Positions 1-44,065 of a stretch of DNA of 44,065 nucleotides are shown here, one piece after another. Under the pieces are notes generated by a model. That model had not been told where the DNA came from. It was given only the letters and a program-made list of their open reading frames with translations, and made no database searches. Source of the stretch: Candidatus Omnitrophota bacterium (GTDB taxonomy: Bacteria; Omnitrophota; Omnitrophia; Omnitrophales; JACQQS01); NCBI GenBank assembly GCA_016206925.1, contig JACQQS010000042.1:1-44065 (forward strand), given 5' to 3'. The position numbers and the translations under genes are program-made. How positions within the stretch are numbered: position 1 is the first letter of the stretch; each line of letters begins with the position of its first letter.

Positions 1-17
1 CCCAAACGGGGGCGGAT

Positions 18-89
18 GCGGGCGTAGCTCAGGGGTAGAGCGCAACCTTGCCAAGGTTGATGTCGAGGGTTCAAATCCCTTCGCTCGCT
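18..89 (+). tRNA. tRNA-Gly (anticodon GCC)
   Basis: A complete cloverleaf folds here. The acceptor stem is GCGGGCG (18-24) with CGCTCGC (82-88), including one G-T pair. The D arm is GCTC/GAGC. The anticodon stem CAACC/GGTTG holds the loop TTGCCAA, so the anticodon is GCC at 50-52, read as glycine. The T arm is GAGGG-TTCAAAT-CCCTT. The discriminator is T89, followed by CCG, so the 3' CCA is not fully encoded and would need to be added by the CCA enzyme. The next gene (tig) starts 26 bases downstream, so the two may share a transcript. Confidence 0.96.
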
Positions 90-114
90 CCGGCCTAATT
101 TTTAGCGGAGGTTT

Positions 115-1416
115 ATGCTTACAGAAACTACGATGGAAGAAATCTTTATTATCGAAAAACTGAACTCAAAGCCGATTTCCAAATGCGAGAAGGAATGGGA
201 AATCGCGATTCGATCCAGCGCCATTGCGGCAGAACGCGCACGCTTCTTTCAGCAAATAGCACCCGACGCGCAAGTACCTGGATTCCGCAAAGGTAAGGCT
301 CCGTTTTCCGTTCTCGAACAACATTTTAAAGATAAAGCGCAAAGCGAAATTGTGGAGCGGCTGCTTAGCCGGTCTGTGCGAGAAGCAATTCTGCGTGAAA
401 AGGAAGATATCATTCATTATCCGGCCGTTCGCGATATTCAGTTCAACGGTGATCGGCTTTCGTTTAAAATTTATATCGAGCTAAGGCCAAAAATAAAACT
501 CCCACGTTATCAGCGTATTAAAGCTAAACGGCCACCCGTTAATGTTTCTGATGAAGACATCTCAAAGGTTGTTGAGCGCATGCGCGAGCGCAGCGCAACT
601 TTTGGAGTTGTCAGCGGCCGGCCGGCAAAAATGGGTGATTTTGTGATAGCTGATTATTCCCTGGCGGTGGAGGGCAAAGAGCGCGAAAAGAAAAGCGATG
701 AGTTGTTTGAATTAAAGGATGAACCGCTCCTGCCGGGTTTCGCAAATCAAATCTGTGGAATGTCGGTAGGCGAAACGCGTACCATTACCGTTAATCTCCC
801 GGAGTCTTTTCCGCGCAAGGATTGGGCAAATAAGAGCGCAACGTTTACGCTTACCCTGAAAGACATCAAGATCAAGCAACTTCCCGAAGCCGATGATAAC
901 TGGGCCGTCAGTATCAGCAACTTCAAGTCGGTCAATGAAGTCCGCGATCAGATTAGAACCGATTTGCTCCGCATGAAAGAACGTGAAGCGGAAGCCGCGC
1001 TTGAACGCGCCTTGCTCGATGAGCTTGTCGCGCAAACGAAGTTTGATATTGCAGAGGGTAGTATTGCACGGCGTGCGCATTATCTGAACGAGCAGAGTAA
1101 GAAACACTTCATTGAGCACGGGTATGCACCGGATAAAGCAGAATTGATGACGGAAGAAAGAACGGACGAGGTTCGTAAGACGGCAGAACGTCAGGTGCGC
1201 GTAACGTTGATTTTGGAAGAAATCGCCAAAGAACAAAAAATTGAAGTAAGTGACGCAGAGGTCGATGCGCGGATAGAAGAATCGGCGGCCGCAGACCGCA
1301 ATCCGGACGAATGGCGCAGTGCATACGCAAATGAAGAGCGCCGCGAAGCTTTGTGCGATCAAATGCGATATGAAAGAGTTATCGATTTCTTGAAGGCAAT
1401 CGTAGCTAAAGATTAA
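115..1416 (+). CDS. tig: Trigger factor, ribosome-associated chaperone and peptidyl-prolyl isomerase
   Basis: This 433-residue protein is the chaperone that binds the ribosomal exit tunnel and shields nascent chains. The ribosome-binding signature GFRKGKAP is seen at residues 56-63. It is followed by an FKBP-type PPIase region (about 165-255, beginning [11 protein letters not shown]) and a long charged helical C-terminal domain, the normal order and length for the family. ATG 115 follows GGAGG at 107-111 with only three bases between. A second ATG at 133 would remove six residues and lies too far from the same GGAGG. The neighbour clpP lies 38 bases downstream; the tig-clp order is common in bacteria. 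Nothing in the sequence looks truncated. Confidence 0.95.
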
Positions 1417-1454
1417 ACATTTTTGCGGCAATGAGAAAACCAAAAGGAGAACCC

Positions 1455-2072
1455 ATGAACGAGATAAAAGGGAATTACCTGGTACCGATGGTGGTAGAAC
1501 AAAGTGGGCGAGGCGAGAGAGCTTACGATATTTACTCACGGCTGCTTAAGGACCGGATTGTGTTTATTGGTACACCCATCGATGACGTTGTCGCCAACGT
1601 AATCGTTGCGCAAATCCTGTTTTTGCAAATGGAAGATCCGGATAAAGATATAAATATCTATATCAATTGCCCCGGCGGATCGGTTACCGCCGGTCTTGCG
1701 ATATACGACACGATGCAGTTTGTAAGCTGTGATATTAACACCTTCTGCCTCGGTCAAGCCGCCAGCATGGGCGCGGTGCTTTTGGCCGGCGGAACCGCGG
1801 GGAAGCGATTTGCACTGCCCTATGCTCGTGTAATGATTCACCAACCCTGGGGCGGTACGCAGGGAACCGCTAGCGACATCAGCATACAGGCGAAAGAAAT
1901 TCTAAAAATTCGCGACCAGCTGAATCGCATTCTTGCCAAACATTGCAACAAACAGGTGGAACAGATCGAAAGAGACTCCGATCGGGATTATTTCATGAGC
2001 GCGGAAGAAGCTAAAGCATATGGAGTCGTGGATGAAATCATCGAAAAAAGCAAAATGATGAAGAAGAAATAA
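1455..2072 (+). CDS. clpP: ATP-dependent Clp protease proteolytic subunit
   Basis: ClpP is the cytoplasmic serine protease barrel that degrades substrates unfolded by ClpX or ClpA/C. From ATG 1455 the protein has 205 residues, the normal length. The catalytic triad is visible: Ser104 in [10 protein letters not shown], His129 in VMIHQPWGG and Asp178 in ERDSDRDYF, each offset by the same seven residues from the E. coli enzyme. An upstream in-frame ATG at 1431 exists, but the AAAGGAGA box at 1443-1450 points to 1455. The gene lies between tig and serA on the same strand, and the short gaps suggest one operon. Confidence 0.96.
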
Positions 2073-2115
2073 ACCTTTTATGCCGACACTTGCAGAGCAA
2101 GGGGAGAAATCCAGA

Positions 2116-3714
2116 GTGACGCAAGAGACGTTCAATGTTTTCGTAAGCGATAAACTCGATGCTTCCGGGCTTCGTTTCCTCGAGCAGACAAATGGCATAC
2201 GCGTTAGCAATAAGCCCGGTTTAAAAGGACAGGAGCTTAAAGACGCGATTCGCGGGGCGGATGCCATAATCATTAGAAGCGAGACCAAAGTAACAAGGGA
2301 AGTTATTGAGGCGGCCGTCCGCTTAAAGATCATCGGGCGCGCGGGCGTGGGCGTGGACAATGTCGATCTCGAAGCCGCGACAAAACGCGGAATCATTGTG
2401 ATGAATACGCCAGAAGGTAATACGAAATCGACCGCAGAACTGACGTGGTCCATGATCCTCGCGCTTTCACGCAAAGTGCCCCAGGCATTTGTTTCGCTGC
2501 GTCAAGGGGAGTGGAAACGCTCCCAGTTTACGGGCGCCGAACTTTACCGCAAGGCCATCGGCATTATCGGGTTTGGCCGTATCGGCCGTGAGGTAGCGCG
2601 ATTCGCGGCTGCCTTTGGGATGAAAGTTGTTGTGTATGATCCGTTCATTTCTGCCGAAAGCGTGAAACAGGTAAACGTAACGTTCGCCCCGCTCAATGAT
2701 CTGCTCAAGCAAGCCGACTACGTTACCGTACACACACCGCTGACGCCTGAAACCACAAACTTGATCGGCAAAGAACAATTTGCGCTCATGAAAAAAGGCG
2801 TTCGAATCGTCAATTGCGCCCGCGGCGGGATCGTTAACGAAGAAGCCTTGCTCAGCGCACTAAACGAGGGACGTGTCGCCGGTGCGGCGCTCGATGTTTT
2901 CATCGAAGAGCCGCCTAAGAAAGATAACCCGCTGTTGCAGCATCCGGCGGTCATAGGTACGCCGCATCTGGGTGCAGCAACCGTCGAGGCCCAGGAAAAT
3001 GTTTCTCTCGAAGTTGCGGAACAGGTTGTGGACGCGCTTTTCGGAAAAGAAATCCGCAATTCGGTGAACATCCCGTCGCTTGACGCGGAATCGGCACGCG
3101 TGCTCCGTCCGTGGGCCGTTTTGACGGAAAAACTCGGATTGCTTCAAGCGCAGCTTTTTGAAGGGGATGTCAAGCGTGTTGAAATTCGATATAGCGGAGA
3201 GGTGACCGCATATAAAATGGCACCGCTTACGGCTGCATTTCTAAAAGGCCTGCTGAGTCCCATGTGCGGCGAATCGGTGAATTTCATAAACGCGATACCT
3301 ACGGCTCGCGAGCGCGGCATTACGATCGATGAAAGCACCACCACGGCCACCGAAGATTTCGCTAATGCAGTGGCCGTGCACGTGACGACATCGTCCGGCA
3401 CTTATTTTGTCATGGGAACTTTGTTCGGCAACAAGGAAGCGCGTATCGTCCGCATAGGCGATTACGACATGGATGCCATACCCCACGGCACCGTTCTTGC
3501 AGTAACCAATGATGACAAACCCGGCTTTATCGGTGAAATCGGCACTATCCTGGGGAAAAATGGTGTCAACATCGCAGAAATGACTTTGGGACGGCGGCAG
3601 GAAGGCAAAACGGCCTTTGCCATGATCAACGTGGATGGGAATGTGCCGGCAAAGGTGCTTGAAGAAATACGGACTCTAAAAAAAGTCCAAGCCGTAAAGA
3701 TAGTCCGGTTTTAA
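2116..3714 (+). CDS. serA: D-3-phosphoglycerate dehydrogenase, long form with ACT domain
   Basis: SerA oxidises 3-phosphoglycerate to 3-phosphohydroxypyruvate, the first step of serine synthesis, using NAD. Counting from GTG 2116 (532 residues), the Rossmann motif is GFGRIG at 152-157, and the catalytic residues are Arg236 (NCARGG), Glu265 (FIEEPP) and His284 (TPHLGAA). An intervening allosteric domain is followed by a C-terminal ACT domain (from about 460, TNDDKPGFIGEIG), typical of the serine-regulated long form of about 525-530 residues. GTG 2116 is preferred because AGGGGAG lies nine bases upstream and the product begins at the usual position; the ATG at 2080 lacks a ribosome binding site and would add 12 residues. 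It ends just before a probable terminator. Confidence 0.94.
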   Translation: MTQETFNVFVSDKLDASGLRFLEQTNGIRVSNKPGLKGQELKDAIRGADAIIIRSETKVTREVIEAAVRLKIIGRAGVGVDNVDLEAATKRGIIVMNTPEGNTKSTAELTWSMILALSRKVPQAFVSLRQGEWKRSQFTGAELYRKAIGIIGFGRIGREVARFAAAFGMKVVVYDPFISAESVKQVNVTFAPLNDLLKQADYVTVHTPLTPETTNLIGKEQFALMKKGVRIVNCARGGIVNEEALLSALNEGRVAGAALDVFIEEPPKKDNPLLQHPAVIGTPHLGAATVEAQENVSLEVAEQVVDALFGKEIRNSVNIPSLDAESARVLRPWAVLTEKLGLLQAQLFEGDVKRVEIRYSGEVTAYKMAPLTAAFLKGLLSPMCGESVNFINAIPTARERGITIDESTTTATEDFANAVAVHVTTSSGTYFVMGTLFGNKEARIVRIGDYDMDAIPHGTVLAVTNDDKPGFIGEIGTILGKNGVNIAEMTLGRRQEGKTAFAMINVDGNVPAKVLEEIRTLKKVQAVKIVRF

Positions 3715-3729
3715 CTTTGCTGGTTTCTT

Positions 3730-3765
3730 GGCGGGGCGGCTTCAGGTGCCCCGCCTGTTTTGTGT
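3730..3765 (+). terminator. Probable rho-independent terminator after serA
   Basis: GGCGGGGC at 3730-3737 pairs perfectly with GCCCCGCC at 3748-3755 across a ten-base loop, and is followed by the T-rich run TGTTTTGTGTTT. It lies 15 bases after the serA stop and before purA. It would separate the tig-clpP-serA unit from the purA operon. Confidence 0.65.
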
Positions 3766-3793
3766 TTGGTGTATCGCTATGCGGGAGAGTTGA

Positions 3794-5068
3794 ATGGCAA
3801 ATATTGTTCTGGTAGGCGCGCAGTGGGGCGATGAGGGTAAGGGAAAGATAATCGACTTCCTTACGGAGAAAAGCGACTACGTCGTTCGATTCCAAGGTGG
3901 AAGCAACGCCGGGCATACGGTTCGGGTAGGAGCGGAGCGTTTTGTGTTGCATCAGATCCCCTCGGGCATAATTCGTAATCATATAATCTGCGTGATTGCA
4001 AACGGCGTGGTCCTTGATCCCGAGGAACTTATTCACGAAATCGGCAATCTCAAAAAGCGAAAAATCCGAGTCGATGGCCGCCTTTTCGTGAGCGATCAAG
4101 CGCATGTGATTATGCCGTACCACAAGTTGTTTGACCGGCTGGCCGAGCAAGAAAATGAAAAACGGAAGATCGGCACCACCCAGCGCGGCATCGGACCGTG
4201 CTACGCAGACAAGGCCGCCAGACTGGGTATTCGCGTGGGTGATTTTTTGGATATTCCGGTTTTTAAGCAGCGGCTGAAACAGGTGCTCGATGCAAAAAAT
4301 AAGGTGCTAAAGTTTATTTACCGCCACCCGACTCTCTCCTATACGGACATTTTAAAACGTTGTCTTGCCTACCGAAAAAGACTTTTGGGATATACGCGCA
4401 ATACACCTCAATTGCTGCACGACGCGGTGCATAAAAGGAAACGCATACTCCTCGAGGGTGCCCAAGGTACATTTCTTGACGTCGATCATGGCACGTATCC
4501 GTACGTAACATCTTCCAATTCGTCTGTTGGGGGCGCTATCACGGGCACCGGTATGGGATTGCGTGATGTGCATAAGGTCATAGGCGTGGTGAAAGCGTAT
4601 ACAACACGCGTGGGCGAGGGGCCGTTTCCTACCGAAATGGAGCCCGCCATGTTGCGCAAAGTTCGCGATTGGGGTGAAGAATTTGGTGCCACCACCGGCC
4701 GGCCGCGTCGCTGCGGATGGTTTGACGCGGTCCTGACGCGGCAAGCCGCGCGAGTCAACGGACTCGATTCCATTGCAGTTACTAAGCTCGATGTGCTCGA
4801 CAATTTGAAAGAAATCAAAATCTGCACAACGTATAAATACCACGGACGCACTTTGCGCGATCTGCCTTCCCATGTCGAAGTGCTCAAACAATGCCGTCCG
4901 GTTTTTAGAACCGTGAAAGGTTGGCACTCATCGACCTCGCAGATCACGAAATTTCGAGATTTGCCAAAATTGGCGCAGCAATATCTGCGTGTGCTGGAAA
5001 AGCTGGTCGAGACGCCCATTGAAATCGTATCGGTAGGCTCCAGCCGCTCGCAGACCATTGTTTTATGA
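3794..5068 (+). CDS. purA: Adenylosuccinate synthetase
   Basis: PurA joins IMP and aspartate using GTP to form adenylosuccinate, the first committed step to AMP. The protein has 424 residues, the family length. The N-terminal signature WGDEGKGK carries the catalytic Asp13, and GSNAGHTV carries His41. Downstream family motifs include TTGRPRRCGWFD and the conserved threonine-glycine loops. ATG 3794 follows a GGGAGAG box. The last codons overlap the start of uppS as ATGA, so it heads a run of translationally coupled genes. No promoter with good consensus was seen in the short gap upstream. Confidence 0.96.
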   Translation: MANIVLVGAQWGDEGKGKIIDFLTEKSDYVVRFQGGSNAGHTVRVGAERFVLHQIPSGIIRNHIICVIANGVVLDPEELIHEIGNLKKRKIRVDGRLFVSDQAHVIMPYHKLFDRLAEQENEKRKIGTTQRGIGPCYADKAARLGIRVGDFLDIPVFKQRLKQVLDAKNKVLKFIYRHPTLSYTDILKRCLAYRKRLLGYTRNTPQLLHDAVHKRKRILLEGAQGTFLDVDHGTYPYVTSSNSSVGGAITGTGMGLRDVHKVIGVVKAYTTRVGEGPFPTEMEPAMLRKVRDWGEEFGATTGRPRRCGWFDAVLTRQAARVNGLDSIAVTKLDVLDNLKEIKICTTYKYHGRTLRDLPSHVEVLKQCRPVFRTVKGWHSSTSQITKFRDLPKLAQQYLRVLEKLVETPIEIVSVGSSRSQTIVL

Positions 5069-5784
5069 CCACATCCATTCCTCAACATATCGCTGTCATT
5101 ATGGACGGCAACGGCCGCTGGGCCAAAGAACGTGGACTTCCGCGTGTCAGCGGGCATCAAGCAGGGGTAGAAAGCGTGGATGAGATTGTAACCGCCTGCC
5201 GCGAACTGGGCGTTCAGTATTTAACGCTTTACAGTCTCTCCAAGGAAAACTGGCGGCGGCCGCGGGGAGAGATTTCTTTTCTAATGGATCTGTTGTCGGT
5301 TTATCTGCGGGATCGGCTTGATAAAATGCAGGCAAACGGAGTTCGTTTCAATTATATTGGCACGATAACCGATTTGCCGGAAAATATACAGAAGCAGCTG
5401 GAAAATACAAAAAAACTGACAGAAAAAAATTCTGCGCTAACGCTCACACTCGCTCTAAGTTATGGCTCCCGCCAGGAGATCAGCGATGCGGCCCAAGAGC
5501 TCTGCCGTTCGGTCCAGAACGGCAAGTTACGCGTCGAGGAAATAACCCCGGAAATTTTTAAACAATTCCTGTATACTAGGGCATTGCCGGATCCTGACCT
5601 TGTCATTCGCACAAGCGGCGAGAATCGGATGAGCAATTTTTTACTTTGGCAGTCCTCATACGCAGAATTTTACGTTTCAACCAAATGGTGGCCTGACTTC
5701 CGGCGAAGCGACCTCGAACTTGCCATTTGTGAATTTTCAAAACGCGAGAGGCGCTTCGGAGCAACGCCGGTTGCTAAGTCATGA
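5065..5784 (+). CDS. uppS: Isoprenyl transferase (undecaprenyl diphosphate synthase)
   Basis: This cis-prenyltransferase makes undecaprenyl diphosphate, the lipid carrier for peptidoglycan and surface polysaccharides. Of its 239 residues, the N-terminal motif MDGNGRWAKERG contains the catalytic Asp14, and RTSGE at 182-186 followed by RMSNFLLWQ and YAEFY forms the conserved isopentenyl-diphosphate binding region. Its length and the order of motifs match the family. It overlaps purA by four bases and cdsA by four bases. The adjacency uppS-cdsA-dxr-rseP is a widely conserved envelope biosynthesis cluster. Confidence 0.95.
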   Translation: MTTSIPQHIAVIMDGNGRWAKERGLPRVSGHQAGVESVDEIVTACRELGVQYLTLYSLSKENWRRPRGEISFLMDLLSVYLRDRLDKMQANGVRFNYIGTITDLPENIQKQLENTKKLTEKNSALTLTLALSYGSRQEISDAAQELCRSVQNGKLRVEEITPEIFKQFLYTRALPDPDLVIRTSGENRMSNFLLWQSSYAEFYVSTKWWPDFRRSDLELAICEFSKRERRFGATPVAKS

Positions 5785-6638
5785 AACCCGCAAACAAACG
5801 CCAGTCAAAAACTGCACCCGCTAGTATACCTGCGGATACACTTCCCAAATTCAGCAAACGTGTTGTGACCTCAGCGATTTTCCTTTCCGCTACGGTGTAT
5901 GCGATTTTCTTTGCGCCTAACTGGATCTTTGTGCTGACCGTCGAAGGATTTGTGCTCCTTGGGCTTAATGAATTTTTTGATATGGCGAAGCGCAAGGGCC
6001 TGGAGATCAATTCTGCCCTTGGGCTTGTTTTCGGCGGCCTTTTTCCGCTGACCTATTTCTTCCCGGCCGATGTCGTGATTATGTTTGCTGCCATGCTCTG
6101 CATTTTTATTTTCAACTTCCACCGAAGGCTGAAGGAGCAGGCGCTTGTCAACACTTCTGTGACGATGTTCGGCGTAATCTATGTCGGCTGGTTTTTCTCT
6201 CTGGTCACCAAAATTCGCCAGCTGCCGAACGGCGCGGCGTGGGTTCTCTATGTGATTTTAGTCACGAAGAGCGGTGATGCTGCCGCCTATCTTTTGGGAC
6301 AAAAGTTCGGAAGGACCAAGTTTATTGAACACATCAGCCCAAACAAATCTATTGAAGGCGCCGCTGCCAGTTTGACTGCATCGGTGGCCACATCGCTTCT
6401 CACCAAAACTTTTTTGCCACATGTCACTTTCAATCATTTGCTTATATTGGGATTTGTCCTTGGAATCCTGGCTCTTGTCGGCGATCTGTGTGAAAGTTTG
6501 ATTAAACGTGATTGCGGCGTTAAAGACTCGGGCCAGATTCCCGGACTCGGCGGGGTATTGGACATCATTGACAGTCTGATTTTTACTATCCCATTCTGTT
6601 ATTATTACGTATCGGTATTTCCGGGGGTTGCCGGATGA
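5781..6638 (+). CDS. cdsA: Phosphatidate cytidylyltransferase (CDP-diglyceride synthase)
   Basis: CdsA converts phosphatidic acid and CTP to CDP-diacylglycerol in the inner membrane. The 285-residue protein has about seven hydrophobic segments and the C-terminal family signature SLIKRDCGVKDSG followed by a GG-LD core and IDSL. The second half of the signature is altered: the usual PGHGG-LDRID reads PGLGG-LDIID, with one residue fewer after KDSG. The metal-binding KR, KD and D residues remain. It sits between uppS and dxr with ATGA overlaps on both sides, which supports the call. Confidence 0.9.
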   Translation: MKPANKRQSKTAPASIPADTLPKFSKRVVTSAIFLSATVYAIFFAPNWIFVLTVEGFVLLGLNEFFDMAKRKGLEINSALGLVFGGLFPLTYFFPADVVIMFAAMLCIFIFNFHRRLKEQALVNTSVTMFGVIYVGWFFSLVTKIRQLPNGAAWVLYVILVTKSGDAAAYLLGQKFGRTKFIEHISPNKSIEGAAASLTASVATSLLTKTFLPHVTFNHLLILGFVLGILALVGDLCESLIKRDCGVKDSGQIPGLGGVLDIIDSLIFTIPFCYYYVSVFPGVAG

Positions 6639-7786
6639 AGCACATATCCCTTATTGGCTCTACCGGCTCGATTGGTGAAAGTACCTTGTCCGTCATTCGG
6701 GCGCATCCTACCCGCTTTAAAGTATCCGCTCTGGCCGTGCGCGCTAATGTTTCAAAGCTCTTAATGCAAATTAAAGAATTTGAACCGCAGTTGGTGTGCG
6801 TGTATGATGAAAAGGCAGCGCACCGATTGAGGAAGGCGTTGGGACGGCGCGCGCTTAAGGTTCTTTCTGGAAACGACGGTTTGAATGAAGTTGCGAAAAT
6901 GCCTCAGAGTGATGTTGTTCTATGCGCCGCCGTAGGCGCTTGCGGTCTTGGAGCAATATTTTCGGCAATAGAAGCAGGAAAAGCGGTTGGCATTGCCAAC
7001 AAAGAACCGCTCGTCGTCGCAGGCCATCTGATTATGAAAAAAGCCCGAGAGCGAAAAACGCATGTGCTTCCGATTGACAGCGAACATTCGGCGATCTGGC
7101 AGTGTCTGCAAAACTTGAACGGACATACCGAAAAAACTGTGGAACGACTGATCCTGACGGCGTCGGGAGGGCCCTTTTTCGGAAAAACCCGCTGGGAATT
7201 AAGGGCGGTAACACCTTCGCAGGCGGTAAATCACCCGCGCTGGCGGATGGGCCGGAAGATCAGCGTCGATTCGGCGACATTAATGAATAAAGGGCTGGAG
7301 GTTAAAGAAGCGCATCATTTATTCGATATACCGCTTGAGAGAATTGATGTCTTGATTCATCGTCAAGCCGTCATTCATTCCATGGTCGAGTTTGTAGACG
7401 GCTCGCATATGGCCCAACTGGCTGTTAACGATATGAAATTGCCGATTCAGTTTGCGCTGAGTTATCCCGAGAGACTTCGATCCCAGGTACCGAAATTAGA
7501 TTTTTTAAAGATACACTCATTAACATTTGAACGCCCCGACAGACGCACGTTTCCATGCCTGGATCTGGCATGTTCTACATGGAGGCAGGGCGGGACAGCG
7601 CCGGCTGTCCTCAATGCGGCAAATGAAATTGCCGTAGCGCGATTTTTGAACGGCGATCTGTCTTTTCTCGGTATTCCCAATCTCATCGAACGCGTTCTCG
7701 CACGGCACCGCTCTGTCACCAACCCCGATTTAAATCAAATCCTCGAGGCCGATTCCTGGGCTCGGGAAGAGGCGATGCGCATATGA
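6635..7786 (+). CDS. dxr: 1-deoxy-D-xylulose 5-phosphate reductoisomerase
   Basis: Dxr (IspC) converts DXP to methylerythritol phosphate using NADPH, the second step of the MEP isoprenoid pathway, feeding UppS upstream in this operon. The 383-residue protein starts with the NADPH-binding GSTGSIG (8-14), has NKEPLV at 122-127, and metal ligands in PIDSEHSAI (Asp148, Glu150). The substrate loop HPRWRMGRKISVDSATLMNK is intact, as is KGLEVKEAHHLF. It shares ATGA overlaps with cdsA and rseP. Confidence 0.95.
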   Translation: MKHISLIGSTGSIGESTLSVIRAHPTRFKVSALAVRANVSKLLMQIKEFEPQLVCVYDEKAAHRLRKALGRRALKVLSGNDGLNEVAKMPQSDVVLCAAVGACGLGAIFSAIEAGKAVGIANKEPLVVAGHLIMKKARERKTHVLPIDSEHSAIWQCLQNLNGHTEKTVERLILTASGGPFFGKTRWELRAVTPSQAVNHPRWRMGRKISVDSATLMNKGLEVKEAHHLFDIPLERIDVLIHRQAVIHSMVEFVDGSHMAQLAVNDMKLPIQFALSYPERLRSQVPKLDFLKIHSLTFERPDRRTFPCLDLACSTWRQGGTAPAVLNAANEIAVARFLNGDLSFLGIPNLIERVLARHRSVTNPDLNQILEADSWAREEAMRI

Positions 7787-8898
7787 GCGGCGTGTTCACA
7801 GGCATTTATCAAGTCCTGCTTACGCTCGCCATATTGGGCCTTTTAATTACGTTGCATGAATTTGGCCATTTTCTAATGTGCCGGCTGAGCAAAATCAAGG
7901 TCGAGAAATTTTCCATCGGATTTGGCAAGGAAATTTGGGCTACCGAGCGGGGCGGAACCCGCTATGCGATCTCCATTTTTCCTTTTGGCGGATACGTTCG
8001 CCCGCAAGGAGAAGACATTAAGTCGTTTGAAGAAAGTAAGCCCAAGCCGGGCGATTATCTGGCGGCACCCATTTTCCACCGCTTAGGGGTGGTGGCTGCG
8101 GGACCGGTTATGAACTGGTTTTTAGCGTGGCTCCTTTTTGCAATTGTTCTTATCATCGGCCGGCCTGTTCAAATGGCCACCATTGGAGCGTTTCTGGAAG
8201 GATATCCCGCGGAGGCCAGCGGGCTAAAAATGGGGGACAGGGTTATTGCGGTAGACGGGAAAAAAATTGACAGCTGGATGGAAATGACGGAGCTGATTCG
8301 TCAACATACGGAAGGCAATCTGATTCTCCGTGTTTACCGGAACGGCCTGGAAACCGAAGTTGCCATTGTTCCGAAATCTGAAACTGACGATGCGAACCGG
8401 GGGAAGCCATTTTCAAGAATCGGTATCAAGCCTGATTTAAAAGATGTAAAAATCGAGCGCCTTCCGCTGCTCGGCGCTATTTCCGAAAGCTTTCTTTTGG
8501 TTCGGGACTACACGTTCTTGACGTATGAGGCCATCTTCGGACTCATTACGCGTCAACTGCCGCTCCAAACGATGAGCGGTCCGATCGGTGTCGTCAGTAT
8601 GGCTGCAAAAGCTTCTGCCATGGGTATCGTTTACTTGATCCAGCTGGCGGCCATGTTGAGCGTCTCGCTGGCTGTATTTAATATGCTGCCCATTCCGGCT
8701 TTAGACGGCGGGCACGTTTTGTTCCTGCTCATTGAGGCTGTCAAACGAAAACCGCTAAGTTTAAAGGTGCAGGAAAGAAGCACTCAGGTTTGTTTTCTTC
8801 TCTTGATTATGCTTTTTGTCCTCATCACGGTAAACGACATCGCACATCTCGAATGGTTTGATCGCATCAAAGCTTTACTTCCTACGATCGCCCCATGA
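7783..8898 (+). CDS. rseP: Site-2 intramembrane zinc metalloprotease (RseP family)
   Basis: RseP-type enzymes cut membrane-anchored regulators such as anti-sigma factors inside the membrane. The 371-residue protein has the zinc motif HEFGH at 25-29 in its first membrane segment and the second active-site motif NMLPIPALDGGH at 300-311 (Asp308). Between them lies one PDZ domain (about 130-200, with GLKMGDRVIAVDGKKI), whereas E. coli RseP has two. It follows dxr and precedes proS with four-base overlaps. The natural substrate cannot be read from this window; no anti-sigma factor gene is seen. Confidence 0.93.
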   Translation: MSGVFTGIYQVLLTLAILGLLITLHEFGHFLMCRLSKIKVEKFSIGFGKEIWATERGGTRYAISIFPFGGYVRPQGEDIKSFEESKPKPGDYLAAPIFHRLGVVAAGPVMNWFLAWLLFAIVLIIGRPVQMATIGAFLEGYPAEASGLKMGDRVIAVDGKKIDSWMEMTELIRQHTEGNLILRVYRNGLETEVAIVPKSETDDANRGKPFSRIGIKPDLKDVKIERLPLLGAISESFLLVRDYTFLTYEAIFGLITRQLPLQTMSGPIGVVSMAAKASAMGIVYLIQLAAMLSVSLAVFNMLPIPALDGGHVLFLLIEAVKRKPLSLKVQERSTQVCFLLLIMLFVLITVNDIAHLEWFDRIKALLPTIAP

Positions 8899-10628
8899 AG
8901 TGGTCACAAACCATAATTCCTACATTGCGTCAGCCCCCGAAAGACGCTGAAGCAACCAGCCATAAACTTATGCTGCGCGCAGGACTTATCCGGCAGCTTT
9001 CATCCGGCGTATACAATTACCTGCCGCTCGGATGGAGAGTCTTGAGAAAGGTCATCGAGCTAATCCGCGATGAAATGGACCGTGCGGGCGCGGTTGAGCT
9101 CTTTATGCCTTCGCTCCAACCGTCGGAAATTTGGAAGCAAACAGGACGTTATGAAAGCCTTGCAGATGACAAGTTCTCGTTTAAAAACCGCGTGGCGCAA
9201 GAATATGTACTTGCCCCCACGCACGAAGAATGTATCACGTCGCTCATGGCCGAGACCGTGAATTCTTACCGTCAGCTTCCCATTACCGCATATCAAATTC
9301 AAACGAAATTTAGAGATGAAGCCCGCCCGAGATTTGGAGTCATCCGTTCCAAGGAATTTATAATGAAAGATGCCTATAGCTTCGATGCGGATGAAGCCGG
9401 CTTGGACAAAAGCTATGAAATCATGTACCGCACCTATGAGCGCATATTTACGCGCGCCGGACTCCAGTTTGAAATTGTCCAAGCGGATCCCGGATTGATG
9501 GGGGGTAATTTTTCGCATGAGTTCATGCTCTTGGCAGACTTTGGCGAAGACATTGTTGCGAAGTGTAGCAGCTGTCCATATCGCGCAAGCCGTGATATAG
9601 CCGCTTATCGTTTTGAAAATTCCAAAAATTTGGCTCCAGCGGCTGATGCAAAAGTGCCGAGGCCTGAAAAGTTTGACACGCCCAATTTAAAAACCATTGA
9701 GGAAATTTCCACCGCATTTAAGGTAAAACCGGCCGAAATGATCAAATCGTTAATATATGTAATCGATGGTGGAGAACCTGTTATGGCATTACTGCGCGGT
9801 GACCACGAAGCCAATGAGGCAAAGATCCGCCGCTTATCCGGCGCCGCGACCATTCGCCTTGCAACATCTCAAGAAATAGAGAAGGCCACAGGCGCTCCGG
9901 TGGGTTATGTTGGTCCTGTGGGTGTGCCGGGTAAAAAACTTAAAATCCTGTCGGATAGTGCCATCATGCAATTGACAAGCGGGGTAACCGGTGCCAACGA
10001 ATCAGACCGGCATTTGCGCAATGTTGTGCCCGGTCGTGACTTTTCCCCTCATGCGGTCGGCGATCTCCGCTATGCCGTAGAAGGAGACCGATGTCCGGCA
10101 TGCGAAAATGGCAGACTTCATTTCGTTCGCGCTATGGAAATCGGACATGTTTTCAAGTTGGGCATTCGGTATTCGAAACCACTCAAGGCAAACTTTCTCA
10201 GCCGCGAAGGCCGCGAACAGCCGTTCATTATGGGCTGCTATGGAATTGGTGTTAATCGAATACTGGCTGGCGCTATTGAACAAAATCATGATGAAAACGG
10301 CATCATCTGGCCGGAATCGATCGCGCCTTTTCATGTTGAACTACTGACCGTGAACCACGCGAACGCAGAGAGCCGCAAAGCCGCTGATGAGATCTACGAA
10401 AAATTAAATTCAGCCGGCGTTGAGACTCTTTACGACGACCGAGATGAGCGCGCCGGCGTAAAGTTTAACGATGCCGACCTGATCGGCGTTCCGGTGCAGG
10501 TTGTTGTGGGGGAAAAGAATCTGAAAGCAAATAAAATCGAGCTCAAGAATCGTCTGAGCGGTGAAAAACAGTTGATCGAACCCAAAAATATTTTTTCTGC
10601 CTTAAAACGTCCGAATATATTTCCGTAA
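8895..10628 (+). CDS. proS: Prolyl-tRNA synthetase, bacterial type with editing insertion
   Basis: ProS charges tRNA-Pro. The 577-residue class II synthetase shows the N-terminal SGVYNYLPLGWRVL block, THEECIT, and the motif 2 region FRDEARPRFGVIRSKEF. An insertion of roughly 180 residues (about 225-405) corresponds to the editing domain of bacterial-type enzymes that removes Ala-tRNA-Pro. Motif 3 (GCYGIGVNRILAGAIEQ) and the C-terminal anticodon-binding domain (ETLYDDRDERAGVKFNDADLIG) follow. It is the last gene of the overlapping operon begun by purA. Confidence 0.96.
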   Translation: MKWSQTIIPTLRQPPKDAEATSHKLMLRAGLIRQLSSGVYNYLPLGWRVLRKVIELIRDEMDRAGAVELFMPSLQPSEIWKQTGRYESLADDKFSFKNRVAQEYVLAPTHEECITSLMAETVNSYRQLPITAYQIQTKFRDEARPRFGVIRSKEFIMKDAYSFDADEAGLDKSYEIMYRTYERIFTRAGLQFEIVQADPGLMGGNFSHEFMLLADFGEDIVAKCSSCPYRASRDIAAYRFENSKNLAPAADAKVPRPEKFDTPNLKTIEEISTAFKVKPAEMIKSLIYVIDGGEPVMALLRGDHEANEAKIRRLSGAATIRLATSQEIEKATGAPVGYVGPVGVPGKKLKILSDSAIMQLTSGVTGANESDRHLRNVVPGRDFSPHAVGDLRYAVEGDRCPACENGRLHFVRAMEIGHVFKLGIRYSKPLKANFLSREGREQPFIMGCYGIGVNRILAGAIEQNHDENGIIWPESIAPFHVELLTVNHANAESRKAADEIYEKLNSAGVETLYDDRDERAGVKFNDADLIGVPVQVVVGEKNLKANKIELKNRLSGEKQLIEPKNIFSALKRPNIFP

Positions 10629-10708
10629 GCCTTCTTCCAGCACTTTTTTAAAGCGCTCGATTAAAATATTAGCAAAGACTTAAGTATCTGAAATAAAATA
10701 ACTTACGA

Positions 10709-10737
10709 TTGTAAATACAAAATCGTCGTGCTATACT
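10709..10737 (+). promoter_or_regulatory. Sigma-70-type promoter with overlapping inverted repeat
   Basis: TTGTAA at 10709-10714 and TATACT at 10732-10737 are separated by 17 bases, and TGC just before the -10 makes it an extended -10. An imperfect inverted repeat, ACGATTGTA then TACAAAATCGT (10706-10726), covers the -35 and could be an operator. It lies about 108 bases upstream of the kinase-like gene at 10845. Confidence 0.7.
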
Positions 10738-10844
10738 CTCGTTCGTAGGCGCCAATCTCTTATAATCCTGCTGGCTCTCCAATTTGCCTACTGAAAGCTG
10801 TTTCGTGCCGATCTTCCCGGCGATCGACAAGGGAAGTTCGCCGG

Positions 10845-11630
10845 ATGTCGAAAGCGGCAGAAGGCGGTGATTGCGTGGGGGAAAACGTTCCGCTAAGTGA
10901 ACCGCAAGTTAGATCGCCCATTCCCGGACCGATCCAGAGCGATATTCTTGGCTCTCTGGAATTGGTAAGTCAAATTCTGGAAGCGCAGCATTTCGCCCGC
11001 TTGCGCTTTGCTCGCGACGCACACTCTTCAGTCACCATTTCGTATGATATTGCTATTGTCGAGCATGCACGTAAACAGCTTGATTATGCCATCAATCGCT
11101 TAAGGCAAGCACTTGGTTTGGGCGGGGCCGTTTCTCCCGGCACAAGCAATGCCCCTCAATACATAAGCGTAAACGCGGGTTTAAAGAGCGCTACTGAGTT
11201 ACTTCGCCATCGCCTTCAGCAAGTACTGGTTGTCGAATGGCTGCCGAGCGATCTGCCAAAAATCTTTGTCAATCCCGATGAGTTTCGCGAGATTTGCTAC
11301 AATCTGCTGCTGAATGCCATTTTAGGGCTGGGCGGCCGTATGGGGCGAATTACGGTAGAGGCCATTACACAAATGCCGACCGAAAACTGGCCGGGCGGGG
11401 TTCGCCTACGCTTTGTGGACAGCGGGCAGCCCGTGAACGAAAATTATTTGCATCTTTTGTTTAAACCAAATTTTTTTCTGGACCGCCCCCGCCGAATTGA
11501 CGGCTTGCTGCTCTATGTGACGCACCGCCTGGCCGAGAAAAACAGGGGCCGCCTGGTGGCCTACGGTTGTTGCGATACCGGAACGGCATTTTGCATCGAT
11601 TTACCCTCAAAACCCCTTCATCCGCACTAA
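10845..11630 (+). CDS. Degenerate histidine-kinase-like ATPase protein
   Basis: The 261-residue protein resembles the C-terminal catalytic half of a sensor histidine kinase. The N-box is visible as FREICYNLLLNAI (Asn157). The G1 box is reduced to VDSGQPV where an active kinase has D-x-G-x-G, and the C-terminal strand is DTGTAFCIDLP. No H-box histidine (HExx) is seen in the first 100 residues, and there is no membrane segment. It probably binds nucleotide weakly or acts as a regulatory partner rather than as a kinase. ATG 10845 follows GGGAAG with suitable spacing. Its partner is unknown; its downstream neighbour is a possible lipoprotein. Confidence 0.75.
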   Translation: MSKAAEGGDCVGENVPLSEPQVRSPIPGPIQSDILGSLELVSQILEAQHFARLRFARDAHSSVTISYDIAIVEHARKQLDYAINRLRQALGLGGAVSPGTSNAPQYISVNAGLKSATELLRHRLQQVLVVEWLPSDLPKIFVNPDEFREICYNLLLNAILGLGGRMGRITVEAITQMPTENWPGGVRLRFVDSGQPVNENYLHLLFKPNFFLDRPRRIDGLLLYVTHRLAEKNRGRLVAYGCCDTGTAFCIDLPSKPLHPH

Positions 11631-11696
11631 GTTAGCAATAAACTTCCTAGACATAACTTCTTTCTCCGTATAACATAATTGCCCGTACGGAGGATG

Positions 11697-12266
11697 ATGT
11701 TGAAATTCTCAATCGCAAGTGTTAATCGTTCTCGGGGCGTACGGGAAACCGTTCTTCTTAGTCTCTTTTTTCTGTTCTTGTCCTTTTCCGGATGCCAGCT
11801 TCTAGCTCTGCCGTTTTTTGCAGTCGCTATGTTTGGAAACTTGGCTTCGCAGGTCATTGCGCAAGCCTTTGTTTTACCTTTTCAGCTTCTTCCGTTGGCC
11901 ATCAAATATGCTCCCCTTGCACTGCTTTTTATAGAAAAATCCGAACCGGACGGCACGTTTTATGTGGAATGGCTTGGTTCGGATATTCCGCCGATCGAGA
12001 TCGATCAATTTGTTGATAGACATGGCCGTGAAATTTCTGTTTTGAAGCTCCCAGCTCAAGTATTAAACTTAGACGCGGTCCGGTTGAATCTGTCCCGCGG
12101 CATTGAAAAAAGCAACCTCTTGTTGACGGCCAATGAATTTAAGACCGTTTCTCCAGATGATCTGCGGGAAACTTGGGAAATTTTAAAAACCCGCCCCGGC
12201 ACCGTCTGGGTGGCGGGAAAACTGGCAGCGGATATACGCCGCGAGTCGTTAATCGCTTATGTTTAA
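11697..12266 (+). CDS. Hypothetical membrane protein, possible lipoprotein
   Basis: I do not recognise this family. From ATG 11697 there are 189 residues. After SVNRSRGVRET comes a strongly hydrophobic stretch ending FLSFSGC, which resembles a lipobox although Phe at -3 is not ideal. A second hydrophobic stretch (LLALPFFAVAM to FVLPFQLLPLAIKYAPLALLFI) follows, so it could instead be a double-spanning membrane protein. The C-terminal half is soluble and contains DGTFYVEWLGSDIPPIEID. The start is uncertain: GGAGG at 11689-11693 directly precedes ATG 11694 and ATG 11697, and TTG codons at 11679 and 11700 are also in frame. Confidence 0.65.
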   Translation: MLKFSIASVNRSRGVRETVLLSLFFLFLSFSGCQLLALPFFAVAMFGNLASQVIAQAFVLPFQLLPLAIKYAPLALLFIEKSEPDGTFYVEWLGSDIPPIEIDQFVDRHGREISVLKLPAQVLNLDAVRLNLSRGIEKSNLLLTANEFKTVSPDDLRETWEILKTRPGTVWVAGKLAADIRRESLIAYV

Positions 12267-12290
12267 GCAAAAGTTGACTGGAGAAAAAAT

Positions 12291-12869
12291 ATGGTGCTCA
12301 CACCTTCTACGATGACAGAGCTGGGAAGTCCAGCGCCTGATTTCTCGCTGCCGGATTTAGATGGAAAGATCGTGTCGCTCACGGACTTCACAGACCGCCC
12401 CGCGCTTCTTGTCATGTTTATCTGCAATCATTGCCCGTATGTAAAACATGTCCGGAAGGAGCTTGGCAAATTATATGGGGATTATTGCGACAAGGGATTA
12501 GCGGTGGTTGGGATTAATTCAAACGATATCGCAAATTATCCCGAAGACTGTCCTGAAAACATGAAAAAGATGGCGTGCGAAAACGATTGGCGGTTTCCGT
12601 ATCTTTTAGATGATTCCCAGGAAACAGCCAAACGATACCGTGCGGCGTGCACACCGGATTTTTTTCTCTACGGCGCGCGGCAAAAACTGGTTTACCGAGG
12701 TCAATTGGACGAAAGCAGACCGGATAACGGCAAACCCATAACAGGCAAAGACCTCAGAGCAGCCATTGATGCCGTTCTGACCGGCGCACCGATCTCAAAG
12801 AATCAAAAACCCAGCATGGGCTGCAATATTAAATGGAAAGCAGGAAACGAACCGGATTATTTTGGTTAA
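12291..12869 (+). CDS. Thioredoxin-like redox protein of the AhpC/TSA-related PRX-like group
   Basis: The 192-residue protein begins with the AhpC/TSA-type segment GSPAPDFSLPDLDGK and has a CxxC pair, Cys45 and Cys48, in FICNHCPYVKH. It continues with VVGINSNDIANYPED, FPYLLDDSQETAKRY and the cis-proline region ACTPDFFLY. These features fit the small thioredoxin-like family that carries CNHCPYV at the active site. No signal peptide is seen, so it is probably cytoplasmic. The substrate is unknown. ATG 12291 follows GGAGA eight bases upstream. Confidence 0.85.
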   Translation: MVLTPSTMTELGSPAPDFSLPDLDGKIVSLTDFTDRPALLVMFICNHCPYVKHVRKELGKLYGDYCDKGLAVVGINSNDIANYPEDCPENMKKMACENDWRFPYLLDDSQETAKRYRAACTPDFFLYGARQKLVYRGQLDESRPDNGKPITGKDLRAAIDAVLTGAPISKNQKPSMGCNIKWKAGNEPDYFG

Positions 12870-12890
12870 TGCCACAGCTAAGGAGCACGC

Positions 12891-13322
12891 ATGTACGACG
12901 TTAAAACATTTACGGTTGAGGAAGCCGATCTCCTGATACCGACTTTGACACCGTTATTAAATGCGGTCGAATCGATCCATTTGAAATTGCAGAAGCTTCA
13001 GGCGCAGACGGATGCGCTTGAGTTGGTCACCGATGATCGAGAAACCGAGCCTTCTCCGAATATGGATGAAGTGGAACAGCTCGTGGCTGAGATGAAAGGT
13101 CTCGCGGAAAAATATCAGGACTACGTCGACAAGATCCAAAGCTATGGCTGTTACCTGAAAGGGGTATTCCCGACGCTCATTGATTTCTTCCATACAAACA
13201 GCGGGAATGTCGTTTATTTATGCTGGATGCTTGGCGAGCCCAAGGTTAAGCATTGGCACGATGTCGGCAAAGGGTTTACCGATCGCCATAAAATAGGCGA
13301 ATTTGAAGCCGACCTGAATTAA
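12891..13322 (+). CDS. DUF2203-family protein
   Basis: The 143-residue protein starts KTFTVEEADLLIPTLTPLL, has a helical coiled middle, and ends VYLCWMLGEPKVKHWHDVGKGF, the hallmark of the DUF2203 family (typically VYLCWRLGEP with HWHE). Its function is unknown. An insert rich in acidic residues (VTDDRETEPSPNMDEVEQL, about 47-65) lies between the helices. ATG 12891 follows AAGGAG with good spacing. It is the last gene before a new promoter. Confidence 0.82.
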   Translation: MYDVKTFTVEEADLLIPTLTPLLNAVESIHLKLQKLQAQTDALELVTDDRETEPSPNMDEVEQLVAEMKGLAEKYQDYVDKIQSYGCYLKGVFPTLIDFFHTNSGNVVYLCWMLGEPKVKHWHDVGKGFTDRHKIGEFEADLN

Positions 13323-13438
13323 GCAAATCTTGCGTGTAGAGCACCTCTTTCTTTATATCTATTTTTATACCTATTTTTTCTTCCGATAACTCGAAAATTA
13401 AGCTTAAAATGCGCGCTAAACCTCACGTTGTTTTTATG

Positions 13439-13447
13439 TGCTATACT
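13439..13447 (+). promoter_or_regulatory. Extended -10 promoter
   Basis: TGCTATACT at 13439-13447 is an extended -10 element (TGn plus TATACT). No convincing -35 lies 15-18 bases upstream. The DNA before it (13340-13420) is AT-rich. It is the only promoter-like sequence seen before the seven-gene unit that starts at 13517. Confidence 0.5.
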
Positions 13448-13516
13448 TAACACAAATGGCGAGAAATTACGCTTTTGGCGCAAATTGTATAAACCCCTTT
13501 CAAGAAATTAGCGCAC

Positions 13517-13723
13517 GTGATCAAACTTCTAACGCCCGATGAACTGAGCAAGCTCCTCCGAATTCCAAAGCGATCCATTTATCGATTTGCTCAAGATGGT
13601 CATATCCCCGGCGGATTCCGCGTTGGCAAGCATTGGCGGTTTCGGCAAGACGTTATCGAAAACTGGATAAACGGGCAAAGTACCTTAAAACATGTTCCCG
13701 AGTTAAAAGTAAGGCGACAATAG
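13517..13723 (+). CDS. Small helix-turn-helix protein, excisionase/MerR-like
   Basis: The 68-residue protein contains the pattern LLTPDELSKLLRIPKRSIYR, then GHIPGGFRVGKHWRFRQDVIENWI, which is the winged-helix DNA-binding fold (HTH_17) found in excisionase-family and BldC-like regulators. It uses a GTG start; an in-frame stop at 13490-13492 leaves no other good start. It ends eight bases before the next gene. No integrase or other phage gene is nearby, so a transcriptional role for this operon is more likely than excision. Confidence 0.8.
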   Translation: MIKLLTPDELSKLLRIPKRSIYRFAQDGHIPGGFRVGKHWRFRQDVIENWINGQSTLKHVPELKVRRQ

Positions 13724-13731
13724 CAAACGCA

Positions 13732-15327
13732 ATGCAAACGAAATCACAGACTGTCCCGTATTTGATCTCCATAAAGCTCTCCAAGGTTCTTCCAGACCAA
13801 AAAAGCCGGGTCTTTAAACTGATTACAGAGGTCGAGCATTTTACTCACTACATGCCCAATGTAAAACGATGCGTTGTCCTGGAAAAAACCGGAAACTATA
13901 CGATAACGCAATGGAATATAGAATTAGATCAAATTCCAATTACATGGAAAGAAAAAGTGCGAGTTGATCCTGCCGGTTCCAGTATTTATTTCAATGCGAT
14001 TGATGGTGACCTCGCTAAATTCGATGGAACGTGGACGTTAAAAGACCATCCGCAAGGGACAGAGCTTTGTATTGAGGCTGAAGTCGACATCGGAATTCCC
14101 GTTGTGGGGCAATTGGTTGCCCCCGTTCTCGAAGAAAAGATAAAAAAAAATTTTATCATGATGCTGGAAGGGTTAAATAACAAACTGGTTTCCGACCACT
14201 ACCGAAGTTTCTTGAAAGGCACAAATAACAAGATTGGCGGATTTGCCCTGATTGGGCATCCTTACAACTTAAATAACCTTATCCGGTACCTTAAGTTTTG
14301 CGAACCGACATTTAAGCCCCCCTCGCAAGAGTTCCTAAACAAGATCTACGAATTGGTTCCATCCTTTGTCATGTGCGGTATCGAAAAGTTTAGATCGGCA
14401 GCTGGTGTGGACTCGCGCGGATTATTTATACAAAGCACATTTGTTCCCGACATGGTTTCCGTTGATGAAAAAATGGTGTTCCAAAAGGTTGTGGAGGCCT
14501 GCCGCATGGCTGAAAGCCATCAAATCGGTATCGCTACCCTTGGCGGATTTACTTCTATCGTCGGAGAACGATTCGGAGACGAACTCGCTAAAATGACCCA
14601 TATTCCGCTGACCACGGGTAACACGTATACGGTTTCGCTTGCGCTGGACGGTGTGCGAAAAGCATGCGAGCTCATGGGTATCGAGCTCACAAGAGCAACC
14701 GTATGTATTATTGGAGGGACGGGGGACATCGGAAGCGGATGCGCGCGCATTTTGGCAAAAGAAGTTAAGGGTCTCGTATTGACAGGACGCGACGCCGCTC
14801 GATTGGAAGCGGCTGTAGATAGTTTGAAACGAATCCGCCGATCCGAAGTCTCGGGAACAACCGACAATGCAGCCGCTGTACGAACCGCCGACATTGTCAT
14901 TGCGGCGGCCAGCGTAACAAATTCTATTTTGAAGGAAGAGTGGTTTAAATCAGGCACCATTATTTGCGATTTAGCCTACCCGAAGAACCTCTGCTACACC
15001 GTTAAAAATAGAAATGATCTTTTGATATTTTCCGGGGGGTTGGCCGAAATCCCTCAGGAAATCGATTTTGAGTTTGAAATCGGACTTCCTTCAACACACA
15101 CGCTATATGGTTGTTTTGCGGAAGCCATTTTGCTCGATCTTGAACGCCGCTATGAGAATTTTTCTTACGGAAGAGGAAAAATCACGCCAGAAAAAGTATC
15201 TGAGATTAAGAAAATAGCCGAACGGCACGGGTTCCGTGTTGCACCGTTTTATTGGGGCAACCGCCTGCTATCCGCCGAAGAAATAACGGGCATCAAGCAT
15301 TCATGTCAAAGGAAAACGGCCGCATAG
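13732..15327 (+). CDS. SRPBCC lipid-binding domain fused to acyl-ACP reductase (AAR)-like domain
   Basis: From ATG 13732 the protein has 531 residues. Residues about 8-155 form an SRPBCC/Coq10-type hydrophobic-ligand domain (YLISIKLSKVL through ELCIEAEVDIGIPVVGQ). Residues about 169-506 align end to end, from memory, with cyanobacterial long-chain acyl-ACP reductase: GGFALIGHPYNL at the start, LGGFTS (270-275), TTGNTYT (294-300), the NADPH loop GGTGDIGS (328-335), YPKNL (416-420) and CFAEA, where Cys461 matches the catalytic Cys294 of Synechococcus AAR. The family reduces acyl-ACP to fatty aldehyde. The SRPBCC domain may hand over the substrate. TTG 13633 could add 33 residues but overlaps the HTH gene. 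The next gene overlaps its end by 25 bases. Confidence 0.85.
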   Translation: MQTKSQTVPYLISIKLSKVLPDQKSRVFKLITEVEHFTHYMPNVKRCVVLEKTGNYTITQWNIELDQIPITWKEKVRVDPAGSSIYFNAIDGDLAKFDGTWTLKDHPQGTELCIEAEVDIGIPVVGQLVAPVLEEKIKKNFIMMLEGLNNKLVSDHYRSFLKGTNNKIGGFALIGHPYNLNNLIRYLKFCEPTFKPPSQEFLNKIYELVPSFVMCGIEKFRSAAGVDSRGLFIQSTFVPDMVSVDEKMVFQKVVEACRMAESHQIGIATLGGFTSIVGERFGDELAKMTHIPLTTGNTYTVSLALDGVRKACELMGIELTRATVCIIGGTGDIGSGCARILAKEVKGLVLTGRDAARLEAAVDSLKRIRRSEVSGTTDNAAAVRTADIVIAAASVTNSILKEEWFKSGTIICDLAYPKNLCYTVKNRNDLLIFSGGLAEIPQEIDFEFEIGLPSTHTLYGCFAEAILLDLERRYENFSYGRGKITPEKVSEIKKIAERHGFRVAPFYWGNRLLSAEEITGIKHSCQRKTAA

Positions 15328-16682
15328 GTTCCTACCGCGAACGCATTCAAGGGCTGGGGAGTGTAGAAGATGTTCTTTCCTTCAGATTCAGCGATGCTGC
15401 TAAACTTTATTCTGCCTATTTGAATCCTTACCTGGTATGGATATCGCGTTTCATCGGCTTTAACAAATCATTCCGCCATGCATCGGGATGCTATCTGGAG
15501 GATTCTAAGGGGAGCCGTTACCTGGATTTTCTGTCCGGATTTGGTTCTCTTAATTTGGGGCATGAGCCGCCAAAAGTGCTGGAGGCGCTAAGGCAGGTAG
15601 AGCATTATCCAAACATTTTGCAATCATATCCCAATCCTTTTGCCGGGGCGCTCGCACAGTATCTTGTTCGCCTGACTTCGGAAAAACTCGGAAAGGTATT
15701 TTTCTGCAATAGCGGAACTGAAGCTTGTGAAGCCGCTATCAAATTAACGCGTGCTGCAACAGGAAAGAAAGTTCTGGTATATGCCGAAGGCGCATTTCAC
15801 GGAAAATCAATGGGATCACTTTCGATTTCTGGCAGGGAAAGGTACAAAAAACCCTTTGCGCCTCTCTTGGCTGATACCAAGTGCGTGCCTTATGGCGATG
15901 CGGATGCGCTGGACAAGGTACTAAGGCAGGGCGATGCCGTTGCGTTCATTGTGGAACCTATTCAAGGAGAGGCCGGCGTAATTGTTCCAAAGAACGGTTA
16001 TCTTAAATCCGTACGAAAGATTTGCGATCAACACAAGGTATTGCTTATCTTGGATGAAGTGCAAACGGGAATGGGCCGCACGGGTCGTTTATTTTGCTAT
16101 GAGCATGATGCTATTGAGCCCGATGTATTACTCCTAAGTAAGTCGTTGGGCGCCGGTGTCATGCCAATCGGAGCAATGCTCACAAAAAATGAGATTTGGT
16201 CACGCGCATACGGATCGATTGAAAAGTGCCTGCTGCACACGAGCACCTTCGGCGGGAACACGAAGGCCTGCGCCGCCGGAATTGCGGCGATCCGTACGCT
16301 GATCTCTGAAAATGTGATTGAAAATGCGGCGCAAACGGGGGAGTTGCTTATTTCGAAACTGGTAGTCATGCAGAAGCGATTCACCGTTTTAAAGGCGGTT
16401 CGAGGAAGAGGCTTGATGATCGGCATGACGCTGGCACGCCTGAAAGGAAACAAGCCCATCATGGAAGGTGCGCTCGCATTGTGGGTGGTCCGCCAGTTGT
16501 TTAAGCGGCACAAAATCATATCCGCATTCACCTTAAATAACTACGATGTGCTTCGCATTGCGCCTCCGTTGATTGTCGGCAAAACGGAGGTGAATTTTTA
16601 TCTCAATGCGCTCGAAGACGTTTTGAAATCCGCAGAAAAATTTGCACGTTTGCGTTTGGTCAAGGAAACAGCAAAGGTTTAG
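15303..16682 (+). CDS. Class III PLP-dependent aminotransferase
   Basis: From ATG 15303 the protein has 459 residues and belongs to the fold I class III aminotransferases (GabT, ArgD, putrescine transaminase relatives). SGTEA at 137-141 binds phosphate, LDEVQTGMGRTG (250-261) carries the PLP-contacting Asp251 and Gln254, and Lys280 in LLLSKSLGAG is the Schiff-base lysine. Members move amino groups to or from aldehydes and ketones, often terminal ones. The start codon lies inside the AAR gene, so the two are translated together. The placement suggests the AAR aldehyde product is its amino acceptor, but this is inference. An alternative TTG start at 15252 would overlap the upstream gene more deeply. 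Confidence 0.9.
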   Translation: MSKENGRIGSYRERIQGLGSVEDVLSFRFSDAAKLYSAYLNPYLVWISRFIGFNKSFRHASGCYLEDSKGSRYLDFLSGFGSLNLGHEPPKVLEALRQVEHYPNILQSYPNPFAGALAQYLVRLTSEKLGKVFFCNSGTEACEAAIKLTRAATGKKVLVYAEGAFHGKSMGSLSISGRERYKKPFAPLLADTKCVPYGDADALDKVLRQGDAVAFIVEPIQGEAGVIVPKNGYLKSVRKICDQHKVLLILDEVQTGMGRTGRLFCYEHDAIEPDVLLLSKSLGAGVMPIGAMLTKNEIWSRAYGSIEKCLLHTSTFGGNTKACAAGIAAIRTLISENVIENAAQTGELLISKLVVMQKRFTVLKAVRGRGLMIGMTLARLKGNKPIMEGALALWVVRQLFKRHKIISAFTLNNYDVLRIAPPLIVGKTEVNFYLNALEDVLKSAEKFARLRLVKETAKV

Positions 16683-16690
16683 AAAGCGAT

Positions 16691-17551
16691 ATGAGCCATC
16701 GTGACCTCCGCCCGGTATTTATGGTATATCCGGGTTTGTACCCCCTTTTAATGATGAATTATTGGGTGCGCCGGAGCAAAGTACCGATTGTAGCCATCGT
16801 TATTTCCGATTTCGACATAAAGCACAAGGGGCAATACCTCAATTTATTTGAAGTTGTGCTGGCGCTCTCGAGCCAATCCGGCTGGCCATACGCATTTTAC
16901 ATGCTTGGCATTGCAAAATTCGCTGGCCCCATCGTAAAGGTGTGGAACGCGTTAAGGCGCCTTCTTGGAAAAAAGATTAAGATAAAGGCATTTGACGAAA
17001 TTGCGCGCGAGAAAGGGATTCCAATATATCGATCGAAAGATTTCAATAGCGACGAGGTTAAAAACTTCCTCAGGAACGTTAACACAAATCTCATTGTCTC
17101 AGCTTACAACAACCAGATTCTAAAGAGGCCTATTTTTAATTTTCCAGAATACGGCGGTATCAATATTCACCCATCCCTGCTTCCTAACTTTCGCGGCCTG
17201 GACGGGCCGTTTGAGGCGCTGTATTATGGGGTTAAACAATCGGGGCTGACCATTTTTCAAATTGACTCAAAGATTGATACGGGAAAAATTATTTACCAGA
17301 AACCAATCCGGATCAAGAAAACGGATACTTTATTTTCTTTAAGCACCCGCTGCTGGATGCATGGCGCCATTGCACTTGAACAGGTCCTGGATACGTACCG
17401 TTCGGGAAATGTGATTACAAGAAAACAGGATCCCAAGGATATTAAGTATCCTTATCAATCCTTTCCAACAAAACAAAAGGTTAGCGAGTTTCTCGCTGCT
17501 GGAAAACATCTTCTTAGTTGGCAAGATATTACGAATACATTTAAAGACTAG
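16691..17551 (+). CDS. Formyltransferase-fold enzyme (Fmt/PurN-like catalytic core)
   Basis: The 286-residue protein carries the folate-dependent formyltransferase signature NIHPSLLPNFRG. The catalytic residues Asn158, His160 and Asp196 (KIDTGK) are present, with the same 36-residue His-to-Asp spacing as PurN. The N-terminal part differs from PurN and Fmt: it has a hydrophobic or amphipathic stretch (YAFYMLGIAKFAGPIVKVW) resembling the membrane-near formyltransferases of sugar or lipid pathways. The acceptor amine is unknown. It follows the aminotransferase by eight bases, so its amine product is a reasonable candidate. It does not replace Fmt by sequence: the C-terminal tRNA-binding domain is absent. 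Confidence 0.85.
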   Translation: MSHRDLRPVFMVYPGLYPLLMMNYWVRRSKVPIVAIVISDFDIKHKGQYLNLFEVVLALSSQSGWPYAFYMLGIAKFAGPIVKVWNALRRLLGKKIKIKAFDEIAREKGIPIYRSKDFNSDEVKNFLRNVNTNLIVSAYNNQILKRPIFNFPEYGGINIHPSLLPNFRGLDGPFEALYYGVKQSGLTIFQIDSKIDTGKIIYQKPIRIKKTDTLFSLSTRCWMHGAIALEQVLDTYRSGNVITRKQDPKDIKYPYQSFPTKQKVSEFLAAGKHLLSWQDITNTFKD

Positions 17552-17563
17552 CGTCCGCTAATC

Positions 17564-20500
17564 ATGAATCCATTTTACTTTAATTATTACGCTATCCCGT
17601 TTGGGGTTACCTCTCTTTTCTTTTTCGCAACCGGCGGATATGTTTTAGGGCAATCACCAAAGTCCACGCTGAACGTCTGCTTCTTCGGTATCTGCCTGAG
17701 TGTAGCCGTCTGGCTTGCTTCTACATCGTTTCTCCTTTCAAGCCAGGATCCTGCAGCCATCCGCCTGTCGATCAACGGCCTTTACCTCGGCGTGAGTTTT
17801 ATTTCGGTCACCGTTTTTTCCTATTCGTCATTTTGGCTTGATTTCTCCAAAAGGCAAAAGCTGCTGATCTACTTGGGCTTTCTTCTTTCGGTCATTTTCA
17901 CCCTTATCATCTGGACAACTCCATGGATCGTGTCGGGCTATATGAAGCATTCCTGGGGACATTACTCCCGTTTGACCCTGTGGGGTGGGGGAGCTTATTT
18001 GGTTTTCTTCGCAACATATATGCTTTTGTTTTTTATGAATCTATTTCGCACCTACCGGAAAACTTCCGAACCGCTATTAAAGCACCAGATCCGCCTTGTT
18101 CTCTTTGGATTCTTAGTGGCCTATGTCGGCAGTGTTGATTTTCTACCGTGCTATGGTATTGAAATCTTCCCGATCGGCGCGCTTACCACCTTCGTTCTCG
18201 TGTGTGCTTTGGGCTATACGATCATCCGGTACAAATTGCTCGACATTGAGACGGTCATCCATAAAACAGTCATGTGGTTTCTTAGCACGATTGTGGCGAT
18301 TTTACCTTTTGCCCTGGTTGGCTACTTAACCCAAAGCCGGTTAAGGCAATTGTCGCAGGCCCAAGCCACGGCCGGTTTGTTGGTTCTTTTGGTTTCATTT
18401 TATTTTTATTTCCGCGCGATACAGCCAAAACTCGATCTTCTGTTCCGGCGGCGTCACGCAAATCTTCAGGCCGTCCTCAACCGTTTTTCCGCAGAACTGG
18501 TACATCTAAAGGATTTGAAAGACCTGCTCACACGGTTTGCGAGCACGCTTCGGGAAAGTATCTTTGCCAAACAAATAGCGGTATTTCTCATGGAAGAGAC
18601 GTCATCCAAACATGTCCCTCTGTTAATAAAAGGGTTCCAAAATATCAAGCCGCTGCCTTGCGCAAATCCTTTTCTCGATTTGCTCACCGGGCATGATGAA
18701 ACCGTGATTCTGGACTTGGCCATTAGCGATCCCAGGTTTAAGAATCATGCGCACACGATCCAACTCTTTCGCGCGGAAATGCAAGCGCAGGTTTTCGTGC
18801 CATTTGTCTTGAACACGCGGCTCATCGGATTTCTTTTGCTGGGGAAAAAGGAAAATCTTAAAAAATATACCGCAGAAGAAATCCATTTTCTTTCATGTAT
18901 CAAGGTTCCCGTTACCATCGCCGTTTCAAACTCCCAGCAATTTGAAAACGTCTCAAAATTGTACGCACAGGTTCAGAATCAAAACGAACGTTTAAAAGAA
19001 TTAGATCGTCTGAAAAGCGAATTCCTTGCCAACACTTCGCATGAGCTGCGGACACCCATTCAAGGCATCTTAGGCCTCGTTGAATCCATGTTGGACGGAG
19101 CGGATGGAATCATGAGTGAGGCGCAGCGTACGCATTTGAAAATGATTGTGGAAAGCGGCGGTAATTTAAAGGAACTGATTAATAACCTGCTTGAGCTGTC
19201 ACGCATTGAATCCGGTCAAGCGCCCGTCAAAATCAAACCCTTCAACATCTTAAATGTTGTTGACGCGGTCATCGTTCTCCTGGATCCGCTTGCCCGAAAA
19301 AAAAATCTTTACCTTAAGCACATTTCTCCAGGTGCGCTTTCGGATGTCTTCGGCGATCCCGAAAAAATCCAGCGGGTTCTCATCAATCTGATAGGAAACG
19401 CCATAAAATTTACAGAAAAAGGCGGTGTCGCTATTCGCTTAGCGGAGGAGAATTCAGCAGTTACGGTAGCGGTAGAGGATACCGGCATCGGTATTTCAGC
19501 GGCTGATCAAGAAATCATATTTGAGCGCTTCCGGCAGGCTGAAGGGAGCGCGACAAGGCGATTTGAGGGCACGGGGCTCGGGCTTTCCATTGCGCGCGAA
19601 ATTGTACGTTTGCACGCAAGTGAGATTACGGTTCGAAGCATGCCCGGCAAGGGCAGTATTTTTTCGTTTGCGCTAAGTAAAAACCCTTTTTCAATTGCAC
19701 CCGATCACGCCCGAAGTTTTGCAATGTCAACGGCATCGGAAGACCCGCGCCCGCGGATCGGGAATCTGCTCACACAAGCAAGTCCAGGCAAGGATAGGGA
19801 ATATTCGCTCGAAAAGGATCCGGAATTCGAAGAAGCCGTGCGCGGGAAGGGCGAGAAAATTCTCATCGTAGACGATAATACCGTAAACCGCGAAGTGGTC
19901 CGGACGCGGCTGGAACTTAATCATTATCAAGCAATCGAAGCGGTGGATGGGATTGATGGGCTGGAAAAGCTAGAACAGGAAAAACCTGAGTTGATCATTT
20001 TGGATCTCATGATGCCGAGAATGTCAGGGTACGAATTTTGCAAGCGCGTGCGCTCCGAATCTACCCCCGATGAAGCCCCAATCATTATGCTGACCGCCCG
20101 CACCGATATGGGGGATAAAATTTATGGCCTGCAACTGGGCGCCAATGATTACATATCTAAACCTTTCAACAAGGAAGAATTGATCGCGCGGGTAGCGGTG
20201 CTTTTGCGCATCCGGCAGATGAGCAGGGAACTTCGGAAATGGAATGAAGAACTGGAATCGCGGGTCGATGAGAGGACAAAAGAACTTCTCAAGACACAGG
20301 AGCAGTTAATTCAGGCCGAAAAACTCGCAACATTGGGCACGCTGGCCGGAGGTGTTGCACATGAAATTAATAATCCGCTGACGGCTGTCCTGACGAATGT
20401 GCAGATGCTCAGGCCCAGCGCAAGCAAGGACGACCTTGAATCAATTTCACTGATTGAAGAGGGCGCCAGGCGCTGCCAGTCCATAGTTCAAAAGCTCATG

Positions 20501-20986
20501 AAATACGCGCGTAAGCCTTCCGATGCCGAAATGATGCGGGTTGTTGACTTGAATCAGGTTATCCAAAACACGCTGGGTTTTCTCAGTTTCCAATTGGAGC
20601 AGGAAAACATAAAACTTATCAAGAATTTAAAACCGCTTCCGACGATTAAAGGGGTGCCGAACGAACTTGAACAGGTATTCACCAATTTATTTCTGAACGC
20701 GAAGGATGCGATCAAAGCCGCTAAATCTTCCGGAACGATCGAAATTCGCACAGCCGAATCAAACGGCGCCGTATGCGTGGAGATTAAAGATGACGGTATC
20801 GGCATTCCTCAGAAAAATATCTCCCGTATTTTTGATCCCTTTTTTACCACCAAAGATGTTGGAAAAGGCACCGGCCTTGGCTTGTCCATATCATACGGGA
20901 TTGTAGAAAAACACGGCGGCAAAATAGAAGTTTCTTCCTGCGAAGGCCAGGGGTCCCTTTTTACAATTACGTTTCCAAAGGATTAG
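17564..20986 (+). CDS. Large hybrid histidine kinase with two kinase cores and an internal receiver
   Basis: The 1140-residue protein has about nine membrane segments (residues 5-285), then a GAF region (about 310-450). The first HisKA has phosphoacceptor His493 (SHELRTP), with HATPase motifs NLIGNAIKF and EGTGLGLSI. A receiver domain carries Asp814 (ILDLMMP). After a coiled coil, a second HisKA has His933 (AHEINNP) and a second HATPase has NLFLNAKDAI and GKGTGLGLSI. Both cores look intact. The stimulus is unknown; the membrane part resembles multi-pass N-terminal sensor regions of PrsK-type kinases. It starts 12 bases after the formyltransferase gene and 12 bases precede the next kinase. Confidence 0.93.
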   Translation: MNPFYFNYYAIPFGVTSLFFFATGGYVLGQSPKSTLNVCFFGICLSVAVWLASTSFLLSSQDPAAIRLSINGLYLGVSFISVTVFSYSSFWLDFSKRQKLLIYLGFLLSVIFTLIIWTTPWIVSGYMKHSWGHYSRLTLWGGGAYLVFFATYMLLFFMNLFRTYRKTSEPLLKHQIRLVLFGFLVAYVGSVDFLPCYGIEIFPIGALTTFVLVCALGYTIIRYKLLDIETVIHKTVMWFLSTIVAILPFALVGYLTQSRLRQLSQAQATAGLLVLLVSFYFYFRAIQPKLDLLFRRRHANLQAVLNRFSAELVHLKDLKDLLTRFASTLRESIFAKQIAVFLMEETSSKHVPLLIKGFQNIKPLPCANPFLDLLTGHDETVILDLAISDPRFKNHAHTIQLFRAEMQAQVFVPFVLNTRLIGFLLLGKKENLKKYTAEEIHFLSCIKVPVTIAVSNSQQFENVSKLYAQVQNQNERLKELDRLKSEFLANTSHELRTPIQGILGLVESMLDGADGIMSEAQRTHLKMIVESGGNLKELINNLLELSRIESGQAPVKIKPFNILNVVDAVIVLLDPLARKKNLYLKHISPGALSDVFGDPEKIQRVLINLIGNAIKFTEKGGVAIRLAEENSAVTVAVEDTGIGISAADQEIIFERFRQAEGSATRRFEGTGLGLSIAREIVRLHASEITVRSMPGKGSIFSFALSKNPFSIAPDHARSFAMSTASEDPRPRIGNLLTQASPGKDREYSLEKDPEFEEAVRGKGEKILIVDDNTVNREVVRTRLELNHYQAIEAVDGIDGLEKLEQEKPELIILDLMMPRMSGYEFCKRVRSESTPDEAPIIMLTARTDMGDKIYGLQLGANDYISKPFNKEELIARVAVLLRIRQMSRELRKWNEELESRVDERTKELLKTQEQLIQAEKLATLGTLAGGVAHEINNPLTAVLTNVQMLRPSASKDDLESISLIEEGARRCQSIVQKLMKYARKPSDAEMMRVVDLNQVIQNTLGFLSFQLEQENIKLIKNLKPLPTIKGVPNELEQVFTNLFLNAKDAIKAAKSSGTIEIRTAESNGAVCVEIKDDGIGIPQKNISRIFDPFFTTKDVGKGTGLGLSISYGIVEKHGGKIEVSSCEGQGSLFTITFPKD

Positions 20987-20998
20987 CGGGAGACTCGA

Positions 20999-22477
20999 AT
21001 GAAGTCCGCAAAACAATTGTTACGCTTTCCTCTAAGAAAGAAGTTCAATTATCAAGAACTTCTCAAAGATGCGAGCAAGGGAATCGCCTTAATTCAGAGT
21101 TTGGAAAACCTGGCGAAACTTATTGTCACATTTCTTACATTGCGGGCGCGCATTAAAAACGCCGCATTATATATTCGATCCGATGAAGAAAATCTTTTCT
21201 ATCTTAAAGCCTGGCGTGGTTATCCGCGTCACGATACGGTGCGATCTTTCTCATCCGATCACCCGCTTATCGTAAAACTTAATTCCACGCACCAGCCGCT
21301 CCGCATGGATAGTCTTAAGAACGCATCCAAACGTAACGAGAACCTGGACACTACATTGGCCATGGAAGCCATGGAGAGCATCGCGGCCGAAATCGTTATT
21401 CCTTCATTTCTGGGCATGCAGCCGAATATCCGCGAAAGCAGCCCGGATCGAGGATTGTTGCGGAGTTTTCTTGTGCTGGGTGCAAAAAAATCCAATGAAG
21501 CTTATAGCGCCGAAGACATTGACGTATTTTTCACCATCGCGCAGGAGTCGGCTATTGCGATTGAAAACGCAAGGCTCTACGACGAAGCCATTAAACGCGC
21601 AAAAGAGCTTGAGAAAATAAATTCGGAGCTAAATGCCGCGTCAAGCCGTCTTATGCGTGCACTTTCCGAGACTGAGGAAGCAAATAAACGTTTAAAGGAC
21701 ACGCAGTCCCAGCTCGTGCACGAGCAGAAAATGGCTACCATGGGTCGCTTAGCAGCATCCGTTGGCCATGAAGTTAATAATCCGCTGACGGTACTTTCCA
21801 TGAATATCAGCCGCGTACTTTTGCGCATGCGCCGGGAACCCCATCTCAAAGTTCAGGAAATTTTGCCGGTCTTCGACAAGATGGAACACAACATCCAACG
21901 CATCAAAGCGGTTGTCAACACATTGACTGGACTTCTGAAGAAATCTGAAAAAGGCCGCTTTGAGGCGCTCAGCATAAAAATTCTGATCGAGGAAACGCTT
22001 CCGCTCGTCCAATTTCAAACTTATCTCGACAATCTTTCGGGTACGGAAGTGGTATTTGATATCCCCGGGGATATCGCGCTGGTCAAGGGCGATCTGGAAC
22101 GCTTGCAAGAGGTGTTCCTGAATCTATTCATCAATGCGTACCAAGCCATGATCAATTCTACCGTACGGCGCATCAGCATTGTCGCGCGAAACGATGAGGC
22201 GGCCAAGATGGTGAATATCGAATTCACGGATACCGGCGAAGGCATGTCGGAGGAAATCATGAATAAACTCTTTCAGTTCCGATTTACCACAAAACCCGAA
22301 GGCAAAGGCAGCGGAATAGGCCTTTACATGTGCCGCTACATATTGGAGCTTCATGGCGGCACCATTGCGGTTAAATCCAAATTGGGCTCCGGCGCAACAT
22401 TTACGGTTCGCCTTCCGATCTATGATGAAAAAGGTACGTTTGGAGTACAGGACCAAGCTCAACGCGCAGCCGGATAA
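20999..22477 (+). CDS. GAF-domain sensor histidine kinase
   Basis: The 492-residue cytoplasmic kinase has a GAF-like sensor region (about 20-200, including AYSAEDIDVFFTIAQESAIAIENARLY). A coiled coil (about 200-240) leads to HisKA with phosphoacceptor His257 in SVGHEVNNPL. The HATPase has NLFINAYQAM, DTGEGM and GKGSGIGLYMCR. No membrane segment or signal peptide is seen. ATG 20999 follows GGGAG with good spacing. It sits between the hybrid kinase and a lone receiver, so the likely phosphate path is to the receiver at 22488, or to and from the internal receiver of the hybrid kinase. Confidence 0.92.
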   Translation: MKSAKQLLRFPLRKKFNYQELLKDASKGIALIQSLENLAKLIVTFLTLRARIKNAALYIRSDEENLFYLKAWRGYPRHDTVRSFSSDHPLIVKLNSTHQPLRMDSLKNASKRNENLDTTLAMEAMESIAAEIVIPSFLGMQPNIRESSPDRGLLRSFLVLGAKKSNEAYSAEDIDVFFTIAQESAIAIENARLYDEAIKRAKELEKINSELNAASSRLMRALSETEEANKRLKDTQSQLVHEQKMATMGRLAASVGHEVNNPLTVLSMNISRVLLRMRREPHLKVQEILPVFDKMEHNIQRIKAVVNTLTGLLKKSEKGRFEALSIKILIEETLPLVQFQTYLDNLSGTEVVFDIPGDIALVKGDLERLQEVFLNLFINAYQAMINSTVRRISIVARNDEAAKMVNIEFTDTGEGMSEEIMNKLFQFRFTTKPEGKGSGIGLYMCRYILELHGGTIAVKSKLGSGATFTVRLPIYDEKGTFGVQDQAQRAAG

Positions 22478-22487
22478 ATAGCTGCCG

Positions 22488-22874
22488 GTGATCCCATTGC
22501 CCGAAAAAAGAAGCAGAAAACCCTCGCTTGTCATTATCGATGATGAAGAGGCTATTGTCATCGAACTCGTCGAATTCTTCCGCGATGAAGGATTTGAAGT
22601 GTACGCTGCCACGAACGGTGAGAACGGGCTTAAAATAATCCAGGAAGTGCGCCCCAGCGTCTGTCTCCTAGACCTCAATCTGCCAGACATGTCAGGACTG
22701 CGCATCCTTAAAATTACAAAGGATACTTACCCTGGCACAAAAGTGATTGTCAACACGGGGTACGTTGATCAAAATCTTATTGATCAGGCAAACGAGCTGA
22801 AGTGCGATCTTTTCCTGCATAAGCCGTTTGATTTGGCCGGCCTTAAGCAGAAAGTAGATGAATTGGCTGCCTAA
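22488..22874 (+). CDS. Single-domain response regulator (orphan receiver)
   Basis: The 128-residue protein is a bare receiver domain with the acidic pocket Asp18-Asp19-Glu20 (IIDDEE), phosphoacceptor Asp62 (LLDLNLP), Thr90 in VNTGY and Lys112 in LHKPF. No DNA-binding or enzymatic output follows. It starts with GTG ten bases after the kinase stop. CheY-like or Spo0F-like phosphotransfer proteins of this kind normally pass a signal to another protein, which is not identified here. Confidence 0.92.
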   Translation: MIPLPEKRSRKPSLVIIDDEEAIVIELVEFFRDEGFEVYAATNGENGLKIIQEVRPSVCLLDLNLPDMSGLRILKITKDTYPGTKVIVNTGYVDQNLIDQANELKCDLFLHKPFDLAGLKQKVDELAA

Positions 22875-22894
22875 ATGCGAGCGGATGGCGCGCT

Positions 22895-23494
22895 CTAGCG
22901 GTCAAAAAATGACTGCCCCCAGGGGGCCGGCGAGGTAAAAAAAAGCAGGGAAGTTTCACGCTGCGAAAGATTTTGGAAGGTAAAGCCATTTGCTCCGTTT
23001 AAAAGCAAAGTCCCACCCTCCCTTAAAGAAATCGCTTTGTCCTGATATTCAACGGCCAATTTTCCGATGAGTACCTGGATAAATACCATAACGGGCAGGG
23101 AAAATTTGTCCGTATCAACCCGCTTTTTCCCGCTTAAAGTCATTTTGCCGCAGAACATCTCGCGGACCGGCACCGTGTAGCTGATCAGCTTAAATCCCTT
23201 TTTGCCGAAATCCATCACGAATTCACCCGACGCACTGCCTTGACTAACTTGCTCCGGGCGTCGGCCGCAGTACTGCGCAAACAACCGGCTTAAATCAAGT
23301 CCTAGGGCATATGCTAAATCCGCAATTCTTTCCATGGATGGCATGTGGATACGCCCCTTTTCTATGGCGTTTAGAAGGCGAGGGTCGATCTTAACTCGTT
23401 TTGCCAATTCGCGTGCGGTGAGCCGCTGCTTTAGCCGGATTTCCCGGATTAGAAATCCGATGGGCGGAAATTTCGGCGATTTGCTTGGAGTCAT
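22895..23494 (-). CDS. XRE-family regulator with C-terminal cupin domain
   Basis: The 199-residue protein has an N-terminal XRE helix-turn-helix (about 13-67, LIREIRLKQRLTARELAKRV, then LLNAIEKGRI and ALGLDLSRLF). A C-terminal cupin-like beta domain (about 95-190) ends in KAISLREGGTLLLNGANGFTFQNLS. This architecture is known in regulators that sense a small ligand in the cupin. It is transcribed away from the efflux operon, and the repeated boxes between the two are the natural candidate operator. It converges on the receiver gene with a 20-base gap. Confidence 0.88.
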   Translation of the reverse strand: MTPSKSPKFPPIGFLIREIRLKQRLTARELAKRVKIDPRLLNAIEKGRIHMPSMERIADLAYALGLDLSRLFAQYCGRRPEQVSQGSASGEFVMDFGKKGFKLISYTVPVREMFCGKMTLSGKKRVDTDKFSLPVMVFIQVLIGKLAVEYQDKAISLREGGTLLLNGANGFTFQNLSQRETSLLFFTSPAPWGQSFFDR

Positions 23495-23515
23495 TTGAGC
23501 GCTTTCGTTGTGCCA

Positions 23516-23544
23516 AGTATATCAAACGCCCAAGTGGCGGTAAA
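23516..23544 (-). promoter_or_regulatory. Minus-strand promoter for the XRE-cupin regulator
   Basis: On the minus strand, TTTACC (plus 23539-23544) and TATACT (plus 23516-23521) are 17 bases apart, and TGA before the -10 forms an extended element. The expected start is only about 15 bases ahead of the ATG at 23494. The -35 overlaps a TTTACCG copy of the repeated box, which fits autoregulation. Confidence 0.6.
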
Positions 23545-23596
23545 TGCGCGCGCTTATACCGTAACGAATACCGTAACAAATTTCAAGTTTACCGTA
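23539..23596. promoter_or_regulatory. Cluster of TACCGTA boxes, candidate operator
   Basis: TACCGTA occurs at 23557-23563, 23569-23575 and 23590-23596, spaced 12 and 21 bases, about one and two helical turns. TACCGTAAC is identical in the first two. A mirror copy, CGGTAAA at 23539-23545, is the reverse complement of TTTACCG seen at 23588-23594. The cluster fills the space between two divergent promoters. Binding by the XRE-cupin protein is inference. Confidence 0.5.
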
Positions 23597-23627
23597 TTAA
23601 ACCCGATATTATATGTAGTTTGCAGGT

Positions 23628-23655
23628 TTGACAGACTGCCGAGAAGTGATATACT
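23628..23655 (+). promoter_or_regulatory. Sigma-70-type promoter of the efflux operon
   Basis: Perfect TTGACA at 23628-23633 and TATACT at 23650-23655 are 16 bases apart, with TGA before the -10. The gene start is 51 bases past the -10. Just after it, ACTTTC at 23653-23658 is followed by GAAAGT, a short inverted repeat near the transcription start. Confidence 0.8.
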
Positions 23656-23705
23656 TTCAAAAGATTTTAGAAAGTTGCAACCTCATATCCCAAAAAGAAT
23701 AACGA

Positions 23706-25502
23706 ATGCGCACAAAAATAAAAATTCTCGGGGGGTTATTCTTTCTTTTTTCCGCTATCATACCCGGCGCCTCACATTCCCAGCAGTTTAGCATGGATGA
23801 CTCAGGCTATCTCGGCCGCGAACAGGAGGTTCAGTCCCCCATGTCAGAGGATTTTAGTTCCACCCGTTTGCTTCCGGAATTTAAACAAGAGATGCGGCGT
23901 AGAGAGCAGGAGACCGAAAGTGCTAACGGACGCGCGCATTACATCAAAGACTGGGTTCATGGCGGCACGATCGATGAAACACTGAAATCCCACCCGTTGA
24001 TTTATTCGCCGGAAGGATTGAATCTTCCGGACCGCAAGAAGCAAATTGAATCCGCATTTCTTTTTTCGCTGAACGGCCAAACGCGGCCGCTTGAGGAATG
24101 CATCCAACGCGCTATCGAAACGCATCTTCCCCTGGAAATTGCTGCTCAAAGACAGCGCATATCGGCGACACGCATCCGCGTGGCCTTGCGTGAATTATTT
24201 CCCGAACTTGAGCTGGAATATAAAAACGATAAAGGGAGCAATACCACCGGAACCTTCAAGGGCAGATCCTGGCGCGTTAACGGCCGGCAGCCTATTTTCC
24301 GGGGCGGCCAGCTTTGGAACGCGTTCCGAGAAGAGCGTGAAAATTTTAAATCGGCGGCAAAGGAACATGATGAAACGTTGAATGAAGTGATCTTTAAGGT
24401 CTCAGAGGCGTATCTGAACCTTCACCGTGCACAAAAAATTCTGATCGAGCGATCTGAGATAAACAAAATTGCCATCCGTTGGCGAGATGTCAGCTTGCAA
24501 AAGTCGCGCGCTGCGCTTATTTCGGAAGTCGAACGGCTGAATGTCGAAGCCATCTATTATGAGCAGATGGCCCAGCTTGAGATTGCCAGGCAGGATATTG
24601 AAATTGCCAGGCTGGAGCTCCAGCATTGGTTAAATCTGGAAGTTCCCAATGAGATCCAGGTTGCGGACTTCTATGATCTTCCCACGCTCATGAAAGATGA
24701 GACATTCATAACCAGTCTTGGCGCGGAGCAGGGCGGAGGAGCGGCCCGGGAAAATGTCAAATCGCTGGACGATTATATTCAACTGGCGTATGTATCGCGG
24801 CCAGAGCTTGAGTTGAACGTTCACCGCGTAAAAGCAAATCAGTATGCGGAACTCGCCGAGCGCGGCGCCTGGCTGCCGAATGTCGATCTCATAGCAGAGG
24901 TCGGCCAGCTTTTCGAAGTGGCGACGCATATTGACTCCGCTCCCAAGTTTGGTTCTTTCGGCGACGAAAAAGAATACCGTTTTGGCATCGAAGGCAATTA
25001 CAATTTTCTGGGAAGCACCGTGAAGGCAGAGTATGATAACACGCACAATGCGCCCAATCTCACGAGCTTTGCCGGCGGCGGCGAGGGCACAACACGAAGA
25101 GAGACTACATTCTCGATTGCGCTTCTGGATAATCTCGAACAATTTGCGGACACCGAGGAAGCGCAGGTAGAAACAAAAGAGGCGATTCAAGAACTTCAAG
25201 AAGCTGAAAAACAGGTGATTGAGGATGTCAAGAATGCGTACTATGATTATCACAAGGCGCGGCTTGAACTGATATCGCTTCTGAGACGCCTGGATCACCG
25301 TGAGCGCTTGACAAAGCTCGCTGAGGTGCGTTTAGAGAAAAATGAAATACAGATCTCCGAGTATCTTCAGTCGCTTATCGATCTGACTTCCGACCGTATT
25401 CAGATGCACCGCTCCATCTCTGACTTTTTTATCGCAAAAGCCCGCCTCAACCGTGCCGTGGGCATTCAGAATCTCTTGACCGTCGAGGATCTTTATGCCT
25501 GA
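23706..25502 (+). CDS. TolC-like outer membrane efflux protein
   Basis: The 598-residue protein has a signal peptide (hydrophobic residues about 7-22, ending near SHSQQF). An unusual stretch of about 100 residues without obvious homology precedes two outer-membrane-efflux repeats (about 125-330 and 345-590). Typical features are RPLEECIQRAIE, VSEAYLNLHRAQ, long helical hairpins and AYYDYHKARLELISLLRRL. It would form the outer-membrane channel of the pumps encoded next. Its end overlaps the adaptor gene by eight bases. Confidence 0.88.
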   Translation: MRTKIKILGGLFFLFSAIIPGASHSQQFSMDDSGYLGREQEVQSPMSEDFSSTRLLPEFKQEMRRREQETESANGRAHYIKDWVHGGTIDETLKSHPLIYSPEGLNLPDRKKQIESAFLFSLNGQTRPLEECIQRAIETHLPLEIAAQRQRISATRIRVALRELFPELELEYKNDKGSNTTGTFKGRSWRVNGRQPIFRGGQLWNAFREERENFKSAAKEHDETLNEVIFKVSEAYLNLHRAQKILIERSEINKIAIRWRDVSLQKSRAALISEVERLNVEAIYYEQMAQLEIARQDIEIARLELQHWLNLEVPNEIQVADFYDLPTLMKDETFITSLGAEQGGGAARENVKSLDDYIQLAYVSRPELELNVHRVKANQYAELAERGAWLPNVDLIAEVGQLFEVATHIDSAPKFGSFGDEKEYRFGIEGNYNFLGSTVKAEYDNTHNAPNLTSFAGGGEGTTRRETTFSIALLDNLEQFADTEEAQVETKEAIQELQEAEKQVIEDVKNAYYDYHKARLELISLLRRLDHRERLTKLAEVRLEKNEIQISEYLQSLIDLTSDRIQMHRSISDFFIAKARLNRAVGIQNLLTVEDLYA

Positions 25503-26706
25503 AGACACCTTTTCCGTGCTGCCGCCCGAGCCGCTCCCGCCCGCAAAACCAAAGCGGGGAAAAATTCTCGCCTGGGCGCTCATTATTCTGATGGCCGGCG
25601 CTAGCGCGTATTTTACAAGGGATTATTATCTTCCGAAGCTCTTCCCGGCGAAAGCGGATCGAGAGAAGCCTCCCACAGCCGAAAAAGCCCCAAAAGAAGA
25701 ACCAAAAGTACCGATCAAAACGTTTAAGGTCGGCCGCTTTAACTATGAAGATTCTCTGAATGCTCTTGGGACTATCAAAGGCGCGATCGAATTTAAGCTG
25801 AGTTTTGAGATTCCCGGCGTCATCAACTCAATCAATTATCGTGAGGGAGAGCGTTACGAGGAAGGCGCGCTCCTTGTTTCCCTCAAGCAAGATGATGTAC
25901 TCCTCCGGCTTCAGAAATCGCAGGCACAGTTGAAAAAGGCGGAGACGTCGGTTGCCCTCGCAAAAGAGAAATTGAACGAGCATGAGAAGCTTTTTGAAAT
26001 CGGCGCCATTCCAAAAACAACATTGGACAAAGTAAAGCTTGAAGTCGAATCAGCGGAATACGACCTTGAGGCGGCGCAGCTTGAGGTCAAGGCAAACGAA
26101 AGCGTTCTCGAGAAATCAAATCTTTACGCTCCGACCGACGGAATGATCGGAGAATTGCTTGTGGAAGAAGGGGAAAACATCACGCCCAATACGCTTTTGG
26201 GATCGCATGTACAAGTGGATTATGTCGAAGCAGAGTTTGGCATTGTCGAGCGGGACGTTTCAAGGATACAGCTGGGTCTTAAAGCGCGCATATACGTCGA
26301 TGCCTATCCCGACAAGGTGTTTGAGGGCGTGGTTGACAACATTCAGCCCATCGTTACCGGAACCAGCCGCACAGCGACTGCTCGTATTCGCATCGAAAAT
26401 CCGGAAGGGCAACTCCTGCCCGGCATGTTTGCGCGTATCCGCATAGTCCTTTTCAGCAAGCAAAATACGATTGTCGTTCCCACGGAAGCCGTGCAGGGCG
26501 GAGAAGATGACACCTGGATATTTGCTGTGGACGAAGTTACCGAACTGATCTCGAAGAGGCCTATTCAAGTGGGCTATGAAAGGCCCGACTATGTACAGGT
26601 TGATGTCGGTCTTGAAGAAGGCGAGCTTGTGGCCATGAGCGGGTTCGACCGGCTTGAAGAAGGGACGAAAGTTCGTGTCATCGAAAAACAAGAAGCGGAA
26701 TTGTGA
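25495..26706 (+). CDS. RND periplasmic adaptor (membrane fusion protein)
   Basis: The 403-residue protein has an N-terminal membrane anchor (about 23-40) after a proline-rich cytoplasmic tail. A lipoyl half (FKLSFEIPGVINSINYREGERYEEGALLVSL) is followed by a coiled-coil hairpin (about 140-205), the second lipoyl half (NLYAPTDGMIGELLVEEGE) and a beta-barrel domain with GVVDNIQPIV, SRTATARIRI and LLPGMFARIRI. This is the HlyD/AcrA order. It links the TolC-like channel to the RND pumps. A single adaptor serves two pump genes. Confidence 0.92.
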   Translation: MPEDTFSVLPPEPLPPAKPKRGKILAWALIILMAGASAYFTRDYYLPKLFPAKADREKPPTAEKAPKEEPKVPIKTFKVGRFNYEDSLNALGTIKGAIEFKLSFEIPGVINSINYREGERYEEGALLVSLKQDDVLLRLQKSQAQLKKAETSVALAKEKLNEHEKLFEIGAIPKTTLDKVKLEVESAEYDLEAAQLEVKANESVLEKSNLYAPTDGMIGELLVEEGENITPNTLLGSHVQVDYVEAEFGIVERDVSRIQLGLKARIYVDAYPDKVFEGVVDNIQPIVTGTSRTATARIRIENPEGQLLPGMFARIRIVLFSKQNTIVVPTEAVQGGEDDTWIFAVDEVTELISKRPIQVGYERPDYVQVDVGLEEGELVAMSGFDRLEEGTKVRVIEKQEAEL

Positions 26707-26715
26707 GGCGCACCA

Positions 26716-29700
26716 TTGAGTTTACCGTCATTTTCCGCAAAACGTCCAGTCACGATCGTAATGGTTTATCTGGGCGTCGTATTATTAGGCTTGATCGGCC
26801 TTAGCCGCCTCCACCTAGATTTATTTCCTCCGATTACATTTCCCGAAGTCACCATTGTCACAACGTATTTCAATGCCGCTCCGGAGGAAATCGAAACGCT
26901 TGTCACCAAACCGCTCGAGGAAACCGTAAGTTCCGTAAACGGCCTTCGATCGATCCGCTCCGATTCCCAGGAAGGAAAAAGCATCATTCACGTCGGATTT
27001 GATTGGGGTATCGACGTTGATTTTGCCGCGCTGGCGGTTCGCGAGAAAATCGATCTTGTAAAAGACAAGCTGCCGCGGGACGCATCCGAACCGGTCGTTG
27101 TAAAGTTCGACCCGCTTGCCCAGCCCGTGATGCTCCTTTCGCTGACTGGCAAAGGCTCTCTGGTAAGCTTAAAAGATCTTGCCGTAACGACCATAAAAGA
27201 TGTGCTTGAGAAAACCGAAGGAGTTGCTTCCGCCACGGTATCCGGCGGACTCGATCGTGAAATTTTAATCGAAGTAGACCAAGGCCGGCTTTATGCTTCG
27301 GGCCTTTCGATCCTGGCGTTGACGGAATCGCTCGAGCGCACCAACCTATCTTACCCGGCCGGCACGATCAAAAAGGGCCTTTATGAGCATTTGATACGAA
27401 CCATCGGTGAGTTTGAAACGCTTGAAGATATTTCATTCTCCGTTGCGGGAACGGACAGAAGCGACCGTATTTATGTTCCTCAGGGCGGATTCGTCGAACG
27501 CGCGAAATTCGGTCCGCGTGACACCATCGAGTCCAAGCGGCTGGAGCAGGAGAAAGAACGGCCAAAGAAACGTTTGATTTTGTTCAAGGATGTCGCTACG
27601 GTCAAAGACAGCATCAAGGAGCAGGAAAGCATTTCCCGTTACGACGGCAGAGAAAACATCACGATCGCCATTCAAAAACAGGCCGGCCAGAATAACGTGA
27701 ACATCGCTAGGGAGATCCGCGAAACGCTGAAAAAGCTCGAAGAGGAACTCAGGCTTCGCGAAGCGCATATTGAAATTGTCCTCGACAGCTCGGTATTTAT
27801 CAAAGATGCGATTTCATTTGTCGCAGACGCGGCGTGGCAGGGCGCGCTGCTTGCATTTGTGACTCTCCTTTTTTTCCTCAGAAGTTTTACCACCGCGCTG
27901 ATCGTTACGCTGGCCATCCCCATTTCCATTTTGGGTGTGTTCTTTCTTATGTTTCTGCGCGGCATCACCATCAACATCATGTCCCTCGGAGGCTTGGCGC
28001 TCGGCGCCGGCATGATGGTGGACCAAGGCATTGTCGTTATTGATAACATCTTCAGGCACCGGGAGCGCGGCGCCCACCACTTCGAAGCCGCTGTAAAAGG
28101 AACCGAAGAAGTTCTTTGGCCGGTTTTTTCATCCACCCTCACGGCGATCGCCGTATTTTTCCCGCTCATCCTGTTTGTGCCGGGCGTACCGGGGCAAATA
28201 TTCGGCGATTTGGCCTGGACCGTCATCCTCGCGCAGGCGGTCTCACTGATTGTTTCTGTTACGCTGGAACCCATGCTTGCCGTTTACATTAAAACGGAGC
28301 GTAAAGCGGCGTTCGAAGGCAAAGGGTCCGCCGCCCGGCTCGAGCGATTTTTTGGGCCGGGTAAAGTAGGAACCGCCATTGCTTTTATCCTTCTCAGCAC
28401 CACCGTTTTATTTGCCATGTCGCTCGGTGTTTTCGGACAATTAAATCGCGAAGTGCTGCCAAAAGTCGATCAAGGAACATTCCTCATGAATGTTGAACTG
28501 CCTGTAGGCGCAAAGCTTGAGGCCACGGATCAAATTGTAAAATCGGTCGAAGACACGCTCGTCAAAATCCCTGAATTGGCACACCGCAACGTTACCATCG
28601 GCGCTTCAAAAGAGGAAAGCGCGGCCGGTGTGGTGGAAGTTGAAACAAGGGGATCGCACCAGGCGCAAATTGCTGTAACTTTACGCGATGATCGGGATCG
28701 TACCACGGTTGAGGTGGTTGATGACCTCCGCCGCCAGATCAGCCGGCTCGATCTCGGGGCCGCGCGGATTGACTTTGTCCTGCAGGAAAGACAGTTTGAG
28801 GTTGTCGGGGGCGCCCAGCCCGTTCAAATAGAAGTTCAAGGCTACGATTTCGACATGCTCAGGAAGCTGGTTCAAAATGCAAAAGATGCCGTTCGAAAAA
28901 TTCCCGGTGTTTTTAATGTTGTTGATGATGAGCCAGCGCCTTCCCCCGAGACAAAAATTGATATCGATAAGCGCAAGGCGGCGCTTTTCGGGATATCCGC
29001 TTTGGATATCGCCATTGCAACGCGCACGGCCGTTGACGGGGACGTTCCCTCCAAATTCCGGGAAAAAGGCCGCGAAATCGATATTCGTGTGCGTCTGAGG
29101 GAAGAAGACCGGCAGAATACGGAAAAACTTCAAAACCTTCTCATTCATTCCGAGCCGTTTGAAATTGAAGTACCCATCAAAGAAATGGCGGCGATCACAC
29201 AGGGACTCGGGCCCAGCGAAGTTCGCCACCGCGATCAGCAGCGAACCGTCATGGTCCAGGCGGGCGTCCTGCCGGGACATGAGAAAAACGCGGTGCTTTC
29301 TGCCGTAGCAGATACCATTCGATCGTTGGATGTTCCCGAAGGCTTCGCGGTTACCCTTGCCGGAGAAGCCCAGGAGATTCAGGAATCTTTTTCCCGGGTT
29401 CTTTTCGCCCTGGTGCTTTCGCTCATCTTGGTCTATATGATCATGGCCGCACAATTTGAGTCTTTCCTGCATCCTTTCGTGATCATGCTTACCGTGCCGC
29501 TTGGTTTAATCGGCGTTTCGTTTGCGCTGCTCGTCACGAAGACTTCACTGAATCTCGTTTCACTGCTGGGTATCATTTTGCTGGGCGGAATTGTCGTCAA
29601 CAACGGTATCGTTCTTATCGACTTCATCAACGCGAGCCGCCGGGACGGAAAGTCAATCGTGCACGCGTGTATCGAGTCCGTGCAAGTGCGTACGCGGCCG

Positions 29701-29895
29701 CTTCTTATGAGCGCCTTTGGAAACATCATCGGTCTTTTCCCGCTGGCGCTGGGACTTGGAAAAGGCTCGGAACTTATGTCGCCCCTGGCCATCGCAGTTA
29801 TGGGCGGCCTCATCTCGTCTTTTTTTCTCACGCTGTTCGTAGTACCGGCTCTTTACGTTCTGTTCGAAGGATTGATTTCTAAAATCCGCAGGTGA
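26716..29895 (+). CDS. RND efflux pump, HAE1-type subunit 1
   Basis: The 1059-residue inner-membrane pump starts with TTG 26716, with GAGG at 26705-26708 seven bases upstream, giving the conserved N-terminus LPSFSAKRPVTIVMVYLG. Twelve membrane segments and two large periplasmic loops are present. The TM4 proton site has Asp436 but Gln437 (GMMVDQGIVV), where AcrB has Asp-Asp. TM10 has Asn962-Asn963 (VVNNGIVLID) where AcrB has Lys940. Such residues occur in many HAE1 pumps of other phyla. An insert of about 50 charged residues (about 250-300) lies in the first loop. The substrate is unknown. Confidence 0.93.
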   Translation: MSLPSFSAKRPVTIVMVYLGVVLLGLIGLSRLHLDLFPPITFPEVTIVTTYFNAAPEEIETLVTKPLEETVSSVNGLRSIRSDSQEGKSIIHVGFDWGIDVDFAALAVREKIDLVKDKLPRDASEPVVVKFDPLAQPVMLLSLTGKGSLVSLKDLAVTTIKDVLEKTEGVASATVSGGLDREILIEVDQGRLYASGLSILALTESLERTNLSYPAGTIKKGLYEHLIRTIGEFETLEDISFSVAGTDRSDRIYVPQGGFVERAKFGPRDTIESKRLEQEKERPKKRLILFKDVATVKDSIKEQESISRYDGRENITIAIQKQAGQNNVNIAREIRETLKKLEEELRLREAHIEIVLDSSVFIKDAISFVADAAWQGALLAFVTLLFFLRSFTTALIVTLAIPISILGVFFLMFLRGITINIMSLGGLALGAGMMVDQGIVVIDNIFRHRERGAHHFEAAVKGTEEVLWPVFSSTLTAIAVFFPLILFVPGVPGQIFGDLAWTVILAQAVSLIVSVTLEPMLAVYIKTERKAAFEGKGSAARLERFFGPGKVGTAIAFILLSTTVLFAMSLGVFGQLNREVLPKVDQGTFLMNVELPVGAKLEATDQIVKSVEDTLVKIPELAHRNVTIGASKEESAAGVVEVETRGSHQAQIAVTLRDDRDRTTVEVVDDLRRQISRLDLGAARIDFVLQERQFEVVGGAQPVQIEVQGYDFDMLRKLVQNAKDAVRKIPGVFNVVDDEPAPSPETKIDIDKRKAALFGISALDIAIATRTAVDGDVPSKFREKGREIDIRVRLREEDRQNTEKLQNLLIHSEPFEIEVPIKEMAAITQGLGPSEVRHRDQQRTVMVQAGVLPGHEKNAVLSAVADTIRSLDVPEGFAVTLAGEAQEIQESFSRVLFALVLSLILVYMIMAAQFESFLHPFVIMLTVPLGLIGVSFALLVTKTSLNLVSLLGIILLGGIVVNNGIVLIDFINASRRDGKSIVHACIESVQVRTRPLLMSAFGNIIGLFPLALGLGKGSELMSPLAIAVMGGLISSFFLTLFVVPALYVLFEGLISKIRR

Positions 29896-29902
29896 AGCAC
29901 AG

Positions 29903-32900
29903 ATGGGTTTGCCGAATTTCTCCGTAAAACGCCCCGTCACCATTTTGATGATTACCATAGCCGCGCTGCTTTTGGGACTCATCTCGCTTACGCGGCTTCC
30001 CATAGAACTTTATCAGGATCTGGGCCGAGGTATCATCAGCATCGTCCTCCGCGTACGCGGCGGGTTGTCACCTCAAGATGTCGAGCGCATGGTGACGCGC
30101 CCGGTTGAAGAAGCCGTGGCAAGCGTACAGCGTCTGCGCCGGCTTTATTCCAACACGCGGGAAGGGGAAGCGCGCGTCACACTCGAGTACGAGCCCGGTA
30201 CGGATATGGATTTTGCGGCGCTGGAAGTTCGCGAGAAGTTTTCAGCGGTACAGGGACATCTCCCAAAAGAACTGGAGCGGCCCGTCCTGGCCAACTACAA
30301 AGAAAGCGACTCTGCGATTCTGGTTTATTCGGTTTCCTCCTCTTCGCTTACCCCCGAGCAAATACGCGAAATTGTGGAAAAGAAACTCAAACCAAAATTA
30401 GCTCGAGCCAACGGCGTAGCCAGCGTCGATATTTTCGGCGGCCGCGAGCGTAAAATTCTTGTTGAGCTGGACCGTGATAAGCTGTTTGCGCAAGGCATTT
30501 CAGTCGAGAAGGTTATGGAAGTTTTGAGCATCAGTAATATCAGTCTTCTCGCAGGGAATGTCTCGGCGGGAGATACCGATCTGCTTGTGCGCACGCGCGG
30601 GGAATTTGAAACCGTTGAGGCTATCAGCGAAATCGGAATTGCCAGCACACCGCAAGGCTCTATTATCCCATTGAAAGAAGTTGCCACCATCAAGGATGCT
30701 TATCTGGAACCGGAAGATTATTCGCGGTTAAATCTGGATCTGAACGTTTCGATTCAAATTAAGAAAACAAGTACTGCGAATACCATTGCCGTTACCCGGC
30801 AGGTCACCAATATTATCGAAAATTTTAAAAACACCACTTCGGATGATTTGGTCATCATTGAAATTGCCAACCGGGGAAAAGTAATTGCGCGCGCCATCAA
30901 TGAAGTCAAAGATGCGCTTTACAGCGGGGCGGCACTGACCGCGCTCATCTTTTTGATTTTCTTAAAGCAGTGGCGTTTGGCGGCCGTTGTTTGTATTTCA
31001 ATTCCGGCGTCCGTCATCATTACATTCGCGTTCATGGATCTGTTCGGCATTTCGATTAACATTATGACGCTGAGCGGACTTTCGCTGGCCATCGGCAATA
31101 TCGTTGACTCTTCCGTGGTCATTCTTGAAAACATGACGAAAAAACGGGAAGAGGGCAACGCCGCGCGCGAATCGATCGTGAGCGGCGCCGAAGAAATGTG
31201 GAAGCCCATGCTGGCTTCCACGCTCACATCCATTGCCGTATTTATTCCAATCATATTTATTGACAAGGAGATACAGCTCATCTATCAGGGTCTCGCATTC
31301 ACGGTTTCCGTGTCGCTTCTGCTCTCCCTAGCGGTTTCTGTAATGCTCGTTCCCATGCTGGTGGACCGGCTTCGGCTGATCGAGCAAATCAAAAAAACAA
31401 AAGGCGAACTTTACAGCAGCCGCAGTTATCGGTTTTACGAAGGGCTTCTCAAATGGACAAATGCTAGGCGATACCTCGCTGTTCCGCTCGTACTGCTTTT
31501 CTTTGCTTTTGCCACGTATGGTCTTATGCAACTGGACATCGATTCTCCAAAAACGCTTGAAGAAAATGAATTTGCCTGTATTGTTTTTCCCATTGCGGGC
31601 GCCAATCTCGAAGCCAATGACGAGGTGACCAAAAAAGTCGAGGACATCATCCTGGCATTTCCGGAGGTCACCACCGTTTCTGCAACGGTGCGCCGGGACG
31701 ATATTCGGATATTTGTCCGTCTGGTGCCCCGTAAAGAACGCGACCGATCGAAAGATGAAATCATGAAATTGGTGAAAGAGCAGGCGTCGGAGGCCATTAA
31801 ATCCGTGCATCAGGATTATTCTCTGATCATCGACGAAGGTGTGAACACGGAAGACGCCAGCCGAATTGTGATCAATATTTACGGCATTGAAAATTCCACG
31901 CTGGAGGAGCTAGCGCACAAAATTGCCCAATCCATCGGCGACATTCCGGGCATTACCAATATGGTCATGACCGATTTGCGCAAGCGTCCTGAATACGATC
32001 TAGTCGTGGATCATGCCCGCGCGGCGTTCTACGGTCTAACCGTGCGGGAAATTGCAGACTCGGTTCACGCCCAAGTGCGCGGCATGCGCCCGACACTTTT
32101 TCATGAAAAGAAGGAGGGAATGGAAGTCGAGACCATCACACGGCTTCAGCCCATTTATCGGCAGAAAATTGAGGACCTCAAACGACTTATTATTCATGCG
32201 CCCGACGGTACCCCCGTCATGCTTGAACAGGTCGCCACATTTCAGCCGAGTTACGGCCCCCAAATTATTGACCGCATAAACAAGCGCCGTTATGTCTTTC
32301 TCAAGGCGGACATTACGCGGGGCGCTATGGAAACGATCGGAGAGCAAATCCGGAAAAAAATCCGCGCGATCGAATTCCCGAAAGATTACTCGTGGGCCTT
32401 TGGCGGCGATTATGAAAAGCTGATCAAGAGTAAGGCTCAACTCAGCATCGCAATCATAATCACCATTGCGCTGGTCTACATGATTCTCGCGTCCATGTTT
32501 CAGTCCTATACGGAGCCCTTTATCATTATGTTGACCGTTCCTCTGGCCATGATCGGCGTGTATTTGGCCCTGATTCTCACGAAACGTCCTTTAAGTCAGC
32601 CGGTTTTTATCGGGATGATCATGCTTTGCGGAATGGCGGTGAACACAGGGATTATTCTTTTAGATCAGACGAACATTCTCCGGCAGGAAGGTTTTGAACC
32701 AGCACAGGCGGTCGTAAGCGCCGCCAAGAGCCGTCTGCGGCCGATCTTGATGACATCCATTTCAACGGTTGTTGGATTTCTTCCTCTCGCACTCAATCTC
32801 GGCGAATCGTCAGAACTCTGGGCCCCTTTGGCGGTGATTGTAATCGGCGGCACGATTACCTCAACCATCCTCATGCTCTTTTTCGTTCCAAACATCTATT

Positions 32901-32950
32901 TAATTTTCAACGATTTTGCCGCCAGAATTTCCGCTTTACGCCGAACTTGA
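29903..32950 (+). CDS. RND efflux pump, HAE1-type subunit 2
   Basis: The 1015-residue pump begins LPNFSVKRPVTILMITI, seven bases after the first pump gene. Overall layout is the same, but the sequences are clearly divergent, so this is not a recent duplication. TM4 has Asp402 and Ser403 (IVDSSVVILEN), and TM10 has Asn914 (AVNTGIILLD). The pair may form a mixed trimer in the way MdtB and MdtC do, or two separate pumps sharing one adaptor and channel. The operon ends here; 364 bases without a gene follow. Confidence 0.93.
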   Translation: MGLPNFSVKRPVTILMITIAALLLGLISLTRLPIELYQDLGRGIISIVLRVRGGLSPQDVERMVTRPVEEAVASVQRLRRLYSNTREGEARVTLEYEPGTDMDFAALEVREKFSAVQGHLPKELERPVLANYKESDSAILVYSVSSSSLTPEQIREIVEKKLKPKLARANGVASVDIFGGRERKILVELDRDKLFAQGISVEKVMEVLSISNISLLAGNVSAGDTDLLVRTRGEFETVEAISEIGIASTPQGSIIPLKEVATIKDAYLEPEDYSRLNLDLNVSIQIKKTSTANTIAVTRQVTNIIENFKNTTSDDLVIIEIANRGKVIARAINEVKDALYSGAALTALIFLIFLKQWRLAAVVCISIPASVIITFAFMDLFGISINIMTLSGLSLAIGNIVDSSVVILENMTKKREEGNAARESIVSGAEEMWKPMLASTLTSIAVFIPIIFIDKEIQLIYQGLAFTVSVSLLLSLAVSVMLVPMLVDRLRLIEQIKKTKGELYSSRSYRFYEGLLKWTNARRYLAVPLVLLFFAFATYGLMQLDIDSPKTLEENEFACIVFPIAGANLEANDEVTKKVEDIILAFPEVTTVSATVRRDDIRIFVRLVPRKERDRSKDEIMKLVKEQASEAIKSVHQDYSLIIDEGVNTEDASRIVINIYGIENSTLEELAHKIAQSIGDIPGITNMVMTDLRKRPEYDLVVDHARAAFYGLTVREIADSVHAQVRGMRPTLFHEKKEGMEVETITRLQPIYRQKIEDLKRLIIHAPDGTPVMLEQVATFQPSYGPQIIDRINKRRYVFLKADITRGAMETIGEQIRKKIRAIEFPKDYSWAFGGDYEKLIKSKAQLSIAIIITIALVYMILASMFQSYTEPFIIMLTVPLAMIGVYLALILTKRPLSQPVFIGMIMLCGMAVNTGIILLDQTNILRQEGFEPAQAVVSAAKSRLRPILMTSISTVVGFLPLALNLGESSELWAPLAVIVIGGTITSTILMLFFVPNIYLIFNDFAARISALRRT

Positions 32951-33014
32951 TGGCCTATTTCCCGCCCTATTCCGAATGATCTTAAGGGGACAAATACCTT
33001 GTAGCGACTTAAAC

Positions 33015-33040
33015 CAATTTCCACGACGTCGTGGAAATTG
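33015..33040. repeat. 26-base perfect palindrome in the intergenic region
   Basis: CAATTTCCACGAC at 33015-33027 is followed directly by its reverse complement, GTCGTGGAAATTG, at 33028-33040, with no loop. GGGGACAAATACCTT at about 32985-33000 precedes it and resembles ends of REP-type elements. The palindrome lies about 65 bases after the pump stop codon. No T-run follows, so a classical terminator is unlikely. An operator or mobile repeat remnant is possible. The rest of 32951-33148 shows nothing recognisable. Confidence 0.7.
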
Positions 33041-33148
33041 ACTTTAATCTCATAAAAAGGCGAGAATCTTACCTAAAAAATCGTTTTAACCCATTCATTT
33101 CAATGATGATATGCATTTCAATTTTTAGCACTATCTCTTATCGGTCGT

Positions 33149-33177
33149 TTGACTTGGTATATTAAATACGCTATACT
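33149..33177 (+). promoter_or_regulatory. Sigma-70-type promoter of the giant gene
   Basis: TTGACT at 33149-33154 and TATACT at 33172-33177 are exactly 17 bases apart, giving one of the best promoters of the window. Transcription would start near 33184, leaving a leader of about 130 bases before the ATG at 33315. Confidence 0.78.
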
Positions 33178-33196
33178 TTCAATAAATTTCCTATAG

Positions 33197-33265
33197 TGCA
33201 ACTTCGCTGGAGCGCAGAAAGTTGCAGTAAAAAGGCTACCCGAATATTCGGGCGGCTTTTATTTT
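33197..33265 (+). promoter_or_regulatory. Structured leader with terminator-like hairpin (possible attenuator or riboswitch)
   Basis: TGCAACTT (33197-33204) pairs with AAGTTGCA (33219-33226). Inside, CGC and GCG close a TGGA tetraloop, leaving CAGA as a bulge. A second hairpin follows: AAAGGCTACCCG (33231-33242) with CGGGCGGCTTTT (33249-33260), centred on the palindrome CCCGAATATTCGGG, then ATTTT. The second structure looks like a rho-independent terminator placed before the coding region. I do not recognise a known riboswitch class in it. Confidence 0.55.
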
Positions 33266-33314
33266 CGGCGGAAACTAAAGGTTTTAAAAATCTATTTTCT
33301 AAAAGGTTTAGCTG

Positions 33315-36300
33315 ATGCAAATTTGGCAGGATAAAAGATTCCGTCCCTGGCTCAGATTCCTGTCCCTCACCATAACCACTATTTTTACGCTCACAAGTAT
33401 CTCCTGGGCTGGCGGAGAAAACCTTCTCAGCCAATTCAGCTCTATCGGAAAAACCGGCTCTAATTTTTCTTTTGAGCAAAATCTTCTTAAAGAATTATAT
33501 ATCCCGGATAAAATCGGACGCATTCAAACACTCTACCAAGGCAGCGGCGAGCAGGTGGTTGTCCACATCCAGGACGCGCACGCAAGCGCGGACGCACAGC
33601 GCAACATCGCCTGGATTCTTGAAAATCTGCACAAGAATTACAAACTGAACCTCGTAAACGTTGAAGGGGACGAGGGTGATATCGACACGGCCATGCTGGC
33701 GGCCTTCCCGCACCAGGGCGCCAAGGACATTCTGTTCAACCATCTTTTGCAAAAGGGACAGATAACCGGCCCCGAATTTCTCGCGGTCACCCAGCGGATT
33801 CCCATTCTGATTCACGGTATTGACAATCTCGAGCTCTATGAAAAAAACCGGGCTGCTTTCATCCTCGCGCTTGAGTTCCGGCAAAAAGATGAAGAAAAGC
33901 TTTACGAGCTGCGCCGCTCGCTTTCGGCCATCCGGTCTAAAATCTATTCGGATGAGCTCAAAGAATTTACGGCACGCTATGAAGGATTTAAACGCGATCC
34001 TAAGTTTGTGAGCGGTTACGTCGAGTATCTCATCGACCAGGCCCGCAAGCTGAACATTTCCACCTATGATTTCCGCAATGTCCACGACCTTATCACGCTT
34101 ACTTCGCTTGAAAAGGAGATCGATTTCCAGCGTGCCGAAAGCGAGATCGATACATTTGCCGATGAAATCAAGAGCGGTCTTTCACAGCCGGTCTTGACAC
34201 GGTTCCTCTCAAACACGCTGCGGTACAAAATGAATCAGCTCACACCGGACAGTTACTTCCGCTATCTTGCGCGCGAGCGCAGCTCTTTTCCCATGGACTC
34301 GGACCGCTATGCGAACCTCAGAAAGTTTCTGGACTACACGGATACCTACAACCGCATCGGCCCGGATCTTTTTACCGAAATAACTGAATTGGAATCAGCC
34401 ATCAAGAATAAACTTTTCCGGAGTGAAGAGGAGGTGAAACTCGACACGTTTTTCAGACAGCTTGAAATTCTCGAAAAACTTTTCGCATTCACGATGACCA
34501 AAGACGACGTGCTCGCCTTTTATTCCTTCCGCCGCCAATTGAAAATGACCTCATTTGTGGAATTCATTGCCGAGCAAAACCGTCTGCACAATTTAAAGCT
34601 CCCCCTCCCGGAGAAGCTCGATGAAATAGACCGCCACATTCCCATGATCGAGAAGTTTTATCAAGCAGCGCTCGAGCGTGATGAAGTACTCGTTCAGAAC
34701 GCTTTGTCAAAGATGGAAACCAGGAAACAAAAACTTTCGGTGATCATTACCGGCGGTTTCCACACAGCGGGCATCCAGCATTTCCTTCAGGAAAAGAATA
34801 TTTCGCACGCGGTCATTACGCCGCATATCTCAAGCATTGACGAAGCGGGCGAGCGGGCTCTTTACGAGGAAGCGGTGCAGGGCAAACCGACGCCGATTGA
34901 AGCGGTGCTTTACGAAGCGTATCGGATGCCGCATCAAAGCAGTCTGAGCGACCCACGGTTTCAATTGGCAAAAGCATCCTACTTCGTTCACTTCAATGGC
35001 GGATATCGGGCGCACCTTCAAAAAATTGCCGAGGCCGGTTTTGATCAAGCTGCAAAGCAGATTCAAATCAAACCCGTGTTTTGGACTAGCGTCGTACTTG
35101 CTCAGCTGAATGCAATCGCGCGCAGCTTTTTCAGTGAGGAAATCGACTTGAATCAATCCTTCGAACAGTACTGGAACTTAATTCATGAAGTCGGCCTTCT
35201 TGCCGGTGATCTAAACGACAAATCCGAGAGAAAAAAACGGAAAGAGGATTATTCCGGTCTACACAGTTTCCTTTTTGGAATCGACGAAACCGGCTTTCCG
35301 CTGCGAGTGGGATCAAGCGATGTGCGCGTTTTTCGCGGACCAAAACTCGCCGACGGCTACATTGTCATGACCGCATCGCGCGGGATCTCCGTCAATGAAA
35401 AGGCAAACCGGGTTACGCAGCGCCTAAACATTGATGATGTTCCCGGAAACCGGTTTTTAAGCGAGATCCGGATTAACGAAGTTCAGATGCCGGGACGTAC
35501 GCGGCCTGAAGAATTGGGCATCAGCGTTTTTCTTGTCAATGAGCAAACCTACGCGCACATTACTCAGTTAGCCAATAAATTCCACGCAGCCGGGGCGCCG
35601 CGCCGACCGCGCGGCACCGCAGCACCAAGCGGCCGACCGCCGCTCAGTCAAGCGGCGTCCCGCCCCGGAATTGCCGGGCAGGATGCCCGGCCTGCGCACA
35701 TGGGAACGACGCCGCAGAAAGACAAGCATGTAACCAGTCCGGAATTTGTTCGAGCAACCGGCTTGATGGACAGAATGAACCGAAGCTTATTCGCAATTGA
35801 GAATGTACTCTCCGGAATAGACGAAGATGCCATTGCTACCGGTATCGCGACGAAGTCAGATGCCGGAGGATTGCGCAGGCAATTGCAATCGGCCCTTGGA
35901 AACATTGCCAGACAAAACCGTCTGGTAGAAACAAATCGCTCAGAACTCATGGCGCTGTACGCCAGCCTGAGCGCTCACGAACGAGACGCCATTCAAGCAG
36001 GTTTTGGCGATTTGGCAAAGAAACGCGATGAATTGGGCAAGGGCGTATCAGCATTACGGACACTTTTAAATGATCTTGCCGAGAAACCGGTGGAGCCTCT
36101 GGCTGCTTCCGGATTTGGCGCAAAAAAGCCTGCCGCAAAACCAGATGATAATAGCGCTCAAGCAATTCGTGAAGCTCTAAAGGTACTTCGAGAATCTATT
36201 GCCGAAACTCGCTCTAGAACAAAAGAAGTTTTGACTGAATTTGAAAATGCCCAAGCCAAAGTAAATCTTGTTATTGCGATCCGGCAGCAACTCACGCCAG

Positions 36301-39300
36301 TTAAATCCGCGCGCGATCGTGCCCACAAACTTATTTCGTCTCCGCCGGGGGATCTCAGCGTGGACCAATTCTTCGATATGCGCCGCGAATTGAATGAAAG
36401 CTCAGCAGGACTTGACCAAGCCCGTGAGACGTTAATAGAAAATCTCGCCAACGAATTCGCCGGGAAAATGGAATCCGTCGTTTTAGCGGCTGTTCAAAAG
36501 GCGGAAGGCATTCGAAAACCGATTGACGCAGAAATCGCGCGCATTCAAGAATTAATAAAACTTTTGCCCAAGACTGACGAAACAAATGCAGGAGCCTTAA
36601 CGGATGAGCTCCAAAATATCACGCAAGAATTCAACAGCGTACTTGCAAGTGCCATTCCCGCCGCAAAAGGGGCTGCAACGTACGAAGCGGAATTTCGTAC
36701 AATAGTTCGAAATGCCATGCGTAGTGCGCAAGCCAATTCAAAAAGCACCGCCGCGGAATTAAATAAAAAATGGCGCGGCGTAAAGCGCGAAGGACGATTT
36801 CACGCGGTGCAATACCAAAAAGCCGCAGCGGCGCCGGCGCAGCCGCTCAGAGAGGCGTCACGCACAATGCGAACGCTTTCCTGGATACTTCGCATAGGAA
36901 CTGCTGTTGCCGCTATTATCTTCCTCTGGCCGTTCGCAAACCTGATTTCGGTATGGCTGGCGGGCACAATCTTTCATTCCGTTGCGGTCGTTTGGACATC
37001 TTATTTTGGAATTGCGGCCACCGGATTTCTAATTTCCGAAATAATCCTTTATGCTGCCCGCCTTAGCGCGCAAATAATAACGCCTCTCATTTTCCGCCAA
37101 AACGCTCGAGCTCTTGATGGAATCTACGACACTATCATTCAAACAGGGAAGAATCCGACAAATCGCGCCCTGCCGCGTCCGACTCCGCTCTCAAGTCAAA
37201 AAGAGATACTCGCCTACATCGCGGAACATATTGGCGAAGATCCATTGCCGGCACTAAACGATATCGCCCGGAACAAGGGATTCGAATCCATCTTTGAAGT
37301 GCCCAAGAAGGATTTATGGCTCATCGCTCGAGAAATAGACAGGTCGAACGAAAATTACCACTATGCGATGCACAAAAAGGAAATCATGGAGAAAAAGGCT
37401 CCGAAACAGCTTTTGACGCAGTTCTACAGGCATCGACACACTCAGGACGGCAAGAAAGTCGCATTCCACATTGCGCTCTGGCGCGGTTTCAAAGCATGGT
37501 TCACGGCTCTTGCCCATTCACCGTTAGGCGCTGCGTGGGCAATTATTTCTCTTCCTTACCATTTGGCCGAATCATTTCTTCTCGGCTATTTCATTCCGAA
37601 AATGCTCTGGATTTACGGCACGCGGTCAAATGCGCTTATGCACAATGAGATTTTCCGAATCGCACAATACCATCTTCCGGAAGTCGAACCAGCCCGAGCC
37701 CGGCAAAGCATCGTGGTCAGCTTGGCGTGGTCGCTTGCGCAACTTTTTCGCCATATGTTCTGGGATGAATCTGCCGTCGTTCGAGGTCTCACTGCATTCA
37801 TCAACAAGAGAACATTTCTCTACCTCATAAGCGGTGCGGGCGGTTATTTTCTGTACGCACTCCTTCCCGCCACATTTTTGGCGGCGCCGGTGCCTTTCAT
37901 CGGCACTATTGGCCTCTTTAAGTTTTTCACAATGAGCGCCTACTTATCCTCCGTCATCACGGTTACTGCGCTTTATCTGCCCCGAAAAGTCGAACAAAGA
38001 CAGCAGGAGCTTATCGGGATTCAATGGAAGCAGGACATTGCGTCTACAACCGAGGTGCACATAAATGCCTTGTCTGAAGAAACGCGCAAATCTATTGCCG
38101 CATTGGGGGATTATCTGCGCCATCCGAAATTTCTTGAAGCACACCATAAAGTAATCGAATCCATCAGACAAAAAAGTCCAGAAGAACAAGCACAGGCTCA
38201 AGCTTTCATGCAAGAACGCCTTTTGCCGCTTATTGAAAAAAAGATGCTGAATCTTCCGAATGTCGCAGACTATGCTGCGCTTCGTGAACATTACCTTCCT
38301 GATGCAAAGGGACCGCCGCACCACTGGTGGATTGCCATTCCGTTCATCGGATCCCTTCTCCGCTGGATTTCTTCTCCACTCGCACTCAAATCCTTCTTCG
38401 ATCTCATTAAAAATCCTCTTTTCTGGCTGGAGCTTCTTGCCTGGAATGCTCCCGGCATGAGCTTAATGCTCCCGCTTGAAATTGAATATTTTCTGAAAGG
38501 CGCCGCGTGGATTGATACGGAACTCGGAGATATCGGCGGAAAGTACTTCGAACACATTAACACCGATGAGGAGGCCATGCTGAAGGCAGCCGCAACGCGC
38601 CCCACAGTTCACGGAAAAATTGATGCGATGATCGATGTCGCTATTGCAGATCGTCGCGAAAGTCCGAGCGAACACGATTTACTGACTTTTTTTGTCAATG
38701 ACGCGCATTTTAAAGAACTCTCCGATGCCATAAACATCGCATCCGCCGCGGCCGGAGAAGAAATAGTCGGCCCTCCAGCGCCTACCGCCGCCGAGCAATT
38801 TCAAAGTGCGCTCGAAGCCGAAGCGCGCAAGTTTAAATTTCTTAGCATTGCTGCTCACGCCATTGAAGTGGATGCGCTAAATATTGCCCACGATCTCGGC
38901 ACCGCATTATCTCCCGCACAGGATGTGATTAAACTGCGTGAGCGTGCATACGAGGCCATCGGTTCACCGGAAAAGCTCGAATCGATGGGTATGCGGGATA
39001 TTCAAACACTTCTGGGCGCTCATGATTTTGCGCGCGCCATTGAGCCCGCAGAACAAGCTGACAAAGTCCGCCGCACATTTTTCGACACGATTGACAAAAT
39101 CAAACGTCAGTTTGGAATCGAGAAAGAATCCGTCAAAAAAGACCAGGCCAAACATCCTGAAACAAAATCGTTTGAGTTCTTAGCGAAAACATGGAAAAAA
39201 ATCACCCCTTATGTAAGTGGGGGCGCTGTAGCTCTTCAGTCGTACTTGCCGGTCCTTGGACATCAAGCTGAAAACCTGAATGAACTTGCGCGCGTAAGTG

Positions 39301-42300
39301 GACTAGCGCTTGCAGCTGCAGCCGATAAAGGCCGTGAAATCTCCGATGAGTGGCAGATGGGGCAAAAACTTCGTGACGCCGCCAAGTTCATCGTCTTCGG
39401 CATGCCTGTTCCTGCATCACCGCTCGAATCCCTGTTCGACATTTCTCCGGATACGCTTAGCTCAGACGATGTTGCTCACCGAATTGAAGAAGCGGTCAAA
39501 GCGCGGCCGGATGATTCGTTTGCCCGATCCGTTCTGCCTTCTGAAATTCTTGAACTGCTTCGATCATCTCTCCAAATTGAAGAATCGTCACTCACGCAAG
39601 AACAGCAAAATCAGTTGATAAAATGGTCGGAAGGAATTTCAGTTTTGCTAAACGCCAAAGCGCCCGATCTATTGGCGGCTTCCACACGGGAATTACCGCC
39701 GCCGCCTCCTGAGATACCGGAACCTTTGAATGAAGCTGAATTATCAAAACACATCGAAACTGTGCTTTACCAACCTGCCGATGACGACCGCTCGCCGCGT
39801 TCAATCGCAAATGGGGCATCACGCATTCTTCTCGGCAAGGTAAGCGTGGTTCCTTTTGACGGCGCTTTGGATGAGATCGAACGTGCTATCAAAGAATTTC
39901 TAGATCAACGAAGAAGTCGTGAACAAGCCTTGCTCAGGGTGCGTCCCGAGCTGACTCCATTGAATTTAAATTCCTGGGCCAACCGCGTGGCGGACTCCAC
40001 TCAACTTTACACATGGTATTCCGGAATTCCTGACCGGATTTTGAGAGATACCAATGCCGACGGTACGCTCGATGCCGTCATTAAAGCGCACATCGTTTCG
40101 CCCGCGGACCTCGCAACGACCATTCGACTCATGTATGACGCCCGTGATGCAATCGGCGCCGGAAAGGCGGAGCGGAGACTTGAGGTACTGCTGGACAGAA
40201 TTATTCGAATGCCGAAAAGAAACGACGGCCTGCTTTATTCAGCATACGATCTCAAGGGAAAACCCACCCAAAATGCGATTCCCGATCCCGCCGGAACGCG
40301 GGCCGTTATTGAAACAGTCAACCGCCTCGCGGAGGGCCGCACATTTGAAGGATCGTGGTATCTCAGGCATATAAATCTGAATCGTTTGATTCGATCCGCC
40401 AAACGGCATCTGCCGGATGCTCGTGATCTGAATTATGTTCATTACCAATTGGATGGGAATAAGCTGACTTCAGATGAAAAACAGGTCCTTGAATCTAAGA
40501 TTGCCTCCGCTCTAGAAAACGCCGTTTCGGAAGAAAGCAAACGTATTTCCGAATCCCATACGGCTGCCAAACCGGAAATATATGTCGACCATGCCGGATT
40601 TCGGCGGGACTGGACAGAAGCGCTTGCCGGCATCATTCACGAAACAATTACAAAACCGCCCGCAACACCTGCAGCAGACATCGAAGCCAGCACAAAAGTC
40701 CCAGAAGCACTCGCGCAAAGAGAGTCTCGCGCTAAAACCAAGACCCCGTCCAAGGCGGTCACCCCGGCTGCAATCCGGACCGTCCCCGCTGAAGACGATG
40801 AGGGAGTAACCCGCCTGCAGGAATGGCTTGAATCGGAAAGTGAAGTTGTCGACAAGATTAAAACCGATCCGCGCAAGAAATACATTGCCGAAGCAGCCAG
40901 AATCATTGTCGAAAGCGAACTTACGAATCGAGCACGTGAAGCAACCGAGAAGGGGAGAGATACCCTGGCCGTTCCATTCGAACAGGAAGAGCTGGTCGAT
41001 GCGTGGATATTCCTTTTGGCCGATGAGCAGCGTGTCATCAATATGACCGATGACGAATATTTCGCAGTAGTCAAGGACCTCGCAAACAATTTCCGAAAGA
41101 ATGCCGAGCTGACAAAACCCGAAGCAATTCCCGAAACGCTGCCTTCAGCGCCTGCTATTCCACCAACCGTGTCCAAAGATTTGCCCACGATCGGTGAAAT
41201 GGATTCCGAAGCGAAAAGACTGCTTGCGGCCGAAGATGAATCGCGCCGTATAGCTGCCGGCGATCATGTCTATACGTTAACCGGGCTCGTCGATCGCGCA
41301 GCCGATTATGCGGCCGAAGTGAAACTTGAAGACATTCGAGGAAAGCAGATTGAAAAGCTTGCCGAACTTTATAAACCGATGCTCAAAGCTTATCTTAACG
41401 CGAAATTTACGCCCATTCAGCGCCCACGATTTATTCCCGATCCGCAAAAGCAGGGCCGCGACGCCCAATTACCCCCGAAGGCCAGTCCTCTTGTCAAAAT
41501 CTTTGAGCGCGCATTTCTGCCGGAAGCCGCTCAGGAAATAGGCAGCATGATTTCTTCTCCAAAAGAAACGATCGGCAAAATGGGCGCGCGGCTTAAAGCC
41601 GTGACGTCAGAACCGCCGGCCAAACCTGTTCGAGAGAAGTCGGCAAAAGAAAAACAAATTACCGAGTTGTTGGCCCTCCATCTTACAAAAGGATTACCGC
41701 CATTTCTCGCGGGTATCCTCGATTTCCGCGAGCAACAGGGAGAAGCAAATGTCATTCCCGCGCTTTCGCGGGGACGACATGCCTTTCATAGTAGCCGGGG
41801 CGTCCCGCCCCGGATAGCCGGACAGGATGTTTGGCCTACGCAATTGGGACTTGCAATGACAACGCCATCTCTCGTGACTACACATGGCACAAGCGCAATC
41901 GGAAGTAGTCAGAGCCTCTCGAGTTATTTGGCATCCGATTTGGCGGTAAAGCCATTCACGGCGTTTCAAATGCCCATAACCCCCCCATTTGCTCCTGCCT
42001 TGAGTTCTGTAACTGCACAAGCTCCGTCATCTGCTCTAGCAGCAACCGAATCCGGCGCCGTAGCGGGAGGTGGTGATATCCCTATTCCCGGAGTTGATTT
42101 TGTCCCGGCAACTTGGGCATTCTTTGTCCAGATTCCATCGGTCATAGAATTTTTTGATATCGACATCAGCAGATTTGATGCGAATCAGGATGGCGTTTTG
42201 CAAAGTGATGAAATCACCGATACAAACAATGACGGGCAAATTAACGAAGCAGATTTGCTTCCGCTGACAAATCAGATAGTTGGCGAGGGCGAAGTCAATT

Positions 42301-44065
42301 TCTTTTTAACAGAGGCACAAGTTATCGATGATGACGGGGATGGAATAAACGACCGGCTTTTGATTAATTTGAGTCCAACATTTTCCGCTTTCACTGATGC
42401 CGCCCAGTTCTTTGACAACGCCAACGCTATTTTTGATATGTTGACTACCGCCTTCAATACCGAAACAACCAAAAGAGATATTTTTAATCAAGACAGCATT
42501 CTAAACGGTATTTTCAGCTATTTCGCAGAAAATATCGATGAAGTTTTGAAAGGAATGTTTACCGAGGATGAAAACGGCCGGCTGGCATTCACATCTTTAT
42601 TGGGCGTGACGCGTGCCGATTTCTTTACCAATCTCACTTTCCTGGATGCCAACTCCGGATTTCAGCAGATGTTTAATCCTATAGACCAGGAGTTGCTGAA
42701 TATATTCCTGCGTAATCCTGATTTGGCCGGAGTATTCAGCTTCTTCTCGACCCGAATGCGCGATGTCGACGGCGACGGTGATCCCGATTTTATTTTTACA
42801 ACGCAGCCGGGCGGAGAACCCCAGCCATTTGCCATCGGGCAATTCAATATCAATGTCGCTTCCTCCTTTGCCCAACTCGCCGAACGTTTCGAAGGGGTTG
42901 AGCTTCTTTTGCGCCTTCTAAACGATGATGAAACTTTATTCAGACCGCCGTTTGCGGATGCAACACTTTTCTTTAACGCGCTCAATTTCATTTCCAACCT
43001 GCCGGAATTCAATGCGCTCATGGATCCGAATGCGCCGCCGGTTATTGACGAGTTGAATATGTTTAATTTGTTCCTCCGCGGCGCGGGTTTGGATACCCGA
43101 GCCACTCCGGAACAATCCCACCGCGCCTCCGCCATACTTGCTTATATCGCCAGCCAGGCCCAGCGCGCCGAAGTCATTCGCGATGCTAACGGAAATGTGA
43201 CGGGATACGTTCTTCGTTTCCTTAACGCGGATGGAACGCCGTTTGATGCGCCTGCCGTCGTAAACGCCCGCGATTTCTTCCTCTTACACACGCTCATCGC
43301 CAATACAACAGGATTCCAGCGATTGATCCAAAGCAATGTGGCGATTTTTAACGAGATGACATTTGCCCAGATCATAGAACAAGCCGGTAGCGACGATCCT
43401 AACATCCGCAGTAGAAACCTCGCCTACCTCGGCTGGTTGTCCGGAACATTACAACACAGTTTCGTGACCCAAACCGATGCCCAGGGCAACGTCACGGGAT
43501 GGAAGATACGTTTCTTTGAGACTAACCCGGACGGCAGCATTAAGCAGGATGAGGATGGCAATCCGATTCCATTCGCAGGTTTTCCTACAATGGACGGGAA
43601 CATCGCTTTCTCGCTTCTGCTCGCCATATCTCATACAGACGCGGTCATCCGTCTCGTCGACAGCAACGTTCCCATTGTTTCCGGACTAACATTCCGCGAC
43701 ATCATTACGGCAGCAGGTGATGATGCCAATCCTGCCCTTCAATCTAAAGCGCTCGCCTATCTCGGTTTCCTTACCAATACGGTACAGCATTCGTTGGTTA
43801 CCGAAAGGGATGCTGACGGCAATGTCACGGGATGGAAGATACGTTTCTTTGAAACCAATCCCGACGGCAGTACCAAGCTCGATGCGGACGGCAATCCGAT
43901 ACCATTCCCAGGTGCGCCCGAAATAGACGGACCGGAATGGGCAGCGCTCACACTGGCCATATCCCATACCGACAGCTTTACTAAGCTCTCGTCAAGCAAT
44001 ACCGCCATTCTCGGTGACAAGACATTCCTAGATATTCTGGCCGATGCGGGATCAAAGGATACAAC
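33315..44065 (+). CDS. Giant secreted or envelope protein, 3' end beyond the window
   Basis: ATG 33315 follows AAAGG (33302-33306) at eight bases. Reading every codon to the window end gives 3583 codons with no stop, so the protein is longer than that. Residues 1-34 form a signal peptide (WLRFLSLTITTIFTLTSISWAGG). A Tiki/ChaN-like region follows (about 60-560). Then come long charged helical stretches (about 800-1180), hydrophobic clusters (1188-1251, 1394-1436, 1502-1556, 1673-1718), more helical and proline-rich linkers to about 2800, an EF-hand pair (2955-2980), and divergent repeats from about 2990 to the edge. Two in-frame REP-like DNA insertions lie at about 760-805 and 2811-2846. Function is unknown. 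Omnitrophota are known for such giant genes, but homology is not proven here. Confidence 0.9.
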   Translation, partial: MQIWQDKRFRPWLRFLSLTITTIFTLTSISWAGGENLLSQFSSIGKTGSNFSFEQNLLKELYIPDKIGRIQTLYQGSGEQVVVHIQDAHASADAQRNIAWILENLHKNYKLNLVNVEGDEGDIDTAMLAAFPHQGAKDILFNHLLQKGQITGPEFLAVTQRIPILIHGIDNLELYEKNRAAFILALEFRQKDEEKLYELRRSLSAIRSKIYSDELKEFTARYEGFKRDPKFVSGYVEYLIDQARKLNISTYDFRNVHDLITLTSLEKEIDFQRAESEIDTFADEIKSGLSQPVLTRFLSNTLRYKMNQLTPDSYFRYLARERSSFPMDSDRYANLRKFLDYTDTYNRIGPDLFTEITELESAIKNKLFRSEEEVKLDTFFRQLEILEKLFAFTMTKDDVLAFYSFRRQLKMTSFVEFIAEQNRLHNLKLPLPEKLDEIDRHIPMIEKFYQAALERDEVLVQNALSKMETRKQKLSVIITGGFHTAGIQHFLQEKNISHAVITPHISSIDEAGERALYEEAVQGKPTPIEAVLYEAYRMPHQSSLSDPRFQLAKASYFVHFNGGYRAHLQKIAEAGFDQAAKQIQIKPVFWTSVVLAQLNAIARSFFSEEIDLNQSFEQYWNLIHEVGLLAGDLNDKSERKKRKEDYSGLHSFLFGIDETGFPLRVGSSDVRVFRGPKLADGYIVMTASRGISVNEKANRVTQRLNIDDVPGNRFLSEIRINEVQMPGRTRPEELGISVFLVNEQTYAHITQLANKFHAAGAPRRPRGTAAPSGRPPLSQAASRPGIAGQDARPAHMGTTPQKDKHVTSPEFVRATGLMDRMNRSLFAIENVLSGIDEDAIATGIATKSDAGGLRRQLQSALGNIARQNRLVETNRSELMALYASLSAHERDAIQAGFGDLAKKRDELGKGVSALRTLLNDLAEKPVEPLAASGFGAKKPAAKPDDNSAQAIREALKVLRESIAETRSRTKEVLTEFENAQAKVNLVIAIRQQLTPVKSARDRAHKLISSPPGDLSVDQFFDMRRELNESSAGLDQARETLIENLANEFAGKMESVVLAAVQKAEGIRKPIDAEIARIQELIKLLPKTDETNAGALTDELQNITQEFNSVLASAIPAAKGAATYEAEFRTIVRNAMRSAQANSKSTAAELNKKWRGVKREGRFHAVQYQKAAAAPAQPLREASRTMRTLSWILRIGTAVAAIIFLWPFANLISVWLAGTIFHSVAVVWTSYFGIAATGFLISEIILYAARLSAQIITPLIFRQNARALDGIYDTIIQTGKNPTNRALPRPTPLSSQKEILAYIAEHIGEDPLPALNDIARNKGFESIFEVPKKDLWLIAREIDRSNENYHYAMHKKEIMEKKAPKQLLTQFYRHRHTQDGKKVAFHIALWRGFKAWFTALAHSPLGAAWAIISLPYHLAESFLLGYFIPKMLWIYGTRSNALMHNEIFRIAQYHLPEVEPARARQSIVVSLAWSLAQLFRHMFWDESAVVRGLTAFINKRTFLYLISGAGGYFLYALLPATFLAAPVPFIGTIGLFKFFTMSAYLSSVITVTALYLPRKVEQRQQELIGIQWKQDIASTTEVHINALSEETRKSIAALGDYLRHPKFLEAHHKVIESIRQKSPEEQAQAQAFMQERLLPLIEKKMLNLPNVADYAALREHYLPDAKGPPHHWWIAIPFIGSLLRWISSPLALKSFFDLIKNPLFWLELLAWNAPGMSLMLPLEIEYFLKGAAWIDTELGDIGGKYFEHINTDEEAMLKAAATRPTVHGKIDAMIDVAIADRRESPSEHDLLTFFVNDAHFKELSDAINIASAAAGEEIVGPPAPTAAEQFQSALEAEARKFKFLSIAAHAIEVDALNIAHDLGTALSPAQDVIKLRERAYEAIGSPEKLESMGMRDIQTLLGAHDFARAIEPAEQADKVRRTFFDTIDKIKRQFGIEKESVKKDQAKHPETKSFEFLAKTWKKITPYVSGGAVALQSYLPVLGHQAENLNELARVSGLALAAAADKGREISDEWQMGQKLRDAAKFIVFGMPVPASPLESLFDISPDTLSSDDVAHRIEEAVKARPDDSFARSVLPSEILELLRSSLQIEESSLTQEQQNQLIKWSEGISVLLNAKAPDLLAASTRELPPPPPEIPEPLNEAELSKHIETVLYQPADDDRSPRSIANGASRILLGKVSVVPFDGALDEIERAIKEFLDQRRSREQALLRVRPELTPLNLNSWANRVADSTQLYTWYSGIPDRILRDTNADGTLDAVIKAHIVSPADLATTIRLMYDARDAIGAGKAERRLEVLLDRIIRMPKRNDGLLYSAYDLKGKPTQNAIPDPAGTRAVIETVNRLAEGRTFEGSWYLRHINLNRLIRSAKRHLPDARDLNYVHYQLDGNKLTSDEKQVLESKIASALENAVSEESKRISESHTAAKPEIYVDHAGFRRDWTEALAGIIHETITKPPATPAADIEASTKVPEALAQRESRAKTKTPSKAVTPAAIRTVPAEDDEGVTRLQEWLESESEVVDKIKTDPRKKYIAEAARIIVESELTNRAREATEKGRDTLAVPFEQEELVDAWIFLLADEQRVINMTDDEYFAVVKDLANNFRKNAELTKPEAIPETLPSAPAIPPTVSKDLPTIGEMDSEAKRLLAAEDESRRIAAGDHVYTLTGLVDRAADYAAEVKLEDIRGKQIEKLAELYKPMLKAYLNAKFTPIQRPRFIPDPQKQGRDAQLPPKASPLVKIFERAFLPEAAQEIGSMISSPKETIGKMGARLKAVTSEPPAKPVREKSAKEKQITELLALHLTKGLPPFLAGILDFREQQGEANVIPALSRGRHAFHSSRGVPPRIAGQDVWPTQLGLAMTTPSLVTTHGTSAIGSSQSLSSYLASDLAVKPFTAFQMPITPPFAPALSSVTAQAPSSALAATESGAVAGGGDIPIPGVDFVPATWAFFVQIPSVIEFFDIDISRFDANQDGVLQSDEITDTNNDGQINEADLLPLTNQIVGEGEVNFFLTEAQVIDDDGDGINDRLLINLSPTFSAFTDAAQFFDNANAIFDMLTTAFNTETTKRDIFNQDSILNGIFSYFAENIDEVLKGMFTEDENGRLAFTSLLGVTRADFFTNLTFLDANSGFQQMFNPIDQELLNIFLRNPDLAGVFSFFSTRMRDVDGDGDPDFIFTTQPGGEPQPFAIGQFNINVASSFAQLAERFEGVELLLRLLNDDETLFRPPFADATLFFNALNFISNLPEFNALMDPNAPPVIDELNMFNLFLRGAGLDTRATPEQSHRASAILAYIASQAQRAEVIRDANGNVTGYVLRFLNADGTPFDAPAVVNARDFFLLHTLIANTTGFQRLIQSNVAIFNEMTFAQIIEQAGSDDPNIRSRNLAYLGWLSGTLQHSFVTQTDAQGNVTGWKIRFFETNPDGSIKQDEDGNPIPFAGFPTMDGNIAFSLLLAISHTDAVIRLVDSNVPIVSGLTFRDIITAAGDDANPALQSKALAYLGFLTNTVQHSLVTERDADGNVTGWKIRFFETNPDGSTKLDADGNPIPFPGAPEIDGPEWAALTLAISHTDSFTKLSSSNTAILGDKTFLDILADAGSKDT
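33540..34840 (+). other. Tiki/ChaN/TraB-like N-terminal region of the giant protein
   Basis: Residues about 76-508 contain VVVHIQDAH (HIQDAH at 84-89), LVNVEGDEG (NVEG at 115-118), and near the end VIITGGFHTAGI (GGFHT at 480-484) followed by ISHAVITPHI. The pattern of a buried H-x-x-D-x-H strand, a V-E-G strand and a late G-G-x-H strand resembles the Tiki/ChaN/TraB superfamily of haem-uptake and metalloprotease-like proteins. This is pattern recognition from memory, with moderate confidence. A long helical insert separates the halves. Confidence 0.45.
35654..35705. repeat. Palindromic repeat element, copy 1, inside coding sequence
   Basis: This 52-base unit begins GGCGTCCCGCCCCGGA and contains the hairpin GCCGGGCA-GGA-TGCCCGGC. 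A second copy lies at 41799-41849. Just upstream, GCCGCGC (35597-35603) pairs with GCGCGGC (35609-35615), so the whole stretch 35590-35720 is a GC-rich hairpin island. It is translated in frame as RPGIAGQDARPAHMG without breaking the giant gene. Confidence 0.75.
36876..38469 (+). other. Internal hydrophobic clusters of the giant protein
   Basis: Four clusters look membrane-embedded: residues 1188-1251 (GTAVAAIIFLWPFANLISVW, then TGFLISEIILYAARL), 1394-1436 (SPLGAAWAIISLPYHLAESF), 1502-1556 (TFLYLISGAGGYFLYALLP, then TVTALYL) and 1673-1718 (WWIAIPFIGSLLRWI to WLELLAWNAPGMSLML). Aromatic and glycine content is high. They imply about six to nine spans, so the product may be membrane-anchored with the repeat part exposed. 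Confidence 0.6.
41751..41778. repeat. REP-like hairpin inside the giant gene
   Basis: GTCATTCCCGCG pairs with CGCGGGGACGAC across a CTTT loop; only one A-C mismatch and one G-T pair occur in a 12-base stem. The core CATTCCCGCG is the classic arm of palindromic repeats spread between genes in many bacteria. Here it is read in frame as part of VIPALSRGRH. Confidence 0.7.
41799..41849. repeat. Palindromic repeat element, copy 2, inside coding sequence
   Basis: This copy shares GGCGTCCCGCCCCGGA, GCCGG, CAGGATG, GGCCT and TGGGA with copy 1 at 35654-35705. Its hairpin, GCCGGACA-GGA-TGTTTGGC, keeps pairing through G-T and A-T changes. With the preceding CCGG it also forms CCGGGGCG-TCC-CGCCCCGG (41795-41813). 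The translation PPRIAGQDVWPTQLG matches copy 1 in the same frame from IAGQD onward. Confidence 0.75.
42177..42254 (+). other. EF-hand or dockerin-like calcium-binding pair in the giant protein
   Basis: Residues 2955-2966 read DANQDGVLQSDE and 2969-2980 read DTNNDGQINEAD, two consecutive loops with D-x-N-x-D-G-x-[IL] spacing. Further DDDGDG (residues about 3010-3015) and DVDGDGDPD loops follow downstream. This marks the beginning of the repeat region and suggests a calcium-dependent extracellular fold. Confidence 0.65.
43191..44065 (+). repeat. Tandem repeats of about 98-111 residues at the 3' edge
   Basis: G-N-V-T-G motifs start at 43191, 43485 and 43818, giving spacings of 294 and 333 bases. 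Each unit has the order GNVTG-[YW]-xx-RF, DGNPIPF, LAISHTD or an equivalent helix, TF-x-[DQ]-I, and LAYLG-x-L with Q-H. The last two units share 29 identical bases (43491-43519 and 43824-43852), a sign of recent duplication. The third copy is cut by the window edge. More degenerate copies appear upstream from about 42340. Confidence 0.8.

Follow-up and report, generated by a model that had tools for sequence, protein, structure and literature searches.

A GIANT GENE AT THE END OF A CONTIG

The window analyzed here is the complete contig C17 (44,065 bases) of a 2.0-Mb Omnitrophota assembly in 87 contigs, estimated to be 86% complete, and its right edge is the contig end. Translation of the window yields an open reading frame of 3,583 codons (33315..44063, + strand) that contains no stop codon and reaches the contig end: the 5′ part of a giant gene with its 3′ side open at the contig edge. 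Directly upstream and in the same orientation lie genes for an outer-membrane factor, an HlyD-type adaptor and two AcrB-type RND pumps (23706..32950, +). Just before the pump genes, at 17564–22874, are two histidine kinases, the first of which is a hybrid with a receiver domain, and a separate receiver. The sole Rfam match in the window is a tRNA at 18–89.

Is the frame real, and where does it begin? The preliminary description of this DNA, according to which the frame is free of stops from the ATG at 33315 to 44065, is confirmed as an observation: at the composition of the window, 3,583 open codons have a chance probability of about 10^-74, stops number 137 and 188 in the other two + frames of the region and 81–197 in the three − frames, and the GC content by codon position (0.58/0.41/0.52) is unequal as in coding DNA. 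The Shine–Dalgarno box that it had placed before the gene is found as AAAAGG (33301..33306, +), 8 nt before the ATG, and this box together with a TAG in frame at 33309–33311, just ahead of the ATG, marks ATG 33315 as the natural start. What had been called a strong promoter is a single TTGACT-17-TATACT match of ordinary agreement with the consensus; two promoter-like sites were observed against 1.2 expected in shuffled sequences. An Rfam search of the 5′ leader gave nothing convincing.

The first 32 residues (33315..33410, +) resemble a signal peptide, judging from an alignment in which the pattern W/PWLR...FT.TS..WA is conserved in relatives. They are followed by the head domain (aa 56–540; 33480..34934, +), a helix-rich linker and a hydrophobic module that hydropathy predicts to be a membrane module (aa 1177–1981; 36843..39257, +), common to two other giants, in genomes G018 and G045, with 29–33% identity. 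A motif scan points to two EF-hand- or dockerin-like Ca-binding loops (aa 2955–2980; 42177..42254, +), which have no Pfam match, and to more single Ca-loops at aa 2245, 3005 and 3150. At the contig end are tandem repeats of about 111 aa (43293..44063, +) at a spacing of 333 nt, which run on into another contig, C33; because they are diverged, TRF found no array in the window. The membrane clusters, EF-hands and tandem repeats of the preliminary description can all be recognized. A Pfam search over the 3,583 aa gave one weak match and an NCBIfam search of the frame gave nothing; multiple membrane segments with few known domains are what characterizes Omnitrophota giant ORFs.

A copy of a dispersed repeat of 60–110 bp is read in frame at 35585..35697 (+), with a second partial copy at 41799–41849. 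This repeat, which is similar to Rickettsia palindromic elements, occurs at about 40 sites genome-wide, and several copies are in frame inside giant genes; others are at C33:84379–84490, C55:6598–6659, C77:49469–49538 and C49:33806–33867.

CONTINUATION AND LENGTH OF THE GENE

Extension of the contig to the right, proposed earlier as the way to find the stop codon, led to a probable continuation but not to a stop. The − strand of C33 starts, at the contig end, with the same repeat family in the same frame as the end of C17, and it has no stop for 2,660 codons, after which masked bases begin. Among the contigs of the genome this repeat family is present on C17 and C33 only, with matching orientation and frame. 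The two contigs match over 103 nt at 96% identity in DNA and over 53 aa at 77% in protein, so that the matching segments look more like adjacent units of the repeat than like one stretch shared exactly. With the repeat array in phase on C33 and an open frame of no fewer than 2,660 codons there, a length of about 6,200 codons or more is very probable for the gene; our confidence in the join is high but not complete. The verified sequence comprises 10.75 kb on C17 and 7.98 kb on C33, that is, 18.7 kb before the mask, as compared with the >20 kb used as a criterion for Omnitrophota giant ORFs; the true end of the gene falls in the masked sequence (C33 8001–80000).

Masks of exactly 72,000 bases lie within two of the longest giant frames (C33:8001–80000 and G018:C37:80001–152000), and open-frame lengths are inflated by them. 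A frame of 26,694 codons on C33 was rejected as the size of the gene, as it counts 72,000 masked Ns and the coding frames to the left and right of the mask differ; likewise, a frame of 35,113 codons in G018 counts 72,000 masked bases, and its verified length is 11,064 codons. The ORF to the left of the mask on C33 (1451–8000, −) was also rejected as the end of the gene, its frame being different from that of the giant and its C-terminus being devoid of the tag described below. This ORF (L031), of at least 2,183 codons, encodes an intein/Hint splicing domain and then beta-rich repeats. A search for homologues of the C33 part in relatives returned none besides the dispersed element and one marginal match.

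THE HEAD DOMAIN

The head is carried by 54 of 58 relatives, by nearly all relatives of the same order and by 173 of 384 Omnitrophota genomes, where it often opens ORFs of thousands of codons. The records of 75 of 77 head-homologous loci are titled Omnitrophota/Omnitrophica or candidate species thereof, the other two being generically named MAGs, and these titles support the placement in the phylum. An alignment of 72 diverse heads contains few invariant residues, among which are His89 (33579..33581, +), Glu117 (33663..33665, +), Arg455 (34677..34679, +) and His483 in the motif GGFHT (34761..34763, +). The spacing is 28 residues both from His to Glu and from Arg to His, identical to those of H50–E78 and R261–H289 in EreC, whose catalytic residues are H50, E78, R261 and H289 (PMC7979712); by spacing, the four invariant residues would be the equivalents of these four in the same order. 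Such an H-E-R-H set is shared by the head with EreA/EreC and the Tiki/ChaN/TraB superfamily, to which the top fold matches also belong. The head differs from EreC in a long helical insert (about aa 172–470), in its fusion to a signal peptide and a giant tail, and in a Gln at the position of EreC Glu47.

A confident structural model of the head built from the 72 sequences (pLDDT 90.3, pTM 0.84), which supersedes an earlier one (pTM 0.53), has EreC twice and BcR135, a member of the Ere family, as its top three matches in the PDB, with E values of 0.15–0.24 and TM scores of 0.2–0.26, below significance. The Pfam family ChaN (PF04187) weakly matches 13 of the 72 heads at the second histidine motif, with 14.8–17.6 bits against a gathering score of 27.7, and TraB matches 3 of the 72; searches of PDB sequences with head profiles gave chance helical matches only. 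Matches to the Ere/Tiki superfamily therefore lie under significance in both sequence and fold, and we regard the head, with moderate-to-high confidence, as a probable Ere/Tiki-like hydrolase fold with a helical insert. The earlier label of a Tiki-like region was right in kind, the best motif match being the Ere branch.

Two heads occur within one locus in L088 and L106, and in L097 and L111 a short standalone head lies beside an ORF of 2,503 or 3,069 aa. Heads close together and standalone heads adjoining large headless ORFs suggest split versions of one system. The ends of two contigs, C23:2–526 (−) and C81 (4,172 bp), overlap and apparently represent one head gene split by the assembly.

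PARALOGUES AND UPSTREAM GENES

The genome contains about 14 head loci, and the regions beyond the head are unrelated between paralogues. GH130, an M48 peptidase and an ABC1 kinase are found in the paralogue on C45, a transglutaminase with TPR in that on C13, a carboxylase domain in that on C68 and a methyltransferase in that on C77. The paralogue on C55 (4876–45084, +; genome G000, L036–L038) is a complete giant of 13,402 codons with the same head, and its domains are PGK, aldolase, GPI, KDPG aldolase, FBPase, TIM, IMPase and PGM-like. The PGK match is strong, with the usual active-site motifs retained and the domain apparently intact, while most other sugar-phosphate domains match weakly; a normal PGK of 406 aa is also encoded in the same genome. 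Giants related to that on C55 are present in G025 and G001, and PGK lies within large ORFs of G025, G001, G048, G053 and G076, most of which genomes also have a normal PGK gene. Head relatives elsewhere also stand on long uninterrupted frames, for example the one of 11,064 codons in G018.

The full order of the operon before a head giant is kept in L061 and L075. Pump genes are also present in L059 and L093, where the contigs are cut, and L094 has a distant pair; most other families lack them ahead of head giants. Counting complete and partial cases, the arrangement recurs in four related genomes.

A COMMON C-TERMINAL TAIL

How do these giants end? All eight complete large paralogues in the same genome end in -AA. 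In a discovery set of 20 large head proteins, 17 end in A and 12 in AA; for short head proteins, the count of -AA is 1 of 18. In an independent set, consisting of the ends of giants in other genomes, 23 of 26 end in A and 22 in [ASM]A, and the corresponding numbers among 324 ordinary ORFs of 200–799 aa are 26 and 4. The last 22 residues follow the pattern L..LIE.L...[FY]EA..A[VLI]A.[ASM]A, suggestive of a helical tail. A 22-residue matrix trained on the discovery set distinguishes the second set from 372 background ORFs with an AUC of 0.98, or 0.92 after removal of the last two residues, and the background ORF that it ranks highest, which is 1,503 aa long and reaches a contig edge of C55, is itself probably a truncated giant. 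Inward of the last 22 or so residues, a search for a conserved C-terminal domain revealed homology in a few related pairs only. The codons at the tail ending vary synonymously, which indicates that the signal or the selection is at the protein level. The giant in the window, whose own end lies beyond the contig, is predicted from its family to have a tail ending in -[A/S/M]A. The preliminary description could name no single family for this protein; a family does exist, defined by the common head and the common C-terminal tail, and the earlier interpretation is partly supported.

RELATION TO KNOWN SYSTEMS

Giant ORFs have been described in Omnitrophota (Seymour et al., 2023; PMC10066038), as the preliminary description stated, and a preprint on giant genes (West-Roberts et al., 2023) is cited in PMC12057145. 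The ORF reported here is one of this known kind: it is in the same phylum and has a very long single frame with several hydrophobic segments and few annotated domains. Its head is at the N-terminus after the signal-like segment, as in the other head giants. Most Velamenicoccia giants have been called poorly conserved (PMC10066038), and word searches of the main text of that paper turned up neither a common N-terminal domain nor a common C-terminal motif, whereas here both ends are common to many giants. The literature searched nowhere refers to a head or tail common to giants; the main giant-gene preprint lies outside it, and priority is uncertain. New in the present analysis are the signal peptide with a hydrolase-like head of about 480 aa, the family-wide C-terminal tail and the RND arrangement before the gene.

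In size and repeats the giant is like NRPS/PKS and RTX/type I-secreted adhesins, but Pfam found no NRPS/PKS or RTX domain in the ORF, and type I-secreted RTX adhesins have an ABC exporter whereas the neighbours here are of the RND type, so that it falls outside that class. A nonpolar C-terminus ending in alanine is a feature of Prc/Tsp substrates and SsrA-tagged proteins as well; the tail here differs in that giant proteins carry it as a conserved helical pattern.

POSSIBLE FUNCTION

The explanation that we favor, and consider rather probable, is that the giant is an envelope protein, exported and anchored in a membrane, whose parts are a catalytic head, a stalk of Ca-loops and repeats, and a C-terminal recognition tag. 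The chain would be exported by Sec by way of its N-terminal signal-like segment and anchored in the envelope by the membrane module so as to display or tether the head hydrolase, and it would span outward via Ca-stiffened loops and the repeats of about 111 aa. Its unseen C-terminus would be an amphipathic helix of about 22 aa ending in -[A/S/M]A, and its reader may be a tail-specific protease of the PDZ type or an export or assembly factor. Prc has been reported to recognize nonpolar C-termini (PMC7481392), and by analogy a PDZ tail-specific protease would be the best known kind of reader. As the tail lies at the C-terminus and is thus on completed chains only, its reader would act on full-length chains only. 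The RND system encoded upstream probably takes part in this envelope process, transporting a substrate or product. Shared ends around unrelated middles suggest that each end has the same role from one giant chain to the next, and the simplest reading would be export of a chain that carries a catalytic head and, once completed, a tag.

The -AA endings resemble SsrA tags, and they could accordingly be degrons for turnover of an intracellular scaffold or metabolon, of which the N-terminus is a membrane anchor and the bulk is cytoplasmic. Such a scaffold would suit the C55 paralogue with its sugar-phosphate enzyme-like domains and nearly intact PGK, the related giants in G025 and G001, and the methyltransferase of the C77 paralogue; we nevertheless think it unlikely for the giant in the window, in which Pfam found no cytoplasmic enzyme domain and the Ca-loops and repeats are typical of outside proteins, and also in view of the conserved signal-peptide-like pattern with its A-x-A-like end and of the -SA and -MA endings, which differ from the classic SsrA sequence. 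Still, a paralogue with an ATP-using PGK and the same head makes export of all family members hard to reconcile, and thus keeps an intracellular reading alive. Somewhat less probable again is a weapon for predation or attachment, in which a giant on the cell surface would attach to the envelope of other cells and break it down, its head cutting ester or peptide bonds of material from prey or host. Proposals of this sort have been published for other Omnitrophota giants (PMC10066038; PMC12057145), and the intact hydrolase-like residues, the Ca-loops and the repeats would fit it; however, no carbohydrate-active, adhesin or protease domain was found in the 3,583 + 2,660 aa, and some heads stand alone without giant tails, which suggests a housekeeping substrate.

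Could the gene simply be large, stopping soon past the contig edge, or could its repeats be misjoined? The contig does break within the repeat array, the overlap with C33 is inexact and C33 is masked past 2,660 codons, but confinement of the repeat family to two contigs that agree in orientation and frame, and uninterrupted frames of head relatives in another assembly (11,064 codons) and in the same genome (13,402 codons), make such an artefact very improbable.

A broader proposal, about which we are evenly divided, is that the Omnitrophota giants are one class, with an Ere-like catalytic head and a C-terminal -[A/S/M]A helix read by a machine that would mature, export or check the full-length chains, whose content is otherwise unrelated, the giant with sugar-phosphate enzymes included. 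That paralogue would be very unusual if it is expressed as one chain. Omnitrophota giants have been hard to interpret because they are seemingly unrelated and without known domains. A common head whose active site can be read and a common C-terminal tag define the class in a form that allows searches of any genome and tests by point mutants, and the C-terminal tag is a first clue that the cells may monitor or process the completed chain.
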